Positions 1 through 64,000 of a stretch of DNA of 64,000 nt are shown piece by piece. The stretch spans positions 1 to 64,000 of the forward strand of contig WRKM01000006.1 of NCBI GenBank assembly GCA_009778065.1. The letters run 5' to 3'. The translations under genes were made by a program, and so were the position numbers. Each line of letters begins with the position of its first letter. Position 1 is the stretch's first letter. Under the pieces are notes generated by a model. The model worked only from the letters and a program-made list of their open reading frames with translations. It made no database searches and was not told the DNA's origin. This stretch comes from Oscillospiraceae bacterium. GTDB lineage: Bacteria; Bacillota; Clostridia; Oscillospirales; Ruminococcaceae.

Positions 1-22
1 CTCCTTATTATGCGATGTTCCT

Positions 23-96
23 GTAGGGGACGGCGTCCTCGACGTCCCGCAAATTTGCGGGCGTTGAAATGGGACGTCGAGGACGCCGTCCCCTAC
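23..96. repeat. long inverted repeat, 26-bp perfect arms
   Basis: The arms lie at 23-48 and 71-96 and are perfect reverse complements, starting GTAGGGGACGGCG and ending in CCCCTAC. The 22-base loop holds a smaller palindrome around CGCAAATTTGCG. It sits in the gene-free stretch 1-316 and has no coding potential. It resembles dispersed intergenic palindromic (REP- or MITE-like) units that begin GTAGGG and end CCCTAC. Whether it is mobile, a terminator or a protein site cannot be told from one copy. Confidence 0.8.
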
Positions 97-179
97 GGTT
101 GATGATGTTTTTGTGTAGGGCGCGTATGTCAAGCGCAGTGCGCCATCGCGCCTAAAAAACACGAAACATCTGCTGATTG

Positions 180-250
180 CGGTGCGATGTGGACATCGCA
201 CCCTACGACAACGATTGCGGTGTGTACGGGCGGCATATATGCCGCCCCTA
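180..250. repeat. two further GTAGGG-type palindromes
   Basis: The first palindrome has arms GGTGCGATGT at 181-190 and ACATCGCACC at 193-202, followed by CTAC. The second has arms GGGCGGCA and TGCCGCCC at 228-247 around TATA, bordered by GTAC on the left and CTAC on the right. Another unit, less clearly paired, starts at GTAGGGCGCG near 116. They share the GTAGGG...CCCTAC ends with the repeat at 23-96 but differ in the core. The rest of 1-316 shows no gene. Confidence 0.65.
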
Positions 251-316
251 CAAAAGGAACTGCGCATTTTATAAAAAACCAATAAATTAACAGGGTCTAA
301 TGCTTTTTAGCGGAAG

Positions 317-775
317 TTAAATGTGTTCGATTTTGCAATTGGGCAAGACTTTACGAATCTGGTCTATTTGCTCATTATCAATATTATTTTTCGGTATATA
401 TAACCAATTTAATTTAATCAGCTTTGACAGTGGAGTTATATCGCTAATTCTGTTATATGCTAAATTCAATCCTCGCAAATTAACCAACTCGCTTAACGGA
501 GATAAATCACTGACTTGCGCCACTGCTACATTTAGACATGTTAAATTTACTAACTTCGCTAATGGTGATAAATCACTTATTGGATTACAACCTAAATTTA
601 AGTTTGTTAAATTGACTAATTTAATCAACGGAGACAAATCGCTAATGTTATTATTATTCATCAATAACGCTGTAGCATCATTTGGAATTTCGCCGCCTGA
701 CACCATTTCTGCTAATTGCGTGTTTGTAATATCTTTCATACCTAAATCAATACAATCTTCATATTTGTGTGTCAT
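317..775 (-). CDS. leucine-rich repeat protein
   Basis: A 152-residue protein with about four tandem 22-residue leucine-rich repeats built on the pattern NxISDLSPLxxLVNLTxL, as in internalin- and BspA-like proteins. There is no signal peptide or membrane segment, so it is probably cytoplasmic, or a stand-alone remnant of a larger surface protein. LRRs bind proteins; the partner is unknown. A GGGAGG ribosome binding site lies just upstream of the ATG. Codon use is more AT-rich than in the neighbouring housekeeping genes, which suggests acquired DNA. The family call is firm, the function open. Confidence 0.75.
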   Translation of the reverse strand: MTHKYEDCIDLGMKDITNTQLAEMVSGGEIPNDATALLMNNNNISDLSPLIKLVNLTNLNLGCNPISDLSPLAKLVNLTCLNVAVAQVSDLSPLSELVNLRGLNLAYNRISDITPLSKLIKLNWLYIPKNNIDNEQIDQIRKVLPNCKIEHI

Positions 776-808
776 TTTTTAACCTCCCATTATATAAATT
801 CCAATACA

Positions 809-1852
809 TCAACAGCAATGAATATCCATATCTATATCTTGCTTCTCGACCAACGAATACGTAAACCCTTGCTTTTGTAATTCTATTTTATTTACGCTTC
901 TGTGTCCGTTGATTTTGCTGAAATTCCTTTTGTCGGCGTAGATTAAAAAGCACTTGCAAGGCAATGCTTTTTGCATAATTTCAAGCATCCTGTTATAATA
1001 ATACCGCCCTATACAAAGCTCTCCGAGTTGCAGTCCGTAATTGCCGCCAATCACTTCATTCTTCATATCACTTTTACTGCTGATATTAAGCCCTAATCGA
1101 ATTACTTTTATATTATTTTCGGTAAATCTGCGGTAAATTTCCGCACAAAGCTCTATAGTTTCTTCGAGCGAAAATGTCTTAAACTCGCCGCGTTCATATA
1201 AATCGCCGAGTAGAGTGCCTTTAATTATTACAGTCGGATAAATACGCGCTGTATCGGGTTTTAATTTAATTAATTCGTCGGCAGTATTCAGTGATTTAAG
1301 GGGCGTGTCACCGAGAAGCCCCGTCATCATCTGTACACCGAGTTCAAACCCGAAATCTTTTATGAGCTTCGCGCTTTGTCTTACCTGCTCTGCGCTGTGA
1401 TTTCGGTTGTTCAGGTTTAAAACTTCTTCGTCCATGCTCTGAACGCCGAGTTCAACAGCATTTACGCCAAAGGCGCGGAGTTGCTTTAAAACACTTTCGT
1501 CTATATAATCCGGGCGGGTTGAACATCTTATCCCCTTGAAAAGTTCGGGGTGTTTTTCTAAATATAAATTAGCCGTACTCAGCAGTTCTTCTCTGTACTG
1601 CGGAGAAAGTGCGGTGAACGTACCGCCGAAGAATCCAATTTGCGCGGTTAAGCCGCGCTGTTTCAGCGACACGGCGTAGCTGTCTAATATGTCACAAACC
1701 TCTTTGGCTCCCACGGAGTTTTGTGCCCTCGTGGTTTTATTCTGGTCGCAAAAGCTACAGGTATGCGGACAACCGAGGTGCGGTATAAAAATTGCGGCAT
1801 TAGTTCGGCGAATCACCGCCGATGTTTCGCACTTCTCGCGGTGTTCATTCAT
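809..1852 (-). CDS. radical SAM protein (Elp3-like fold family)
   Basis: About 347 residues. A CX3CX2C cluster (C28, C32, C35) that would bind the 4Fe-4S centre of radical SAM enzymes lies in the motif HLGCPHTCSFCDQN, followed by the glycine motif FFGGTFTA. The domain resembles the radical SAM part of Elp3/oxygen-independent coproporphyrinogen oxidase-like proteins, but no acetyltransferase domain follows, so the substrate is not predicted. I place the start at ATG 1852, which overlaps the rnc stop (ATGAATGA), rather than at an upstream start inside rnc. A radical SAM gene next to rnc is a common order in Clostridia and implies co-translation. Confidence 0.8.
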   Translation of the reverse strand: MNEHREKCETSAVIRRTNAAIFIPHLGCPHTCSFCDQNKTTRAQNSVGAKEVCDILDSYAVSLKQRGLTAQIGFFGGTFTALSPQYREELLSTANLYLEKHPELFKGIRCSTRPDYIDESVLKQLRAFGVNAVELGVQSMDEEVLNLNNRNHSAEQVRQSAKLIKDFGFELGVQMMTGLLGDTPLKSLNTADELIKLKPDTARIYPTVIIKGTLLGDLYERGEFKTFSLEETIELCAEIYRRFTENNIKVIRLGLNISSKSDMKNEVIGGNYGLQLGELCIGRYYYNRMLEIMQKALPCKCFLIYADKRNFSKINGHRSVNKIELQKQGFTYSLVEKQDIDMDIHCC

Positions 1853-2525
1853 CGCAATGCTCCATATAGCAAATCGCCTCCCGTGCCGCCGCCTGTTCGG
1901 CTTCTTTTTTGCTTCTGCCCGTTCCCGTCCCCATACGCTTTTCATTTAAAAACACGCTCGCCGTAAAAGTTTTATTATGTGCTTCGCCGCTTTCGCTTTC
2001 GAGGCAATAGGTAATTTTATCATCGGGATTTTTTTGAATTATTTCCTGTAAAGCGGTCTTATAATCGTTCAGTAACGACTTTCCGCTCATCAGCTTATCT
2101 TTCTTCGGCAGAAAAGACAGAACGAACTTTTCCGCCTCTTCCGCTCCTCCGTCAAGGTAAATAGCGGCAATAAGCGCTTCAAAAGCATCCGCTAATATTG
2201 AACGGCGTTCACGACCGCCTGTCTGCTCTTCGCCCTTGCCCAAAAAAAGCTGTTCTCCGAGCGATATTTCCCCGGCAAAACCGAAAAGCGACTGTTCACA
2301 GACTATTCCGGCACGCAGTTTTGTAAGCTTTCCTTCAGGGACATCGCAAAGCTGTTCAAACAGATATTTTGATGTAATAAGCGACAAAACGCTGTCGCCA
2401 AGGAACTCTAACCGCTCGTTATTCGCACAGTTTCTACCCGCGGTGTATGACGAGTGGGTTAAGGCTTCGGTAAGTAATTCTTTTTTTTTAAATCTGTACC
2501 CTATTTTCTTCTCGAATGATGTCAA
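1845..2525 (-). CDS. rnc: ribonuclease III
   Basis: A 226-residue enzyme that cuts double-stranded RNA in rRNA maturation and mRNA turnover. The RNase III signature ERLEFLGDSVLS is at residues 38-49, with the acidic metal ligands in place, and a C-terminal double-stranded-RNA-binding domain runs from about 155 to 223. Length is normal for the family. The stop overlaps the radical SAM start and the gene follows the DUF6270-like gene by a few bases, so it lies in the plsX-rnc operon. Confidence 0.95.
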   Translation of the reverse strand: MTSFEKKIGYRFKKKELLTEALTHSSYTAGRNCANNERLEFLGDSVLSLITSKYLFEQLCDVPEGKLTKLRAGIVCEQSLFGFAGEISLGEQLFLGKGEEQTGGRERRSILADAFEALIAAIYLDGGAEEAEKFVLSFLPKKDKLMSGKSLLNDYKTALQEIIQKNPDDKITYCLESESGEAHNKTFTASVFLNEKRMGTGTGRSKKEAEQAAAREAICYMEHCDE

Positions 2526-2528
2526 TTT

Positions 2529-3866
2529 CTACACTCCTTCGTATTTTTGTTCGTAAATCTTAACTTTGTTTACATCGTTTTTCATAGAATAATAGGCTTT
2601 GCTATAAAGAATAACCTTCTCATTGTTCGGCTCTAAAATTCTTAAACAGCTTAGTATAGTCATCCATATTAAATCGTTTTCATTTAACGCCTCTTCAAAT
2701 AAACTTAATAAACAATCAGCATCCATATTCAAAAAATTAAATTTATTATTTAATTGCTCCAAATATTCAACGCAGAAGTCCCTGCTGTTAGACAATTTTT
2801 TAGTATAATCAAGAAATTTACCGCAGGAATCAACGGAAACATTATCACTACAAATATTATAAAATGACTCGTATAATAATGATAACCATTTCCTGTTTTT
2901 AATTATGTCGTTTTCAGAGAACAATAGGGTTATTTCATCAAGAAGCTCACATGAATTAAACGGAACGGCACTACTGTGATATATCTTTATAAAATCAGGC
3001 TCGGAAATATTTCTTCCCAAAATCCTTGATACTATGGACGCGTCGATGTTTTCATAATATTTTTGCTTTGGCTTCTTTTTGATTATTTCGTACATACTCT
3101 TGCTCGCCGCCAAGGCATAATCATTTTCAAAATGCACCGGGGTAAAATCCGCATTATGGCTTTCGTCTGATATAAAGTATTTGGAAACATCAATAACATA
3201 CGGGTTGTATTTTTCAATTATGCAGTCTTCCAATTCTTTGAGTTTCTCATTATATAAAGCATTACCATAACCGAGTTTCCATTCGGGGAAGTCCTTTACC
3301 ACTCCCCCTGAGGGGACGTTTTTACCTATATAATACTTAGCGCATTGCAACCTTACGAGAATTATATTATCTCCAAATTTTTCTGTCATTTTATTCAGAT
3401 ATAAATCAATATATCCAAACCATAAAAACATCGGCATATCAAAAAAATGAACTATTTTGTATTTATCGACGTTCTCTTTATACGCGCTTGTTGCGAAAAA
3501 AGAGGTGTCATAATGCGAGAATGTGGTGTTTTTATAAGCGACCGCATTTTGGCACAAATCGAAAAAATCAATAACTAAAAATTGAGAAGTTGATTTTTCT
3601 AAAAGCGGTACGGTGTTTTTATGCAGCGCGTAGCGCATACATCTATATGAATAGTCGCTTTTATGCAGCATTTCGGATTGTTCCACGTTAAAATCTACGG
3701 GAGGCATCATTGATGATATAACGCAATTTCTGCTGAAATGTTGATTAACTTTGATTTTTGAGTTTTCAAATATATTAACATTAAAAATGTTTCTGCTGAC
3801 ACATGAACCATGTACATCTACTAAAATCTCATCCTCTGTATTCGGAATATGGTTAATTTCTTTCAT
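2529..3866 (-). CDS. DUF6270-like protein, possible polysaccharide function
   Basis: A 445-residue protein without signal peptide or clear membrane segment. The N-terminal motif HGSCVSRNIF (residues 19-28) and a later FTPVHFEN segment fit the DUF6270/SGNH-like family seen in capsule and glycan loci. A GxS turn followed later by a conserved His would suit an SGNH-type esterase or acyltransferase, but this is inference. The last third is helical and may be TPR-like. The start overlaps the plsX stop by four bases, so translation is coupled. It occupies the place where acpP normally sits between plsX and rnc, and is more AT-rich than both, suggesting insertion. Confidence 0.6.
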   Translation of the reverse strand: MKEINHIPNTEDEILVDVHGSCVSRNIFNVNIFENSKIKVNQHFSRNCVISSMMPPVDFNVEQSEMLHKSDYSYRCMRYALHKNTVPLLEKSTSQFLVIDFFDLCQNAVAYKNTTFSHYDTSFFATSAYKENVDKYKIVHFFDMPMFLWFGYIDLYLNKMTEKFGDNIILVRLQCAKYYIGKNVPSGGVVKDFPEWKLGYGNALYNEKLKELEDCIIEKYNPYVIDVSKYFISDESHNADFTPVHFENDYALAASKSMYEIIKKKPKQKYYENIDASIVSRILGRNISEPDFIKIYHSSAVPFNSCELLDEITLLFSENDIIKNRKWLSLLYESFYNICSDNVSVDSCGKFLDYTKKLSNSRDFCVEYLEQLNNKFNFLNMDADCLLSLFEEALNENDLIWMTILSCLRILEPNNEKVILYSKAYYSMKNDVNKVKIYEQKYEGV

Positions 3867-4852
3867 TTTCCAACCGCTCCTACTTCTTTTTCTATCTCCC
3901 CGATTGCCTTTTGAAAAGCTATTGCCTGTCCGATTGCATTTTTAAACGCTCTTTCGTCACTTGAACCGTGTGCTTTTATAACAGGGTGTTTTATTCCGAG
4001 TAGCGGCGAGCCGCCTACCTCTCTGTAATCGGTTTTTTTCGACAGAGCCTTAACGCCTTTTTTTGAAAGCAGATAGCCGATTTTTGAGCCGGCGCTTGCC
4101 CCGAAAAGTTCCCTGAGAGACGCTTTCATAAACGCACCCATACCCTCTACGGCTTTTAAGTAGATATTACCCGTAAAGCCGTCCGTGACCGCCACATCAC
4201 AGAGATTTGCAATCGGGTCGCGTCCTTCAACATTACCGATAAAATTAATCGGTGCGTTTTGTAACGCTTCGTATGCTTTTTGCTCAAGCTCGCGTCCTTT
4301 TTCTCGCTCGCTTCCGATATTTAACAGTCCCACGCGCGGGTTTTCGACCTGCATTATTTTTTCCATGAATATACTACCCATGACGCCGAACTGCACTAAC
4401 ATATCAGCGCGGCATTCTACATTCGCCCCCACATCGAGTAACATATATTGCCCGTTTATGCCCGGCATAATAGGCGCAAGCGCGGGGCGTTTTACGCCTT
4501 TCATTCTGCCTATGAGCGTTGTCGCTCCGACTACTAATGCCGCAGTACTACCCGCGCTGACAAATGCGTCGGCGTCTCCGCTCGCAGTAAGCTGAAAGGC
4601 TTTACCCATAGAGCAATCTTTTTTCTTTCCTCTTATGTCGAGCGGGTCGTCTTCTATTAGGATTACGCCGTCTGCGTTAACGATTCTTATATTTTTATCT
4701 GAAACGCCGAGAGCTTCCATTCGAGACTTTATATTCTTCTCGTCTCCCGTAAGAATTATCTCTACGTCATATTCAGCGACCGCCAAAGCCGCGCCGAGAA
4801 TTACCTTGTCCGGAGCGTGGTCGCCGCCGAAAGCGTCTAATGCAATTTTCAT
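3863..4852 (-). CDS. plsX: phosphate acyltransferase PlsX
   Basis: A 329-residue protein matching PlsX over its whole length, starting MKIALDAFGGDHAP. PlsX makes acyl-phosphate from acyl-ACP, the first step of phospholipid synthesis in most Firmicutes; PlsY, not in the window, uses the product. Conserved stretches include the GGDHAP start, the glycine-rich SAGSTAALV and DVGANVEC. The acyl carrier protein gene usually found next to it is missing here. A short gap separates it from trmFO upstream. Confidence 0.95.
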   Translation of the reverse strand: MKIALDAFGGDHAPDKVILGAALAVAEYDVEIILTGDEKNIKSRMEALGVSDKNIRIVNADGVILIEDDPLDIRGKKKDCSMGKAFQLTASGDADAFVSAGSTAALVVGATTLIGRMKGVKRPALAPIMPGINGQYMLLDVGANVECRADMLVQFGVMGSIFMEKIMQVENPRVGLLNIGSEREKGRELEQKAYEALQNAPINFIGNVEGRDPIANLCDVAVTDGFTGNIYLKAVEGMGAFMKASLRELFGASAGSKIGYLLSKKGVKALSKKTDYREVGGSPLLGIKHPVIKAHGSSDERAFKNAIGQAIAFQKAIGEIEKEVGAVGK

Positions 4853-4870
4853 ATCTTTATTCCTCCAAAT

Positions 4871-6193
4871 TTATATAATTACTTCCTTCAAATCTCTGAG
4901 TGCACGCTCTGAAATCGCCGCATAACGCTCCCTTTTGTCTTTGATTTTTATGGTTAGCGGCGGCAATAAGCCCATATTTGCACCCATGGGTTGAAAATCG
5001 GTCACGGTTTTATCGCTGATATAACGTGTAAGCGAACCTGTTATAGTTGTTTCGGGTAGCTTGAGCGGTTTTTCACCTCTCAGCCGAGCCGCAAGTGCGA
5101 GTCCCGCAATTATTCCGCCCATCGCACTTTCGGTATATCCCTCTGTTCCTGTGATTTGCCCCGCAAAATAGATGTTATCCGAACCTTTCAACATAAAATA
5201 CCTGTCTAAAAACAAGGGGCTGTTAATAAATGTATTGCGGTGCATCACGCCGTAACGCATGAACTCGGCGTTTTCAAGTCCGGGTATAAGCCTGAAAACC
5301 CTCTTTTGCTCATTGAATTTTAAATTGGTCTGGAAGCCGACTATATTGAAAAGAGTATGGTTATTATTTTCAGGACGCAACTGAACTAAGGCATACGGGC
5401 GTTTTCCCGTTTTCGGCTCTGAAAAACCCACCGGTTTCATGCATCCGTAACGGACACTGTCTTTACCGCGTTTTGCGAGGATTTCCACCGGCATACAGCC
5501 CTCATATACCGTCAAATCTTCAAAAGTTTTCAACGGCGCGGATTCTGCATTAATAAGCTCATTATAAAAATATTCATACTCGTCTTTTGTGAACGGGCAG
5601 TTAAGATAATCCGAAACAGAAGTCCCGTCTGTACCCGTTTTGCCGTAACGATTTCCGAAAAAGGTTTTGTCCAAATTCACGCTTTCGAGGGTTACGATAG
5701 GTGCGGCGGCGTCATAGAAATTTAAAAACCCACCGCATTTTTTCTTAATAGTTTCAGCAAAAGCGTCACTTGTCAGCGGTCCCGTACATATAACGGTGTT
5801 ATTTTCGGGAAAGTCTGTGACCTCTTCATTTATTATTTCTATATTAGGGTGATTTTCAAGCCTTTTAGTGACCTCGTCCGAAAATGCCTGTCTGTCAACC
5901 GCCAAAGCTCCTCCCGCATTAACTCTCGTTTTTTCGGCTGTTTCGAGAACTAACGAGCCGAGCAGACGCATTTCAGCTTTGAGTAGTCCCGCCGCACTAT
6001 TCTGGTTGTCCGCTTTAAAAGAATTTGAACAAACAAGCTCCGCAAAACCGCTATAACTGTGTGCCGCACTCATCTTATGCGGTTTCATCTCATACAGTTT
6101 TACGCTGAACCCTCTTTGCGCCAAAACCCACGCGGCTTCAGCCCCTGCAAGCCCTGCGCCTATAACTGTTACAGACATATTATTTTTCATCAT
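4871..6193 (-). CDS. trmFO: folate-dependent tRNA (uracil-54) methyltransferase TrmFO
   Basis: A 440-residue FAD protein that makes ribothymidine at position 54 of tRNA using methylenetetrahydrofolate, the route used by most Firmicutes in place of TrmA. The Rossmann motif VIGAGLAGAEA is at the N-terminus and the family stretch CSNSFKADN follows near residue 57. A second start, MSVTVIG at 6178, is also possible; neither start has a good ribosome binding site. The upstream topA stop and a 22-codon ORF overlap this region, so translation may be coupled. Confidence 0.95.
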   Translation of the reverse strand: MMKNNMSVTVIGAGLAGAEAAWVLAQRGFSVKLYEMKPHKMSAAHSYSGFAELVCSNSFKADNQNSAAGLLKAEMRLLGSLVLETAEKTRVNAGGALAVDRQAFSDEVTKRLENHPNIEIINEEVTDFPENNTVICTGPLTSDAFAETIKKKCGGFLNFYDAAAPIVTLESVNLDKTFFGNRYGKTGTDGTSVSDYLNCPFTKDEYEYFYNELINAESAPLKTFEDLTVYEGCMPVEILAKRGKDSVRYGCMKPVGFSEPKTGKRPYALVQLRPENNNHTLFNIVGFQTNLKFNEQKRVFRLIPGLENAEFMRYGVMHRNTFINSPLFLDRYFMLKGSDNIYFAGQITGTEGYTESAMGGIIAGLALAARLRGEKPLKLPETTITGSLTRYISDKTVTDFQPMGANMGLLPPLTIKIKDKRERYAAISERALRDLKEVII

Positions 6194-6240
6194 TGTTATT
6201 CGCCGTCATAGGCTTACTGTCTCTTTTAGCTTTTTCCTTT

Positions 6241-8373
6241 TTAGACATTGGTCTCAGCCTCCGTATCCGCTTGTTCAAAGCTACAGCTTTCCGCCGCGCA
6301 GTATAGTGTGCCTTTTTTACCGCCTTTTCTGAACAGTTTCTTTTGACAGTTGGGGCATATATCCGATACGGGGACATCCCAGGTCATAAAGCCGCAGTCC
6401 TTGACGTTTTCGCACCCGAAATAAGGTTTACCTTTTTTGGATTTTTTGCTGACCATTTTACCGCCGCATGAGGGACATTCGCCGTCCGCCTCGTTAATAA
6501 TTTTTTTGGTCTGCTTACATTCGGGAAACCCCGAACAACCTAAAAACTTTCCGTAAGGACCTATTTTAATCGACATCATTTTTCCGCAAAGTTCACAGGG
6601 AATATCAGTAGGCTCGTCGGGGATTTTTACTCGCTTGCCTTCCATTTCAGTTTCAGCCTTCGATAATGTTTTTTCAAAATCACCGTAAAATTCACGCAGA
6701 ACCTCAACCCATTCCTCGCTGCCCACCTCGATTTTATCAAGGTAGGTTTCCATTTGTGCAGTAAAGCTTGTATCTACTATATTATCAAAATGCTCTTTCA
6801 AAAAGTCGGTAATAACACGCCCCAAAATCGTGGGTTTTAATTGCTTAGCTACTCGCTCTACATACTGCCTGTCAAGAATCGTGGTAATTGTCGGCGCGTA
6901 GGTCGAGGGTCTGCCGATTCCGTTTTCCTCAAGTGCTTTTATCAGTCCGGCTTCCGTATAACGTCCCGGAGGTTGTGTAAAATGTTGATTTCCGTCTAAA
7001 CTTTCCACACTAAGCTCTTCACCCTGCGTAAGCGGAGGAAGTGCCGTTGCGCCTGCGGCGTTATCTGCGTCGTCTGATTTTTCGGGATTCTCGCTTTCGC
7101 TCGCCTCAACGTACAGTTTCATAAATCCGTCAAATTTGACGGTATAGCCGTTAGCTTTAAATAAACAACCGTTTGCGTTTATATCAACAGACACTGTATT
7201 GAGCTGCGCGTTTTCCATCTGGCTCGCCATAAAACGCTCCCAAATAAGCTTATACAGCTTATATTGGTCACTCGTGACGCTGCTTTTAATCTGTTCGGGT
7301 GTAATATGCGGTACAGTAGGGCGTATAGCCTCGTGTGCGTCTTGACCGCCTGCTTTCGACTTAAACAGCCGTTCACCTTTAAAAACGTATTCCGCTCCGA
7401 ATTTCTGCTCAATCAGCTCTTTAGCCGCTTGCTTTGCCTCTGCCGAAATCCGAACGCTGTCGGTTCTCATATAGGTTATGAGACCGATTGCACCATGTTC
7501 GGGTAACTCCAACCCCTCATATAATTCCTGTGCGATTTTCATGGTTCTGCGGGAATTAAAGAACAGCTTACGAGACGCCTCCTGCTGTAAGGTGGATGTG
7601 GTGAAAGGCGGCGCGGGAAGCTTTTTTCTCGTAGACTTCTTAACTGCCGACACGTTGAAACTTGCACCTTCGAGACGCTTTAAAACCTTATCGGTGTCTT
7701 CTTTATTATTGAGTTCTGCCTTAACACCGTCTACTTCTGACAACCTTGCGGGAAACAGTTTTTTAGCATCAGAGACTGAAGACAGCAGAGTTGCATCAAT
7801 GCTCCAGTATTCTCTGCTTTTAAAGCTCTCTATTTCCTTTTCTCTGTCTACTACTAACCGCACAGCCACCGACTGTACCCGACCCGCCGACAGACCTCTG
7901 CGTACTTTTTTCCATAGAAAGGGGCTTAGTTTATAACCGACGATTCGGTCAAGAATCCGTCTCGCCTGCTGAGCATTGACCAATCCCATGTCAAGCCCGC
8001 GCGGATGCGCCATACCGTCTTTTACCCCCGTTTTGGTAATTTCATTAAAGGTTACGCGAATCGGCTCCGCCGCGTCTAAATCTAAAATATGCGCTAAATG
8101 CCACGAAATAGCCTCGCCCTCGCGGTCAGGGTCTGTCGCGAGGTAAACGCTTTTTGATTTATCTGCCTGTTTTTTCAGGTCGCGGATTAGAGCGGTTTTA
8201 TCCTTTTTGTTTTCATACATCGGTTTAAAATCCTGCTCTATGTCTACGCCGAGCTTCGACTTCGGCAGGTCTCTGATATGACCTACCGATGCCATTACCT
8301 TAAAATTCTTACCGAGGTATTTCCCGATTGTTTTCGCCTTTGCGGGTGATTCTACAATTATTAAATCAGACAA
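6241..8373 (-). CDS. topA: DNA topoisomerase I
   Basis: A 710-residue type IA topoisomerase that relaxes negative supercoils. The N-terminal Toprim domain shows IVESPAKAKTIGKYLG and DPDREGEAI. The catalytic tyrosine lies in GLITYMRTDSVRIS near residue 300. Three C-terminal four-cysteine zinc motifs follow (CELC..C..C, CPSC..C..C, CPNC..C..C). Length and domain order are typical of clostridial TopA. The final codons overlap the ATG of a very short ORF that leads into trmFO. Confidence 0.96.
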   Translation of the reverse strand: MSDLIIVESPAKAKTIGKYLGKNFKVMASVGHIRDLPKSKLGVDIEQDFKPMYENKKDKTALIRDLKKQADKSKSVYLATDPDREGEAISWHLAHILDLDAAEPIRVTFNEITKTGVKDGMAHPRGLDMGLVNAQQARRILDRIVGYKLSPFLWKKVRRGLSAGRVQSVAVRLVVDREKEIESFKSREYWSIDATLLSSVSDAKKLFPARLSEVDGVKAELNNKEDTDKVLKRLEGASFNVSAVKKSTRKKLPAPPFTTSTLQQEASRKLFFNSRRTMKIAQELYEGLELPEHGAIGLITYMRTDSVRISAEAKQAAKELIEQKFGAEYVFKGERLFKSKAGGQDAHEAIRPTVPHITPEQIKSSVTSDQYKLYKLIWERFMASQMENAQLNTVSVDINANGCLFKANGYTVKFDGFMKLYVEASESENPEKSDDADNAAGATALPPLTQGEELSVESLDGNQHFTQPPGRYTEAGLIKALEENGIGRPSTYAPTITTILDRQYVERVAKQLKPTILGRVITDFLKEHFDNIVDTSFTAQMETYLDKIEVGSEEWVEVLREFYGDFEKTLSKAETEMEGKRVKIPDEPTDIPCELCGKMMSIKIGPYGKFLGCSGFPECKQTKKIINEADGECPSCGGKMVSKKSKKGKPYFGCENVKDCGFMTWDVPVSDICPNCQKKLFRKGGKKGTLYCAAESCSFEQADTEAETNV

Positions 8374-8393
8374 AACTTTTCTCCTTCATGCGT

Positions 8394-9200
8394 TTATTCG
8401 GGCGAATAAAATCCATCCCTATGCTGCATTTTATATATAATAATCGATGCGGCGACTGCCGCGTTTAAGGATTCGACATTTTTTACGGGTATATAAATTC
8501 TTTCGGTGCATAGCTTTATTATTTCCGGGCTTATACCCCCACCCTCGGAGCCTATTATTACAAGGCTTTTCTGTGGAAATTTAAACTCGTCAGCAGACAA
8601 ACACCGCTCTCCCCCGCAGTCCGCACCTATTATGCAAAACCCTTTTTCCTTCAGCCGTAAAATAAGAGGTGATAATTCACATCTGTAAACAGGAAGCCTG
8701 AACACCGACCCCATAGCGCTTCTGATTAACTTCGGCGAATTTATATCGGCACAACCCCCGGATAGAAAAAGTGAATCTATGCCGAAAGCGTCACAACTTC
8801 TTATAATCGCGCCGACATTCCCGGGGTCTTGAACCGCATCAAGGGCAACGAACGAATATACCCCCTCATTATACATTGTATTCATATTTAAAGTTTTGTC
8901 AAGGAGGGGAAGGGTAAAAAATACCCCGCTCGGCGTCTTTGTATCTGAAATATATTCAGCTAAATCGTCGCTTATTATGTCTATATTGCATAAATTTTCG
9001 GCTTTTTTCCGAAAATTGTCGTTTTTTTGTGAAAATTTTTCAGTTATTAATAAATTTTGCGGTTCAAGCCCTGAAAGGACAGCTTCAAAAAATAATTTTT
9101 CGCCCTCTACAGCAAATACACCCGCTTCTCCGCGAGCCTTCTTACTTCTCGATAAGGAGCGAAGCAGTGCTATTTTGGGGTTTTGGCGGCTTGTAATCAT
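8394..9200 (-). CDS. TrmH/SpoU-family RNA methyltransferase
   Basis: A 268-residue SPOUT-class 2'-O-methyltransferase for tRNA or rRNA. An N-terminal substrate-binding domain begins MITSRQNPKIALLRSLS; the C-terminal trefoil-knot domain carries ALDAVQDPGNVGAIIRSC, IIGSEGGGISPE and VESLNAAVAASI, the three SpoU motifs. It resembles the 23S rRNA methyltransferases often found near pheS or rplT in Firmicutes, but the modified nucleotide cannot be read from sequence. It lies between rplT and topA. Confidence 0.9.
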   Translation of the reverse strand: MITSRQNPKIALLRSLSRSKKARGEAGVFAVEGEKLFFEAVLSGLEPQNLLITEKFSQKNDNFRKKAENLCNIDIISDDLAEYISDTKTPSGVFFTLPLLDKTLNMNTMYNEGVYSFVALDAVQDPGNVGAIIRSCDAFGIDSLFLSGGCADINSPKLIRSAMGSVFRLPVYRCELSPLILRLKEKGFCIIGADCGGERCLSADEFKFPQKSLVIIGSEGGGISPEIIKLCTERIYIPVKNVESLNAAVAASIIIYKMQHRDGFYSPE

Positions 9201-9222
9201 AATTCACACCATTTACACCATT

Positions 9223-9255
9223 TACCCCGCCGCCATTATAGCAGGCGGCGGGGTA
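9223..9255. other. strong GC-rich hairpin downstream of rplT
   Basis: A perfect 12-bp stem: TACCCCGCCGCC at 9223-9234 and GGCGGCGGGGTA at 9244-9255, with a nine-base loop. On the minus strand it follows rplT and precedes the SpoU gene, but it is followed by AAATGGTGTAAATGGTG rather than a T run. It may be a weak terminator, a processing site or a barrier to 3' decay of the ribosomal protein transcript. Confidence 0.6.
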
Positions 9256-9270
9256 TAATTTATTCTTACC

Positions 9271-9624
9271 TTATGCCCCCGCTTTTGCCTTTTCACAAAG
9301 CGCGGCGAAACCGTCTGCATCGTGAATAGCTATTTCCGAAAGCATTTTGCGGTTAAGGTTTATATTAGCTTTTTTTAAGCCGTTCATGAAGGTCGAGTAG
9401 TTCATGCCGTTACTTCTGCAAGCGGCGGAAATTCTCGTAATCCAGAGTCTCCTGAAATCTCTCTTTTTGAGCCTTCTGCTTATATATGCGTATTGAAGCG
9501 ATTTCCAGACCGCCTCCTTCGCGGTTTTAAAAAGCCTGCTTTTACCGCCCCAATAACCTTTAGCCTGCTTTAAGACTCTGTTTCTTCTTTTGCGCGTAGC
9601 GAGCGCACCTTTTACACGAGCCAT
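9271..9624 (-). CDS. rplT: 50S ribosomal protein L20
   Basis: A 117-residue protein with the highly conserved N-terminus [14 protein letters not shown] and the core [17 protein letters not shown]20 binds 23S rRNA early in assembly and, in Bacillus, also binds the leader of its own operon to repress it. Third gene of the infC-rpmI-rplT operon, with a good AGGAGG-type site upstream. Confidence 0.98.
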
Positions 9625-9657
9625 AATTTACATTCCTCCTGATTTGTCCTTTTATTT

Positions 9658-9870
9658 TTAGTTGTATGGAAGCAACGCTTTTACTTCCGCGACGTTGCTC
9701 TTGTCAACGTAGTTTGCCTTGCGGCTCGTGCGCTTCCGCTTAGTCGCTTTTTGTGTCAGTCTGTGTATACGGTTTGTACGGCGGTACTTTATTTTTCCGC
9801 TTTTGGTGACTTTAAAGCGTTTTTTTGCTCCGCTGTGGGTTTTCATTTTTGGTTTAGCTGCTTTTGCCAT
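9658..9870 (-). CDS. rpmI: 50S ribosomal protein L35
   Basis: A 70-residue, very basic protein matching L35 throughout (MKTHSGAKKRFKVTKSGKIK, preceded by a five-residue lead). It sits between infC and rplT in the universally conserved order, with an AAGGAGG site upstream of the ATG. Confidence 0.97.
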   Translation of the reverse strand: MAKAAKPKMKTHSGAKKRFKVTKSGKIKYRRTNRIHRLTQKATKRKRTSRKANYVDKSNVAEVKALLPYN

Positions 9871-9897
9871 TTTTAAGTGCCTCCTTTTTTCTTATTC

Positions 9898-10470
9898 TTA
9901 CTCTGTATTTGCGTCTTTCACACTAACGCTTGTGTTTGAACCCGCCGAGACGATGGCGGTTTTCTTCGGTGCAAGTATAACGTGTAAATTCCTGCCCTCG
10001 AATTTTGATGGCTTCTCAGCCGCTCCAAACTCAGCGCAGGCGTCAAGAAATCTCGTCATGAGCTTCTCGCCTAATTTCGGATGCGTCATCTCTCTCCCTT
10101 TAAACCGAATTGTCACCTTTACCTTATCACCGCTTTTTAAAAACTTAACAGCGTGACCGACCTTTGTGTTGAGGTCGTTAGTGTCAATATTCAGCGACAT
10201 CCGTACTTCTTTGAGCTCTACATGTTTTTGGTTCTTGCGAAGCTCTTTCTCGCGCTTCGATTGTTCAAAGCGGTGCTTCCCGTAGTCCATAATGCGACAT
10301 ACGGGCGGATTACCCTGCGGCGCAATCAGTACAAGGTCTAAGTTCCCTTCATCGGCGATTTTCTGCGCTTTTTCACGCTTCATTACGCCGAGCGGTTCAC
10401 CTGTTTCTCCTAATACACGCACCTCTTCGGTCACTATCTGGTCATTGATGAGTAGCTCCTTGTTGGCGAT
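9898..10470 (-). CDS. infC: translation initiation factor IF-3, predicted ATC start
   Basis: About 190 residues. The N-domain holds NKELLINDQIVTEEVRVLG and the C-domain SGDKVKVTIRFKGREM. A GTG-start reading at 10434 would lose the first 12 conserved residues. Extending in frame, an ATC codon at 10470-10468 lies 10 bases after GGAGGGAG, and an in-frame TAA is two codons before it, so ATC is the only start that gives a family-length product with a proper binding site. IF3 discriminates against non-AUG starts and infC genes often use ATT, ATC or ATA for autoregulation, which fits. Confidence 0.9.
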   Translation of the reverse strand: MANKELLINDQIVTEEVRVLGETGEPLGVMKREKAQKIADEGNLDLVLIAPQGNPPVCRIMDYGKHRFEQSKREKELRKNQKHVELKEVRMSLNIDTNDLNTKVGHAVKFLKSGDKVKVTIRFKGREMTHPKLGEKLMTRFLDACAEFGAAEKPSKFEGRNLHVILAPKKTAIVSAGSNTSVSVKDANTE

Positions 10471-10675
10471 GGCTTACACTCTCCCTCCGAAATAAAAATA
10501 AAATCAATAAATAAAGCGCGGGAGAAATTTCCCGCGCCGATGTTACAATACACAGCGCATACGCATTACATAACCGAAATATAGGGATAAAAACCCGATA
10601 GACAGATTAAATAAGCGACCACGCCCGACGCATTTAAGCCGGCGGGTGAGAGAAATCCTCTGCTTTATTACTTAC
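10471..10675 (-). ncRNA. infC-rpmI-rplT leader RNA (L20-leader-like)
   Basis: About 205 bases of untranslated leader lie between the predicted start of transcription (near 10675) and the infC ATC codon. It holds a GC-rich segment around 10625-10650 (CACCCGCCGGC), a long AT-rich middle part and an attenuator hairpin at 10516-10537. In Bacillus such leaders let ribosomal protein L20 stop transcription before infC. The role here is inferred from gene order, leader length and the hairpin; I have not folded it against the Rfam L20 model. Confidence 0.6.
10516..10537 (-). terminator. attenuator hairpin in the infC leader
   Basis: An 8-bp perfect stem, GCGCGGGA and TCCCGCGC, with a six-base loop, followed on the minus strand by the T-rich run TTTATTTATTGATTTTATTT and then the infC ribosome binding site. 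This is intrinsic-terminator geometry inside a 5' leader. Confidence 0.75.
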
Positions 10676-10681
10676 CACAAC

Positions 10682-10710
10682 ATTATACTACGAGATTTTT
10701 TGTTTGTCAA
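10682..10710 (-). promoter_or_regulatory. consensus promoter for the infC operon
   Basis: On the minus strand TTGACA (10710-10705), a 17-base spacer and TATAAT (10687-10682), all matching the sigma-A consensus. It drives the long leader and infC-rpmI-rplT. Confidence 0.9.
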
Positions 10711-10786
10711 TAGTTTTTTTGCACTTATTTTAATTAATTCTTTTTTTTATCGCCATTTTTACCCTTTTTCCTTCACCTATTCGTGT

Positions 10787-10829
10787 TTTTGTGCATATTT
10801 TACAGACTTGATTTTGTGCATATTTTACA
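10787..10829 (+). promoter_or_regulatory. 18-bp direct repeats upstream of the capsule operon
   Basis: The same 18 bases, TTTTGTGCATATTTTACA, occur at 10787-10804 and 10812-10829, with starts 25 bases apart, just before the promoter at 10846. Paired direct repeats at this position suggest a regulator site, but the regulator is unknown. Confidence 0.5.
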
Positions 10830-10845
10830 AATTTTCCTCTATATA

Positions 10846-10874
10846 TTGATTTTATGTTTGTTATATGATAAAAT
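10846..10874 (+). promoter_or_regulatory. predicted promoter of the capsule/xylanase operon
   Basis: TTGATT, 17 bases, TAAAAT on the plus strand, about 86 bases before the sugar transferase ATG. No other good promoter is seen up to the xylanase, so all five genes may depend on it. Confidence 0.6.
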
Positions 10875-10959
10875 TATCTGGTAGATAAAATTTATAGAAT
10901 CGTAATCCGGTGGAGTTTCGTCAAAATTCATAAAACGAAAACCGAAAGGACGAGTAAAA

Positions 10960-11637
10960 ATGAACACAACCGGGGCGTATGGAAACGTCATCAGCGCGAA
11001 AAAAAGCGAAGAAAATTTAAAAACCGAAAAACGCCGTGCGTATACCGTCGTCAAAAGAACCCTCGATGTACTCGTTTCTTTTTTCGGGTTGGTTTTACTT
11101 TTGCCTTTTTTTCTCGTAATAATAATCGTGATAAGAATCGACTCGAAAGGAAAGGCTGTTTTCACCCAGACAAGAATAGGCAAAGACGGGAAGCCATTTA
11201 AGTTTTATAAGTTTCGTTCAATGTGCGATGATGCAGAAAGAAAGCGAGCGGAATTAATGCACCTGAACGAGCGGGATGGTCCTGCGTTTAAAATAAACAA
11301 AGACCCGCGAATCACCGCAGTCGGTGCTTTTATCAGAAAATACAGTATTGACGAGCTGCCGCAGTTATTGAATATACTTAAAGGCGATATGTCATTTGTG
11401 GGACCGCGTCCCCCTCTGCCATGCGAGGTTGAGCAGTATTCGGAATTTCATAAAAAACGGCTCGACATAAGAGGCGGACTCACCTGCTACTGGCAAATCA
11501 GCGGACGAAGTAATATAACATTCGACGATTGGGTTAAAATGGATATAAAGTACATAGAGGAAATGTCTTTTTATACAGACTTAAAAATATTTTTAAAGAC
11601 CTTTAAGGTCGTATTCGCTCGAAAAGGGGCATGTTGA
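10960..11637 (+). CDS. initiating sugar-1-phosphate transferase for exopolysaccharide
   Basis: A 225-residue polyisoprenyl-phosphate hexose-1-phosphate transferase. One membrane segment lies at about residues 34-60, followed by the cytoplasmic catalytic domain with KFRSM (84-88), DELPQLLN (131-138) and GPRPPLP (148-154). It loads the first sugar phosphate on undecaprenyl phosphate. This is the short WecP/CpsE-like form without the N-terminal multi-span part of WbaP. The ATG follows a GAAAGGA site. The other glycosyltransferases, flippase and polymerase expected in a capsule locus are absent from this cluster. Confidence 0.9.
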   Translation: MNTTGAYGNVISAKKSEENLKTEKRRAYTVVKRTLDVLVSFFGLVLLLPFFLVIIIVIRIDSKGKAVFTQTRIGKDGKPFKFYKFRSMCDDAERKRAELMHLNERDGPAFKINKDPRITAVGAFIRKYSIDELPQLLNILKGDMSFVGPRPPLPCEVEQYSEFHKKRLDIRGGLTCYWQISGRSNITFDDWVKMDIKYIEEMSFYTDLKIFLKTFKVVFARKGAC

Positions 11638-11647
11638 AGGAGAGCTT

Positions 11648-12355
11648 ATGAACGGTGCCGAATTAACCGTAGATATAAAAACCCTGCTCCGTATACTGCG
11701 GAAATATGCCGCAGTGATTACCGTTGTCACTATTACAGCGGTCTTCACGGCTTTTGCCGCGGCGGAATTTATTTTACCGAAAAAATATTCGGCGGTCGCA
11801 AAATTTTATATAGAAAACAGCAGAATCCAGAGCGAAATAGTAAACGTACAGGACATTAACGCCGCCCGAAATATGGTTAACACCTGCGCCGAGCTTTTTA
11901 CGACCCGCGATATAACCCAAAGGCTCAAAACCGAATCGGGTGTGCTTTATTCCGTAAACGAGCTTATGAACATGATTAGCATGGGTACCTCGAATAACAC
12001 CGAATTTTTACGAGTATCTATAACCGCCGACAGTCCGAAAGCGGCAGTTTATATGCTTGAATTTTTTGTCGATATATGTATAGAAGAATTTGATAAAACT
12101 ATTGAGTCGGGCAGAATTACATTAGTGGACAGCCCATATTCTACAGGAAATCCGATTTTCCCTGACACTCTCATGTTTTGTGTCATGGGTTTTTTCGCAG
12201 GTTTCCTGCTGTCTTATTTAATTGCCTTTATAAAAGAGATTCTTGATATTAAGGTAAAAGCGGAGGACGACCTGTTTAAAATTTATGACATCCCTGTATT
12301 CGCCGAGGTCATGTGCTTTGATATAAAGGTTAAGGGGGATTTCGGCTATGAGTAA
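11648..12355 (+). CDS. CpsC/Wzz-type polysaccharide co-polymerase
   Basis: A 235-residue membrane protein with transmembrane helices near residues 20-40 and 172-195 and an extracytoplasmic domain between them, the plan of chain-length determinants of Gram-positive bacteria. Such proteins set polymer length and activate the partner tyrosine kinase through their cytoplasmic C-terminus. The kinase gene overlaps the end of this one by eight bases. A GGAGAG site lies at 11639-11644. Confidence 0.85.
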   Translation: MNGAELTVDIKTLLRILRKYAAVITVVTITAVFTAFAAAEFILPKKYSAVAKFYIENSRIQSEIVNVQDINAARNMVNTCAELFTTRDITQRLKTESGVLYSVNELMNMISMGTSNNTEFLRVSITADSPKAAVYMLEFFVDICIEEFDKTIESGRITLVDSPYSTGNPIFPDTLMFCVMGFFAGFLLSYLIAFIKEILDIKVKAEDDLFKIYDIPVFAEVMCFDIKVKGDFGYE

Positions 12356-13055
12356 CGGGAAGAAAAGAAACCTGTTAAACGACGATACGCCGTTTATGAT
12401 TACCGAGGCGTATAAAACAGCGCGTACAAACCTTATGTTCTCACTCTCCACAGGCGAGCGAAAGGTTGTAGTTATCACGAGTTCAAACCCGTCGGAGGGT
12501 AAAAGCACCACCTGCTCAAACTTAGGGCTGACTCTTGCAAGTATGGGCGCGCATACACTTATAATAGATGCAGATTTACGTAAACCGACTATTCATAAAA
12601 TGTTCGGTATTCCGAATAAAAAAGGGTTATCTACAATTTTAGGCGGCTTCGATAAAATTGACGACTCTATCGAATACAGCGTCCGCGAAAACCTTGATAT
12701 TATTTCATCGGGACCGATTCCGCCTAATCCTGCCGACTTGCTCGCTTCTGACCTTATGGACAGCCTCTTAAAGGCTCTGTCGAAACATTATGACTATATA
12801 CTAATCGACACGCCGCCAATAAACGTCGTCACCGATTCGCAGTTAATGAACAATATTATTTCGGGGATTATTTTCGTGGTATGGGAGGGATTAACCACCC
12901 ATACGGATATTAATGCCGCTCTTCGTTCGATTAAAATGGCGAGCGGAAAGGTTCTCGGTTTTATTAAGGCAAACTGTAACGCAAAAGGTGCGAAGAATTA
13001 TAAAGGCAACTACAAGTATTCATATGCAAGAAAGTCCCAAAGGAAAAAGGTATAA
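12348..13055 (+). CDS. bacterial tyrosine kinase CpsD/CapB type
   Basis: A 235-residue cytoplasmic BY-kinase. Walker A is SSNPSEGKST (45-54), Walker A' is LIIDADLRKP (71-80), and Walker B is around YILIDTPP. The C-terminus has a cluster of tyrosines (NYKGNYKYSYARK) that would be autophosphorylated and control capsule assembly. It needs the CpsC partner for activation. The stop codon shares a base with the start of the phosphatase gene (TAATG), so kinase and phosphatase are translated together. Confidence 0.92.
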   Translation: MSNGKKRNLLNDDTPFMITEAYKTARTNLMFSLSTGERKVVVITSSNPSEGKSTTCSNLGLTLASMGAHTLIIDADLRKPTIHKMFGIPNKKGLSTILGGFDKIDDSIEYSVRENLDIISSGPIPPNPADLLASDLMDSLLKALSKHYDYILIDTPPINVVTDSQLMNNIISGIIFVVWEGLTTHTDINAALRSIKMASGKVLGFIKANCNAKGAKNYKGNYKYSYARKSQRKKV

Positions 13056-13777
13056 TGATTATAGATTTCCACTCGCACATATTACCCGATTTAGACGATG
13101 GTGCAGAAAACGTCGCAGAGTCACTTCGTCTGCTGAAAATGCTTAAAAAAGACGGCGTTGATATCGTCGTTGCCACCCCGCACCTATATCCTCACCGCGA
13201 CAGCGCGAGCAGTTTTTTAAAGAACCGCGAAGAAAGTGCGGGTATACTAAAAGACGCTATGAAGGACGGTGATTATCCGAAAGTGGTTTTAGGCGCGGAG
13301 GTGTATTTTTTAGACGGGATTTATAATCTGCCTTTGGATAAGCTCTGTATAGGGGACACAGATTATTTGTTACTTGAGTTACCGTACATGAATTTTGACG
13401 ATGATTTCATGGACTCGTTTGCAAACTTCATGAATTCTTGTAAGGTAAAAATAATACTTGCACATATTGAACGGTATTTTGACTTCAGCGAAGCGAAGCG
13501 CGTGTTTGAAATAATCTCATACGGACTACCCGCTCAAGGAAACTGTGATTCTCTGCTGTCTGTCCGAACGCGGAGATACACGTTGGATTTAATAAAAAAC
13601 GGCAAAATAAACCTTCTCGGAACCGACCTGCACTCCATACGAAGAAGACCTCCGAGATTTAAAGAAGCCGAGCAGGTCATCCGAAAAAGTCTATCCGCCG
13701 ATGTATTTGAAAACATGATGAGAACAGCCGAAGAGGTTTTAAATTCAAAAAAAGACAAGGAGAATCAAAAGTTATGA
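13055..13777 (+). CDS. CpsB/CapC-type tyrosine-protein phosphatase (PHP family)
   Basis: A 240-residue metal-dependent phosphatase. The PHP motif IDFHSHILPDLDDGA at residues 3-17 supplies metal ligands, with more in HLYPHR, AHIERY and GTDLHSIRRRPP. It reverses phosphorylation of the upstream kinase. The last codons overlap the xylanase ATG (TTATGA), which couples it to an enzyme with no obvious regulatory link. Confidence 0.92.
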   Translation: MIIDFHSHILPDLDDGAENVAESLRLLKMLKKDGVDIVVATPHLYPHRDSASSFLKNREESAGILKDAMKDGDYPKVVLGAEVYFLDGIYNLPLDKLCIGDTDYLLLELPYMNFDDDFMDSFANFMNSCKVKIILAHIERYFDFSEAKRVFEIISYGLPAQGNCDSLLSVRTRRYTLDLIKNGKINLLGTDLHSIRRRPPRFKEAEQVIRKSLSADVFENMMRTAEEVLNSKKDKENQKL

Positions 13778-15177
13778 GAAAAATCAAATTTATCACCGCC
13801 GCATTTCTGTTAATCGTTTTCAGTATGAACATGGCGGCTTCCGCCGCATCCGGCAGACAGTGGGATTTAACGCTCCCATCGCTAAAGGATTCGTTCGCCG
13901 AGTACTTCGGAATCGGGAATATAATAGAACCGCCCCAGGTCGCAATGGAAGCCATGACGGATATGTTCAAGCACCACTATAATTTCGTAACAGCCGAAAA
14001 CGCAATGAAGCCGAGCAATATGTCGAGAGAGCAGGGAGTCTACAGGTTCACCGAGACTGACTTTTTAGTGAACTGGGCAATCGAAAACGATATTCAAGTC
14101 GTCGGACACGCCTTAGTATGGCACTCGCAGTCTGCGGGATGGCTGACTATAGCCGAAGACGGCGGTCCTGTTACCCGTGCTGAGGCTCGCGCAAACATGG
14201 AGGACTACATAAATGCAGTTGCGGGGCATTTTGCGGGACGAATATACTCATGGGACGTCGTTAACGAGGCTTTCATAACGAGTATTACATCTGCCCCCCT
14301 CGAAATGGAAGAGGGATGGTGGAAAGGAAGGCTGAGAAAACAACTCAGCGATACCGAAAACAGACCCTCTTGGTATGCGGCATATGCGAACGGAGCAGAC
14401 GAAGAAGCCGGTGAAGACGGTTCGGACTATATATACGATGCTTTTATTTTCGCACGAGCGGCAGACCCGAACGCCATACTATACTATAATGATTTTAATG
14501 AGACGGACGCCGGAAAACGCGAGGCTATAGCCCAGATGGTCGAAGAGCTTAACGAAAAGTGGGAGAGTGACCCTCAAAATACCGAACCGGGGCGTCTGTT
14601 GATAGAAGGTATAGGTATGCAGGCACACTATTGGACAGCCAATCTGTCTCCTGTCAGCGTTGAATTAACCATATTACGTTTCGCCGAAACAGGCGCGGTT
14701 GTGAGCATTTCCGAACTCGACATACCTATAGGCAGTTGGAACAATTACGGAGAAGCCACAAAAGAAAATCTTGAACGTCAGGCGGAATTATACGGCGAGC
14801 TTTTCGAGATTTTTATAAAACATTCCGATAAAATAGAGCGAGTCACATTCTGGGGAAAGATGGATTCGCAGAGTTGGCGAAGCAGGGGTAATCCTCTGTT
14901 GTTCGATGTCGCACTCTCAGCCAAACCGGCATTTTTCAGCGTAATCGAAACCGCTCCCGAAGCCGTACTTCCTCCCGAAGCCGCGCAACCGTCCGAATCA
15001 TCGGGTGAAGAAGCCGAAGAACCGACACCCCCACCGACCGCCACCGAATCCGCCGCGCCGGACTTCACAGAAAGCGATACCGAAAATTCTGACTTTTTAT
15101 TAATTATAATAGCCTCAGCGGGCGGTGTTCTGCTAATTATAATCGGAGCCGTCTTAATTATTAAAAAACGAAAATAA
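13774..15177 (+). CDS. GH10 endo-1,4-beta-xylanase, membrane anchored
   Basis: A 467-residue protein. A signal peptide (about 1-26, ending SAAS) is followed by a single GH10 domain: WHSQSAGW, acid/base Glu165 in SWDVVNEA and nucleophile Glu314 in SISELDIP. A Glu/Pro/Thr-rich linker (about 395-440) leads to a C-terminal transmembrane helix and KKRK tail, so the enzyme should be held on the outer face of the membrane. It cuts internal xylan bonds. There is no carbohydrate-binding module, LPxTG motif or dockerin. Its ATG overlaps the capsule phosphatase stop, an unusual operon position. Confidence 0.93.
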   Translation: MRKIKFITAAFLLIVFSMNMAASAASGRQWDLTLPSLKDSFAEYFGIGNIIEPPQVAMEAMTDMFKHHYNFVTAENAMKPSNMSREQGVYRFTETDFLVNWAIENDIQVVGHALVWHSQSAGWLTIAEDGGPVTRAEARANMEDYINAVAGHFAGRIYSWDVVNEAFITSITSAPLEMEEGWWKGRLRKQLSDTENRPSWYAAYANGADEEAGEDGSDYIYDAFIFARAADPNAILYYNDFNETDAGKREAIAQMVEELNEKWESDPQNTEPGRLLIEGIGMQAHYWTANLSPVSVELTILRFAETGAVVSISELDIPIGSWNNYGEATKENLERQAELYGELFEIFIKHSDKIERVTFWGKMDSQSWRSRGNPLLFDVALSAKPAFFSVIETAPEAVLPPEAAQPSESSGEEAEEPTPPPTATESAAPDFTESDTENSDFLLIIIASAGGVLLIIIGAVLIIKKRK

Positions 15178-15197
15178 CAGTTGTCATTCTCCTCATG

Positions 15198-15758
15198 CTA
15201 TTTTTTGATAGCCTTTTTAAGCGTGGGGAGAATAATTATTGCTATAAACCCTCCTACAGACGCCGTTATTAACTGCGGGTAGGAAAACATAGCGGCAATA
15301 GTATCCGTCTGCTGTTCCGATAAATCTAACAGGAAAGGAAGCGCGACCATAACGACCCCCGTGTATAAAACAGCGACCTTTCCCATCGCCCCTATAATAA
15401 GCGCGATAACATACTTAACACGCTCGCCCTTAATCCCGCAGTTACCTATGAAATGCCAAAGAATGACAAGCGTCAGATTCCCCGCGCAGATAAAGGGAAT
15501 AATGACAGGTATTTGCGGACCTAATGATATAGGTAACAAGAAAGCCGCAACAGGCGAAAGCACGGCAACTGCCGCTCCCGATGCAAGACCGCAGGTCATT
15601 ACTGAAACAATCAGTATTAAGTTAACGACAGAGCCTGTCACAAGTGTATTAAACGGCGGAGGTGCGGCTGAGGTCAACGCCCCGACACCCCACTGTAACG
15701 AAACTAAAAGCGCGACAAAAACTCCCGTTTGTGCAATGCGAAGGATTTTCTTATCCAT
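15198..15758 (-). CDS. ECF transporter S component-like membrane protein
   Basis: A 186-residue hydrophobic protein with about five to six membrane helices and a short cytoplasmic lysine-rich tail. The N-terminal pattern (basic start, then a helix beginning AQTGVFVALLVSLQWG) and overall size fit the substrate-binding S subunits of energy-coupling factor transporters for vitamins. The substrate is not evident. No EcfA or EcfT gene is nearby, so it would share a common module encoded elsewhere. It is transcribed alone from its own strong promoter. Confidence 0.7.
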   Translation of the reverse strand: MDKKILRIAQTGVFVALLVSLQWGVGALTSAAPPPFNTLVTGSVVNLILIVSVMTCGLASGAAVAVLSPVAAFLLPISLGPQIPVIIPFICAGNLTLVILWHFIGNCGIKGERVKYVIALIIGAMGKVAVLYTGVVMVALPFLLDLSEQQTDTIAAMFSYPQLITASVGGFIAIIILPTLKKAIKK

Positions 15759-15844
15759 GTCAGTTCTCCTTTATTTCTCGTTTTGATATGGCTGTTTCGG
15801 CGGAAATTTTCGGTATTTTTCCGTATCTGCCTGTCAAGTTGTTT

Positions 15845-15873
15845 ATTATAACCTAAATCTATGAAAATGTCAA
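15845..15873 (-). promoter_or_regulatory. consensus promoter for the ECF S-like gene
   Basis: TTGACA, 17 bases, TATAAT on the minus strand. It gives a leader of about 80 bases before the gene at 15758. I looked for a vitamin riboswitch in that leader and saw no recognisable consensus. Confidence 0.8.
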
Positions 15874-15973
15874 GTAAAAATTAAATTCAAGAACATTAAT
15901 ATGACAAAGGACACAAATAAGACGCAAATATAATAAGAGTATTTGTTAATTAGCATAAAAAACCACTTGGCTA

Positions 15974-16002
15974 TTGCTTTTTATTCTACTATGTGATAGA
16001 AT
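15974..16002 (+). promoter_or_regulatory. predicted promoter for the DUF308/antiporter genes
   Basis: TTGCTT, 17 bases, TAGAAT on the plus strand, about 70 bases before the ATG at 16074. The gene-free stretch 15759-16073 holds only this and the divergent promoter at 15845-15873. Confidence 0.5.
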
Positions 16003-16073
16003 GGTAAAAGTCAGCGGCTTTTTTTTGTTTTTTATCAAAGAAAAAGTAATATTTTTAAAAGGAGTTGTTCATC

Positions 16074-16700
16074 ATGGATAAAAAGGTTAAGCTTTCCGCA
16101 GGAACGAGAGTTTTCAGCGGTTTGGTCGGGTTATTCTTGATTTTAATGGGTATTTTCTTGTTTTGGGATTTTGTGTCTTTTGTGTTAATGTTCTTTATCG
16201 CTATCGTTGTTCACGGTTTTTCTTTAATTATTAAATACTTGTTCTCAAAAGGTTCGCGTAATGGCTGGGACTTGGTCGGCGGTATTATGAATATATTTTT
16301 CGGTATGTTTATACTGATTAGCGGACCTGAAGTAAAGGTAGCCGGTATTTTCGTTATCGAAACATTTATGGCGGTTTATGCCATATTCTTCGGCATAATA
16401 AAAATGGGAGCCGCTTTGAGTGATAAGAAAATTGAGGGCAAAAAATGGGTGGGTGTTTTCGTCAGCGGTATTCTCATGCTTATCGTCGGTATATTGCTTC
16501 TCTGCTTCCCCATTCTCGGTACGGGCGTGATAGTTTTAGCGGCTAATGTGTATGTGAGCATTTTGTTGATTTCTTTGGGTTTAACGGGTATAGCTGAGGC
16601 TCTTTCTTCTGTGAAAACCGTTAAAGCAGATAACGATAATGACAATGACGCGAATTCGGGTACAGCCGTAAATACCGCCGCCGTGGCGAGCGACGAATAA
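16074..16700 (+). CDS. DUF308 (HdeD-like) membrane protein
   Basis: About 208 residues with roughly six membrane helices in three hairpins and a short Asp/Asn-rich cytoplasmic tail. Repeated LGLxGIxLLxxG-like segments match the DUF308 family that includes E. coli HdeD, an acid-stress membrane protein. The ATG at 16074 is preferred to an upstream TTG because GGAG lies nine bases before it. It is followed closely by a cation/proton antiporter, so a role in pH or ion stress is plausible but unproven. Confidence 0.75.
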   Translation: MDKKVKLSAGTRVFSGLVGLFLILMGIFLFWDFVSFVLMFFIAIVVHGFSLIIKYLFSKGSRNGWDLVGGIMNIFFGMFILISGPEVKVAGIFVIETFMAVYAIFFGIIKMGAALSDKKIEGKKWVGVFVSGILMLIVGILLLCFPILGTGVIVLAANVYVSILLISLGLTGIAEALSSVKTVKADNDNDNDANSGTAVNTAAVASDE

Positions 16701-16731
16701 TCCGCAGTATTTACTTACGGAGTGAAACCTT

Positions 16732-17889
16732 ATGAATATTATTTTAATTCTCGGGATTATACTCATAATAAGCGTTCTATCGTGTAAAATAACAAATAAA
16801 ACCGGCTTGCCCTTGCTCGTCGGTTTTATTCTCATTGGCGTTTTAATTGAATTTAGGTTCAAGATAGCGGTAAACGCATCGACCGCCGAAAATATATGCA
16901 ATTTCGCCCTGCTTTTCATAATATTCACGGGCGGTCTCCAAACAGATTTTGCTAAGACGAAGCCCGTACTTCCCGTTTCGGTATTATTATCAATGGCGGG
17001 AACCGTTATGACAGCCGCCGCCGCCGCGGTTTTTGCCTATTTTGTTTTAGGCTTTGAGCTGTATGCGGCTATGCTTCTCGGCGCGGTTATGTCCTGTACC
17101 GATGCGGCGTCTGTCTTCTCAATATTAGAGTCGAAGAAAATGAACCTTAAAAATAATCTCGGTCCAATCCTCGAAATGGAAAGCGGCTCAAACGACCCGA
17201 CGGCGTATATGCTTACCGTTGTGTTTATCGGTTTAGCCGTGGGTGCATCGCAAAACGTAGCGGTTCTGCTAATCATGCAGATTCTCATAGGGGCGGGTAT
17301 GGGTGTTATTTTCGGGTTACTCGGCAGACGGATGATAAACAGGCTGAACCTTGAGATTGACGGACTCTATGTGGTTTTACTCGCGGGGAGTGCATTACTT
17401 ATTTATGGTTCGGCAAGCGCACTCGGCGGAAACGGATTTTTGGCAGTATATATAGGCGGAATGATTTTAGGTAACGGCAGATTAATCTACAAAGACTTTT
17501 TATCACGGAGTTTCGGTGCTTTTTCCATGCTCATGCAAATCATTCTCTTTATCGTGTTGGGTGTACTCTGGCTTCCGGGTACGTTCAGAACTGTCGCAAT
17601 CACGGGTATACTGTTCGCACTGTTCTTGTTCTTTGTGGCGCGTCCGTTAGTGGTTTTCCTGATTATGAAGCCTTTTGGTTATAAAATAAAACAAATCGCC
17701 TTAGTGTCATGGGCGGGTTTTAGGGGTGCGTCCTCTATCGTGTTTTCGACCTATCTGCTATCTGCGGGTTTTGATTATGCCGAGACTGTTTTCAGCGTCG
17801 TCTTTTTCGTGTGTATGCTGTCGGTAATCCTTCAGGGTTCGCTGTTGGCGCCTATTGCGAAGAAATTAGATTTAACGGAGCGAGAGTAA
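16732..17889 (+). CDS. CPA1-family cation/proton antiporter
   Basis: A 385-residue protein with about 12 membrane helices. The core ion-binding motif ESGSNDPTAYMLT, with an Asn-Asp pair, and the family stretch SCTDAASVFSIL identify a NhaP/CvrA-type Na+ or K+/H+ exchanger. It ends right after the membrane domain, so the RCK/TrkA-C regulatory domain of longer CvrA proteins is missing. One base separates its stop from the ClC gene start, indicating co-expression. Confidence 0.88.
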   Translation: MNIILILGIILIISVLSCKITNKTGLPLLVGFILIGVLIEFRFKIAVNASTAENICNFALLFIIFTGGLQTDFAKTKPVLPVSVLLSMAGTVMTAAAAAVFAYFVLGFELYAAMLLGAVMSCTDAASVFSILESKKMNLKNNLGPILEMESGSNDPTAYMLTVVFIGLAVGASQNVAVLLIMQILIGAGMGVIFGLLGRRMINRLNLEIDGLYVVLLAGSALLIYGSASALGGNGFLAVYIGGMILGNGRLIYKDFLSRSFGAFSMLMQIILFIVLGVLWLPGTFRTVAITGILFALFLFFVARPLVVFLIMKPFGYKIKQIALVSWAGFRGASSIVFSTYLLSAGFDYAETVFSVVFFVCMLSVILQGSLLAPIAKKLDLTERE

Positions 17890-17890
17890 A

Positions 17891-19141
17891 ATGGCTACTT
17901 CCGAAAAAACCGAAAAAACAATTAAAAGCCGTATGCTTTTTTTGCTTGCGGCTGTTTTCCTCGGCGCAGTCGCAGGAGGGGTCGTCTGGCTGTTCCTTAA
18001 AGCTATGGAATTGGGAATAGCTTTTATATGGGACTTCTTACCCTCCCGTTTTGAAATCTCATATTATCCCCTTTTAATCTGTGCGGCAGGCGGAATAATA
18101 ATCGGGCTGTGGAGAAAATTTTTCGGGGACTATCCTGAGGATTTTGAAGAAGTTATAAAGGTCATAAAAGAGACAAAACGCTATGACTCACGCCTCGTCT
18201 TTGTGTTATTTGTTTCCGCATTATTGCCGCTTGTATTCGGTGGAAGCATCGGTCCCGAAGCGGGACTTGTCGGAATTATTGCGGCGTTATGCACATGGGT
18301 CGGCGACCGATTCAAACACATATTTAAAGAAATGAAGGAATTAGCGCAGATAGGTGTGTCTGCTACTCTCAGCGTCTTGTTTACCGCTCCTTTATTCGGG
18401 TTTTTAACCCAGGTTGAAGACGAGGGTGAAAACAATTCTTTCCCCGGCAGGTCTAAGCTCATAGTGTATTTTGCCGCTATTTTCGGCGGATTCGGCATTT
18501 TTATGTTACTCATTTTTTTATTCGGCGGCGGACTGTATTTTGAGAGATTTGAAGAAGCGGTAACCGGGCGGCTCGAAATGATATTCTTCGTTCCGTTAGC
18601 TGTTTTCGGCGCGGTAGCGGGTTGTTTTTATCATTATGCGGGAAAGCTCACACTTAAAATTCTAAAACCGCTTAATCGCCTGCGTATCGTGTCTTCTCTC
18701 ACGGGCGGTATACTGCTCGGACTCTGCGGAATGTTCATACCGCTCGTCATTTTCACAGGGGAAGTACAAATGGGCGAACTCACGCAGACATGGACGGACA
18801 TGACGCCTGTTTTCCTTTTGGGTGTGGGATTTTTAAAACTACTCTTAACGAACATATGTCTCGGTACGGGTTGGCGCGGCGGTCATATACTGCCCATAAT
18901 TTTTGCAGGGGTAAGCTTCGGATATGCCGCATCACATCTTTTCGGCGTGGATTCAATTTTTGCCATAGCGGTAATAACGACCGCTCTGTGCGGTGCGATT
19001 ATGAAAAAGCCGCTCGCCGTTATTATGGTTATGCTCGTTTTCTTCTCTTTTAAGAATATTATTGCTTTATCGTTATCCGCTTTTATAGGAGCGTTTTTAT
19101 CTCTTAAAAATAAAAAATCTATACGGAAGACACAAGTTTGA
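17891..19141 (+). CDS. ClC-family chloride channel or transporter
   Basis: A 416-residue integral membrane protein. The filter sequence GGSIGPEAGLVG corresponds to the GxEGP region of ClC proteins and WRGGHILPIIFAG to the second conserved anion-binding loop. ClC proteins exchange chloride or fluoride for protons or act as channels. There is no C-terminal CBS domain. The stop codon lies inside the first copy of the 77-bp element at 19134. With the preceding antiporter it could balance charge during pH or salt stress. Confidence 0.88.
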   Translation: MATSEKTEKTIKSRMLFLLAAVFLGAVAGGVVWLFLKAMELGIAFIWDFLPSRFEISYYPLLICAAGGIIIGLWRKFFGDYPEDFEEVIKVIKETKRYDSRLVFVLFVSALLPLVFGGSIGPEAGLVGIIAALCTWVGDRFKHIFKEMKELAQIGVSATLSVLFTAPLFGFLTQVEDEGENNSFPGRSKLIVYFAAIFGGFGIFMLLIFLFGGGLYFERFEEAVTGRLEMIFFVPLAVFGAVAGCFYHYAGKLTLKILKPLNRLRIVSSLTGGILLGLCGMFIPLVIFTGEVQMGELTQTWTDMTPVFLLGVGFLKLLLTNICLGTGWRGGHILPIIFAGVSFGYAASHLFGVDSIFAIAVITTALCGAIMKKPLAVIMVMLVFFSFKNIIALSLSAFIGAFLSLKNKKSIRKTQV

Positions 19142-19287
19142 AAGAACCGGTGCAAATCGGGGAAAACGAAACTTTCAAATGCACTTTTGTGCGGAAAGGA
19201 CATGGTGAATAAGTTTGAAAGAACCGGTGCAAATCGGGGAAAACGAAACTTTTAAATGCACTTTTGTGCGGAAAGGACATGGTGAAA
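19134..19287 (+). repeat. tandem 77-bp element (copies A and B), candidate cis-regulatory RNA
   Basis: Two copies, 19134-19210 and 19211-19287, almost identical. Each starts AAGTTTGAAAG and ends GGAAAGGACATGGTGAA. GTTTGAAAG can pair with CTTTCAAAT about 23 bases later (nine pairs); GCAC-TTTT-GTGC forms a small hairpin next. CTTTC can instead pair with GAAAG of the ribosome binding site, which would hide that site. Copy A overlaps the ClC stop and copy B supplies the binding site of the gene at 19289. A diverged copy occurs at 24206-24280. Confidence 0.7.
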
Positions 19288-19288
19288 A

Positions 19289-19996
19289 ATGAAAAAACTC
19301 TTCACGGCAAAAAGGCTTATTCGTTTTATTTTCGCGGTGTTTATAATATCGACGGTTTTTGTTATAATAAGGATTATTCTCGCTCCTTCTGTTGTGCCGC
19401 AGGGCGAAGACGGCGAAGGGGTCAGAGTTAAAGCCGATTATATCTTAATGTTTTTGCAGTCGCTTCTCGGAATAGCCGCCATGCTCTTACCGCGGATTTT
19501 AAAACAAAAGGCGGGATTAGTCATCCCCACCGGTATGATACTCGGTTATGCTGTATTTTTGTTTTGCGCTATTTATCTCGGTGAGGTGAGGGCATTTTAC
19601 TACAGATTTGAAAACTGGGACGCAATACTTCATACCTTCAGCGGAGCCGCACTCGGCGCACTGGGTTTTTCGTTTGTCAGCCTTTTAAACAGGTCGGAAA
19701 AAATCACCTTTGAACTCAGCCCGTTTTTTGTAGCTTTGTTCGCGTTTTGTTTCGCGCTTGCACTCGGTACGTTGTGGGAGCTTTATGAGTTCGGTATGGA
19801 TTATTTATTCGGTACAAATATGCAGAAATTCGCACTCGAAACAGGCGAGCTCTTTGTCGGGCAAGAAGCCTTAAAAGACACCATGACGGATTTTATTGTA
19901 GACTCGCTCGGCGCACTCGGTATGTCGATTATCGGTTATATATCATTAAGATTTGAAAAAGGCTGGACTGAAAAGCTCAGAATTAAAAAGCAATAA
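19289..19996 (+). CDS. membrane protein resembling the YjdF/DUF2238 family
   Basis: A 235-residue protein with about six membrane helices. The motif WDAILHTFSGAALGALG and the later LWELYEFGMDYLFG are typical of a family of unknown function annotated as YjdF-like or DUF2238. Conserved His and Glu residues within helices could bind metal, which is speculation. Its ribosome binding site lies in the second copy of the 77-bp element, so its translation may be controlled by that RNA. It ends at a strong bidirectional terminator. Confidence 0.65.
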   Translation: MKKLFTAKRLIRFIFAVFIISTVFVIIRIILAPSVVPQGEDGEGVRVKADYILMFLQSLLGIAAMLLPRILKQKAGLVIPTGMILGYAVFLFCAIYLGEVRAFYYRFENWDAILHTFSGAALGALGFSFVSLLNRSEKITFELSPFFVALFAFCFALALGTLWELYEFGMDYLFGTNMQKFALETGELFVGQEALKDTMTDFIVDSLGALGMSIIGYISLRFEKGWTEKLRIKKQ

Positions 19997-20000
19997 CGAT

Positions 20001-20043
20001 ATAAAATTTAAGGGCGACCGCAAAGGTCGCCCTTAAATTTTAT
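20001..20043. terminator. bidirectional terminator between convergent genes
   Basis: A 19-bp perfect stem, 20001-20019 and 20025-20043, with loop GCAAA. The core is AAGGGCGACC/GGTCGCCCTT, and AAATTTTAT-type flanks give a T run on each strand. It ends both the plus-strand membrane protein gene and the minus-strand pst operon, and overlaps the pstB2 stop codon. Confidence 0.92.
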
Positions 20044-20798
20044 CCGAATCGTCCCGTGATATAATCGCTGGTTCTTTTATCTTTCGGGCTTGAAAAAACC
20101 TCGATATTCGCACCTTCCTCAATCAGCCGCCCGTCAAGCATAAACGCAACCCTATCTGAAATACGCGCCGCCTGTTGTGTGTTGTGCGGTGAAATAATTA
20201 TTGTCACCTGCTTTTTCAGCTCTGTCAATGATTCCTCTATCTTAGCTGTCGAAATAGGGTCAAGCCCCGAACACGGTCTGTCGAGTAATACAACCTCAGG
20301 TTCGAGCGCTAATACGCGGGCAAGACAAAGCCTCTGCTGTTGTCCACCTGACAGACTCATCGCAGGGCTTTTCAGCCTCTCCTTAACCTCGTCCCAAAGG
20401 GCAGCCTGCCGCAGGGCTGTCTCTACGCTTTCGAGCGGTGTTTTTTTATTTTTTCTGCGGACAAGCCGCAGACCGTAGGCTACATTATCAAAAATCGACA
20501 TAGGGAGCGGCGTAGGCACATCAAAAACGAACCCAACGCGCCGTCTGAGTTCGGTTATGCTGATTTCCTCGGAATAGATATTTTTATTATCAAGTAGTAT
20601 TTCGCCCTCTATGCGCGTCCCCGGCGTCAGGTCACACAAACGATTCAGGGTGCGAAGCAGGGTGGTGATTCCGCTGTTCGCCGGACCGATTACCGAAAAA
20701 ACCTCGTTCGCAGGGATATTAAGTCTCAGGTCACGGATTGCCTGTTTATCATCATAATAAAAATTCAAATCTTTTATAATTATTTTATTTCTGTTCAT
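20040..20798 (-). CDS. PstB-like ABC subunit with degenerate ATP site (PstB2)
   Basis: A 252-residue ABC ATPase of the PstB family, last gene of the pst operon. Key residues are changed: Walker A reads GPANSGIT (38-45), with Ile44 in place of the nucleotide-binding Lys; the Q-loop Gln is Asp93; the catalytic Glu after Walker B is Arg174 (VVLLDRPCSGLD). The signature LSGGQ (149-153) and switch His205 are intact. It should therefore bind ATP poorly at its own site but still complete the site of a partner. With the other PstB (23366-24163) it suggests a heterodimer with one active site. Confidence 0.88.
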   Translation of the reverse strand: MNRNKIIIKDLNFYYDDKQAIRDLRLNIPANEVFSVIGPANSGITTLLRTLNRLCDLTPGTRIEGEILLDNKNIYSEEISITELRRRVGFVFDVPTPLPMSIFDNVAYGLRLVRRKNKKTPLESVETALRQAALWDEVKERLKSPAMSLSGGQQQRLCLARVLALEPEVVLLDRPCSGLDPISTAKIEESLTELKKQVTIIISPHNTQQAARISDRVAFMLDGRLIEEGANIEVFSSPKDKRTSDYITGRFG

Positions 20799-20800
20799 GA

Positions 20801-21640
20801 TTACCGTCCTTTCGCCACAAAGCGGTTTATGAGCATGTTTGCGACGACATTAATAAAGAACACCAAAATAATCAGTACCGCCGCCGTGCCGTATGCGTTC
20901 GTCATGGATATGCCCTCTATAACAAGCTGATAGAAATGCACCGCCATAGTACGCGATGAATCAAGAACAGACTTAGGCATACTCAGGCTTACCCCCGCCG
21001 TCAATATAACTGCGGCTGTTTCGGCGACACAACGCCCGACGCTCAGAATCAATCCGTTTACAATCCCCCTTATCGCAGACGGAACCACCGCCTTTCGTAT
21101 CGTCTGCCACTTTGTTCCGCCGAGCGAAAAGCTGACCTCGCGGTATGTTTTAGGGACGGCGCGAATCGCTTCCTCCGATGTGCGTATCAGCGTAGGGAGA
21201 ACCATTATGGCGAGCGTCAGTCCGCCTGACAAAATCGACCATTTTAAATCTAAAATCTGTACAAAAAATATAAATCCGAAAAGCCCGTAAATTATAGACG
21301 GTATTCCCGCAAGTGATTCGGTACAAAAACGGATAATACGGGTAAGGATTCCGTCTTTAGTATACTCGGCAAGATAAAACGCCGTCCCGATACCAAACGG
21401 CATGGCTATCAATATAGCAAGCAATGTCACAGACAGCGTACCGATAATCGGCGTCAAAATACCGCCCTCACGCCCCGAACGGCGCGGAATACGTGTAAGA
21501 AATTCCCAGTTTATCACGGACAGACCCCTGTAAAGTATGAATACAATAATGAATATAAGCACGGCAATAACCATAAGAGCGACTGTCCAAATCACACCCT
21601 TGGCTAATTTTTCAGCGGTATGCGGATTAAGTTTAATCAT
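20801..21640 (-). CDS. pstA: phosphate ABC transporter permease PstA
   Basis: A 279-residue inner-membrane permease with six helices and the cytoplasmic EAA-type loop around REVSFSLGGTKWQTIRKAV. It forms the channel with PstC. The stop is two bases from the PstB2 start, and its own start overlaps the pstC stop. Confidence 0.95.
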   Translation of the reverse strand: MIKLNPHTAEKLAKGVIWTVALMVIAVLIFIIVFILYRGLSVINWEFLTRIPRRSGREGGILTPIIGTLSVTLLAILIAMPFGIGTAFYLAEYTKDGILTRIIRFCTESLAGIPSIIYGLFGFIFFVQILDLKWSILSGGLTLAIMVLPTLIRTSEEAIRAVPKTYREVSFSLGGTKWQTIRKAVVPSAIRGIVNGLILSVGRCVAETAAVILTAGVSLSMPKSVLDSSRTMAVHFYQLVIEGISMTNAYGTAAVLIILVFFINVVANMLINRFVAKGR

Positions 21641-22488
21641 TTACTCTTCCTCCGAGTAATAATCTGAGCGGTTATGTTTAAAATCATGATTAATATGAAA
21701 AGTACTATCCCGGTGGCGAAAAGCGCCTGTTGATGCTTGCCTGCGGCATAGCCCATTTCTATGCCTATATTCGTGGTCAAAGTTCTCACGGGGTCGAGAA
21801 TGGATTCAGGCAGAGCTACCGCATTACCGAGAACCATGATGACCACCATTGTTTCGCCGACAGCCCTTCCTATGCCTAAAATCACTCCGGCTACTATTCC
21901 CGACTTCGCCGCAGGTAGCTGTACGCGCCATATAGTCTGCCAGTGGGTCATTCCGAGTGCAAGCGCGCCCTCTTTATAATGCCGGGGTAACGCCATAATC
22001 GATACTTCCGATATACTTATAATAGTAGGGAGAATCATAATAGCGAGAATCACAGAACCCGCTAAAACACTAAGCCCCGGACCGCCCAATCTGTCTCGGA
22101 TAATCGGCACTATATAAATTAACCCCCAAAACCCGTATACGACTGACGGTATACCCGCCAATAGCTGTATCGCAGGTCTGAATATACTCCTCATTCTCGC
22201 GGGTGCAAATTCTGCCATGAAAATACTACAGCAGATACCGACGGGAATACCTATCAAAGCCGCACCGAATGTAACAGAAACAGTGCCGACAATCATGGGG
22301 AAAATACCGAAATGCCCCTGACTCGGCGACCAGACCATACCGAAGATGAAATTAAACAGCCCTACCTCGGCTATGAGCGGCATACCTTCAACGAAAATGA
22401 ATATAGTAATCAAGACGAGTGCGGATATGGTAGACAGAGCCAATATGAAAAATATACGCCCCGACAGCTTTTCTTTAAACTTCTTCAT
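21637..22488 (-). CDS. pstC: phosphate ABC transporter permease PstC
   Basis: A 283-residue permease with six helices. The EAA-type loop reads KEGALALGMTHWQTIWRVQL and the family motif AGIPSVVYGFWGL precedes it. It pairs with PstA. The gene overlaps pstS upstream by 14 bases and pstA downstream by four, typical of a tight operon. Confidence 0.95.
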   Translation of the reverse strand: MKKFKEKLSGRIFFILALSTISALVLITIFIFVEGMPLIAEVGLFNFIFGMVWSPSQGHFGIFPMIVGTVSVTFGAALIGIPVGICCSIFMAEFAPARMRSIFRPAIQLLAGIPSVVYGFWGLIYIVPIIRDRLGGPGLSVLAGSVILAIMILPTIISISEVSIMALPRHYKEGALALGMTHWQTIWRVQLPAAKSGIVAGVILGIGRAVGETMVVIMVLGNAVALPESILDPVRTLTTNIGIEMGYAAGKHQQALFATGIVLFILIMILNITAQIITRRKSK

Positions 22489-23362
22489 CGCTCACACCCT
22501 CTCCGCCCGTAAGAGCCATTTCCCTCGCGGGAATCAGCCCTTCACCCGACAATATACGCTGTCCCTCTTCAGAAAGGACAAAGCTAACGAAATGCCGCGC
22601 CGCACCTGTCGGCTCATCCTCCGAAATAAACAGAAACGCCCTGTAAAGCTCATATTCACCGCTCAAAACATTTTCCTGCGTGGGTGAGAAGCCATCTAAA
22701 TTTAACGCTTTTACGGGTTGAAGCCCGGGTTGCGGCTCGGCAAGCCCCAAAGAAATAAACCCGATTGCGTTTCGGTCGCTCGAAACAAGCTGTCTTACCG
22801 CGCCGTTTGAGTTTTGTACAATCGCACGCGGCGCAATCATCTCATCTCCCATTACGAGGTCTTGAAACGCGCTTCTCGTTCCCGAACCTTCCTCGCGGGA
22901 TATGATGTGTATTTTACGGTCCTCGCCGTTTACCTCGCTCCAGTTAGTGATTTTACGCGAGTAAATGTCACGCACCTGCTCCATTGTGAGGTTCTCGACT
23001 TTATTGTCGGGATGCACAACTATGGCGAGTCCGTCTAAGGCAATCTCAACAGACCACAGTCCCAGTTCTTTTTCCTCTTGGTTCAATGCGCGGGAGGACA
23101 TACCTATTTCGGCGATTTCATTTAAAACCGCCCGTATTCCCGCCGATGAACCGCCGCCCTGAACGCCTACCGCGTTATCGGGGTACAAAAGCCTATATTC
23201 TTCGACTAAAATCTCTACATACGGCTGAACCGAGGTGGAGCCGGCGACAATAACCGTCGTCGGATTAAGCCCTCCGTGAGCCTTTCCCGCCATACACGAA
23301 GACAAAAGGTTCACCGAGAGCAATAATACCGATAATAAACCCACCTGAATATAATGTTTCAT
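22475..23362 (-). CDS. pstS: phosphate-binding lipoprotein PstS
   Basis: A 295-residue solute-binding protein. The signal peptide ends in the lipobox LLSSC, so the mature protein would be lipid-anchored outside the membrane. Phosphate-binding motifs are visible: AGSTSVQPYVE, GGGSSAGIRAV and REEGSGTRSAF. It hands phosphate to PstC/PstA. In many Firmicutes pstS is first in the operon; here a PstB gene comes before it. Confidence 0.93.
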   Translation of the reverse strand: MKHYIQVGLLSVLLLSVNLLSSCMAGKAHGGLNPTTVIVAGSTSVQPYVEILVEEYRLLYPDNAVGVQGGGSSAGIRAVLNEIAEIGMSSRALNQEEKELGLWSVEIALDGLAIVVHPDNKVENLTMEQVRDIYSRKITNWSEVNGEDRKIHIISREEGSGTRSAFQDLVMGDEMIAPRAIVQNSNGAVRQLVSSDRNAIGFISLGLAEPQPGLQPVKALNLDGFSPTQENVLSGEYELYRAFLFISEDEPTGAARHFVSFVLSEEGQRILSGEGLIPAREMALTGGEGVSDEEV

Positions 23363-23365
23363 TTT

Positions 23366-24163
23366 TTATCCAAACCTACCTGTTATATAATCCTCTGTAC
23401 GCTTGTCCTTTGGGTTGGAAAACATATCGGAGGTACGGCTATACTCGACTAATCCGCCTACACCGTCTTGGTCAATCATCATAAACGCCGACATATCCGA
23501 CACACGCATAGCCTGTTCCATGTTATGCGTGACTATGATGATAGTGTAATCTTTAGCTAATTCGAGCATAAGCTCTTCAATTTTCATTGTCGATACGGGG
23601 TCAAGCGCACTGCACGACTCGTCCATAAGTATTACCTCGGGGTCAACTGCAAGCGCGCGGGCTATACACAGCCTCTGTTGTTGCCCGGCGGAGATTTCCG
23701 TTGCGGGCTTTTTCAGCATATCCTTAAGTTCGTCCCACAAAGCCACCTGCGTCAAACACCGCTCCGCAATCCCGTTCAGCAGGCTCTTGTCCTTTATTCC
23801 GTGGCTCTTCGGTCCGATAACAAGGTTTTCATAAATACTCATCGGAAACACGTTAGGTTTTTGAAAAACCATGCCGATTTTTTTTCGCAGGTTTACGACA
23901 TCGGCGTTTTTTCCGTAAATTGAAAAATTATCAAGCAGAGCATCTCCCTCGACGCGCACGCCGGGGATTAGGTCGTTCATACGGTTAAAAAGCCGCAAAA
24001 ATGAGGATTTTCCGCATCCTGAAGGTCCGATAATCGCCGTAATGGCACGTGCGGGGATTTTTACCGTAATATCCGCGAGTGCGTGATGATTACCGTAATA
24101 AAGGTTTATTGACTTTGTTTCGATTTTTGTTTTTCGGGAGTTATTCTTTCGGGAACCTGCCAT
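23366..24163 (-). CDS. pstB: phosphate ABC transporter ATPase PstB (PstB1)
   Basis: A 265-residue ABC ATPase and the first gene of the pst operon. Walker A GPSGCGKS (46-53), Q-loop Gln101, Walker B with catalytic Glu182 ([11 protein letters not shown]) and His213 are all normal. The signature is altered to ISAGQ (157-161) from LSGGQ. This is the mirror image of the losses in the PstB2 encoded at the end of the operon, so the canonical ATP site would be made from PstB1 Walker motifs and the PstB2 signature. No phoU gene follows. The start lies three bases after a 14-codon leader ORF. Confidence 0.93.
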
Positions 24164-24166
24164 TCT

Positions 24167-24211
24167 TTATTTTACCGCCGTTCGCAATTTTTTTGCATAT
24201 TTATGACCCAT
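24167..24211 (-). CDS. possible 14-residue leader peptide of the pst operon
   Basis: A short ORF, MGHKYAKKLRTAVK, begins at the ATG inside the conserved GGACATGG end of the leader element and stops three bases before the pstB ATG (TAAAGAATG). pstB has no close ribosome binding site of its own, so translation could depend on this ORF. The spacing of GAGGA to the ORF ATG is only two bases, which argues against efficient initiation. Confidence 0.25.
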   Translation of the reverse strand: MGHKYAKKLRTAVK

Positions 24212-24280
24212 GTCCTCTGCACACAAAAGCATTTTGAAAGTTTGGTTCTCCTTGATAACCTCGGTATTACTTTCAAACTT
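24206..24280 (-). ncRNA. copy C of the 77-bp leader element, at the 5' end of the pst mRNA
   Basis: On the minus strand it opens with AAGTTTGAAAG, as in copies A and B at 19134, has a different inner part, then ACTTTCAAAATGC, TTTTGTG and GAGGACATGG. GTTTGAAAGT (24278-24269) pairs with ACTTTCAAA. It begins within about ten bases of the predicted transcription start. Conserved ends with a variable middle, in front of two unrelated transport/membrane genes, suggest a structured regulatory RNA; the ligand or protein is unknown. Confidence 0.55.
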
Positions 24281-24294
24281 TTCCGGTCAAAACA

Positions 24295-24323
24295 ATTATA
24301 TCAAAAAAAAGAAAATTTTGCAA
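24295..24323 (-). promoter_or_regulatory. predicted promoter of the pst operon
   Basis: TTGCAA (24323-24318), 17 bases, TATAAT (24300-24295) on the minus strand. I saw no clear pair of PhoP-type TTAACA direct repeats upstream. Confidence 0.65.
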
Positions 24324-24409
24324 GGGGTTTGAAAAAAAAGTGATAAAACTTGCTCTAATATCGAATTGTTACGATTTTAGGACATTTTAGTTTTTCCTTA
24401 CATTTAAGG

Positions 24410-24438
24410 TTGACAAATTACGATGTAACTGGTATAAT
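24410..24438 (+). promoter_or_regulatory. consensus promoter for the glycosyltransferase gene
   Basis: TTGACA, 17 bases, TATAAT on the plus strand. The leader from about 24446 to 24509 can fold into a hairpin, CGATTC...GAATCG with an inner CTTA/TAAG pair, ahead of the ATG at 24510. With the pst leader and promoter this accounts for the gene-free stretch 24164-24509. Confidence 0.85.
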
Positions 24439-24509
24439 ATATTGGGATATGTCGATTCCTTAGTACCTATTAAGAGTGAATCGCAGGAAATTTAAGGTAG
24501 GTTCTTTGT

Positions 24510-25946
24510 ATGAAAATCGGATTTTTGAGCATGGACCACCTGCGCGATTGGACGGGGATTACCCGTCTCATCGACCGAATCGCCGCTGAAATGGTTCGGC
24601 GCGGTCACAGCGTCGTCATAATAGCCCGTGATTTTAAAGCCTCGGCTAAAATCCCCGTGTCGATGCTCGATTATCCCCATGAGCTTATCAGAATAGACAT
24701 AAACAGCCCGAAGGCGCGGGAGGAATCACGCGAGAAAATCTCAGCTTCCGATATACAAGTCTGCGCCGTATCAATAGGAGACAGCAGTTTACCGCAGGTC
24801 AGCGCAATCTTCAAAGGGAGCGTCATACCTTATGTCTTAGGCGAGCCTTTTGACCCCCGTGTTCTGATTTATCAGCGGGGAAACCCTTATGTTCATTTCG
24901 GTGCGTTATACTCTGCCGATGCGGTTCAGGTGTTGTTATCACGGTATCTGCCCTATTATCCCGAGGTTTTGCGGCGGCGTGCCTTCGTCATAGGAAACCC
25001 TGTTCATCCGCCGTCAGACGTGGATTTTAAGGCGCGTAGGGAAAAAACGATACGCACAATAGTCTCAGTCGGACGTTTTAACGAAGACGATAAGCGGTTT
25101 TCACTGCTCATTCGCGCGTTCGCCCTGCTGTATAAGGATTTTCCCGATTGGCGGTTAAAATTAGTGGGAGACGGTCAGTTTTGGGAATACTATCATATAA
25201 TGGCGGAACAGCTCGGTATAAAAAAGGTTGTTATCTTCACGGGCGGAGTTCCCGACCCTGATAAGCATTATGCGGATTCGGACATATTCTGTCTGCCCTC
25301 TCGTGCGGAGGGGTTTCCGATGGTTTTGACAGAAGCGGCGGCTCACGCTCTGCCGCTCGCGGGGTATCGGACTTGTATGGCTTTAGATGTACTTATCGAG
25401 CCTGATATGGGCGTACTCGCCGAAGCGGAGCCGATTTCTGAAACTGAGGAAAGCGACACACCGCAGGCATTAGCGGATAAGCTACGCTCTTTAATGGAGC
25501 TTTCTCCCGAAGAACGCGAAAAAATCGGAAAACGAGTGCAGGAAAAGCTACAGTCAGACCACGGCGAAAGCATTGTTTTCGATAAATGGGAAGAGCTTCT
25601 GAGCGATGTTTGCAAAAAAGTCAGTACCACGGGGAAAACCGCACTCGAACGTATAAGCGAGGATTTTACCATGAACGGTATAAACAGCATACCGCCTGAA
25701 TGGGACGGACTCACCCCCGACAGCCCTGTCTGGACGGACGAGACTCTCTCGGCGGCGGCTCGTTTTCTGAATAAACCCGAAGGCTCGGAAGAATCGGGCG
25801 TGAATGAGCAGGACGCGAGCGAAAGCGAATTGCTTCGCCTTCGTTGCGAAATCGCAGGGTTAAAGCGTGATTACGCCACGCTTGAAAAAAAATACGCATC
25901 CCTTTTAGGGCAGTTTCAAGCCGCGGCAGGCAGAAGAAGGAAATAA
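24510..25946 (+). CDS. GT4-type glycosyltransferase with C-terminal coiled coil
   Basis: A 478-residue protein. The N-terminal half shows the GT-B start GFLSMDHLRDWTGITRLID; the C-terminal Rossmann domain has SVGRFNEDDKRFSLLIRAF and the donor-site motif PSRAEGFPMVLTEAAAHALP with the EX7E pair. The last ~90 residues form a charged linker and a heptad-like coiled coil (about 430-470). It would transfer a sugar from a nucleotide donor in the cytoplasm, for a surface glycan. The gene is followed closely by a surface protein, which could be a target, but that is only suggested by position. Confidence 0.85.
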   Translation: MKIGFLSMDHLRDWTGITRLIDRIAAEMVRRGHSVVIIARDFKASAKIPVSMLDYPHELIRIDINSPKAREESREKISASDIQVCAVSIGDSSLPQVSAIFKGSVIPYVLGEPFDPRVLIYQRGNPYVHFGALYSADAVQVLLSRYLPYYPEVLRRRAFVIGNPVHPPSDVDFKARREKTIRTIVSVGRFNEDDKRFSLLIRAFALLYKDFPDWRLKLVGDGQFWEYYHIMAEQLGIKKVVIFTGGVPDPDKHYADSDIFCLPSRAEGFPMVLTEAAAHALPLAGYRTCMALDVLIEPDMGVLAEAEPISETEESDTPQALADKLRSLMELSPEEREKIGKRVQEKLQSDHGESIVFDKWEELLSDVCKKVSTTGKTALERISEDFTMNGINSIPPEWDGLTPDSPVWTDETLSAAARFLNKPEGSEESGVNEQDASESELLRLRCEIAGLKRDYATLEKKYASLLGQFQAAAGRRRK

Positions 25947-25990
25947 TATGCACTTTACGTGCTTTTATGTCAAAAGCAACTTAAAATTTT

Positions 25991-27916
25991 TTGGAGGTAA
26001 ACATGAACAGAGAGCAAAAACGAAAAACAAGAAAATCGCGGCATCGCGCCTTGGCTTTTCTTGTCGCGGGAGCAATCGCGGCGGGAAATATTAATACAAT
26101 GCATGTCGCCGCGGCTGACCCGGCAGGTGACCTGACAATCACAGGCGGATATGGTGGTACGGGCGATTCCGGTAACTATGGTGGAAACGGTTCGGTAATT
26201 TATACACTTTCCGAACCGGGCGATTGGACTATCGTTAAAGGGCTTGGGAGTTATTTTGGTGAGGGAGGTGAAGCGAGCGTTATAACAACCGGAAATGTTA
26301 CACTAAACAGCCTCACATTAATAGGCGGGGACGCCCCGAGTGGCGCAAACGCCGGTGATGCAATCTTCAAAGCGGGAAAATTAGATGCGAAATCAATTAC
26401 ATTAACCGCCGGAACAAAAACGGGAGGCGGTTCGGCAGGTTCTGTTTCGTTCGTTGTCGACACGTTAGTAGCGGGTAAGGGTTACAGTTTTGACAGAAGC
26501 GGGGTTGTGCCGTATATAAATGACGGCTATGAATTTAACCTTACCGGAGTAGGAGACGGCGATACACTGCTGACGAGTAGTAATCCTATGCCTTCATCGT
26601 TTGGTAATATATCTTTCACAAACTTTGAAAACAGTACGCTTGATGATGGCGATACTATAACATTGATAAACTTATACAGCGGCGTTTATTACTCCGATAT
26701 GTATATCGATATTGGCGATTGTAAGAAAATGGAGTTTTGGTCTGACGGCGCATTGAAGGCAAAGCTGATAATAGACCATACCCCCGGAGCGGAGGCGACC
26801 TGTATAACAGACCAGGTCTGTACGGAGTGCGGCGAAATCTTAGATGAAAAATTAGGGCATGACTTACCCTCGGCATGGACGTTAAGAACAAGGTCTACCT
26901 GTATCGTAAGGGGAATAGAATTTAAAGAATGCAGTCGTTGTGATTTTGAAGACACGCAGTATATTAATCTTGTAGACCATTCATGGGGCGAGTGGGTTTT
27001 GACGAAGTCTCCGACCACAACAGCAGAGGGTGAAGAAACACGAACCTGTTCCGTCTGCACTATGCAGGAACAACGCAGTGTTGATAGATTACGCGGCGGC
27101 GGCGGTGACGGCGGCGGCGGTGACGGCGGCGGCGGCGGCGGTGACGGCGGCGGCGGCGGCGGTGACGGCGGCGGCGGCGGCGGTGACGGCGGCGGCGGTG
27201 ACGGCGGCGGCGGCGGTGACGGCGGCGGCGGCGGCGACGGCGGTGGCGGTACCGGCGGCGGCGACGGTGGTGGCGGCGGCGGAACTATAGATATTTCGCT
27301 CGTTGAAGAAGCGTTAAAAGATGACAATCCGAGGATTTATCTTGACGATGATTCCGGTACAATCATCACCGAAGAAATATTACAGATGATAAAAGACCAA
27401 GACAAACCCGTAGAATTTGTACTGCCCGACGGCACAATCGTGATTATAGACCCCGATAAAATCACAGACGCCGCACGCAGTATCGACATCAGAGTTATCA
27501 TCGTGGTTGAGGCGGCTTTTATCGAGGGACTGAATATTCCCGATAACTCTATTTTGATTACACCGATGACAAAGGGCGAATTCGGATTTGAGATTCAGTA
27601 TGTTATTTCAGCGGCGCAAATTGCCGCGGCAGGACTTACAGGCTATGAAATAATGATGTTTTACATCAACGACCAAAACGAATACACCTATCTCGGCATA
27701 CTCGATTATAACGAAGACGGCTCGGTAACGGTTGCGATAAGCTCGGCTTCTCACTATCTGCTGACCAAAGAGCCGCCCGAAGGTTTTGTATTCGCCGAAG
27801 AGAGTGATTCTTCTGAAAGAAATCCCGGTACGGGATTAACCCTTCTCGGCTTTACAGGTCTCTCTCTTGCCTGTGGTATGGCGGTAATAAGCAGAAAAAG
27901 AAAACAGAGCGTGTAA
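25991..27916 (+). CDS. Gly-rich cell-wall surface protein with NPGTG sorting signal
   Basis: A 641-residue exported protein. Parts in order: a signal peptide (about 1-40, ending HVAAA), a Gly/Asn-rich beta region, a Cys-rich part with several CxxC pairs (about 265-355) like the zinc-ribbon-like repeats of BspA-type proteins, a Gly/Asp low-complexity tract (about 368-432), another folded domain, and a C-terminal sorting signal NPGTG (611-615) with a hydrophobic segment and RKRK tail. Sortase should attach it to peptidoglycan; no sortase is in this window. A GGAGG site precedes the ATG. No enzymatic function is visible. Confidence 0.8.
   Translation: MEVNMNREQKRKTRKSRHRALAFLVAGAIAAGNINTMHVAAADPAGDLTITGGYGGTGDSGNYGGNGSVIYTLSEPGDWTIVKGLGSYFGEGGEASVITTGNVTLNSLTLIGGDAPSGANAGDAIFKAGKLDAKSITLTAGTKTGGGSAGSVSFVVDTLVAGKGYSFDRSGVVPYINDGYEFNLTGVGDGDTLLTSSNPMPSSFGNISFTNFENSTLDDGDTITLINLYSGVYYSDMYIDIGDCKKMEFWSDGALKAKLIIDHTPGAEATCITDQVCTECGEILDEKLGHDLPSAWTLRTRSTCIVRGIEFKECSRCDFEDTQYINLVDHSWGEWVLTKSPTTTAEGEETRTCSVCTMQEQRSVDRLRGGGGDGGGGDGGGGGGDGGGGGGDGGGGGGDGGGGDGGGGGDGGGGGDGGGGTGGGDGGGGGGTIDISLVEEALKDDNPRIYLDDDSGTIITEEILQMIKDQDKPVEFVLPDGTIVIIDPDKITDAARSIDIRVIIVVEAAFIEGLNIPDNSILITPMTKGEFGFEIQYVISAAQIAAAGLTGYEIMMFYINDQNEYTYLGILDYNEDGSVTVAISSASHYLLTKEPPEGFVFAEESDSSERNPGTGLTLLGFTGLSLACGMAVISRKRKQSV
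27091..27285 (+). repeat. GGCGGCGGTGAC tandem repeats encoding the Gly/Asp tract
   Basis: Imperfect tandem repeats of GGC and GGT triplets broken by GAC encode GGGGDGGG-type units inside the surface protein. All changes are in multiples of three, so slippage would alter tract length without a frameshift. The tract is probably a flexible spacer between the Cys-rich part and the wall-proximal domain. Confidence 0.85.
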
Positions 27917-27924
27917 AAAAACTA

Positions 27925-27953
27925 TTGACAAGAGATAATTTATTTGATATAAG
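27925..27953 (+). promoter_or_regulatory. orphan promoter after the surface protein gene
   Basis: TTGACA, 17 bases, TATAAG on the plus strand. Only about 65 bases separate its start point from a terminator-like hairpin, with no ORF between. Confidence 0.65.
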
Positions 27954-27959
27954 CGACAG

Positions 27960-28025
27960 AGCAGTCGCACACAGAAAGTAAAAGAATTTAGCCGCTCGCT
28001 TGAGACGCAGGGCGGCTATTTCCTT
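27960..28025 (+). ncRNA. candidate small RNA of about 65 nt
   Basis: The transcript predicted from the promoter at 27925 would begin near 27960 (AGCAGTCGC) and end at the hairpin 27989-28018 with its pyrimidine-rich tail. I recognise no known RNA family. It may be only the tail of the upstream gene region, or a leader for hicAB that usually terminates. Confidence 0.35.
27989..28018 (+). terminator. terminator-like hairpin
   Basis: TAGCCGC (27989-27995) pairs with GCGGCTA (28012-28018) around a 16-base loop, followed by TTTCCTTTATTTA. It could end both the surface protein transcript and the orphan promoter transcript. Confidence 0.6.
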
Positions 28026-28055
28026 TATTTACGGAAAAATAATTTCCGAAAACGC

Positions 28056-28085
28056 TTGACGTTATATATGACGTTATGATATAAT
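28056..28085 (+). promoter_or_regulatory. hicAB promoter with repeat operator
   Basis: TTGACG, 18 bases, TATAAT. The spacer region carries the 8-base unit GACGTTAT twice (28058-28065 and 28070-28077). HicB-type antitoxins repress their own promoter through a DNA-binding domain, so this repeat is a candidate operator. Confidence 0.6.
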
Positions 28086-28110
28086 AAAAATAAAGCGGGG
28101 TGTTTAAGGT

Positions 28111-28353
28111 TTGAGCAAAAAGGAAAAACAACTGCAAGCTATCAGAAATAATCCGACAAACGTGCGGTTTGACGTACTTAGAAGCATACTTTTAGATTAT
28201 GACTTCATCGAAACAAAGCCGGGAAGCGGCTCAAGCCACTATACTTACCACAGAGGGGTTTTTAGAATTACTATTCCTAAAAAGCACCCTATAAACGCAA
28301 TCTACGTAAAACGAGTAACACAAATAATAGACAAATTGGAGGCAGAAGAATGA
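28111..28353 (+). CDS. hicA: HicA-family mRNA interferase toxin
   Basis: An 80-residue protein with the HicA double-stranded-RNA-binding-like fold: a short GSGSSHYTYHRG segment contains the expected catalytic His (His43), followed by ITIPKKHPINAIYVKRV. HicA cleaves mRNA and stops growth until neutralised by HicB. The start is a TTG with only a weak site before it, which would keep toxin output low. Its stop overlaps the hicB start (ATGA). Confidence 0.85.
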   Translation: MSKKEKQLQAIRNNPTNVRFDVLRSILLDYDFIETKPGSGSSHYTYHRGVFRITIPKKHPINAIYVKRVTQIIDKLEAEE

Positions 28354-28724
28354 AAGACTTAAAATATTACATGGCTCTAAAATATCCTTTCGTCTTAGAG
28401 CAGGACAAAGACGGCAGTCACTTCATTGAATACCCTGATTTGCCGGGATGTATGAGTTGCGGCGCGAGTGTTGAGGAAGTTTTAGAAATGGGTGAAGATG
28501 CAAAGAAGTGTTGGCTTAATTCGGCTTTGCAAGCCGGCGATTTTATCCCCGAACCAAAAGCCGTTTCCGATTTTCCCGATAATTTCAAACTTCGGCTTCC
28601 TAAGACCCTGTATAAACAACTCTCGATAAATGCAAGTGCCGAGGGTGTTTCTATGAATCAATACTGCCTGTATCTTCTGTCCGGCAGTGTAAATAACAGC
28701 GCGAGTAAAGGTATAAACGCTTGA
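28350..28724 (+). CDS. hicB: HicB-family antitoxin
   Basis: A 124-residue antitoxin. The N-terminal part (about 1-65) is the degenerate RNase H-like HicB domain, with FIEYPDLPGCMSCG; the C-terminal part (about 75-115) is a ribbon-helix-helix with FKLRLPKTLYKQL, which would bind the hicAB promoter. It neutralises HicA by direct binding. Toxin first and antitoxin second is the usual hicAB order. Confidence 0.88.
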   Translation: MKDLKYYMALKYPFVLEQDKDGSHFIEYPDLPGCMSCGASVEEVLEMGEDAKKCWLNSALQAGDFIPEPKAVSDFPDNFKLRLPKTLYKQLSINASAEGVSMNQYCLYLLSGSVNNSASKGINA

Positions 28725-28727
28725 ATA

Positions 28728-28755
28728 AAATGGGTGGTTACAGAACCACCCATTT
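28728..28755. terminator. bidirectional terminator between hicB and the AlbA_2 gene
   Basis: A perfect 12-bp stem, AAATGGGTGGTT and AACCACCCATTT, with loop ACAG. T-rich sequence follows on both strands. It overlaps the last codons of the minus-strand gene. Confidence 0.85.
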
Positions 28756-30264
28756 ACCGTTTTTATCGGCACCTTCGCGTTTAATTTTGCCTAATTTTTT
28801 CAAGTCACTTATATTTGATTCAACCCTGCGTTTTGTAATACCTACAATATCTGCTATTTCTTGAGCAGTAACAGCCCCATTTTCGACCATCAAATCAAGA
28901 ATTTTCTGTTGTTTTTCATTTACACCGACGTTTACACCGATGTTAATTTCATTTACACCGACGCTAATTTCATTTACACCGACGTTTACACCGACGCTAA
29001 TATTATTTACAGGGACATTTACAGGGACATCAATCTCATTTACACCGACGCTAATTTCATTTACAGGGACATTTACAGTATCATTTACAGTATCATCGCC
29101 CTTATTTACAGTATCATTGTCACCGTTTACAGTGTCATTTTCTTCCAAAACAACTCTTTTATGAGTATAAAAACAAACTCGAAAGCCGTCTACGGTTACG
29201 TCAAATTCCGGCTCCGGTAATCCGACCGCTACGCAAGCCGCCTTAATTTTCTCGATTCCGCGTCCCCACGCCTCAATCTGCCCCGAACGGAAAAACACAT
29301 TCGCAATCAGCGGATTGTACGGTTGCGATTTATGAGCATTCTGCAAATCCTTTTCGGTAATTCCTACAGGGAATCTTGCGGAATTGTAAATGCAAACTTT
29401 GTCATCAAAAACCCGAATTTGAATCGGATTTCCCGTTTCATACGAGCGATGAACCACTGCATTCAAAATCGCCTCGCGCAAGGCGTCACGCGGCATTGGG
29501 TAATGGTCTACCCGCTGAATCCCCTCATAGTGAATTAAGCCTTTGAAATATTTCGTGTAAATTAAATCCATAACCTTATCGGGAATTGTCAGAATAGGAC
29601 CGCCTATTTCGTCTTGATAAATCAAGTCTGCCGCTGTTTTAAAATACCCGATTTTCACGTAACAGCCAAGACACCAGTTTTCGGGTTCGTGGTGGAAAAG
29701 CAACACGCCCGCCTTGAGCAGATAGTCGCCCTCTGTCAGCTTCAAAGCCTTGAAAAGCTCTTCATCACTCATATTCACATCTTCTTTGGCAAGCCGACCG
29801 CTTGCTATTGCTTTTTTGCGGAAAATGTCGAAAGTATCATGATAAAATTCACTCGCCTTTATTCGCGGAACAGGAACACTGTCCCATGTTTTGCCGTATT
29901 TGCCGAGTAAAAGTTCATCTAACGGAAAGCCGGTCAATTCTTGATTTGTGCTTCCCGACCTGTAATAATATCTGCCGCGGTAACTGATTGCATTATGCTG
30001 TACAGGAATACTAATCGTTATATATTCTTTACCGGACTGCTTTAAATCACGGACTATATTCACATCGGCGATTATGCCCATAGTAGTGCGTATTTTGTTG
30101 GGAAGCTCTTCTAATAACTTTTTTGCATCGGAAAGCCCGACAATCTCGCCCTTGTCGTTACGCCCAATCTCAAGAACGCCGCCCTGCGCGTTTGCAAAGC
30201 CGCAAATCCATTTCAAATGCTCGTCACGCCACGATTCTTTCCACTCGATTTTTTGGTTTTCCAT
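28738..30264 (-). CDS. AlbA_2/Schlafen-like ATP-binding protein with VN-repeat linker
   Basis: About 508 residues. The N-terminal AlbA_2 (Schlafen-like) domain includes GGVLEIGRNDKGEIVGL; a GHKL-type ATP-binding domain follows with REAILNAVVHRSYETGNP and AWGRGIEKI; a winged helix closes the protein. Between the last two lies a low-complexity stretch of VN-x-x units such as VNDTVN, VPVN and GVNEISVGVN. I chose the ATG at 30264 because GAGG is five bases before it. The family is annotated as a transcriptional regulator or helicase-related; its true role is unknown. A related gene is at 52315-53733. Confidence 0.82.
   Translation of the reverse strand: MENQKIEWKESWRDEHLKWICGFANAQGGVLEIGRNDKGEIVGLSDAKKLLEELPNKIRTTMGIIADVNIVRDLKQSGKEYITISIPVQHNAISYRGRYYYRSGSTNQELTGFPLDELLLGKYGKTWDSVPVPRIKASEFYHDTFDIFRKKAIASGRLAKEDVNMSDEELFKALKLTEGDYLLKAGVLLFHHEPENWCLGCYVKIGYFKTAADLIYQDEIGGPILTIPDKVMDLIYTKYFKGLIHYEGIQRVDHYPMPRDALREAILNAVVHRSYETGNPIQIRVFDDKVCIYNSARFPVGITEKDLQNAHKSQPYNPLIANVFFRSGQIEAWGRGIEKIKAACVAVGLPEPEFDVTVDGFRVCFYTHKRVVLEENDTVNGDNDTVNKGDDTVNDTVNVPVNEISVGVNEIDVPVNVPVNNISVGVNVGVNEISVGVNEINIGVNVGVNEKQQKILDLMVENGAVTAQEIADIVGITKRRVESNISDLKKLGKIKREGADKNGKWVVL
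28919..29147 (-). repeat. 12-nt and multiple-of-12-nt tandem repeats in the AlbA_2 gene
   Basis: On the plus strand the unit TTTACACCGACG or TTTACAGGGACA recurs at spacings of 12 or multiples of 12. It encodes the VN-x-x linker. The frame is kept by every unit, so recombination would only change linker length. Confidence 0.85.
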
Positions 30265-30294
30265 TATTACCTCAATCATGCTCTTTACCTATTT

Positions 30295-30323
30295 ATTTTA
30301 TCACTGCCTAAAGGAAATGTCAA
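30295..30323 (-). promoter_or_regulatory. promoter for the AlbA_2 gene
   Basis: TTGACA, 17 bases, TAAAAT on the minus strand, about 30 bases before the ATG at 30264. Confidence 0.75.
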
Positions 30324-30386
30324 GAAAATGTTCAAAAAGTCAACTACGGAAATTCGTAAATTGTTGAAATATTTTCGAGAAAACTA

Positions 30387-30415
30387 TTGACAACATCGGA
30401 ATCTTATGATATAAT
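30387..30415 (+). promoter_or_regulatory. consensus promoter of the rplJ-rplL operon
   Basis: TTGACA, 17 bases, TATAAT on the plus strand, giving a leader of about 255 bases before rplJ. Confidence 0.9.
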
Positions 30416-30421
30416 TTCTTG

Positions 30422-30660
30422 TGTTGGTCTTATGCCGAGCGTGTGAGAAAACGCAAAAGGTTTAAAAGATGAACAAAAGCTGTTCTAAAGACAGCAGGTA
30501 CGCGCCTTTCCTTTTATGGAATAAAGTGCGTTTAAAAACCGCCTGCCGAGGAATGGGACTATACGTATTTTATATACCTTTGTCCTTTTTCCTTATAGCA
30601 GGGAAAGAGGGCTTTCCTTTTTCTCTGCTGAAAGGTTCATTTATATGAATAGCAATAATA
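30422..30660 (+). ncRNA. ribosomal protein L10 leader
   Basis: The leader carries the conserved L10-binding halves AAAGACAGCAGGTACG near 30487-30502 and CCTGCCGAGG at 30542-30551, as in Firmicutes L10 leaders. An AGCAG...CTGCT hairpin with inner GGAAAG/CTTTCC pairing lies at 30597-30629. L10 or the L10-L12 complex binds such leaders to repress the operon. The hairpin lacks a strong T run, so control by attenuation is less certain than binding. It accounts for the gene-free stretch 30265-30678. Confidence 0.8.
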
Positions 30661-30678
30661 AAGAATAGGAGGAACGAT

Positions 30679-31185
30679 ATGCCGAGTAACAAGATTTTAA
30701 ACGAAAAAGAAAAGTTTGTAGACGAACTCGTCGAAAAACTTAAAAAATCAGTCTGCGGCGTCATGGTTGATTATAAGGGAATAAACGTAGCAAGTGATAC
30801 AAAACTGCGTAAGTCCCTTCGTGACGAAGGCGTTGACTATTTCGTGGTCAAGAATACCCTTTTAAAACGCGCGCTTGAAAAAGCGGGTATAGAAGGGCTT
30901 GACGAGTATCTTAAAGGTCCTACTGCAATCGGACTTTGCGAGAGCGACCTGATTACCGCGCCGAAACTGTTGCACAAGCAGGTAGAAGCGTCAAAGGGAA
31001 CGTATAAAATCAAAGCGGGCTTCATGGACGGCGCGGCGGTCAGTGCCGAGCTTATTGAAGAATACGCTAAACTTCCGAGCAAGGAAGAACTCGTAGCAAA
31101 ACTGCTGTTTATGTTGCAGTCACCAATGCAAAGAATGGCAATCGCGATAAGCGAAATCGCAAAAAAAGAAGAAGGCGCGGCATAA
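30679..31185 (+). CDS. rplJ: 50S ribosomal protein L10
   Basis: A 168-residue L10 matching the family throughout: VDELVEKLKKSVCGVMVDYKG, FVVKNTLLKRAL and GPTAIGLCESD are visible. L10 anchors L12 dimers on the ribosome stalk. It follows its autoregulatory leader and has an AGGAGG site. Confidence 0.97.
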   Translation: MPSNKILNEKEKFVDELVEKLKKSVCGVMVDYKGINVASDTKLRKSLRDEGVDYFVVKNTLLKRALEKAGIEGLDEYLKGPTAIGLCESDLITAPKLLHKQVEASKGTYKIKAGFMDGAAVSAELIEEYAKLPSKEELVAKLLFMLQSPMQRMAIAISEIAKKEEGAA

Positions 31186-31275
31186 ACGCCGTAATAGTTT
31201 TTAACCCGACAGCCAATCAAAACAGCGTTTTTGAAATAAACAGGCTGACGGAATCGTAAAAGGAGGAAAATAAAA

Positions 31276-31650
31276 ATGGCATCAGAAAAAATTACTGCTA
31301 TGGTAGAAGAGGTAAAGGCTCTGACGGTTTTAGAGCTTAATGAGTTAGTAAAGGCACTCGAAGAAGAATTCGGCGTATCTGCGGCGGCTATGGTTTCAGC
31401 AGGTCCTGCGGCAGGAGCGGCAGCGGCGGCTGAAGAAAAAACCGAGTTCGACGTAATGCTTATGAGCTTCGGTGAAGCGAAAATGAACGTAATTAAGGCT
31501 GTTAAAGACCTCTGCGGTATGGGTCTTAAAGAAGCAAAAGACTTCGTAGAGTCTGCTCCTAAAGCTGTTAAAGAGGGCATTTCAAAGGCTGACGCGGAAG
31601 AACTCAAGAAAAAGCTTGAAGAAGCCGGCGCGACTGTTGAACTTAAATAA
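31276..31650 (+). CDS. rplL: 50S ribosomal protein L7/L12
   Basis: A 124-residue acidic stalk protein: an N-terminal dimerisation domain, an Ala/Gly-rich hinge (about 38-55) and a C-terminal factor-binding domain with [27 protein letters not shown] precedes the ATG, and a terminator follows the stop. Confidence 0.98.
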
Positions 31651-31668
31651 GTTATTACCGACATAAAG

Positions 31669-31700
31669 GGTTGCCGTATAATTTGCGGCGACCTTTTTTT
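31669..31700 (+). terminator. rplL terminator
   Basis: GGTTGCCG (31669-31676) pairs with CGGCGACC (31686-31693, one G-U pair), followed by seven T residues. Confidence 0.9.
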
Positions 31701-31718
31701 GAGCTTTTTTTAAACCTG

Positions 31719-31747
31719 TTGACAAATAAACGATTTTAAACTATAAT
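31719..31747 (+). promoter_or_regulatory. consensus promoter for the hemerythrin gene
   Basis: TTGACA, 17 bases, TATAAT, 36 bases before the GTG start at 31783. Confidence 0.88.
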
Positions 31748-31782
31748 TAGTTTAATGTAAAAAATGACAGGAGGACAAAAAT

Positions 31783-32262
31783 GTGAAAAAGCCCGTACCT
31801 GAAAAAGAACCCCACCTCGAAGCCCCGCACACCGCACTGTTAAAGCATAATGTCTTTATCGTCTGGCGACCGGAGTATAATTTAGGCATACCGATTATAG
31901 ACGAACAGCACAGGGGTATCGTCACGACTATCAATTCCTTGTATTACGGAATGCAGAACAAATATGCGGCAGACATGCTTGTACCGATAATTGATATGGT
32001 TCATGATTATACGCATATTCATTTTCAAATCGAAGAAGGCTTTATCCGGAAATACCGCTTTCCACAAGCTGAAGCCCATCACGAAATGCACAGAGAGCTT
32101 ATAATGAGCTTGGCTCAGGTCGGCAGAAGAAGTATGTTAGACAAAGACCCCTATCAGTTTTTAGAATTTCTGAAAAAGTGGTGGATTGAACATATTTGTA
32201 ATGAAGATTTACTCTTCTTTAAGCATATTTCAAAACTGTCCTCAACAAATCACGGCATCTAA
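31783..32262 (+). CDS. bacteriohemerythrin
   Basis: A 159-residue four-helix protein that binds oxygen at a di-iron centre. Expected ligands are present: His43 (DEQH), His80 and Glu84 (HFQIEE), His99 and His103 (HHEMH), His137 and Asp142 (HICNED). In anaerobes such proteins are thought to sense or buffer oxygen or iron. The start is GTG, since the adjacent ATG is followed at once by TGA; AGGAGG lies upstream. It is transcribed on its own. Confidence 0.88.
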   Translation: MKKPVPEKEPHLEAPHTALLKHNVFIVWRPEYNLGIPIIDEQHRGIVTTINSLYYGMQNKYAADMLVPIIDMVHDYTHIHFQIEEGFIRKYRFPQAEAHHEMHRELIMSLAQVGRRSMLDKDPYQFLEFLKKWWIEHICNEDLLFFKHISKLSSTNHGI

Positions 32263-32320
32263 AAACACTTTACCCTACGACATACATAACTTTTTCTTAA
32301 TTTTTTATCGGGTTTCGATT

Positions 32321-34333
32321 ATGATTAACAGAAAAAATTTGGTTTCGCGCCATAATCCCGTGCTTTCCGACATTGACGCTGAGAGTCCGCTGACGGTAGG
32401 AAACGGAGACTTTGCCTTCACCGCCGATATAACGGGATTTCAGACGCTTTATGACGAATATGATGTCGCCCCCCTTTGCACTATGAGCAATTGGGGCTGG
32501 CATACTGCACCCACAGAGGACGGCATTTTTTTTAAGCCCGAAGATGTTGAACTAACCCGCTACGATATAGACGGTCGGGTCTATGAATATGCAGTAGAAG
32601 AAAAAAGGGGCAATGAAGACGTCTACAATTGGCTTCGTCATAACCCGCACAGGCATAACCTCGCCCGAATCGCTTTAGTTTGGAACGGACGCGAGATTTT
32701 GCCCTCTGATATAATCGAAATAAAACAGGAGCTTGAATTATATACCGGAGTTCTCCGCAGTGAATTTAAACTATTCGGTTTTAAAGTCAACGTGACTACA
32801 GTCTGCACTCAAAGCTCCGATATAATCGGTTTTTGCATAGAGTCCCCTGCTTTATCTGAAGGACTCGCGGTTGAATTCACCTTCCCTTACGGCTCGCATA
32901 AAAAAAACGCATCCGCATGGGATAATGCACAAAGGCACTCGACCGATGCAATAAATGGTCAGCCGCTAATTTTAAAACGCACACTCGATAACGATGTTTA
33001 TTACATCGCAATAAATGAAAATAAGCCTGAACCGCATGTATATGAGCTGACTGCGGCTTTTGCAAAAGAGTGTTACTTACCTGTTTGGGATTTTAATAAA
33101 GTTATAAACGACAGCCGAACATCATGGGCGGCTTTTTGGGAAAACGGCGGTATGGCGGATTTTTCGAGCTGTACGGATGAACGCGCATATGAGCTTGAAC
33201 GGCGGATTATTTTATCGCAGTATCTGTTAAATGTCCACAGTGCGGGTAAACTGCCGCCGCAAGAAACGGGGCTTTTATGCAATAGTTGGTACGGAAAATT
33301 TCATTTGGAAATGCACATTTTACATAGCGGTTGGTTTCCGCTTTGGGGCAGAGCCGAAAGGCTTGAAAGAAGTATTGCGTGGTATGAGAGTGTGTTGCCG
33401 AACGCCTTTGAAAATGCCGCATCTAACGGCTTTAAAGGTATGCGTTGGGTAAAGATGACAGCTCCCGAAGGTATAAACAGCCCGTCTCGAATCGCCACGC
33501 TTTTAATTTGGCAACAGCCGCATATCATTTATATGCTTGATTTAATCCTGCAAGCAAAGCCGCCGGAAGAGCGAGCAGGGTTTGTCAAACGCTATTTTAA
33601 ACTCATAAGGCATACAGCGGATTTTATGTGCGATTTTGCGCGGCTGAATGAAGTGACGGGAAAATACGAACTCCCGCCGCCCCTAATCCCCGCACAAGAA
33701 GAGCATAAACCCGAAACTGCGTTAAATCCCGCTTTTGAACTTAGTTATTGGCGTTTCGGTTTAAAACTTGCGGTTAAATGGGGCAGGCTTATGGAGAGCG
33801 ATGCTTTTAATGATTCTATTAAAAACTGGGAAAATGTTTGTAACAATATGGCGGACTTACCCGTTCAGGACGGTCTGTATTCGGCGCATCAGAATTGCCC
33901 CGACACCTTTACGCACTATAATCGAGACCACCCTTCAATGCTGTTCGGGTACGGGTTTATACCCTGCGACGCGGCAAAGCCCGATATAATGTCAAAAACT
34001 TACGACAGAGTACTTGAATGTTGGGATTTTAAAACCATGTGGGGCTGGGATTTCGCGCTTATGGCAATGACTCTTGTAAGACTCGGAAGGACTGATGAAG
34101 CCATTAATCTTTTATTAATGGACGCTGATAAAAACAGCTATGTAAAAAGCGGAAATAATTTTCAGCGCGGCCGCTCAGACCTACCGCTTTATCTCCCGGG
34201 AAACGGTTCACTTTTATTCGCGCTTGCTATGATGCTCGCAGGGTACGGTGAAAAACACGGTATCACAGGCTTTCCGCAAAACGGAATGTGGGACGGAATA
34301 GAGGTCGAAGGGATTATGCCGCTACCTTATTAA
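32321..34333 (+). CDS. predicted glycoside hydrolase with six-hairpin-like fold
   Basis: About 670 residues, cytoplasmic (no signal peptide). The N-terminal half is beta-rich (LTVGNGDFAFTADITGFQTL) and the second half is helical with Trp- and His-rich motifs such as NSWYGKFHLEMH, resembling GH65/GH15-like alpha/alpha-barrel enzymes. I cannot assign a GH family or substrate. Its neighbours, a GH4 enzyme, GH43, tagaturonate reductase and altronate dehydratase, point to pectin-derived oligosaccharides. I chose the ATG at 32321 because conserved sequence begins there; the ribosome binding site is weak. Confidence 0.6.
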   Translation: MINRKNLVSRHNPVLSDIDAESPLTVGNGDFAFTADITGFQTLYDEYDVAPLCTMSNWGWHTAPTEDGIFFKPEDVELTRYDIDGRVYEYAVEEKRGNEDVYNWLRHNPHRHNLARIALVWNGREILPSDIIEIKQELELYTGVLRSEFKLFGFKVNVTTVCTQSSDIIGFCIESPALSEGLAVEFTFPYGSHKKNASAWDNAQRHSTDAINGQPLILKRTLDNDVYYIAINENKPEPHVYELTAAFAKECYLPVWDFNKVINDSRTSWAAFWENGGMADFSSCTDERAYELERRIILSQYLLNVHSAGKLPPQETGLLCNSWYGKFHLEMHILHSGWFPLWGRAERLERSIAWYESVLPNAFENAASNGFKGMRWVKMTAPEGINSPSRIATLLIWQQPHIIYMLDLILQAKPPEERAGFVKRYFKLIRHTADFMCDFARLNEVTGKYELPPPLIPAQEEHKPETALNPAFELSYWRFGLKLAVKWGRLMESDAFNDSIKNWENVCNNMADLPVQDGLYSAHQNCPDTFTHYNRDHPSMLFGYGFIPCDAAKPDIMSKTYDRVLECWDFKTMWGWDFALMAMTLVRLGRTDEAINLLLMDADKNSYVKSGNNFQRGRSDLPLYLPGNGSLLFALAMMLAGYGEKHGITGFPQNGMWDGIEVEGIMPLPY

Positions 34334-34374
34334 ATTTAAACAATTTTATAAATTATTTTAAAGGAGCAAAAATC

Positions 34375-35778
34375 ATGAAATTTATCGACTGCAAGAACTT
34401 AAAAATCGCCTACATAGGCGGCGGTTCACGCGCTTGGGCGCGGGTATTCATGAACGACCTCGCGCTTGAAGACGAGCTTGGCGGTGAAATTAGGCTTTAC
34501 GATATTGATAAAGCCGCCGCAGGCGATAACGAAGTTATCGGTAATTTAATCACCGCCATGCCCGAGGCTAAAGGCAAGTGGAAATATACAGCCATCGATA
34601 CCCTTGAAGGCGCGTTGGCGGGTGCGGACTTCGTCATTATTTCGATTTTACCCGGCACCTTCACCCATATGCACAGCGATGTACATTTACCCGAACGGCT
34701 TGGAATCTACCAATCTGTAGGCGATACAACGGGACCCGGCGGGATAATCCGCGCATTTCGCACTATTCCCGTTTTTGAAGGTTTTGCAAAAGCTATAGAA
34801 AAAATTTGCCCCGATGCGTGGGTCATAAACTACACCAACCCTATGAGCCTTTGTGTTCGCACTTTGTATACCGCTTTTCCTAAAATAAAAGCGTTCGGGT
34901 GCTGTCACGAGGTTTTCGGGGCGCAGGAGCTTTTGGCTTCAATGGTCAGACTAAAGACGGGCGAAAAAAATGTGAGTCGGAGCGATATACACGTAAATGT
35001 TTTGGGACTCAATCACTTTACATGGTTTGACAAGGCTTCGTGGAAAAATTATGAACTCATGGCTATGTATAAAGACTTTGTCGATGAGTTTTATACAGAA
35101 GGCTTTGCTAACGACGACAGCGGAATGCCCGATAAGTGCTTCACCTGCAATAACCGCGTAAAGTTCGACTTATTCAAGAATTACGGACTTATTGCGGCGG
35201 CGGGAGACCGTCACCTTGCCGAATTTATATCAGGCGATATTTATTTAAAAAGCCCGAAGACCGCCGAGAGTTGGGGCTTTTACCTCACGAGCGTTGATTG
35301 GCGCATTGAGGATTTAAAGCGTAAACGCGACAGAAGTAAACGGCTCGTTTCGGGCGAGGAAAAAGTTATACTTGAACCTTCGGGTGAGGAGGGTATTCTA
35401 CTTATAAAATCGCTCTGCGGACTTACACGGGTTATCAGTAATGTGAATTTGCCGAATACAAGCGGGCAAATCGGAAACTTCCCCAAAGACACTGTAGTCG
35501 AGACGAACGCTGTCTTTTCTCATAACGATGTACGCCCTCTTTATGCAGGGAATGTTCCCGAAAATGTACTGGAGCTTATGAGAGTGCATATTGAAAATCA
35601 AGCGACAGTACTTAAAGCCGCTCTAAACTATGATAAAGAAGCCGTCTGTAAAGCCTTTTTAAACGACCCGCTTGTACGTAATAGCTGTAACGGAAAAGAT
35701 GTAATTAAGTTAGCATATGATATGCTTAAAAACACACTTGAACGAAGAGCTTACGAAAGGATAGTTATACATGAATAA
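34375..35778 (+). CDS. GH4 family hydrolase, probable alpha-galacturonidase
   Basis: About 467 residues. GH4 enzymes use NAD and a divalent metal instead of acid/base hydrolysis. The NAD site is IAYIGGGSRAW (11-21), the metal site AFGCCHEVFG (Cys176/Cys177, His178), with NYTNPM at 152-157 and NHFTWF further on. The context of uronate catabolism and the CHEVFG form of the metal motif suggest an LplD-like alpha-galacturonidase. An alpha-glucosidase/galactosidase activity is the main alternative. AAGGAG precedes the ATG at 34375; the longer ORF start would overlap the gene before it. Confidence 0.82.
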   Translation: MKFIDCKNLKIAYIGGGSRAWARVFMNDLALEDELGGEIRLYDIDKAAAGDNEVIGNLITAMPEAKGKWKYTAIDTLEGALAGADFVIISILPGTFTHMHSDVHLPERLGIYQSVGDTTGPGGIIRAFRTIPVFEGFAKAIEKICPDAWVINYTNPMSLCVRTLYTAFPKIKAFGCCHEVFGAQELLASMVRLKTGEKNVSRSDIHVNVLGLNHFTWFDKASWKNYELMAMYKDFVDEFYTEGFANDDSGMPDKCFTCNNRVKFDLFKNYGLIAAAGDRHLAEFISGDIYLKSPKTAESWGFYLTSVDWRIEDLKRKRDRSKRLVSGEEKVILEPSGEEGILLIKSLCGLTRVISNVNLPNTSGQIGNFPKDTVVETNAVFSHNDVRPLYAGNVPENVLELMRVHIENQATVLKAALNYDKEAVCKAFLNDPLVRNSCNGKDVIKLAYDMLKNTLERRAYERIVIHE

Positions 35779-36661
35779 AATAAAGGATATTCAAATCCGC
35801 GACCCTTTTATAGTGCCTTATGAGAATAAATATTACCTTTACGGTTCGACAGATTCTGATATTTGGAAGGGTTCGGGGAGCGGGTTTGATGCCTATGTCA
35901 GCGACGATTTAATAAATTGGGAAGGACCCTGTAAAGTCTTTTCACCACCTGAAAACTACTGGGGAACGCGTAATTTTTGGGCTCCCGAAGTACATTTTTA
36001 TAACGGTGCGTTTTATATGTTTGCTTCTTTTATCGGAGACGGTTTTAATCGCGGGACGGCTGTTTTAAAAGCCTGCGAGCCGAAAAATCCTTTCGGGAAG
36101 TTCATACCGCACAGTGAAAAAGCAATTACTCCGAGCGAGCATATGTGCCTTGACGGTTCACTTTATGTTGATAAAAAAGGTGAGCCGTGGTTGGTTTATT
36201 GCCACGAGTGGGTTCAAATTACAGATGGTACAATAAACGCCGTGCGTCTGAGCCGTGACCTCAAAACCGCCGTGGGTGAGCCTGTTTTATTGTTTAAATC
36301 TTCCTCCGCACCGTGGAGCAGAACGGTTCATTCAAAAAGCAACAACATAACCGGTTATGTAACGGATGGCTGTTTTATGCACAGGACGAAATCGGGACGG
36401 CTTTTAATGCTGTGGTCTTGTTTTACCGATAATGGTTATTGTGAGTGTTATGCGGTTTCGGATAACGATGAGATTGACGGTAAGTGGGAGCAAGGCGGCG
36501 TTTTATTTGACGAAAACGGCGGTCACGGCATGGTTTTCACGGATTTTAACGGCAGACTGATTCTAACGCTTCACACGCCTAACAATTCACCCGACGAACG
36601 CGCGGTTTTTCTTGAAATAGAGGAAACGGAGCGGGGGTTGAAGGTGAGACATTGTTTCTAA
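35771..36661 (+). CDS. GH43-family glycosidase
   Basis: A 296-residue five-bladed propeller protein without signal peptide. The N-terminal IRDPFIVPYENKYYLYG contains the catalytic base Asp; WAPEVHFYNGAFYMF and LDGSLYVDKKGEPWLVY are typical blade motifs. GH43 enzymes remove arabinose or xylose side chains, here probably from imported pectin or arabinoxylan oligomers. The gene overlaps the GH4 gene by eight bases. Confidence 0.85.
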   Translation: MNKIKDIQIRDPFIVPYENKYYLYGSTDSDIWKGSGSGFDAYVSDDLINWEGPCKVFSPPENYWGTRNFWAPEVHFYNGAFYMFASFIGDGFNRGTAVLKACEPKNPFGKFIPHSEKAITPSEHMCLDGSLYVDKKGEPWLVYCHEWVQITDGTINAVRLSRDLKTAVGEPVLLFKSSSAPWSRTVHSKSNNITGYVTDGCFMHRTKSGRLLMLWSCFTDNGYCECYAVSDNDEIDGKWEQGGVLFDENGGHGMVFTDFNGRLILTLHTPNNSPDERAVFLEIEETERGLKVRHCF

Positions 36662-36721
36662 CATTTCACTTAACATTCATGTGAGAATATGTTAGAATGT
36701 TAGAATGTTAGAATGTTAGAT
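36656..36721 (+). repeat. stem and 8-bp tandem repeats after the GH43 gene
   Basis: TTCTAACAT (36656-36664) is complementary to ATGTTAGAA (36689-36697), with an inner CAC/GTG pair. The right arm runs into about four tandem copies of GTTAGAAT up to 36721. It overlaps the GH43 stop and lies before uxaB; it could act as a weak terminator or mRNA stabiliser. Confidence 0.65.
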
Positions 36722-36786
36722 ATTTTATCAGAAAACCGAGCAAGCATAAAGATGATACCCATAAACCTTGAAAGGATTATAAAAAA

Positions 36787-38199
36787 ATGGAACAACTGAG
36801 TAGAAAGCATCCCGCCGCAAAAGATGCGAAAAATTTTCCCGAAAAGGTTTTAATGTTCGGTGAGGGGGCTTTCTTACGGGCTTTTGCTTGTTATGCTTTT
36901 GACGAAATGAACAGTAAAGGCTTGTTCGGCGGGAGCGTTGCAGTCGTTCAGCCGCTCCCCGAAGGGAAAACCGAGATTCTAAAAAAGCAGGACGGGTTGT
37001 TCACGGTCGTTGCGAGAGGACTTGAGCATGGTGAAAAAACAGTCAAGACGAATCTTATAACCTGTGTCAGTGACTATGTAAATCCATACTCCGAATATAG
37101 CAAGTACATAAAAAAAGCACGGAACCCCGAACTTCGCTTTGTCGTATCGAATACAACCGAGGCGGGTATTACATATCGTTCCGGCGAGCGATTAAACGAC
37201 CGTCCTCAAGTTTCATTTCCGGGGAAAATCACGGCATTTCTATACGAGCGGTTCACTTTCTTTAAAGGTGCAAAAGACAAAGGTTTGATTTTTCTGCCGT
37301 GCGAACTAATTGACGATAACGGTACGAAACTGAAAGAGCTAATAAAAAAATATGCCGAAGAGTGGGAAACGGAAGAGACTTTTACACGCTGGATTGATGA
37401 ATCGTGCGTTTTTGCGAATACGCTTGTAGACAGGATTGTCGCAGGCTATCCCGAAGCGGAAGCAGAGTATCTGTGCCGCACATTGGGCTATAAAGATGAG
37501 CTTTTAGACACCTGCGAATTGTTTTATTTTTGGGCGATTGAAGCCCCTATATCGGTAAAAGAAGAGTTGCCTTTTACCGAAGCAGGGTTAAACGTGGTTT
37601 TCAGTGAGGATATAACCCCTTATCGTCTTAGAAAAGTACGGCTTTTAAACGGAGCGCATACCTGTTTAGCCCCCGCTGCACTGCTTTATGGATATACAAC
37701 CGTGGGCGAAGCTGTAAATGACGAGATGTTTAAAAAATATCTCGAAAAATTGCTTTTTGATGAGGTTATTCCCACGCTTGATATTAACAGAAACGTGCTT
37801 GACGGTTTTTCGAGGGCGGTTATAGAGCGGTTTTCAAACCCTTATGTACGGCATGAACTGCTCGGAATCACTCTTAATTGCGTATCTAAGTATAAAACGC
37901 GGGTGTTACCGACTATTTTTGAATATCAGAAAAGGTTCGGCAGACTACCCCCTGTGTTGACTTTTTCCTTTGCCGCGCTTATCGCGTTTTATAAAAACGG
38001 CGGACGATATACTTTAACAGACGATGAAAAAAATATCGTTTTTTTACGTGATAATAAAATTGATACAATCATAAAAAATATAAGCGGTGCATGGGGTGTG
38101 GATTTTTCGGGACAAAACGAGTTATTTGCACAGGTCGAACTTTTGTTCGGCTTAATAAAGAAACATGGTGTAAAACCGTTAATTGAGAGGTTGTTATGA
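36787..38199 (+). CDS. uxaB: tagaturonate reductase (altronate oxidoreductase)
   Basis: A 470-residue enzyme of the mannitol dehydrogenase superfamily, which interconverts D-tagaturonate and D-altronate with NAD(H) in galacturonate breakdown. Visible motifs are VLMFGEGAFLRAFACYAFDE at the N-terminus and the catalytic-domain stretch LRKVRLLNGAHTCLAP. Its stop overlaps the altronate dehydratase start. The galacturonate isomerase UxaC is not in this window. Confidence 0.92.
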   Translation: MEQLSRKHPAAKDAKNFPEKVLMFGEGAFLRAFACYAFDEMNSKGLFGGSVAVVQPLPEGKTEILKKQDGLFTVVARGLEHGEKTVKTNLITCVSDYVNPYSEYSKYIKKARNPELRFVVSNTTEAGITYRSGERLNDRPQVSFPGKITAFLYERFTFFKGAKDKGLIFLPCELIDDNGTKLKELIKKYAEEWETEETFTRWIDESCVFANTLVDRIVAGYPEAEAEYLCRTLGYKDELLDTCELFYFWAIEAPISVKEELPFTEAGLNVVFSEDITPYRLRKVRLLNGAHTCLAPAALLYGYTTVGEAVNDEMFKKYLEKLLFDEVIPTLDINRNVLDGFSRAVIERFSNPYVRHELLGITLNCVSKYKTRVLPTIFEYQKRFGRLPPVLTFSFAALIAFYKNGGRYTLTDDEKNIVFLRDNKIDTIIKNISGAWGVDFSGQNELFAQVELLFGLIKKHGVKPLIERLL

Positions 38200-39623
38200 T
38201 AAAGATTAATGCGAAAGATAATGTTGCGGTTTTACTCGAAAATTACGGTTCGATTCCTCGTGGTCATAAGGCGGCGGTTTTTGATATAAAAAAAGGCGAG
38301 ACAGTTATAAAATACGGCTTTCCGATAGGAGTTGCAACTGCCGATATAAAAGCGGGCGAGCATGTCCATATTCATAACTTAAAAAGCGGGTTGTCGGGAG
38401 AAAATACATACATCTATAAGCCCGAACCTTTACCGCAATTAACAAAAAAGCAGGGTGAATTTCAAGCGTATTTACGCACGGACGGCAGGGTAGGTATCCG
38501 TAACGAAATTTGGCTCATAAACACCGTAGGCTGTATCAATAAAGTTTCTGAAAAAATCGCCCTTAAGGCAAATGAAAAGCACGCCGGAAAAACAGACGGT
38601 ATATTCGCCGTAACCCATCCTTACGGCTGTTCACAGCTTGGCGATGACCATAATAATACTGTGAAAATTCTCGCCCGAATCGCAGGTCATCCGAATTCGG
38701 CGGGCGTTCTCGTTTTGGGTCTCGGCTGTGAAAATAATTCAATATGCGAGTTTAAAAACTCGCTTGGTGATTACAACGAAAAGCGTGTAAAATTCTTGAC
38801 GGTGAGCGAATGTGAAAATGAAACGGAAGATGCTCTGAAACTAATTGATGAAATAGTAAACGAAATTCAAAATGAACGACGGGTCAGCTTAGGACTCGAC
38901 AAACTTATAATCGGGCTTAAATGCGGCGGTTCAGACGCATTTTCGGGTATAACGGCAAATCCGCTTGTCGGACGCATTACCGAGCGTGTTTGCGAATACG
39001 GCGGAACCGCGGTTTTGACAGAAACGCCCGAAATGTTCGGTGCGGAATTTATACTCATGAACAGGTGTAAAAGCGAAACCGAATTTAATAAAGCTGTTAA
39101 TATGATTAATAATTTCAAGCGATATTTCATTGACCACGGACAAAAGGTTTACGAAAACCCTTCACCCGGGAACAAAGACGGAGGAATAACAACCCTCGAA
39201 GAAAAGTCACTCGGCTGTATACAAAAAGGCGGGACAGGCGTAGTTTCTGATGTTTTAAACTACGGCGAACAAGTAACGGGGACAGGCTTAGTTCTGCTCG
39301 ACGGACCGGGAAACGATATAGTTTCAACCACTGCATTAACTGCGGCAGGGTGTCATTTAATCCTCTTTACAACAGGACGCGGAACGCCGCTCGGTGCGTT
39401 TGCCCCCACTATCAAAATTTCGTCCGGTTCGCCGCTCGCTTTAAAAAAGGCAAACTGGACTGACTATGACGCCGGAAAGTTATTGAACGGTGCGAGTATG
39501 GAAGAAATGACGGACGAGTTGTGGGATTTAGTTATAGCGTGTGCCGAGGGTAGAGTTCGTACAAAAAGCGAACTCAACGATTATCGCGAGTTCGCTATTT
39601 TTAAAAATGGCGTGACATTGTAG
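38196..39623 (+). CDS. uxaA: altronate dehydratase
   Basis: A 475-residue enzyme that converts altronate to 2-keto-3-deoxygluconate. The N-terminal SAF domain (about 1-70, with SIPRGHKAAVFDIKKGETV) is followed by the large catalytic domain with THPYGCSQLG, GLKCGGSDAFSGITANP and ETPEMFGAE. Length is normal. The last codons and stop form the left copy of a 36-bp repeat that recurs at 40555, at the far end of a small accessory island. Confidence 0.93.
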   Translation: MIKINAKDNVAVLLENYGSIPRGHKAAVFDIKKGETVIKYGFPIGVATADIKAGEHVHIHNLKSGLSGENTYIYKPEPLPQLTKKQGEFQAYLRTDGRVGIRNEIWLINTVGCINKVSEKIALKANEKHAGKTDGIFAVTHPYGCSQLGDDHNNTVKILARIAGHPNSAGVLVLGLGCENNSICEFKNSLGDYNEKRVKFLTVSECENETEDALKLIDEIVNEIQNERRVSLGLDKLIIGLKCGGSDAFSGITANPLVGRITERVCEYGGTAVLTETPEMFGAEFILMNRCKSETEFNKAVNMINNFKRYFIDHGQKVYENPSPGNKDGGITTLEEKSLGCIQKGGTGVVSDVLNYGEQVTGTGLVLLDGPGNDIVSTTALTAAGCHLILFTTGRGTPLGAFAPTIKISSGSPLALKKANWTDYDAGKLLNGASMEEMTDELWDLVIACAEGRVRTKSELNDYREFAIFKNGVTL

Positions 39624-39638
39624 TATTTTATTAGTCGG
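39603..39638 (+). repeat. 36-bp direct repeat, left copy (3' end of uxaA)
   Basis: The sequence from AAAAATGGCGTGACATTG to TTATTAGTCGG includes the uxaA stop and recurs exactly at 40555-40590. The two copies bracket about 920 bases of small ORFs and gene fragments. This geometry resembles target or attachment sites left by an integration at a gene end. Confidence 0.85.
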
Positions 39639-39647
39639 GTAATTTAT

Positions 39648-39677
39648 TTACGGCTGTGAAACGTAAATTTCATAGAA
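39648..39677 (-). pseudogene. 3' fragment of a lipoprotein gene
   Basis: Read on the minus strand these bases give FYEIYVSQP and a stop, matching the C-terminal end of the lipoprotein genes at 49939 (SYEIYVSQQ) and 47414 (YYVSQP). Nothing of the rest of the gene remains, so this is a tail fragment about 4 kb away from the array. Confidence 0.55.
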
Positions 39678-39681
39678 ATTA

Positions 39682-39855
39682 TTATACGATTTCTTTTGCA
39701 CTTGCGACACGCTTGAAACCATATTTTTTTGCGGCGGCTTCACCAATTCTGTTCACACGTTCCACACGCTCACGGACGGTCATATTCTTTGTTTCCTCGT
39801 AAATCTGCAAGCGAATTTCATTTATCTCTTGCTCGATAGTATTAGGTGTCTTCAT
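39682..39855 (-). CDS. conserved 57-residue protein, antitoxin-like
   Basis: A small ORF starting MKTPNTIEQEINEIRLQIYE and ending YGFKRVASAKEIV. Similar short proteins with an IYEETKxM motif and a C-terminal KKYGF are common in Clostridia beside toxin-like genes, but I cannot name a partner. GGAGG precedes the ATG. The first codons overlap the end of the 41-residue ORF upstream. A decayed copy of its 3' end is at 50881-50920. Confidence 0.55.
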   Translation of the reverse strand: MKTPNTIEQEINEIRLQIYEETKNMTVRERVERVNRIGEAAAKKYGFKRVASAKEIV

Positions 39856-39967
39856 TTTCGTTTACCTCCATCGGATTATAGATTTCAACAGCGCGATAGC
39901 CGTTCGCTATGTTGATGTTACCCGTTTCAATTTTTGTTTTACGTTTGACGATATGCTCAAAGTTCAT
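39842..39967 (-). CDS. small ORF, 41 residues, first in a two-gene unit
   Basis: MNFEHIVKRKTKIETGNINI is the first half of a 41-residue protein with mixed basic and acidic ends. It follows a consensus promoter and overlaps the next ORF by 14 bases. An upstream in-frame ATG would add four residues. It is not recognisable as a family member; the promoter and overlap are the main support. Confidence 0.45.
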   Translation of the reverse strand: MNFEHIVKRKTKIETGNINIANGYRAVEIYNPMEVNENEDT

Positions 39968-39996
39968 GCTGATAATCATGTTCAAATCATTTTATG

Positions 39997-40025
39997 ATTA
40001 TAGCACGATTTTATTCTATTGTCAA
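39997..40025 (-). promoter_or_regulatory. consensus promoter for the 41/57-residue ORFs
   Basis: TTGACA, 17 bases, TATAAT on the minus strand, 30 bases before the ATG at 39967. Confidence 0.85.
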
Positions 40026-40098
40026 TCAAAAGTTAAAAATATTTGAAACACAAAGCCAACGGTAAGCAAACTTAGTATAACTTCAATGAGAAGCGTTG

Positions 40099-40326
40099 TT
40101 AATATTTATGCCCCGAAAGGTAAACAACTTTTTCTTTCTTCACATCATCACCCATGAAATAATCTTGCCTGTCGTAATACGACAAGCCGTGAGAAGTCAT
40201 GCCGCGGAACAACTCCACGACCTCGGCAGATTGAACAGGCTCTTGCCCGAAATCCACAACATCTACAACCACATTCATGTCTTCGGGGAAACTTTTTAAT
40301 AAAATTCGTAGTTCTTTTACAGTCAT
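40099..40326 (-). CDS. conserved small protein (MTVKELR family)
   Basis: A 75-residue protein starting MTVKELRILLKSFPEDMNVV, with an acidic beta-strand-like middle. Similar short proteins with the start MTVKEL and a FPEDM-like turn are frequent in mobile regions of Firmicutes, function unknown. It begins two bases after the stop of a decayed AlbA_2 gene. The same arrangement exists at 52312, where this gene is the broken partner. Confidence 0.6.
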   Translation of the reverse strand: MTVKELRILLKSFPEDMNVVVDVVDFGQEPVQSAEVVELFRGMTSHGLSYYDRQDYFMGDDVKKEKVVYLSGHKY

Positions 40327-40328
40327 CG

Positions 40329-40489
40329 CTAATCCCTCAACTTATATTTTCTGTTTCGATATACGTCAATCGGAATGGATAATATTTTCGTCTTCAAGTT
40401 GCGAAAGCGTTCTTCTCGCCGTCGCTCAGTTTAGGCTCGCCGCCGGAATAAATCTTCGTAAACTTATAAAGACTCCTCACGCCCGAACC
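40329..40489 (-). pseudogene. decayed remnant of an AlbA_2-type gene
   Basis: The bases from the stop at 40329 to about 40425 match the last codons of the gene at 52315 (ending LRD and TAG), then jump to a match with about 52598-52670 (SDGD..GGEPELS region, GVRNLYKF). The middle of the C-terminal part is deleted and the N-terminal two thirds are absent. It is clearly a fragment, not an active gene. Confidence 0.8.
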
Positions 40490-40554
40490 GCCTTTCTTTA
40501 ACGAATATACCACAAAAGCCGCTTTTTGTCAATACCAATCATATAAGTTGTTAT

Positions 40555-40590
40555 AAAAATGGCGTGACATTGTAGTATTTTATTAGTCGG
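40555..40590 (+). repeat. 36-bp direct repeat, right copy
   Basis: Identical to 39603-39638, but here outside any gene. It marks the far edge of the inserted block between uxaA and the ORF at 40596. Confidence 0.85.
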
Positions 40591-40595
40591 ATAAT

Positions 40596-40838
40596 TCATT
40601 GCTCTAATCCATAAGAAACTTTATGCGGGTCGTTTTTCGCGGCAGAGTTTAAGAAATTTTCAAGTTGGGAGTGTTCTCTGTCTTTATAAGATTTCTCAAA
40701 ATACTCTTGCCGCCACCCCGTATAGTCGTAAGCGGATTTCGTTATTGCCGAGATGAACATTTCAATCTCGACTATACCTAAGTTCTTAGAAAGGCAGTCC
40801 ATGCCTTTTTTCAATACTATCTCTTCATTTCTTAACAT
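40596..40838 (-). CDS. conserved small protein of unknown function
   Basis: An 80-residue protein starting MLRNEEIVLKKGMDCLSKNLG, with GIVEIEMFISAITKSAYDYTGWR. The pattern KGM-LGIVE-E-FI-YT-W recurs in small clostridial proteins often near toxin-antitoxin loci, but no function is known. The ATG at 40838 has GGAGG eight bases before it and is preferred to a start 11 codons upstream. Confidence 0.6.
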   Translation of the reverse strand: MLRNEEIVLKKGMDCLSKNLGIVEIEMFISAITKSAYDYTGWRQEYFEKSYKDREHSQLENFLNSAAKNDPHKVSYGLEQ

Positions 40839-40976
40839 ACTCGTTATCCTCCCACACACGAATAAAATCAATAGGGTTTTTGACGTTTATTTTGTCCGGC
40901 TTAAGGGGCGGTTGTAACAACAGTTATCCAAATAGATTTTTTAACTTATCTTTTAGAAATATTTTTCAAAAAAGGG

Positions 40977-41005
40977 TTGATTTTCTGTATAGTTTGTGGT
41001 ACAAT
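40977..41005 (+). promoter_or_regulatory. predicted promoter of the methyltransferase gene
   Basis: TTGATT, 17 bases, TACAAT on the plus strand, about 40 bases before the ATG at 41046. Confidence 0.7.
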
Positions 41006-41045
41006 GGTATTTGTACAACTATATCTTGAAAGGTAAATTCAATAT

Positions 41046-42086
41046 ATGAGCAATTCAATTACGTTTGTTGACTTATTTTGCGGTATTGGCGGAATACGTC
41101 TTGCCATGGAGAGTTCGGGGTTTAAATGCGTTTTCTCGTGTGACATAAACTCCGAGTGCCAAAATACTTATTATGCCAACTTTGGAGAGTTGCCGAAAGG
41201 CGATATTAAAAAAATCTCTGAAAAATCAATGCCCGACTTTGATATTTTGTGTGCAGGATTCCCCTGTCAGCCCTTTAGCATATCGGGGAAACAGAAAGGG
41301 TTTGAAGATGATAGAGGGTCTATGTTTTTTGAAATATGCCGCTTTATTAAAGAAAAGAATCCTAAAATCGTATTTTTAGAGAATGTCAAGCATTTAATTC
41401 ACCACGATAAAGGTCAAACGCTTAAAACAATTCTTGCCGAACTGCTTTCACTTGGCTATGCTCCCGAATGGAGGTTACTCAACGCTCTCGATTATGGCGT
41501 GCCGCAAAACCGCGAACGCATTATTATCATAGCAACAAGAATAGGAGATTTTGATTTTTCGCAAATAAAAACAACAAAACGTAAGATGTTGGTTGATTTT
41601 CTTGATGAATATGGCGATTTCGAGTATTTGACCGAAAAGGAATATACTCTTATTGAAAACCCTAAAACGCAAAAACAATCCGGACTGTGTTTCGTGGGTT
41701 ATCGAAATAAGTCTATTCGCAAAGCGGGGGTTCGCCCCGGAACCGAACATCTCTCAAGAGTTCACAAGCAACCTAATCGTATATACTCAGTGTTTGGGAC
41801 ACACCCGACACTGCCTTCGCAAGAAACATCGGGGAGGTTTTGGGTTCTCAACCAAGAAAACAAGGTGCGAAAGCTTACTATTGATGAATGTTTCCGTATT
41901 ATGGGTTTCCCCGATGATTTTATTCGTCCTTCAATAGTCGGCACTCAATATAAACAAATCGGAAATTCTGTTTGTGTGCCTATGATTAAGGCGGTATCCA
42001 AAGCGATTAAGAAACAATACTTTAATCCCGAAATTAAGGAGGCGTATATTTATGACCCACGAAGCATTTTTGCGGCAAACGTATGA
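41046..42086 (+). CDS. DNA (cytosine-5) methyltransferase
   Basis: A 346-residue type II modification enzyme. Motif I FVDLFCGIGG (7-16), catalytic Cys74 in GFPCQPFS, ENV at 112-114, RERIIIIA, a target recognition region around residues 215-265, and motif X QIGNSVCVPM are all in order. It methylates C5 of cytosine in a short site I cannot deduce. Its gene overlaps the next by 35 bases, as expected for a restriction-modification pair that must be co-expressed. Confidence 0.95.
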   Translation: MSNSITFVDLFCGIGGIRLAMESSGFKCVFSCDINSECQNTYYANFGELPKGDIKKISEKSMPDFDILCAGFPCQPFSISGKQKGFEDDRGSMFFEICRFIKEKNPKIVFLENVKHLIHHDKGQTLKTILAELLSLGYAPEWRLLNALDYGVPQNRERIIIIATRIGDFDFSQIKTTKRKMLVDFLDEYGDFEYLTEKEYTLIENPKTQKQSGLCFVGYRNKSIRKAGVRPGTEHLSRVHKQPNRIYSVFGTHPTLPSQETSGRFWVLNQENKVRKLTIDECFRIMGFPDDFIRPSIVGTQYKQIGNSVCVPMIKAVSKAIKKQYFNPEIKEAYIYDPRSIFAANV

Positions 42087-43152
42087 ATCTGCTTTAGAAA
42101 AGGCTTTTGATAAGTATTTTGTCTTTGATAAAATTGATAACGATATGAAGAAGCTCGTTGAGTGTATTGTCGAATGCCAATACAAAAGCGTTTTAACAGT
42201 AACCGTAACTTTACTCGCAAATAAAGCGGTTGTGCCTAAACAAGATATGCGTTATCACCAAAAACAGCTACCAAATGGTTATTCCGCAAGAGTAATTGAC
42301 AATAAATACATAACGCCTTTTATGAAAGAGGTGTCTTTCCCTTTTAATTCGCAATCTGCTTGGCTTACTCGCTCTTTTGAACAAGTTTCACCGTTTACAC
42401 TTGATTATCCCGGAAGTATATCCCCCAAAAAAGTAAAGCTTGCTTTTTTAACTTTAATTGATTTTGTTGAAAATAAAGGATTAAATCCTTCTGATGTCTT
42501 GTTTTATATGTTCATGTTGCTGATAAAACAACGCGATAGCATGAAAGTCGAGTTAGCTAAACCACACAGGCTTTCCATATCAGCGATTGTAGAGTTATTG
42601 CAGAAGCATTTCACCGTCAAATATGCCTGTTCGGGTGCTTCAAGATTACCAACTTTGGCGATTTATGCGGCTTATCAATGTATGACCGAACAAGTGCAAC
42701 GCTACAACGGTAAAATACTTTGTTCTTTAGAAAATCACACATCATCTGACACACAGTCGGGGCGAATAGGCGACATTGATGTCAACAACGCAGATGATAC
42801 TGCTTTTGAGGGAGTGGAGATAAAACACGAAATCATCATAACCAAGGCTCTCATTACCGATTCTTACGAGAAATTTAAAATCCACAACACGGACAGGTAT
42901 TATTTGTTGACAACCGCAAATATGGAAAGCGCAGACTGGACGGCTATAAACGAGGAAGTGCAAAGGATAGCCCATATACATGGTTGCCAAGTTATTGTAA
43001 ATGGTGTTTACGATACTTTGAAATACTACTTGCGACTACTTGACGATACTGCTGATTTTATTGACCATTATGTCGAGTGCATGAAAGCAGATACGACAAT
43101 TAAGTTTCAACATAAGACTATGTGGAATGATATAGTGGGCGGGAAGATATAA
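42052..43152 (+). CDS. putative type II restriction endonuclease
   Basis: A 366-residue protein encoded directly after and overlapping the methyltransferase. No PD-(D/E)xK motif is certain; FEGVEIKHEIIITKA (around 255-270) could be the core, with Glu-x-Lys as catalytic pair, and GRIGDIDVNNADDTAFEG may supply the acidic residue. The position strongly suggests the cognate endonuclease. The alternative is another protein of the restriction system, such as an accessory specificity factor. Confidence 0.6.
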   Translation: MTHEAFLRQTYESALEKAFDKYFVFDKIDNDMKKLVECIVECQYKSVLTVTVTLLANKAVVPKQDMRYHQKQLPNGYSARVIDNKYITPFMKEVSFPFNSQSAWLTRSFEQVSPFTLDYPGSISPKKVKLAFLTLIDFVENKGLNPSDVLFYMFMLLIKQRDSMKVELAKPHRLSISAIVELLQKHFTVKYACSGASRLPTLAIYAAYQCMTEQVQRYNGKILCSLENHTSSDTQSGRIGDIDVNNADDTAFEGVEIKHEIIITKALITDSYEKFKIHNTDRYYLLTTANMESADWTAINEEVQRIAHIHGCQVIVNGVYDTLKYYLRLLDDTADFIDHYVECMKADTTIKFQHKTMWNDIVGGKI

Positions 43153-43227
43153 ATGCTAAAAGTAATATTGCCGTTGAACGTTATAAAATAAGACATTCAT
43201 TTAAAATGATAATAAAAGGGGATAATT

Positions 43228-43830
43228 ATGTTTACTAACGTAAATTCAAATCAAAAACGGTTATTAGTAAAAGCTATTGAAAAAGCAAAGGACGGTTTTT
43301 TTACAACAAACGATTTAATATCAGAAAATAGCTACAACGGATATGTACGAGTGCAAAGCATATTAGATGAATTAACGACAATGAGGTTTATTTCAAATAT
43401 TTGTGACGGCGGTTATATGCTTTTGGACAAAGCATTTACATATGAAGAGGATTTAGCAGAATACGACCATCGATTATCTCCGTTGAAAACAAATAATGTA
43501 ATAAATGTGTATGGCGGCGGTAATAACCAAATACAACAAAACACAATCAATTCTACCCAAAGCATAGACTCTGATAATCATTTTGATTACGCAAAAGCCA
43601 TAGAAGTCCTCACGCAGACACTTAATAATATTGACTCATTTAATTTATCATGTGAAAATAAAGAGAGTTTAACAAAAGTTGTAAACGATGCAATTTCCTC
43701 TGCAAGTAACGAAAAAAACAGTATTTTTGTCAAAGAGTCCCTAATTACGATAAAGAATTTTCTTATTGGGGTTACTGGAAGTCTTGCGGCAAGCGGGATT
43801 TTGTATATGCTGTCGAATTTAAGAGTTTAG
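43228..43830 (+). CDS. unknown protein with N-terminal winged helix and C-terminal membrane helix
   Basis: A 200-residue protein. Residues 1-70 look like a winged helix; a VYGGGNNQIQQNTIN segment (about 93-107) resembles the glycine/asparagine spacer seen in bacterial effectors of defence systems; the last ~25 residues form one membrane helix. Sitting right after a restriction-modification pair, it may be an accessory or abortive-infection effector, but this rests only on layout and context. Confidence 0.55.
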   Translation: MFTNVNSNQKRLLVKAIEKAKDGFFTTNDLISENSYNGYVRVQSILDELTTMRFISNICDGGYMLLDKAFTYEEDLAEYDHRLSPLKTNNVINVYGGGNNQIQQNTINSTQSIDSDNHFDYAKAIEVLTQTLNNIDSFNLSCENKESLTKVVNDAISSASNEKNSIFVKESLITIKNFLIGVTGSLAASGILYMLSNLRV

Positions 43831-44052
43831 GTAATAATTTGCATAACAGCAAAACCGCCAACCTCACAGTCAGCGGTCAAGTATAGCGTAGAAGCATATC
43901 ACAAATTCTTATCCATTATTTGTCCATTAAGTTTACAAAAACATAATGGAAATTACGTTAAGTTGCGAAATTGTAAGGTCGATAAAATGCGATGATAACG
44001 GCGTTTACGGTAAGTTATGAAAAGTTAGAAAATGCTGTTTAGAAAATTCAAA

Positions 44053-44625
44053 TTATTCCACACGTGTCAATACGGCGTAAAACGAAAGCTCCGGAACAGT
44101 AACCGATATGCTTGAACTGCTCCCCGGGTCACGAGTTAAAACAAAAACCTCTTCAAAATACATGGTGTCACCTTCAATTGTTGCGGTTACAAAATACTCC
44201 TGCCCTTGGTAACTATAATCGGGGGCTTCAACTATTCCCGCATCTATATAAGCGGTAATCACATTCTCGGATTGTGTGAAATTGCGATACGTGCTACTGC
44301 GAACAGTAATGGTCTCAGCTGAATAGTCAACCGTTACTGTTGTTTCGCCGTCTGAATACACTTCAATGTTTTTATCAACATTTGATGTGTCATCCGTTTG
44401 CGTGATTGGAACGTCTGAATGTTGCGGTTGTGTTTGCGATTGCGGTTGCGATTCCTCCGGCGGGGTTTCTTCTTTTGGTGAAGTTTCTTGCGATAATTCC
44501 GGTGTCGTGCTACCGATTTCATTTGTGTTTTCGGTTTCGTTTTCGGGTTCATCGCCGCAAGCCGCTAACGTCAGCGACATTGCGAGGGCTATGATTAGTG
44601 CGAGAATTTTTGTTGTGTTTTTCAT
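44053..44625 (-). CDS. lipoprotein 7 of the tandem array
   Basis: About 190 residues, the last (most downstream) gene of the array. The signal peptide ends in the lipobox LTLAAC (Cys23), followed by a Glu/Pro/Gln/Thr-rich linker to about residue 75 and a compact beta-rich domain of unknown family. The ATG at 44625 has GGAG seven bases before it; an ATG two codons earlier is too close. Its leader is the most diverged of the set (MKNTTKILALI). Anchored on the outer membrane face; binding role unknown. Confidence 0.75.
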   Translation of the reverse strand: MKNTTKILALIIALAMSLTLAACGDEPENETENTNEIGSTTPELSQETSPKEETPPEESQPQSQTQPQHSDVPITQTDDTSNVDKNIEVYSDGETTVTVDYSAETITVRSSTYRNFTQSENVITAYIDAGIVEAPDYSYQGQEYFVTATIEGDTMYFEEVFVLTRDPGSSSSISVTVPELSFYAVLTRVE

Positions 44626-44691
44626 GTTCATGCTCCTTATTAATTTTATTAACAATTGTTTTACACGTGAATAAAGGTAACTTACCGCCGA

Positions 44692-46257
44692 TTAACTTGA
44701 GCTATTTGCTATTATAAGCTCATCGCCCGTGCCGTCGGTGTGGATACGGTAAATTTCGTCGCTTATTTTATAAAAGAGCCAATCTCCCGCCACGTTCAAA
44801 TAAGAACCGTCTGCGTTGTTCAACTGCACATCTCCCGTGCCGTCCGTCCCAATACTGCGCAAGCCAATCGGAGTATCGCCGTACCGGTCAGGGAAATAGA
44901 AAATTTTATCGCCGCTGACAACAAACTGTTCGCATCCCTTCTCAATCAGCGTGACATTTTCCTTAGTGTCGATGTGGAATTTATGCAGAGTTCTATTTTC
45001 GGTGTAGTAAATCCAATCGCCATCCACGATGCTTCGGTAAATATGCTCGACCGGCAAAATAATGCTATCCCTCGCCGAGCCGTCTTTTTTGACCCTGAAA
45101 ATCGTGTCGTCTGCCTCTCCCTCATAACCTTGCCGATAGTAAACCCAATCGCCCTCTATCCCGACCATAAAGCATGAACCCTCGGTGGTTAGCTGTGTGT
45201 CCTCCGTGCCGTCAGTACGGATTCGGCAGACATTGGTAGAATTACCGCTATAATCATTATAATAAATCCAATCGCCCTCGAAAATGAACGGCGAGCTGAT
45301 GCCTTCCGGGGGTATCTTTTGCAACCCCAGACCGTCTGTGCGAAGCCTGAACATGCCTTTGTTGCTTGTGTTTGCATAAATAAAGTCTCCGATGACATTG
45401 AGGGGTGTGTGGAAATAATACCCCGGCTGTTCTAACTTGATAAGCTCCGAGCCATCGGCACTCATTTTGTAAATCGAGCTACCTTTCAACATGTAAATCC
45501 AGTCGCCTTTTTCCGCGACATAGCCCTCGAACGCGATGTTGCTGTTTGAGATTCCGCGCTCGTTCGGGTCGGCGGAGTCGGGAGGAACAATGGAATCACG
45601 GTGCGTAAGCATTATACGCGATGACGGTTGCGGCATATCATCTAAAAATTCTCCTGAACCGTCCGCGTTCCAGACAAAGGTGTTGCTCCGCACAAGAACG
45701 TCATTGACCATGACTTCAAAATAATATTCCGCCGGACATTCCTCAAAAACACCGTAGGTCAAAGAATAAGCCTTGACGGTATCTTCATCTTTGGAGGCAT
45801 AGGGATAGTGGTCTACATGCTGCATAGACCAGAGAAAGGAGCTTTCCCCGAGCGGCATATGAACATTAGGCTCGTGTGCCTCTCCGTTGATGAATAGAGT
45901 AAAATTGCTTATCCGCGGCGGGAAAAAATTAAATTCACTTGACTCCCGTACGCCCGCGCCTGTGAACAGTAGGCTACCTCCGGCAACCTGAGTGATAGTA
46001 GCGATTTTTCCCGACTCGTCGCTGTTACCGCTAATACCCAATTGCGCGTAAAGAAATTCGCTCTCCGCACTCTGTGTTTCATTGCCGCCGTTGCCCTGTG
46101 TCGGGTTCGTTGACAGGGCTTCTGCTCCGTTGTCGAGGTTTTCAGCGTTTGTGTTTTGGTTGTTGGGGATGTTTGATGAAGCTTCATCACCGCAAGCCGC
46201 TAAAGTCAGCGACATTGCGAGGGCTATGATTAGTGCGAGGATTTTTGTTATTTTCAT
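44692..46257 (-). CDS. lipoprotein 6 of the array, DUF5050-like propeller
   Basis: A 521-residue lipoprotein (lipobox LTLAAC, Cys21). After an Asn/Glu-rich linker the first ~170 mature residues form an unassigned domain; the second half has repeated GDWIYYxxxxxNxxxRIRTDGTE units, about seven, the pattern of DUF5050 beta-propellers found on clostridial surfaces. Such propellers are thought to bind ligands, with no known enzymatic activity. No cell-wall sorting signal. Confidence 0.8.
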   Translation of the reverse strand: MKITKILALIIALAMSLTLAACGDEASSNIPNNQNTNAENLDNGAEALSTNPTQGNGGNETQSAESEFLYAQLGISGNSDESGKIATITQVAGGSLLFTGAGVRESSEFNFFPPRISNFTLFINGEAHEPNVHMPLGESSFLWSMQHVDHYPYASKDEDTVKAYSLTYGVFEECPAEYYFEVMVNDVLVRSNTFVWNADGSGEFLDDMPQPSSRIMLTHRDSIVPPDSADPNERGISNSNIAFEGYVAEKGDWIYMLKGSSIYKMSADGSELIKLEQPGYYFHTPLNVIGDFIYANTSNKGMFRLRTDGLGLQKIPPEGISSPFIFEGDWIYYNDYSGNSTNVCRIRTDGTEDTQLTTEGSCFMVGIEGDWVYYRQGYEGEADDTIFRVKKDGSARDSIILPVEHIYRSIVDGDWIYYTENRTLHKFHIDTKENVTLIEKGCEQFVVSGDKIFYFPDRYGDTPIGLRSIGTDGTGDVQLNNADGSYLNVAGDWLFYKISDEIYRIHTDGTGDELIIANSSS

Positions 46258-46297
46258 TGTTTGGGGGTTCCTTTCGTGATAATTTATTTGGTGTCGT

Positions 46298-47383
46298 TTA
46301 CCCTCTCGGACCGTCCGAAAGCTGAAATTGCGGGGGAGGTTCAGGCGCGGGAATGTCTATTACTTCACCGTCCGGTCCTACCGCGCTTATATAGACCAAT
46401 GCTACTTCGTCCCTGTAGCCCGGTTCAGTATATATATACTGTGTCACATCGTCAATCGTGATTGTCGAGCCCGGCGGCAGAAATTCCGGCATTTCGGGAA
46501 AAACGGGGTAACTAAGAAAACGCTGACCTTCTCCCAAATCCACATGATTAAAGCGCACGCTGAATTCCGGTTTAGTCCCGGGTCGTCTGTAGTTGAGTTT
46601 GAACGTCACGACCTCGCCGGGAAGCACAAAATTCAACGCCTCATTTCGATTCCACCATTGACAGGCGAGTTCTCCGTCCGTAAGAAGGATAGATTCGAGA
46701 CTAAACTCATAGGGCGAATTATTGATTATCGTTGCTTTAAGACCGGGGTACATTAGGTCGGGCTCGGAATCATCAAGCGCGAGAGTCACGTCATAACCGT
46801 TTTCGGTAATTTCAGCCCGATACCAAACCGTGGCGGCTGTATCCACAAGCTCTATCACAAGTACGGGGTCTTCGATTTCGACCCATTCCCCATCAACAAA
46901 GTCGCCATTCAGATTACCGGAAACAGCATATGGCAAGTCCTCTTTTCGCTCTTCTATTTTAGCGACAAACCAATCGGCGGTAATCTCCGGACCTTCGACA
47001 ACTGACCGGGGTTGGAATCTATATTGCGCTCCCTCGTCTTTGCTTGGGCTAAAGGTAAGCACAAGAATATTGTCACCACCGTCGCCCGCCGTGGCAGATA
47101 TGTCAAAGGTATTCCCTATGGAATTTCTAAAATAGCTTGTAATGTTGGACATAACCTGACCGTCGTTGTCGATAATCGCCTGCATACGGTGTTGATGTAC
47201 GGACGGCGTTTCTGTCCCGTTGTCGGGGGGTTCTGCTCCGTTGTCGGGGGTGTTGTTGTCGGGGGTTTCTGCGTTTGTGTTTTGGTTGTTGGGGGTATTT
47301 GATGAAGCTTCATCACTGCAAGCCGCTAACGTCAGCGACATTGCGAGGGCTATGATTAGTGCGATGATTTTTGTTACTTTCAT
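46298..47383 (-). CDS. lipoprotein 5 of the array
   Basis: A 361-residue lipoprotein with the shared leader (Cys22) and an extended linker of PDNGTE-type repeats (about residues 35-65). The mature part contains a beta-rich region with LKATIINNSPYEFSLES, which looks like an immunoglobulin-like strand pattern of a surface-exposed domain. No family assigned. The leader matches those of its neighbours much more closely than the mature part does. Confidence 0.72.
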   Translation of the reverse strand: MKVTKIIALIIALAMSLTLAACSDEASSNTPNNQNTNAETPDNNTPDNGAEPPDNGTETPSVHQHRMQAIIDNDGQVMSNITSYFRNSIGNTFDISATAGDGGDNILVLTFSPSKDEGAQYRFQPRSVVEGPEITADWFVAKIEERKEDLPYAVSGNLNGDFVDGEWVEIEDPVLVIELVDTAATVWYRAEITENGYDVTLALDDSEPDLMYPGLKATIINNSPYEFSLESILLTDGELACQWWNRNEALNFVLPGEVVTFKLNYRRPGTKPEFSVRFNHVDLGEGQRFLSYPVFPEMPEFLPPGSTITIDDVTQYIYTEPGYRDEVALVYISAVGPDGEVIDIPAPEPPPQFQLSDGPRG

Positions 47384-47413
47384 TTTTTGTAATTTCCTTT
47401 CGTGGTACTTTGT

Positions 47414-48061
47414 TTACGGCTGTGAAACATAATAAGCATATCCCAATTCATCTAATTTGCTGATAACCTCATCCATAGTATATCCCACACCAAATAATGG
47501 ATTACCGTCCAACGCGCCATACTCGACGTTATCTACAACTATCCCAATTGGAGATTCTTTAGCCGCCTCATTGCTTCTAAATACTATTTTATCCATAAAA
47601 GGCGCGGTTCGGGTCGTAGTAGCCTTGTTCGTATAAATATCGAAATCAAAGTTTATGAGATAGTATGCAACAAAACGCGGATTAGTATCGTTAATATAAA
47701 CAATATAATAATCGGTTGTCGCATAGAAATAACCCTTGTCGCCCCTGTGACTTTCAAGCGGCGGTTCTATATACGGCGGTGTGCCGTTGTCGGGAACATC
47801 AGAACCGTCATTAAATATGCCGCCTTGCGGGTCTTGGGGTGTGCCGGAGTCATTATCGCCGTTGTCCGTTGTTTGGTTCGGTGAAGGGGTTTCTGTTCCG
47901 TTGTCGGGGGTGTTGTTGTCGGGGGTTTCTGCGTTTGCACCTTGATTATTTGCGGGTGAGTCATTATTGGGGGTATTTGATGAAGCTTCATCACCGCAAG
48001 CCGCTAAAGTCAGCGACATTGCGAGGGCTATGATTAGTGCGAGGATTTTTGTTACTTTCAT
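47414..48061 (-). CDS. lipoprotein 4 of the array
   Basis: A 215-residue lipoprotein, shared leader and lipobox at Cys22, then an Asn/Asp/Pro/Thr-rich linker to about residue 85 and a small mature domain. It ends YAYYVSQP, almost the same tail as other members and as two loose fragments at 39648 and 50857. Function unknown. Confidence 0.72.
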   Translation of the reverse strand: MKVTKILALIIALAMSLTLAACGDEASSNTPNNDSPANNQGANAETPDNNTPDNGTETPSPNQTTDNGDNDSGTPQDPQGGIFNDGSDVPDNGTPPYIEPPLESHRGDKGYFYATTDYYIVYINDTNPRFVAYYLINFDFDIYTNKATTTRTAPFMDKIVFRSNEAAKESPIGIVVDNVEYGALDGNPLFGVGYTMDEVISKLDELGYAYYVSQP

Positions 48062-48096
48062 TTTTTTGAGTTCCTTTCATTTAGTTTAAGTTTGTT

Positions 48097-49908
48097 TTAT
48101 CCTATGACGCGTAAATCTGTGCCGTCCATGCGAATTGCGGAAATCTGTGGTGCATTGGCGGTAAAATAAATCCATTCTCCGACTATACAGAAGTATACAT
48201 TTTCGGTAACGCCGGCTAATACAGCAAGCTCGGTCAAATCAGAACCGTCAAGGCGGGCTCTATGCAGTACGCCGCCTCTAACATAATAAATCATATCATT
48301 GGCGATATTGAAAGTTTCTATATAAAATTCGATGCCGATACCGCCGCCTGTAAGGGGATTGTCGCTTGTGCCTGTATTTGGCGAAACGATAGTTTGAGGT
48401 CTGTTTGTGGGAATTAGTCTTAACTCGTTTCCGTCACCGTCAATCTCGACAATGCCGCCGCCCCTTGTCGCATTTCCGTATGATACGACATATAGTAATC
48501 CGTTTTCGACAATCATTTTAAAAATTTGCGGCGAGTCAATGACAATCTCTGTCTCCTCTGTTCCGTCAGTTCGGATTTTCTTAGTAGCACTATTGCTTCT
48601 TTGCCGATAATAAATCCAATCCCCGTCTACATTCAAATAATCGACCGAATATTCAACCAATTTCTGTGGTTCTGTGCCGTCTGTGCGAACCTTAAAAATG
48701 CCGTCAAAGGTTTTGTAATAAATCCAATCGCCTATAACGGTAACATCACCTAACCCCGCTGAGGCGCGTACAACTTGTGTTAAATCTGTTCCGTCAGTTC
48801 GTATTTTATAAATCGACATACTCCCTGCATAATAAATCCAGTCGCCGACTACGTTGATACTGCCGAAACAAAACCAATCGGAGTACCCGTCTCGCTCTAT
48901 TAAAGTTGTTTCGCCTGTGCCGTCAACATTAATTTTATAGAGCGACCTGTCATATGAGCGGTAATAAATCCAGTCGTCTTTTATTGCCGCATTTCCCCCG
49001 TTTGAAAGGTTACTGTTTGTGTTGCCGCGTTCGTTGGGGTCAACAGCAGGTTCTAAGACTACGGGTTCTTCGGGTATTTGGGTGGTCGGCGATGCGGTTG
49101 TAGACGGGGGTGTTGTGGTTGTAGGCACGGAGTCGGGTATAACTGCGTTTCCCGATAAATTTAACCACATAGCGGGACGAACGCCGTGCTCGTTTTTGAC
49201 ACCGAAGCCGTTTCGGTCTTCGATGCCGCCGTCGGCTTTGACGGGTGCGGCAGCATAACTAATGCCGCCGGGCGACCGAAGCCACCAATAGAGAGCTTCG
49301 CCGCCGGAATCATACACTCTCCTCGCCAAATCGTCTGCGAAATACGCTCTTGCTTCATCTATGCTAAGCAGGAAAATTTTGTCTACTGTGTTGTTGCCGC
49401 CGGGCGTATCGTAAGTTGGATTATTGTTGTTGATTAGCGTTGTTTCGATAATCCGCGCTTGGTCTGCTTGGCTGAAGCTACTCAAAAACTCGCCGTTTAA
49501 GTAGGCGCGAATTGTGCTGTCTTCCCATGTTATGTCACCGCCGGGTTCATGGTATGGGCGTGCTTCCAATACATACTCGCTGATGACCAACGTCCTGCCG
49601 TCCTGCACGTCAAGCACGCGCCAGTCATATCCGCCGAATGGAATAACATCGCCGATATTTGCTGAACCGGATGCATCGCCGCCGTTGCCGAGGTCATTGT
49701 CGCCGTTGCCCTGCACCTCGTTCGTTGACGGTGTTTCAGTTCCGTTGTCGGGGGTGGTGTCGTTGTTGTCGGGGTTTTCATTGTTTTGCTCGTTTTGCGG
49801 ATTGCGTTCTCTCGGCGTAAGTCCCTCCGATGAATTATCGCCGCAAGCCGCTAACGTCAGCGACATTGCGAGGGCTAAGATTAGTGCGAGGATTTTTGTT
49901 ACTTTCAT
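48097..49908 (-). CDS. lipoprotein 3 of the array, DUF6273 plus propeller
   Basis: The largest member, 603 residues. After the shared leader (Cys22) and linker comes a DUF6273-type domain (about 85-255) with YDWRVLDVQDGRTLVISEY, TWEDSTIRAYLNGEF and GVRPAMWLNL, then a Pro/Thr linker and a C-terminal DUF5050-like propeller with repeated DWIYYxxxxxIYKIRTDGT. DUF6273 occurs in many clostridial surface and secreted proteins and its ligand is unknown. Confidence 0.82.
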   Translation of the reverse strand: MKVTKILALILALAMSLTLAACGDNSSEGLTPRERNPQNEQNNENPDNNDTTPDNGTETPSTNEVQGNGDNDLGNGGDASGSANIGDVIPFGGYDWRVLDVQDGRTLVISEYVLEARPYHEPGGDITWEDSTIRAYLNGEFLSSFSQADQARIIETTLINNNNPTYDTPGGNNTVDKIFLLSIDEARAYFADDLARRVYDSGGEALYWWLRSPGGISYAAAPVKADGGIEDRNGFGVKNEHGVRPAMWLNLSGNAVIPDSVPTTTTPPSTTASPTTQIPEEPVVLEPAVDPNERGNTNSNLSNGGNAAIKDDWIYYRSYDRSLYKINVDGTGETTLIERDGYSDWFCFGSINVVGDWIYYAGSMSIYKIRTDGTDLTQVVRASAGLGDVTVIGDWIYYKTFDGIFKVRTDGTEPQKLVEYSVDYLNVDGDWIYYRQRSNSATKKIRTDGTEETEIVIDSPQIFKMIVENGLLYVVSYGNATRGGGIVEIDGDGNELRLIPTNRPQTIVSPNTGTSDNPLTGGGIGIEFYIETFNIANDMIYYVRGGVLHRARLDGSDLTELAVLAGVTENVYFCIVGEWIYFTANAPQISAIRMDGTDLRVIG

Positions 49909-49938
49909 TTTTTGTGTTTTCCTTTCGTGGTATTTTGT

Positions 49939-50826
49939 TTACTGCTGTGAAACATAAATTTCATAACTAAATTCAGACACCGGATATTCTATTTGCTTAT
50001 AATGGGATTGTAAATCGTCTAAACTTGCCGTCAGCTTTTCTAAAAGTTCGGCTTTTGTTGTGCTTTTGTAATCGTAATAATCTCTGGTATTTCCATACAT
50101 ATTGTAATACGCTACATCGTAAAATTGTGCACGCGGACCCTTAGCATATATTATGTTGTCCATCAAATAATAAGCCGAGCTACTGTCATCTGCGCTGAAG
50201 CTATTCACTGCTTGGTCTGCGTTTGGATAGGCTTTTTTGGCAAATATTGCGACGCCATTACTCTCCCCGTCCGGATAATTCCATACCTCTGCCCCGACGC
50301 CGTCCCAAAAAAAGTACACAACATAGCCCGTTGTTATCTCGTCGGGTGGCGGCGTTTGTTCAACCCAGTTTCCATTTGAGTCAATATAGCCATCCCATGC
50401 CGGTTGAACCCAATTTCCATTTGAGTCAGTATAGCCAGCCGAAGGTCGTATAATAATTTCATACGAATAAGCTATATAATCGTTTGTAAGAGCGTAGAAA
50501 AATTCCGCATCGCTTTCGTGTGTTTTAAAGGATTCGGGTAAGTAAAGCGGTGGGCGGGTTTCCCATACAGGCGGGGTTCTATGCCATGGTGGTATGAGAT
50601 GTAGAAATTCTTCGGGGGTTGCTGTTCCGTTGCCGGGGGTGTTGTTGTCGTTGTTGTCGGGGTTTTCTGCTCCGTTGTCGGGGTTTTCTGCGTTTGTGCC
50701 TTGGTTGTTTGCTGACGGGTCGTTGTTGGGGGTATTTGATGAAGGCGTAGCTTCATCGCCGCAAGCCGCTAAGGTCAGCGACATTGCGAGGGCTATGATT
50801 AGCGCGAGGATTTTTGTTGCTTTCAT
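49939..50826 (-). CDS. lipoprotein 2 of the array
   Basis: A 295-residue lipoprotein. The leader is MKATKILALI with Cys22 in the lipobox; the linker is rich in PDNGAE and NNDNN. A short duplication, YxDSNGNWVxP (around 132-155), is present in the mature part, encoded by a near-perfect nucleotide repeat at about 50345-50440. The end SYEIYVSQQ is the parent form of the loose tail fragments. Ligand unknown. Confidence 0.72.
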   Translation of the reverse strand: MKATKILALIIALAMSLTLAACGDEATPSSNTPNNDPSANNQGTNAENPDNGAENPDNNDNNTPGNGTATPEEFLHLIPPWHRTPPVWETRPPLYLPESFKTHESDAEFFYALTNDYIAYSYEIIIRPSAGYTDSNGNWVQPAWDGYIDSNGNWVEQTPPPDEITTGYVVYFFWDGVGAEVWNYPDGESNGVAIFAKKAYPNADQAVNSFSADDSSSAYYLMDNIIYAKGPRAQFYDVAYYNMYGNTRDYYDYKSTTKAELLEKLTASLDDLQSHYKQIEYPVSEFSYEIYVSQQ

Positions 50827-50856
50827 TGTTTGGGGGTTCCTTTCGTGGTATTTTGT

Positions 50857-50920
50857 TTACGGCTGTGAAACATAAATTTCATAGCTAAATTATTGCGCGG
50901 TTTCTTTCGCACTTGCGGTT
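50857..50920 (-). pseudogene. tail fragment of a lipoprotein gene plus decayed 57-residue ORF
   Basis: The minus strand reads FSYEIYVSQP and stop (50857 upward), immediately before the leader of lipoprotein 2. The adjacent bases to about 50920 match the 3' end of the ORF at 39682 (KEIV region: CGCACTTGCG, TTTCTTTCGC). The same two pieces are joined in the same order at 39648-39700, so they formed one unit before they were scattered. Confidence 0.65.
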
Positions 50921-50998
50921 TTGTTCAGCCGCTCTGTTACGCTGTGTTGCTCTTATTATTGCAGATTCAGCCACATGGTCAATCGCATAAAGCGATTT

Positions 50999-52183
50999 CT
51001 ACTCCACCACGTCCGCGACCTCAAAAGTTAGTCCTTCGTAAATTCTAATAAACGTGTTATCGTCCGGGTCATGCAAAGACAAACCGTGCATATTAAAATC
51101 TGCGACAACCCAAAACTCGATGATGTCGTCGAAGCCGAACCCCGGCTTAAACTGTTCCGTCCATACGGCGGTGAGCCCCGTTTCATCGATGCTTATCTGC
51201 ATATCTTCGGGGTTTCTTATTACTATGTCCTTTTCTAAATCCAATGTCATATAATCCCATACGTCGTAGCCAAGGTCTCCGTAACCAATTCTGAGTCCGG
51301 TGGAGACAGAGCCACCGCGGTCTGTGCCTATTGCGAACAATCCTCCTATGCAGGCATCTCCGGAAAAGTTATAAATCCCGGTAATGGTCCAATATGCGAA
51401 GAATATCGTCGCGGGGTCTCTTTCTATCCATTCCCACGGCATGATATATGTCGGCTTTATTGACGTGTCTTTGTAAACAAACGACATCGTACCGTCACCG
51501 TTATTGGTCGCGCTTAATGTGATAGCGGTAGGGTCGAAGACGAATTCGCTTAACTTTGTATGGGGTACGAGTTCATCAAACGGCACAATAACATCGTTAT
51601 TGCTGAACTTAATATACGTTTGTCTGTCTTGCTCTAAGCCCGAAATAGTAAAGCCTCGAACCTCAACATCTCCTATGTCGTCTGCGCTGTACTGTTCCGG
51701 CATAAAAAATATCAGCAACACGCTGTCACCGTCTATTTTTATGGGGTCGTAGCCGTTGTTATGTGTATACCTAACCGCAGCACCGTAAATGCTTAAAGGC
51801 TTGTAAAAACCATTGCCGAAATGTATACCTATATCACTGAAAGTGCCCGGATTCAACTCCAGCGCGGCGAGCCTTTCCGGAAGCTCGGGGATTGTTATGC
51901 GCATGGCAATCTCCTGCCCTTGTTCATGTTTTCCGCCTATGCCCACTTTAAGCTCGGATACGAGCTCCTGTCCCTGAGGTATGCTGTCGGCGTTACCCTG
52001 TGTTTGGTTCTCTGACAGGGTTTCTGCTCCGTTGTCGGGGTTTTCTGCGTTTGTGCCTTGGCTATTTGCGGGTAGGTCGTTGTTGGGGGTATTTGATGAA
52101 GGCGTAGCTTCATCGCCGCAAGCCGCTAACGTCAGCGACATTGCGAGGGCTAAGATTAACGCGAGGATTTTTGTTACTTTCAT
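50999..52183 (-). CDS. lipoprotein 1 of the array
   Basis: A 394-residue lipoprotein, first in the direction of transcription. Shared leader (Cys22), linker to about residue 72, then a beta-rich mature part of about 320 residues without a recognised family. The end is charged and not the VSQ tail. A gap of 172 bases with gene fragments separates it from lipoprotein 2. Confidence 0.73.
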   Translation of the reverse strand: MKVTKILALILALAMSLTLAACGDEATPSSNTPNNDLPANSQGTNAENPDNGAETLSENQTQGNADSIPQGQELVSELKVGIGGKHEQGQEIAMRITIPELPERLAALELNPGTFSDIGIHFGNGFYKPLSIYGAAVRYTHNNGYDPIKIDGDSVLLIFFMPEQYSADDIGDVEVRGFTISGLEQDRQTYIKFSNNDVIVPFDELVPHTKLSEFVFDPTAITLSATNNGDGTMSFVYKDTSIKPTYIMPWEWIERDPATIFFAYWTITGIYNFSGDACIGGLFAIGTDRGGSVSTGLRIGYGDLGYDVWDYMTLDLEKDIVIRNPEDMQISIDETGLTAVWTEQFKPGFGFDDIIEFWVVADFNMHGLSLHDPDDNTFIRIYEGLTFEVADVVE

Positions 52184-52222
52184 TGTTTGGGGGGTTCCTT
52201 TCGTGGTATTTTATTTACGGCT

Positions 52223-52312
52223 TTAAATAATAGTTGCGTTTTGGGGGACAAGTTCGGGGGGTTCCTTCATATACGTTACCGTACTATTCATTCGTAGTTC
52301 TTTTACAGTCAT
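52223..52312 (-). pseudogene. truncated MTVKELR gene
   Basis: Starts MTVKELR exactly as the 75-residue gene at 40099, then switches at codon 8 into unrelated sequence (MNSTVTYMKEPPEL) and stops after 29 residues. The break lies at CGTAGTTC, where similarity with the other locus ends. It starts two bases after the stop of the AlbA_2 gene at 52315. Confidence 0.7.
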
Positions 52313-52314
52313 CG

Positions 52315-53733
52315 CTAATCCCTCAACTTATATTTTCTGTTCCGATTTGCACCAATCGGAATGATAATATTTTCGTCTTCAAGTTGCGAAAGCGTTCTTC
52401 TCGCTGTCTTTGAACTGCGATTGATAACGCTCGCTATATCTGCGGCACTTGCTTCTCCGTTTGTGGAAAGGTACGCAATTATTTTTTCGCGGTAATTATT
52501 ATCGGACATTTTATTGGACACTTTATTGGACACTTTATCGGACATTTGCATTTCTGTGTCCAACAACTTAAACGGCACAATCGTCTTAAACACATCGCCA
52601 TCGCTGAGTTCAGGCTCGCCGCCGGAATAAATTTTTGTAAACTTATAAAGGTTCCTCACGCCCGAACCAAGCACATCAGCTCGCCCGATGTTAATGAAAA
52701 AATTTGCAAGTAACGGATTTTTCGGAAACGGCGCGAAGTTATCGGGGTCGATTTTACCGGGCGTTTTCGGCAAGCTCCAGTTCTCGGTCGTAATTCGTTC
52801 GCGTTCAATTATAATCTTCGCAGGGTAGGCACTCGTGTAGTCGCGATGAACGAGAATATTGCTGACAAGCTCGCGTGCAATTGAAGCACGGACACTCACC
52901 GACTGCCCGTTGATAATATGAAACCTGTCAAGCGTGTGCTTGCTTATGAAGTCAATGAGTTGCTCGTAGGCATCAATCAAATTTGTCGATACCATCAAGC
53001 GGTCATCATAACGGTCGAGGTCGTCGCGGCGGCAGATTGCATCGGTAACATAATTCGCGGTGCATGAACGAATGACATCATCTTTCCCGAACAGCAAAAT
53101 CGCCGCAAGGTTGTACCCGGTACTGCCAAGCTCGCGGCTCTCTTGATACAAGCCCGCGCTTTTTATAATTTCCTCATCGCTCATGCCCACCCACGGGTGG
53201 TCGGGAATCCGATTAGTCGCCAAGCGGCGAACCTTCGGCAAGAGCCGCGCAAAATCAAAGTCCTCATCTTTGGCGTAAGGAAAAATTTTGCGTTCGGAAT
53301 AATCTGCGGCTTTGCGGCGATGAATCTGCGAAACCATTTCGGAGTTACGGGTTATATCCATGTCGCCGTCTTCGGCGCGGTCAAAAATTTTCCCGCCGAG
53401 CATAACCACCTGCGAGTTGGGCGGCACATAACACCACAGGATTGTTTTGCCGCCAAGCTCTGCTTCCTCCAACGAGATGAAAAGTGTTGGTGCGAACCTC
53501 TGCGGATTGTTGAGTAGGTTGGCGAAATCTTTTTTCATTTGAGCGACAGCTTTTTTATTCACGCCGACAACTTTCCCATCGTCCTCAACACCGAGCAAGA
53601 TATGACCGCCGTAACGATTCGAGAAAGATGACACGGTTTCATAAACGCTACTCGGAAGCTCGTCCTTGCATCGTTTGAACTCAACCGTGAGTCCCTCGCC
53701 GTCGTGAATGAGTTGTTTTAGTTTTGTGAACAT
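52315..53733 (-). CDS. AlbA_2/Schlafen-like ATP-binding protein
   Basis: A 472-residue protein of the same family as 28738-30264. The N-terminal AlbA_2 domain reads EFKRCKDELPSSVYETVSSF and GGHILLGVEDDGKVVGV; the ATP-binding part has ELVSNILVHRDYTSAYP and ADVLGSGVRNLYKF; a winged helix with NRSSKTARRTLSQLE ends it. The linker before it has SDKVSNKVSNKMSDNN, another VSN-type repeat. Regulator-like; function not established. A decayed copy is at 40329. Confidence 0.82.
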   Translation of the reverse strand: MFTKLKQLIHDGEGLTVEFKRCKDELPSSVYETVSSFSNRYGGHILLGVEDDGKVVGVNKKAVAQMKKDFANLLNNPQRFAPTLFISLEEAELGGKTILWCYVPPNSQVVMLGGKIFDRAEDGDMDITRNSEMVSQIHRRKAADYSERKIFPYAKDEDFDFARLLPKVRRLATNRIPDHPWVGMSDEEIIKSAGLYQESRELGSTGYNLAAILLFGKDDVIRSCTANYVTDAICRRDDLDRYDDRLMVSTNLIDAYEQLIDFISKHTLDRFHIINGQSVSVRASIARELVSNILVHRDYTSAYPAKIIIERERITTENWSLPKTPGKIDPDNFAPFPKNPLLANFFINIGRADVLGSGVRNLYKFTKIYSGGEPELSDGDVFKTIVPFKLLDTEMQMSDKVSNKVSNKMSDNNYREKIIAYLSTNGEASAADIASVINRSSKTARRTLSQLEDENIIIPIGANRNRKYKLRD

Positions 53734-53753
53734 AGATTTTTACCTCTACAAGA

Positions 53754-53782
53754 ATTTTATCACACTCGAAAGCAAACATCAA
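53754..53782 (-). promoter_or_regulatory. promoter for the AlbA_2 gene at 52315
   Basis: TTGATG, 17 bases, TAAAAT on the minus strand, 20 bases before the ATG. Confidence 0.65.
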
Positions 53783-53851
53783 TCATTTGAAAATTTTAAT
53801 ACCCCCGAAGTCAACCGAGTGAGGTTATTCGTCGAATTAATAAGGGTAGCA

Positions 53852-53890
53852 TTAATCGGAGATTAGTGCGAGGATTTTTGTTGCTTTCAT
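53852..53890 (-). pseudogene. truncated lipoprotein leader fragment
   Basis: Reads MKATKILALISD and stop on the minus strand, preceded by the same GAAAGGAACCCCC binding-site block as the lipoprotein genes. It is the first ten codons of an eighth member, cut off and left between ptsI and the AlbA_2 gene. Confidence 0.8.
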
Positions 53891-53916
53891 TTTTGGGGGT
53901 TCCTTTCATGATTAAA

Positions 53917-55575
53917 TTAAATAATAGTCGCATTTGGCGGGATTATCGCTCTTATTCTTTCCCTAAGCGGCAAGAGCATATTCGGCGACACTGAAAGTTC
54001 ATCAACGCCCATGTTTAAAAATATTTCGGTAAGCTCTAAGTCTGCGGCGATTTCGCCGCATATACCGACCCATATACCCGCATCCTTCGCCGATTTAACC
54101 GTCATTTCAATCATTTTCATGACAGCGGGGTGATGAGGTTCGTAAAAAGAGCCGATGTTGCTGTTCTGCCTGTCTGCCGCTAAGGTGTATTGGGTAAGGT
54201 CGTTTGTACCTATGCTGAAAAAGTCCACCATTTCGGCGAGTTCCGCACTTATTATAACGGCGGCGGGGGTTTCTACCATAATTCCAAACTCGGTTTTATT
54301 ATTAAGAGGTATTTCTTCACGCTTTAAATCCGATTTCACTTCTTCGATGAGTTTAAGTACTTCCCCTACCTCCCACACCGAAGTAACCATAGGAATCATA
54401 ATGGATATATTCCCGAATGCGGAAGCTCTGTATAAAGCGCGGAGCTGTGTTTTGAAAATTTGAGGCTCGGAAAGGCAGAGCCGCACGGCGCGAAGCCCCA
54501 TTGCAGGGTTTTCCTCCTTCGGCATTTTAAAATAACTTACCTGTTTATCCGCGCCTATATCAAGTGTGCGGATAATGGTTTTCTTTCCGTTCATGTGAGC
54601 GGCGACTTTTTTATAAGCGGCAAACTGCTCTTCCTCTGTCGGCGCGTTTTTTCTGTCTAAAAATAAAAACTCGCTTCTGAAAAGCCCGATACCCTCTGCA
54701 TCATTATTAACCGCATCATCAATGTCGGACACGTGATTCACATTTGCGTAAAGATTAATTTTTCTTCCGTCCGCCGTTACGCTCGGAAGCCCTTTGAGTT
54801 TATTTAACAACTCGCGTTTTTTACGAATTTCATCAAGCTTTTCGCTCATTGCTTTTATTACAACCTCATCGGGTTCTATGTAAAGTTTGCCCGTGAAGCC
54901 ATCTAAAATTGCGTGTTTTCCGTCTAAGCTTTCGATATTTGCGATATTTGCGGAAATTTCCCGAAACCCGAAAACGGCGGGTAAAGCCAAAGAACGCGCA
55001 AGTATGGCTGTGTGTGAATTAACCCCGCCTTTCACGGTTGCTATACCTAAAACCATTTTTTTATCAAGCCCGACAGCCTCACCCGGCGTAATGTCGTCTG
55101 CGATAATTATAGACGGAGTTGTAATTTCATATTGTCCATAAAGCGCGGGACACAGAATTTTTTGAATGCGTCCCGATATATCCAATACATCTATTGCACG
55201 CTCTTTCATGTAGTCATCGTCCATAGCTGAAAACATCGCGCTGAATTTTTCCGCTGTTCGCTCTACTGCATACTCGGCGTTTACATTTTGCTCGCTTATT
55301 ATAGCCATAACAGATTCGATATAATCCAAGTCTTCGAGCATCATTTTGTGAATATCAAAGATTGCCGCGTTTTCCTCGCCTAAGGTTTCCTTTGTTTCTT
55401 CGTATAACCGGTCGAGTTGTAAACATGCTTTAATGCGCGCTTCATCAAAACGCGCAGTTTCTTTTTCGGGGTCATCAATTTTTTTGCGTCCTATTTCCAC
55501 CGCTTTATTTTTCAAGAAATATAAAGTTCCTATTGCTATGCCATCGGAAATCCGCACGCCCTCTATAATTTTCAA
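53917..55575 (-). CDS. ptsI: PTS enzyme I (PEP-protein phosphotransferase)
   Basis: A 552-residue enzyme that starts the sugar phosphotransferase chain by taking phosphate from PEP. Phosphohistidine His188 is in GGVNSHTAIL; the PEP-binding domain has EGIGLFRSEFLF and GIMVETPAA. Last gene of a complete PTS operon (EIIA, HPr, EIICB, NagA, EI). Its start overlaps the nagA stop. Confidence 0.95.
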   Translation of the reverse strand: MKIIEGVRISDGIAIGTLYFLKNKAVEIGRKKIDDPEKETARFDEARIKACLQLDRLYEETKETLGEENAAIFDIHKMMLEDLDYIESVMAIISEQNVNAEYAVERTAEKFSAMFSAMDDDYMKERAIDVLDISGRIQKILCPALYGQYEITTPSIIIADDITPGEAVGLDKKMVLGIATVKGGVNSHTAILARSLALPAVFGFREISANIANIESLDGKHAILDGFTGKLYIEPDEVVIKAMSEKLDEIRKKRELLNKLKGLPSVTADGRKINLYANVNHVSDIDDAVNNDAEGIGLFRSEFLFLDRKNAPTEEEQFAAYKKVAAHMNGKKTIIRTLDIGADKQVSYFKMPKEENPAMGLRAVRLCLSEPQIFKTQLRALYRASAFGNISIMIPMVTSVWEVGEVLKLIEEVKSDLKREEIPLNNKTEFGIMVETPAAVIISAELAEMVDFFSIGTNDLTQYTLAADRQNSNIGSFYEPHHPAVMKMIEMTVKSAKDAGIWVGICGEIAADLELTEIFLNMGVDELSVSPNMLLPLRERIRAIIPPNATII

Positions 55576-56702
55576 AATCTTTCACCGCCTATATATGTAT
55601 TAATTATTTCCAAATCTGAATTTAAGACCAAAAAATCCGCCGCTTTGCCTATTTCAAGACTGCCGACCGCAGAGTCGGCTGAAATAGCCCGCGCAGGATT
55701 AATCGTAGCCGACTGTAGGGCGGTTTCAAGAGGGATTCCGAATTTTACGGCGTTGCGGAAACAATTCAAGAGATTCGCCGCACTCCCCGCAATCGCGCCG
55801 CCGACAGCTAAGTTAGAACGCCCGTCTTTCAAAATAGCAATCTGCCCCCCAAGCTCGTATTCACCGTCGGGCATCCCTGTCGCCCTTATGCTGTCGCTTA
55901 CAAGGCAGAGCCTATCCTTACCGAACATCGCAAAAACAGCCCGCACCACAGACGGATGAAGATGTACCCCGTCGCATATAATTTCCGCAAAATCGGCATG
56001 GTCAAAAGCCGCGCCGATTACGCCCGGTTCTCTGTGTCCGAACGCGGGCATGGCGTTAAACATATGCGTTACATGGCATGCCCCCGCTTTAAAAACGGCG
56101 GCGGCACATTCATAATCCGCGCTTGTATGCGCTAAACTAACACTAACCGGAAATGCTTTAACATGGCGTATAAATTCTAAAGTACCCTGCATTTCGGGAG
56201 CTAAGTCAATCAAGCGTATATTACCGCCCGAAAGGTCATACAAGCGTTCAAAAAAGGCGGTATCGGGAGCTATGATGTTTTCGGGTTTTTGCGCGCCGCA
56301 CCGAGCTTTATTTAAAAAAGGTCCCTCCATATTAACAGCACGCAAAACTGCGCCGTAACCTTTTTTTCCAAAATAAGGGGCGGCAATCTGCATAACACGG
56401 CAGAGCGTTTCTTCATCAAGCGACATGGTCGTCGCCGCAACGCTTGTAACGCCGTTTTTGCCGTAATAGGACAGCATTTTTTCGATGCCCTTTGAATCTG
56501 CATCGCTGAAGTCACAGTTTACACAGCCGTGAGTGTGTATGTCAACAAACCCGGGTACAACATACGCACCGCATACATCGACGGCTTCACCCGATAAACT
56601 GCCCGTAGGGGCTATGTCGGTAATAATACCGTTATTACACTCCAAATCGTATTTTTCAAATTTGAAATCCGCACCGAAAACTAAGCCATTACGCACTATC
56701 AT
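55572..56702 (-). CDS. nagA: N-acetylglucosamine-6-phosphate deacetylase
   Basis: A 376-residue amidohydrolase that removes acetate from GlcNAc-6-phosphate. Metal and active-site motifs are present: PGFVDIHTHG, SLAHTSADY, HMFNAMPAFGHREPG and LVSDSIRATG. It acts on the product of the EIICB transporter encoded just before it. The deaminase NagB is not in the window. Confidence 0.94.
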   Translation of the reverse strand: MIVRNGLVFGADFKFEKYDLECNNGIITDIAPTGSLSGEAVDVCGAYVVPGFVDIHTHGCVNCDFSDADSKGIEKMLSYYGKNGVTSVAATTMSLDEETLCRVMQIAAPYFGKKGYGAVLRAVNMEGPFLNKARCGAQKPENIIAPDTAFFERLYDLSGGNIRLIDLAPEMQGTLEFIRHVKAFPVSVSLAHTSADYECAAAVFKAGACHVTHMFNAMPAFGHREPGVIGAAFDHADFAEIICDGVHLHPSVVRAVFAMFGKDRLCLVSDSIRATGMPDGEYELGGQIAILKDGRSNLAVGGAIAGSAANLLNCFRNAVKFGIPLETALQSATINPARAISADSAVGSLEIGKAADFLVLNSDLEIINTYIGGERF

Positions 56703-58150
56703 AATAATTTTCTCATTTCATCGGCTACGTGCTGAACTTGTGTGCCGACGACAACCTGTACGCTTGTTTTCCCCGGACGAACAACCCCGCTTATACCTGC
56801 TGATTTTATAGCTTTTTCATTTACATCGGTATGATTTTTTACCTCGACCCTAAGGCGGGTTATGCAGTTGTCAAGGGAAGCGATATTTCCCGCGCCGCCA
56901 AGCCCTGCGAGGATTTGTTCTGCGATTACGGTGAAGTCTTTCGCGCCGCCTGCCGACGATTTTATTTTTATGTCTTTTATATTTTGAACATCATCATCGT
57001 CCTCGCGTCCGGGGGTTTTTAAGTTAAACTTAGTTATAACCATGCGGAAAAGCACGTAATAAATCACGAAAAATACCGCACCCGCAACGAATACACCCCA
57101 CGGGTTCTGCGCCATGGGCGTTTTCCAGCATAGGACGAGGTCTATTAGCCCGCCGCTGAAATTGAATCCCGTGCGGACGGGTAAAGCCGCCATTACGCCC
57201 ATTGAAATTGCGGTCAGCGCGGCGTGCAAAACATAAAGCGGCGGCGCTAAAAACATAAAAGCAAATTCAAGAGGCTCTGTAACGCCCGTCAGAAATGCGG
57301 CGAATGAAGCCGAGAGCAGAAGCCCTGCCGCCGCTTTTTTCTTTTTATCTTTTGCCGTGTGGAGCATGGCTAAAGCCGCACCCGGTAATCCGAACATCAT
57401 AATCGGGAAAAAGCCCGTCATATATTGCCCCGTAACGCCGTATTCCCCCGTGTTGCTCCAGAAATTTTCAAGGTCATTTATTCCCGCCACGTCAAACCAA
57501 AACACCGAATTAAGCGCGTGATGTAAACCGAGCGGCAATAAAAGACGGTTAAAGAATCCGTAAATCCCCGCACCGACTGCCCCCAAGTTCATGATTCCCG
57601 AGCCGAACATGACCAAACCGCCATAAACGACAGGCCAAACAAAAAGTAAAAGCATAGCCGTGACAATGCTTACCCCACCTGCGACAAGCGCAACGCTCCG
57701 TTTTCCGCTGAAGAAAGCTAATGCGTCCGGTAATTTGGTGTTTTTAAAGCGGTTGTAACAAATCGCGCCGATTAGACCGCATATTATGCCGATAAACACG
57801 TTGTCTATTTTTCCGAATGCCGCACTCACGTCTTCAAGCGGAGTTTTGCTTATCATAGCTATAGTTTGAGGGGACAATATGCTTTGTATTAAAAGCCATG
57901 ATATTAGCCCCGCAAGCCCTGCCGCGCCATCGTTTTCATCAGCCATACCTACAGATACACCCAACACGAAAAGAATAGGCATACTGCCGATTATTGCATT
58001 TCCCGCCGATATTAAAAATGCGGCTATTTGACTTCCTTCGCCCCACCCCGATGGGTCTAACCAATAACCTATTCCGAGCAAAACAGCGGCAATAGGCAGA
58101 CAGGCGACAGGTAACATAAGAGACTTTCCGAGTTTTTGTAAATTTTTCAT
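56699..58150 (-). CDS. nagE: PTS N-acetylglucosamine transporter EIICB
   Basis: About 483 residues. The EIIC membrane domain (about ten helices, starting LQKLGKSLMLPVACLPIAA) is followed by an EIIB domain whose phosphocysteine lies in SLDNCITRLRVEV. No EIIA is fused; the separate EIIA gene in the operon would supply it. Substrate is called GlcNAc from the family and from nagA beside it; glucose is the alternative. I chose ATG 58150 over an upstream TTG because the conserved start is there. Confidence 0.9.
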   Translation of the reverse strand: MKNLQKLGKSLMLPVACLPIAAVLLGIGYWLDPSGWGEGSQIAAFLISAGNAIIGSMPILFVLGVSVGMADENDGAAGLAGLISWLLIQSILSPQTIAMISKTPLEDVSAAFGKIDNVFIGIICGLIGAICYNRFKNTKLPDALAFFSGKRSVALVAGGVSIVTAMLLLFVWPVVYGGLVMFGSGIMNLGAVGAGIYGFFNRLLLPLGLHHALNSVFWFDVAGINDLENFWSNTGEYGVTGQYMTGFFPIMMFGLPGAALAMLHTAKDKKKKAAAGLLLSASFAAFLTGVTEPLEFAFMFLAPPLYVLHAALTAISMGVMAALPVRTGFNFSGGLIDLVLCWKTPMAQNPWGVFVAGAVFFVIYYVLFRMVITKFNLKTPGREDDDDVQNIKDIKIKSSAGGAKDFTVIAEQILAGLGGAGNIASLDNCITRLRVEVKNHTDVNEKAIKSAGISGVVRPGKTSVQVVVGTQVQHVADEMRKLL

Positions 58151-58239
58151 ACTTTCAATGCCGCAACGCCTCAACTTGCATGAATTTTAAAAGTTTTGCG
58201 TTGCAAAACACACCTTTCTAAAATGTTAGGCTCCTTGCC

Positions 58240-58497
58240 CTATAGATTTTCATTTAAAAATAACAGGATTTTTTCGGCTGTTACATCTTCGTCTATGCCG
58301 TCAAAAGTAAGCGTTATTTCATCGCCGCATTTGAGTCCTAAGTTCATAATGCCGAAAATACGCTTTCCGTCAACCATTTTTTGAGGAGTTCCGACCCGCA
58401 CCTCTCCCGAAAACCCTGCCACCGCCTTAACCAACAACCCGGCAGGACGTGCATGGATTCCTAATTCGTCCTTGATAATGTGTTTAATTTCTTTCAC
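58240..58497 (-). CDS. ptsH: HPr-family phosphocarrier protein
   Basis: An 85-residue HPr with the phosphoacceptor His15 in LGIHARPAG. The regulatory Ser46 found in Bacillus HPr is Arg here (DGKRIFGIMNLG), so HPr kinase should not act on it. It carries phosphate from enzyme I to the EIIA gene product next to it. It may be specialised for this operon rather than the cell's main HPr. Confidence 0.92.
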   Translation of the reverse strand: MKEIKHIIKDELGIHARPAGLLVKAVAGFSGEVRVGTPQKMVDGKRIFGIMNLGLKCGDEITLTFDGIDEDVTAEKILLFLNENL

Positions 58498-58499
58498 GT

Positions 58500-58988
58500 T
58501 TATGACCCTCCTTTCCGGGCAGTAATAAGCATATCCCCCGCTTTGACCGTGCCTTCTTTTGCGAAAGACAGCTTCCCGAAATCATCGGGGTTGCAAACTA
58601 CTACGGGGGTGACTGTATCAAAGCCCTCCGCGCTTATCGCCGCCGCATCAAATTCCATTAGAACTTCACCCTTATTAACCTTTTCGCCGCTATTTTTAAC
58701 AATGGTGTAGTACATCCCTTTCAGCTTTACCGTGTCAATGCCGACATGAATAAGAAGTTGAAGCCCGTCATCGGTCAACAGGCTTACGGCGTGACCGGTT
58801 TCAAACATTTGTTCGATAACCGCATTGCACGGCGCAAGAACACAGCCCGATTCGGGCTTAATCGCTATTCCGGGTCCTAAAATGCCTTGACTGAAAACGG
58901 GGTCGTTTATTTCCGAAAGAGGTATAACGGTGCCGTTCATCGGCGATGCGATAGTTGTAATATTACTCTTTTTTCCAAAACCAAACAT
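58500..58988 (-). CDS. PTS EIIA, glucose family
   Basis: A 162-residue EIIA with the paired active-site histidines, His66 in GHAVSLL and phospho-His81 in LLIHVGIDTVKL. It passes phosphate to the EIIB domain of NagE. First gene of the operon, directly downstream of its promoter, with a GGAGGG site. Confidence 0.93.
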   Translation of the reverse strand: MFGFGKKSNITTIASPMNGTVIPLSEINDPVFSQGILGPGIAIKPESGCVLAPCNAVIEQMFETGHAVSLLTDDGLQLLIHVGIDTVKLKGMYYTIVKNSGEKVNKGEVLMEFDAAAISAEGFDTVTPVVVCNPDDFGKLSFAKEGTVKAGDMLITARKGGS

Positions 58989-59010
58989 AACTAATCCCTC
59001 CTTTTTATTA

Positions 59011-59038
59011 ATTATATCATTATAAATGGAAATGTCAA
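59011..59038 (-). promoter_or_regulatory. promoter of the PTS operon
   Basis: TTGACA (59038-59033), 16 bases, TATAAT (59016-59011) on the minus strand, about 22 bases before the EIIA start. No NagR-type operator or antiterminator site was recognised. Confidence 0.72.
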
Positions 59039-59050
59039 GAAAACGTCTCT

Positions 59051-60781
59051 CTACTCTTTTATCCTCTGTATCTCCACCAAATGCTTGTAAAGCCCTCTTT
59101 TTTCCATAAGCTCGGTATGGCTTCCCGTTTCGGCTATCATGCCTTCTTTTAATACAATTATACAGTCTGCGCGTTTAACTGTAGACAGCCTGTGTGCGAT
59201 TACAATAAGCGTCCGAAGCCCCGCGATTTTCTGTATGGCTTTTTGGATTTCACGCTCTGTTTCGGTATCTACTGCCGAAGTCGCCTCATCAAGAATAAGT
59301 ATAGGCGCATTACACAAAAGACTCCGCGCAATGGAAATACGCTGTTTTTGACCGCCGGAAAGCCTCATTCCGCGTTCGCCTACTATCGTATCATAACCTA
59401 AAGGCAGTTCTGCTATAAAATCATGTATACAGGCGGTTTTTGCGGCTGTTATTACTTCGCCGTCTGTTGCGTTTGGATTTCCGTAGCGTATGTTTTCGCC
59501 AATCGTGCCGTTAAAAAGAAAAACGTCCTGTAAAACCATGCTGATATTTCTTCGTAAGCTCTGTAAGCTCATGTCTTTTATATTTATACCGTCAATTAAA
59601 ATTTGTCCGCCCGTGACGTCATAAAAACGCGGTAATAGCGCGGCGAGTGTGGTTTTCCCCACGCCGGTAGGACCGATAATCGCGTACATTTGTTTTGCGG
59701 GTTGTATAAAACTTATATTCTTGAGTGCGTAACTATTATCATCATAGCTGAAATCCACGCTTCTAAACTCGATGTTACCGCTCAAATCTCCTGCGTCTTT
59801 CGCATCTTTTGAATCCGCTATGTCAGGCTCTGTATCTAATATTTCAAAAACTCGTTCACCGCCGGCTATGCCCGACTGCATATCTTCTACCAAACGCGCC
59901 ATCTGTCCCACGGGTCCGTAAAATACGCTTATATAAAGTAAAAACGCAACAATTTCATCAAGGCTCATACCGTGATTGTTCAATACTAAATATCCGCCGA
60001 CACCTACGACTATTACGTTTCCCGCAGAGGTGGCGAACCCGATTAACGGATGCAGTACAGCCGAATAAAATAAAGCGCGGATTAAAGCTTTTGAATATTT
60101 TTTCGATGTTTTAGTTATTCTTTCATGTTCGTCACGCTGACGGTTAAAAATTTGTATTTCTTTTATTCCCGAAAAGTTATCCTGTAAAGCCGCGTTTAAT
60201 TCTGCGACATGTTCCTGCGCCTCTCTGTGACGTTCGCGGGATTTTTTAAACACCGGAAACACGAAAAGTAAAAAAGGTACCGGAATAAAAGTCAACGCGG
60301 CTAAAATTACGTTAGTCGAAAAAAGAATAATGCTTACACCGATGAACAAAATTAAACCCGACACAAGTTCGGGTACGGCGTGAGCTATAAGCGTTTCAAA
60401 ATTTCGGGTATCGTTAATCACACGCGACATAAGCTGTCCTGTCTGCTTGTCGCTGTAATATCCTATAGAAAGTTTTTGCAGATGCGAGTATATTTCGGAG
60501 TGAAGCTGTGAGACATAATTCCATGCGGCGACATGCCCTATATAACTGTACAGAAACTGGCAGACTGCGCGGATTATAAAAACCACGAGTAAAAGCGCGG
60601 CGATATTTATAAGCCTCATAAGTGCGTCCGCATCCGGCTCACCCAAGACCTTAACCATCTCCTGCGTAATACGCGGCGCGGCTAAATTAGCGGCGGTGGC
60701 GATAAGCGTGGCAAGGGCGGCGATAAAAATATGAAGCTTATATCTACCGGCTTTTTTATAAATTTTAATCAGTGTTTTCAT
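59051..60781 (-). CDS. ABC exporter, fused membrane and ATPase domains
   Basis: A 576-residue half-transporter of the MsbA/LmrA type: six membrane helices (about 1-310), then Walker A IGPTGVGKTT, Q-loop, LSGGQKQRISIARSLL and Walker B ILILDEATSAVD. It should work as a homodimer exporting a lipid or hydrophobic compound. Its start overlaps the end of the PaaK gene by four bases. Confidence 0.92.
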   Translation of the reverse strand: MKTLIKIYKKAGRYKLHIFIAALATLIATAANLAAPRITQEMVKVLGEPDADALMRLINIAALLLVVFIIRAVCQFLYSYIGHVAAWNYVSQLHSEIYSHLQKLSIGYYSDKQTGQLMSRVINDTRNFETLIAHAVPELVSGLILFIGVSIILFSTNVILAALTFIPVPFLLFVFPVFKKSRERHREAQEHVAELNAALQDNFSGIKEIQIFNRQRDEHERITKTSKKYSKALIRALFYSAVLHPLIGFATSAGNVIVVGVGGYLVLNNHGMSLDEIVAFLLYISVFYGPVGQMARLVEDMQSGIAGGERVFEILDTEPDIADSKDAKDAGDLSGNIEFRSVDFSYDDNSYALKNISFIQPAKQMYAIIGPTGVGKTTLAALLPRFYDVTGGQILIDGINIKDMSLQSLRRNISMVLQDVFLFNGTIGENIRYGNPNATDGEVITAAKTACIHDFIAELPLGYDTIVGERGMRLSGGQKQRISIARSLLCNAPILILDEATSAVDTETEREIQKAIQKIAGLRTLIVIAHRLSTVKRADCIIVLKEGMIAETGSHTELMEKRGLYKHLVEIQRIKE

Positions 60782-62073
60782 TTTTTTCTCTTATCAATAA
60801 CCCTCTTAGCCTTACCTACATGCCGTTCGAGGCTTTTGGGTTCTACTAAAGAAACCTTAGTTTCAAGACCTAAAACAGTTTTCAATGAATGTTTTATTCT
60901 TGCGCGAAGTGCGTCAATATCGGCGAAAATGCCGAGTACGGAACCGTCAGTCAGCTCAACCTTTACCTCAAGCGTGTCCTGCGCGTTCTCTCTGTCAACC
61001 ACCAATTCATAATAAGGCGCAACTTGTTCAATGGTCATAATTACACTTTCTATTTGTGACGGGAATACGTTTACGCCGCGTATTTTAAGCATATCATCCG
61101 AACGCCCCGTGGTCTTATCCATACGTACTGTCGTGCGTCCGCACTCGCACTTGTCATAATTGAGCCGTGTAATATCTCTCGTCCGATACCGCAAAACAGG
61201 TAGCCCTTCTTTTGTAAGGGTTGTTATTACGAGTTCACCTTTCTCGCCTTCAGGCAGAACTTCTCCCGTTTCGGGATTAATAATTTCGGGCAGAAAATGG
61301 TCCTCGTTAAAATGAAGTCCGCGGCGCAGTTTACATTCACCGGAAACGCCGGGACCTAAAATTTCGCTCATACCGTAATTATCAGTTGCGAACAGGTTCA
61401 AAGTTTTTTCGATTTGTGTACGCATTTCTTCGGTACAACCTTCCGAGCCGAAAAGTCCGAGCCTTACTTTTAAATCGTTTGATACGCCTAATTCTTTTGC
61501 AACTTCGCCTATGTACAAAGCGTAGGAGGGCGTGGATATAAGCGTGGTTGTTCCAAAATCCTGCATGAGCATGACCTGCTTTTCGGTGTTCCCCGACGAC
61601 ATAGGTATAATAGCCGCACCGATTTTTTCAAGTGCGTAATGAAGCCCGAGCGCACCCGTGAACAATCCGTACCCAAACGCCACCTGCGCTATATCTTCAT
61701 CGCTCGCACCCACGGCTACGATTAAACGCGCCACGCAGTCACTCCACATTTCCAAGTCGCCGCGAGTATATCCGACGACCGTAGGTTTTCCCGTTGTCCC
61801 CGATGATGCGTGAAGGCGTAGAATTTTCTTCATAGGTACGGCGAACATTCCGAACGGATAGTTGTCGCGGAAGTCTTCTTTTACCGTGAAGGGAATGTTT
61901 TTTAAGTCGGACAGCGAACTAATCATATCGGGTTTTAAGCCTGCATCGTCGAATTTTTTCTTATACAATGGCAGTCTGTCATAACATACGGATATAGTTT
62001 TTTTGAGCCGTTCAAGCTGAAGAGCCTGTAATTCCCTGCGCGGCATAGTTTCCGCATTTTTATCAAAAAACAT
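60778..62073 (-). CDS. paaK: phenylacetate-CoA ligase
   Basis: A 431-residue adenylate-forming enzyme. The ATP loop HASSGTTGKPTVVGYT and the family motifs DNYGMSEILGPG and YRTRDITRL match PaaK, which activates phenylacetate or related aryl acids with CoA. In anaerobes these enzymes often serve indole- or phenylacetate metabolism. Its neighbour is a symporter that may import the acid. Confidence 0.9.
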   Translation of the reverse strand: MFFDKNAETMPRRELQALQLERLKKTISVCYDRLPLYKKKFDDAGLKPDMISSLSDLKNIPFTVKEDFRDNYPFGMFAVPMKKILRLHASSGTTGKPTVVGYTRGDLEMWSDCVARLIVAVGASDEDIAQVAFGYGLFTGALGLHYALEKIGAAIIPMSSGNTEKQVMLMQDFGTTTLISTPSYALYIGEVAKELGVSNDLKVRLGLFGSEGCTEEMRTQIEKTLNLFATDNYGMSEILGPGVSGECKLRRGLHFNEDHFLPEIINPETGEVLPEGEKGELVITTLTKEGLPVLRYRTRDITRLNYDKCECGRTTVRMDKTTGRSDDMLKIRGVNVFPSQIESVIMTIEQVAPYYELVVDRENAQDTLEVKVELTDGSVLGIFADIDALRARIKHSLKTVLGLETKVSLVEPKSLERHVGKAKRVIDKRKK

Positions 62074-62082
62074 GATACCTCC

Positions 62083-63678
62083 TTATTCCCCAAGAGCGGT
62101 TTTTGCCGTTACGCTGACTTTTTCTTCATAGCACGAAAAGCAATGCTCGACAAATTTCTTTTCGGGGGCTTTTGTTACCGCACTCACAAGCGGAACGATT
62201 ACAAGCCCTGCGAGCATAGCAAATGCTCCCGCATTTATCAACCCTGTCGGCGATGTTAAAAACTTAGGGAAATACTCCTTGAAAAATGCGTTAAAAAACA
62301 GGTTTAAAACAACCATAGAAATCATAAACAAAGAACTGAACACAAAGTTCACCCATACAGCGGCTTTAGTGACACGTTTCCAGAACAGCCCGTATAAGAA
62401 CGGCGCAAGAAACGCACCCGCTAACGCACCCCATGAAATACCCATAAGCTGTGCTATCCAGATGACGCTGCCCCCGCTCGTATATTGGAAAATAGCTATA
62501 GCCCCGGAAATCGCGATAAACACAACAATCAAAAAGCGTATAACAATAAGCTGTTTCTTTTCGCTCATATTCTTAACAATATGCCCTTTCAGAAAATCAA
62601 GCGTAAGCGTTGACGATGAAGCAATAACGAGCGAAGACAGCGTTGACATTGACGCCGCGAAAACTAAAATTAATACAAGTCCGATAAGTAAATCAGGAAA
62701 ATTTTCAAGCATTTTCGGTATAACAGAATCGAATATTACCGCACCCGTTTCGGGATTTCTCGCAACCTCTCCGCTGTAAAGACGACCGAAACCGCCGAGG
62801 AAATAACAACCGCCGGCGACGACTACAGCAAATATTGTTGAAATAATAGTTCCCTTGCTTATCATTTTTTCTGATTTTATTGAATAAAATCTTGCCACCA
62901 TCTGCGGTAAGCCCCATGTTCCTACAGATGTTAAAATTACAACGCCGAGTAAACTGAAGGGGTCAGGTCCGAAGAACGATGTAAAAATACCGGGTACTGT
63001 TCCGTTACTCACACCTTCGTCCGTAACTGCCGCAAGCCCCGTCAGAGCGTTCATGAATCCGCCGTTTGAATTTAGCACTGCGGCAATCACTACGACGATT
63101 CCGATAAGCATAATTATACCCTGGATAAAATCGTTCACCGCCTGCGCCAAATACCCGCCCGCAACCACATAGACCGCCGTAAGTACCGATATGATAATAA
63201 TGCAGTACACAAAATCTATGCCGAACGCCATACCGAAAAGGCGTGACAGACCATTGTACAAAGACGCTGTATACGGGATTAAAAACACAAAAGCAATTAT
63301 AGACGCGCCGATTTTTAAAGAGCTTGATTTAAACCGCGTACCGAAAAATGCGGGCATTGTCGCGCTTCCTAAATGATGTGTCATGACGCGTGTACGCCGT
63401 CCTAAAATTACCCATGCGAGTAAAGAGCCTATTAAAGCGTTAGCAAGACCAATCCAGGTCGCCGCTATACCGAACCTCCACCCGAATTGCCCCGCAAATC
63501 CGACGAAAATAACTGCGGAAAAATACGATGTTCCGTAAGAAAAAGCAGTAATCCACGGTCCGACATTTCTGCCGCCGAGGACAAACCCGCTTACGTCAGT
63601 GGCTGTTTTACGAAAATAAAAGCCGATAAAAACTGTGATTGCGAAGAACAACAAGAGCATTAAAACTTTAATAAACAT
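62083..63678 (-). CDS. sodium:solute symporter family protein
   Basis: About 531 residues with some 13 membrane helices. The SSS family is seen from GFYFRKTATDVSGFVLGGRN and the later VTAVYVVAGGYLAQAVNDF-type helix 6 motif. The substrate is uncertain; co-transcription with PaaK suggests an aromatic or short-chain acid. I moved the start to ATG 63678, where the first helix begins, since the longer ORF has a GTG without a binding site. Confidence 0.87.
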   Translation of the reverse strand: MFIKVLMLLLFFAITVFIGFYFRKTATDVSGFVLGGRNVGPWITAFSYGTSYFSAVIFVGFAGQFGWRFGIAATWIGLANALIGSLLAWVILGRRTRVMTHHLGSATMPAFFGTRFKSSSLKIGASIIAFVFLIPYTASLYNGLSRLFGMAFGIDFVYCIIIISVLTAVYVVAGGYLAQAVNDFIQGIIMLIGIVVVIAAVLNSNGGFMNALTGLAAVTDEGVSNGTVPGIFTSFFGPDPFSLLGVVILTSVGTWGLPQMVARFYSIKSEKMISKGTIISTIFAVVVAGGCYFLGGFGRLYSGEVARNPETGAVIFDSVIPKMLENFPDLLIGLVLILVFAASMSTLSSLVIASSSTLTLDFLKGHIVKNMSEKKQLIVIRFLIVVFIAISGAIAIFQYTSGGSVIWIAQLMGISWGALAGAFLAPFLYGLFWKRVTKAAVWVNFVFSSLFMISMVVLNLFFNAFFKEYFPKFLTSPTGLINAGAFAMLAGLVIVPLVSAVTKAPEKKFVEHCFSCYEEKVSVTAKTALGE

Positions 63679-63740
63679 ATTCCTTATTTTCCTTAAATAA
63701 TTATTCGCCAACACGCTTTAAAGCGTCAAAGCACTCAACT

Positions 63741-63769
63741 ATTATACTATAAAAAAGAAAACTTGTCAA
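63741..63769 (-). promoter_or_regulatory. consensus promoter of the symporter-PaaK-ABC operon
   Basis: TTGACA, 17 bases, TATAAT on the minus strand. It diverges from the promoter at 63813. Confidence 0.88.
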
Positions 63770-63812
63770 GCCCGATTTTTCGGTTTTTTCGGACTTTTTT
63801 CGGACTTTTCTC

Positions 63813-63842
63813 TTGACATTTACCGACCCTTTAATGTATAAT
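63813..63842 (+). promoter_or_regulatory. promoter of the partial MFS gene
   Basis: TTGACA, 18 bases, TATAAT on the plus strand, about 55 bases before the GTG at 63899. Confidence 0.8.
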
Positions 63843-63898
63843 ATGCTTATCTCATTAACAACTAACGTACTTCAAACACATGGAAGGCGGCGATAAAT

Positions 63899-64000
63899 GT
63901 GTCTACAGAGGTATTAAAAATAACAAAGCCTACATATATGAAAAAACACGCTCAAATGGTAGCTGTGTATTCTTTTACTCACTTTTTAGTGGATTTTGCT
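63899..64000 (+). CDS. N-terminus of an MFS-type transporter (cut by window end)
   Basis: A GTG start at 63899 follows GGAAGGCGG at eight bases and opens a frame through the window end, reading MKKHAQMVAVYSFTHFLVDFA from its 14th codon on. That segment resembles the first helix of fosmidomycin-resistance-like MFS exporters. An ATG at 63938 is the alternative start. Too little is present to say more. Confidence 0.55.
   Translation, partial: MSTEVLKITKPTYMKKHAQMVAVYSFTHFLVDFA

Follow-up and report, generated by a model that had tools for sequence, protein, structure and literature searches.

The window analysed here is a stretch of 64,000 nucleotides from the genome of an Oscillospiraceae bacterium (hereafter G000). 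Between positions 44053 and 52183 it carries seven consecutive open reading frames, all on the minus strand and all headed by one leader (leader A). The first-pass annotation had proposed seven tandem lipoprotein genes with near-identical leaders at this place, which was borne out by both the reading frames and the leader alignment. A lipobox, LAAC[GS], was recognised by eye near residue 20-24 in all seven proteins, and the products are predicted to be exported and lipid-anchored. In the case of g7, the leader spans 23 codons up to the Cys-Gly pair (52115..52183, delimited by the leader alignment).

The mature parts are of several types. The first gene, g1 (44053..44625), has an upstream region and initial codons of its own, an array-like leader from about nt 28 onwards, and relatives in G045 and G046. 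In g2 (44692..46257), leader A precedes an N-terminal domain and DUF5050, and relatives with other leaders exist in G045 and in G397, a MAG (WRKO01) from another family of the same order. The body of g3 (46298..47383) has no relatives in the genomes searched. Leader A is followed in g4 (47414..48061) by a diverged body of the YVSQP type, a family that we named for its C-terminus and that also includes g6, in g5 (48097..49908) by DUF6273 and DUF5050 as assigned by Pfam, and in g6 (49939..50826) by a YVSQP body. Finally, g7 (50999..52183) consists of leader A, a linker and a body whose nucleotides are 94% identical to those of a G397 counterpart standing behind a different leader.

Pfam matches above the gathering cut-off were obtained for g2 (DUF5050, 130.6 bits) and g5 (DUF5050, 111.6 bits; DUF6273, 107.6 bits), while five of the seven proteins, the related g4 and g6 among them, remained below every Pfam cut-off. 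The two DUF5050 domains and the one DUF6273 expected earlier were thus confirmed; because DUF6273 and the second DUF5050 both lie in g5, however, five genes and not four are without an assigned domain. Similarly, the description of the bodies as unrelated holds largely, with the exception of g4 and g6, which belong to one diverged family. At the structural level, g5 has weak sequence relatives of propeller type in the PDB, including a propeller-like protein. Sequence searches of the PDB with g7, g3 and a YVSQP profile gave no match, nor did the predicted structure of the YVSQP body (pLDDT 73) at E<=0.001. The structure model of g7 (pLDDT 32) was useless.

To describe the leaders quantitatively, 60 nt around the lipobox were compared among ten leader-A genes of G000, comprising the seven of the array and three outside it (c14a and c14b on contig L001, c16 on L002), all three of which have YVSQP bodies. 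Other lipoprotein-like matches of the same genome served as controls (21 matches, 20 retrieved, 19 yielding a leader). Mean nucleotide identity was 93% among the leader-A genes (45 pairs) and 43% among the control leaders (171 pairs), the latter a non-random set, picked up through weak similarity to leader A and including two small groups of related leaders, so that both biases raise the control values. At positions with the same residue, the same codon was used in 628 of 741 cases in leader A and in 338 of 773 in the controls, compared to a fraction of 0.33 predicted by codon usage alone. With bodies that differ past the linker, this agrees with the earlier statement that the leader is far more alike than the rest at the DNA level.

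Identity along gene pairs begins upstream of the start codon, reaches into the linker and stops there. It amounts to 94% over -38..+163 for g6 and g7, 89% over -31..+129 for g2 and g3, and 86% over -17..+158 for g3 and g4, and the end points of this leader-side similarity therefore vary from gene to gene. The linkers themselves are of low complexity, which makes them difficult to align. The upstream block GAAAGGAA, said to be common to all seven genes, is present in six and lacking in g1. This gene starts at 44625 (MKNTTKIL...), and its likeness to the array is confined to the stretch between about nt 7-12 and nt 78. Of the informative sites up to nt 27, 6 of 7 match the relative in G045, and from nt 28 onwards 12 of 12 match a consensus of the array that was typed by hand; the comparison rests on distant relatives (37% aa) and on a manual alignment of the first 12 nt.

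Within the YVSQP family, leader and body can be compared at fourfold sites in the same genes. Summed over the three pairs among g6, c14a and c14b, with g4 left out of the pooled body totals, the leaders are identical at 35 of 37 sites and the bodies at 43 of 90. This supports the leader-anchored shuffling or gene conversion that the first-pass annotation had put forward. A second locus (C3 on L087), headed by another leader, shows the same layout: a stretch of 427 bp that takes in the upstream region is 94% identical, and unrelated bodies follow.

The decisive evidence came from G397, the one MAG on which the cross-family case rests. Nine genes with a leader resembling a second one (leader B) were found there on three contigs, and the body types behind it (g7, YVSQP/g4, g2 and DUF6273) are four that also stand behind leader A in G000. 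In the case of g7, the bodies of both genomes agree at 0.93 of amino acids, 0.94 of nucleotides and 101 of 116 fourfold sites, whereas leader and linker agree at 0.54 of nucleotides and 5 of 11 fourfold sites. The baseline between the two genomes was taken from genes which we take from their sequence to be gatB (48/136 fourfold sites) and gatA (66/184), i.e. 35-36%; the name purN was assigned in the same manner. The DUF6273 body of g5 agrees with the G397 gene m2e at 37 of 49 fourfold sites, compared to 10 of 19 for leader and linker. Two bodies behind different leaders in different families are thus far more alike at silent sites than gatA and gatB, which again argues for an exchange anchored at the leader.

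We then compared leaders by genome and by body type, using the ten leader-A genes of G000 and the nine genes of G397; the C15, G045 and G046 genes were excluded, as were six weaker G397 matches (C5, C6, C26, C3, C1 and C11). Leader identity averaged 0.872 for different bodies in the same genome (65 pairs) and 0.660 for the same body in different genomes (23 pairs). For 19 of 19 genes the nearest leader was one from the same genome, and for 15 of 19 it came from a gene with another type of body, four types having a single member. With permuted genome labels, 0 of 5000 permutations of the two genomes were as extreme, versus 1740 of 5000 with permuted body types, although the sample is smaller than the pair counts and permutations make it look, because tandem genes are not independent. 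Leader identity is thus explained by the genome and not by the body type. As the leaders of G000 and G397 are 44-71% identical, part of their similarity reflects shared ancestry or selection.

Not all of the common bodies were exchanged recently. Cross-genome pairs of g2 and most of YVSQP share 24-46% of amino acids and look old, and only g7 and DUF6273 look recent, besides a segment of 95 bp in g4 (47700-47794) with 82% nucleotide identity to a leader-B gene of G397. Furthermore, G397 is not the sole carrier of leader B, since G000 has one leader-B gene (C15, on L003) with a YVSQP-like body. The g7 body of G397 is also low in GC (GC3 of 0.55 compared to 0.77 for gatB). Together, these two observations suggest that G397 may have received the leader-B gene as a complete unit, the swap of the g7 body having been made in another donor.

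The exchanged segment of g7 could be delimited to 50992..52003 (minus strand), with 93% nucleotide identity over 1013 alignment columns to L103:8425-9431, and ends 7 nt past the stop codon. Identity changes over inside the linker, near +180..+230, and drops at the stop codon; because g7 resembles g6 at 94% up to +163, the junction is narrow. Between g7 and g6, on the same strand, lie the tail of a small ORF of a family without a name (50890..50916) and the orphan 3' end of a YVSQP-type gene (FSYEIYVSQP stop, 50857..50889), as if the body had replaced the middle of a resident gene. Another orphan YVSQP 3' end (39638..39699, minus strand), which follows a small ORF, matches the junction at 50847-50910 with 84% over 62-64 bp. 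A stretch of 16 bp resembling the small-ORF tail was also detected upstream of two leader-B genes in G397. Upstream of g7, a small ORF (52223..52312, minus strand) ends in ..ELVPQNATII and is like the ORF upstream of c16. An 'antitoxin' label for the small ORFs upstream of leaders was dropped, as no named family matched above the cut-off. In addition, the linker motif CAGGGCAACGGCGACAATGA occurs on the minus strand in g5 (49694..49713) and g2 (46079..46098), with similar motifs in leader-B linkers; this 20-bp likeness could in part be a product of similar residue choice.

Altogether, the comparison at sequence level demonstrates different histories for leader and body: G000 and G397 carry one recently shared body with a different leader in each. 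A relative with the same working part behind a different tag means that tag and working part were recombined during evolution, and as evolutionary history the recombination of mature domains and leaders is, on these alignments, established. We consider it probable that recombination gave rise to the array as a collection of lipoproteins, in which a repeated 5' module was joined to unrelated bodies that in part move horizontally. In G000 this module would comprise the ribosome-binding region, leader A and the start of an Asn/Pro/Thr-rich linker, and the mature domains behind it would be of unrelated types, of which some move among bacteria of the order. On the leader side, the most likely mechanism would be homologous recombination of the ordinary kind, together with unequal crossing over, between repeated leader modules, with gene conversion keeping the leaders alike; on the body side, short homology in the low-complexity linker or illegitimate joining could have operated. 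RecA-type homologous recombination and linker microhomology may thus be the drivers, and the outcome may diversify the cell envelope. Ongoing or programmed switching is conceivable as well, and surface diversification would be a possible function.

An explanation that overlaps with this one is pure gene conversion, where complete genes are passed down or taken up with their bodies, and local conversion overwrites the leader afterwards. It is a reasonable possibility, if not the one we favour. It would account for g1, array-like from nt 28 behind upstream sequence and first codons of its own, and for a leader common to dispersed copies on other contigs, whereas the orphan YVSQP 3' end after g7 fits the insertion of a body into a resident gene better than the arrival of a complete gene. 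The two processes, conversion and the joining of bodies, can hardly be told apart here, and both are probably at work.

Ordinary tandem duplication, in which one lipoprotein gene was copied, its leader held by purifying selection and its bodies diverged past recognition, appears improbable. The same-strand tandem order is as expected from it, and g4, g6, c14a, c14b and c16 are indeed paralogues with diverged bodies. However, DUF5050, DUF6273 and the others are different domain families and not diverged copies of one body, the leaders are near identical at silent sites, unlike other lipoprotein leaders, and the g7 and DUF6273 pairs, in which the same body has different leaders in two genomes, already contradict it.

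In mycoplasmas, families of lipoproteins with a common leader are known to be phase-variable. According to PMC2268961, the Vpma genes of Mycoplasma agalactiae and the Vsp genes of M. bovis form multigene loci with a conserved 5' untranslated region and signal peptide and differing mature proteins, and show no significant homology between the species beyond the 5' and N-terminal region. Apart from the upstream region of g1, the array shares this layout of a conserved 5' region and signal peptide ahead of different mature parts, and can be seen as a variation on the known theme of conserved leaders and variable lipoproteins. In the Vpma/Vsp systems, a Xer1 recombinase is encoded near the locus and inversions link a gene to one promoter. 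In contrast, the array has all seven genes on the minus strand, so that no inversion is shown in the assembly, different domain families, dispersed copies, and no recombinase or integrase domain by Pfam in the four neighbouring genes scanned (39.6-53.9 kb). Pfam scans took in about 20 of the 74 window ORFs of at least 110 aa, and a recombinase might lie farther away. The cross-species pattern is also the reverse, with shared bodies and different leaders. As similarity boundaries moreover vary from gene to gene, a dedicated phase variation by site-specific recombination at the shared 5' region is very unlikely. An assembly or binning artefact is scarcely credible, for although both genomes are drafts and G397 is a MAG, the shared body is 93-94% and not 100% identical and hence not carried-over G000 DNA, it lies inside a contig of 58,883 bases with ORFs on both sides, the leader-B-like genes are spread over three contigs, and the G000 array lies inside a contig of 107,084 bases.

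Further likenesses concern polymorphic toxins, diversified by recombination with cassettes (PMC3482391), and the SitA modular lipoproteins, which also combine a constant N-terminal module with exchangeable C-terminal domains (PMC3482391, PMC8546572). However, SitA escort domains have about 375 aa, compared to a 23-codon leader plus linker here, and Pfam found no toxin family in the seven array proteins or ten leader-B proteins. As regards integron-like cassette systems, which have an integrase and attachment sites at the cassette ends, no integrase was found in the four neighbours scanned, and the leader-side matches end differently between genes. Regarding DUF6273, PMC10743442 describes models resembling C-type lectins and a phage target of diversity-generating retroelements; here, a predicted cellular lipoprotein instead has DUF6273 as its body.

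A search of the other 70 draft genomes of the genus recovered no highly identical leader A and no g3 or g7 body, and an unchanged gene set and order with equal divergence of leader and body was not encountered. Exact leader-A DNA patterns gave 0 matches in a species-genome collection and 0 in viral contigs, the genome of the window possibly being absent from both, which indicates that the leader is not widespread at the DNA level. A mobile-element origin was considered for g7 only and rejected, as no relative of it occurred in IMG/VR, plasmids or phages. The literature searched, with few subscription papers, held no description of the locus or of a leader/body exchange of this kind.

In these two bacteria, from different families of one order, mature domains thus cross the family boundary while most leader-bearing genes keep a genome-typical leader, and signal peptide and body appear as separately evolving units. 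This signature, a leader that tracks the genome and a body that tracks a pool, is searchable at scale and points to a possible route by which bacteria gain new envelope proteins ready for export. More speculatively, and with considerable doubt on our part, each lineage might own a leader-acceptor module (ribosome-binding region, signal peptide and linker start). Exoprotein domains without a leader would be captured by it from a horizontally shared pool, with conserved linker and small-ORF-tail sequences as joining points, which would make it an integron-like platform for lipoprotein capture in two or more families of the order. Imported surface domains would then come at once under the host's own export signal.

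Two minor observations concern the surroundings of the array. A solitary leader-A start with spacer (53861..53910, minus strand) lies just downstream of a PEP-utilizer gene (53917-55575); in the closest species, G007, the contig ends beside its PEP-utilizer gene. A promoter scan gave 26 sites compared to 16.6 in shuffles, promoter and terminator counts being modestly above or near those of the shuffles.

Seven consecutive lipoprotein genes on the minus strand (44053-52183; g1 to g7 by rising coordinate, transcribed from g7 to g1) all open with one leader type, MK..TKI(L/I)ALI(I/L)ALAMSLTLAAC(G/S), here leader A. Three further leader-A genes lie on two other contigs of the same genome, G000 (c14a, L001:7869-8681; c14b, L001:9995-10798; c16, L002:7176-7976). 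Pfam placed DUF5050 in g2 and DUF6273 plus DUF5050 in g5, and found no family above cut-off in g1, g3, g4, g6 and g7. Leader reads and Pfam thus agree with the first-pass annotation that a shared leader precedes differing bodies (the mature parts beyond the linker); its two domain families were also recovered, but in another layout, the second DUF5050 sharing g5 and five genes having no Pfam domain. One body family, ending in YVSQP/Q, comprises g6, c14a, c14b and c16, with g4 as a diverged member. Two more DUF6273-type genes of the genome (L057 and L058, contigs C35 and C31) have quite different leaders, so not every such body is joined to leader A. A third leader family (..LILGTAAGCSETLP) opens several genes on contigs C35, C28 and C1 (L084, L085, L086); their first mature part looks homologous, and one copy runs into a long extra region.

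The leader had been described as far more alike than the rest at DNA level, and this was confirmed. Over 60 nt, nucleotide identity among the ten leader-A genes averages 93%, and the codon is identical at 628 of 741 same-residue positions, versus 43% and 338 of 773 for the leaders of 19 other lipoproteins of the genome, controls that were picked up through weak similarity to leader A; a same-codon share of 0.33 is expected from codon usage. Pairwise likeness runs into the linker and then stops, at +163 for g6-g7, at +129 for g2-g3 and at about +158 to +176 for g3-g4 (nt from the gene start), and for g5 at +72. Upstream, likeness of about 16 to 60 bases is present in six of the seven array genes, so that the proposed shared upstream block holds for these and not for all seven.

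Inside the YVSQP family, leader and body could be compared at fourfold sites. Summed over pairs, 35/37 sites are identical in the leaders of g6, c14a and c14b, and 43/90 in their bodies. The c16 leader is the outlier (7 or 8 of 11-12), with a body near those of g6 (29/39) and c14b (31/43). The leader is thus able to vary at its silent sites, and leader and body give different closest relatives; the two parts have had separate histories within this genome.

Important insight was gained from a second genome. Against a sample of 394 genomes of the order, the bodies of g3, g7 and g6 had matches in one genome besides their own, G397, a MAG (WRKO01) from another family, and six peptide patterns run against the species-genome collection found a single g7 relative, on WRKO01000013.1 (Oscillospiraceae MAG). 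This gene (L103:8432-9613) matches g7 at 93% over 1013 alignment columns, from the linker to 7 nt beyond the stop. In the codon alignment the body agrees at 0.93 of amino acids, 0.94 of nucleotides and 101/116 fourfold sites, versus 0.41, 0.54 and 5/11 for leader plus linker; the baseline between both genomes is 48/136 and 66/184 fourfold sites in the genes that we take from their sequence to be gatB and gatA. This contrast shows that the body was recently shared and the leader was not. The DUF6273 body of g5 and the G397 gene m2e repeat this split (37/49 fourfold sites, versus 10/19 in leader plus linker). GC3 of the g7-type body is 0.54-0.55, versus 0.45 for gatB in G000 and 0.77 in G397, which tentatively suggests G397 as the recipient, perhaps with its leader already attached. 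The gatB/gatA genes directly adjoin the array of G397 genes headed by its other leader, described next (L114:7867-10778), and lie about 5 kb from c16 in G000 (L002:12928-15792), possibly by chance.

The corresponding G397 leader, leader B (MKTTKIFALAIALIM.FALAACS), opens nine of the genes read there: two on L103, four on L114 (one with a deviating start), two on L115 and one on L116. Their bodies include the g7 type, the YVSQP/g4 types, the g2 type (a DUF5050 protein with 33% amino acid identity to g2), a DUF6273 and an LCCL fusion, besides two further kinds. In the fusion, a g4-like part is joined to an LCCL domain (L114:4323-5339). Leader B also occurs outside G397, since one G000 gene (C15, L003:4082-4765) carries it before a YVSQP-like body, with 90% nucleotide identity to G397 over 133 bp. 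Across both genomes, leaders A and B each occur with g7 and YVSQP-type bodies. Mean leader identity is 0.900 for the same genome and body (16 pairs), 0.872 for the same genome and different bodies (65 pairs), 0.660 for different genomes and the same body (23 pairs) and 0.623 when both differ (67 pairs). Leader distance is explained by the genome labels, with 0 of 5000 permutations as large, and not by the body labels (1740 of 5000); for all 19 genes the closest leader lies within the own genome, and for 15 of them it heads another body type, all these figures being guides and not exact probabilities because tandem genes are not independent.

The counts that follow are limited by draft assemblies (of the 71 genus genomes, 41 reach 90% completeness and stay within 5% contamination) and by one genome per species. 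Leader A at high identity is confined to its own genome among the 71 (own included). The other two genus leader matches at E<=1e-8 reach 45-47% at protein level, and G007, the closest species by its PEP-utilizer region, has no leader match better than E 0.0037. The YVSQP body occurs in one of 148 sampled family genomes, namely its own; at E<=0.01, g3 and g7 are found in none of the 70 other genus genomes and g1 in two. In the family of G397, g7 and g4-like bodies occur in one of 18 genomes, G397 itself.

The sequences thus document separate histories of leader and body, and the leader-anchored shuffling or gene conversion first proposed is supported, as history, by both body/leader splits and the tracking of genome by leader. 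In the most likely mechanism, repeated leader modules offer homology for recombination on one side, and joints inside the linkers, at short or repetitive homology, serve the other; unequal crossing over and conversion among tandem and dispersed copies then keep leaders alike within each genome. The enzymology of this joining is our inference. A Vpma-type switch would also involve a conserved leader, a feature that the array shares with Vpma/Vsp, the nearest precedent in the accounts available. However, the four neighbouring genes scanned include no recombinase, thus no counterpart of the one in those accounts, all seven genes lie on one strand (inversion being testable in one assembly alone) and likeness ends at no fixed site, which together argue against such a switch. 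Polymorphic toxins and SitA lipoproteins offer the nearest modular logic; no toxin domain was recognised in the lipoproteins examined.

The process is not peculiar to leader A, as seen from two adjacent lipoprotein genes on contig C3 of G000 (L087:509-2471) with an unrelated leader. Their common stretch of 427 bp, at 94%, takes in some 110 bp before the gene, the leader and an acidic linker; the bodies beyond it are wholly different, one having a TSP3-type repeat.

Several possible scars and hybrid genes were found. An orphan YVSQP 3' end (50857-50889) separates g7 from g6, and ahead of it stands the tail of a small ORF of an unnamed family (50890-50916); this junction has an 84% counterpart at 39638-39699. 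Such a tail is found a short way upstream of leader genes in G000 (50890-50916) as well as in G397 (L114:4295-4310, L115:1767-1782) and is a possible joining point. A solitary leader-A start (53861-53910, minus strand) stands behind the PEP-utilizer gene (53917-55575), which has a longer C-terminus than its counterpart in the nearest species (..RERIRAIIPPNATII versus ..RGKIRGMI; 53861-53980); its additional residues are similar to the last ones of a small ORF upstream of c16, and the leader-A start then follows. Another leader-like start comes after c14a, ahead of a gene matching PDC-S02 models. Close to where leader gives way to body, g2 and g5 have a 20-bp linker motif (CAGGGYAACGGC..), which is diverged in g7 and also found in several leader-B genes. 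Compared with its relative in genome G045, g1 follows the lineage type through nt 27 and switches to the array type at nt 28; the relatives in G045 and G046 have their own leader and adjoin presumably purN-like genes. The g2 relative in G045 stands alone at another place and is headed by a further, different leader.

Lastly, the 3' part of an AlbA_2/Schlafen-type gene (52315-53733) reappears in broken form at 40270-40600, with the same small ORF start (MTVKELR) behind it. Defence-type genes adjoin leader-A lipoproteins (41046-43830; L001:8734-9840), namely a cytosine-5 DNA methylase, an AbiTi-like protein (padloc E 4.7e-20) and a PDC-S02-type gene.
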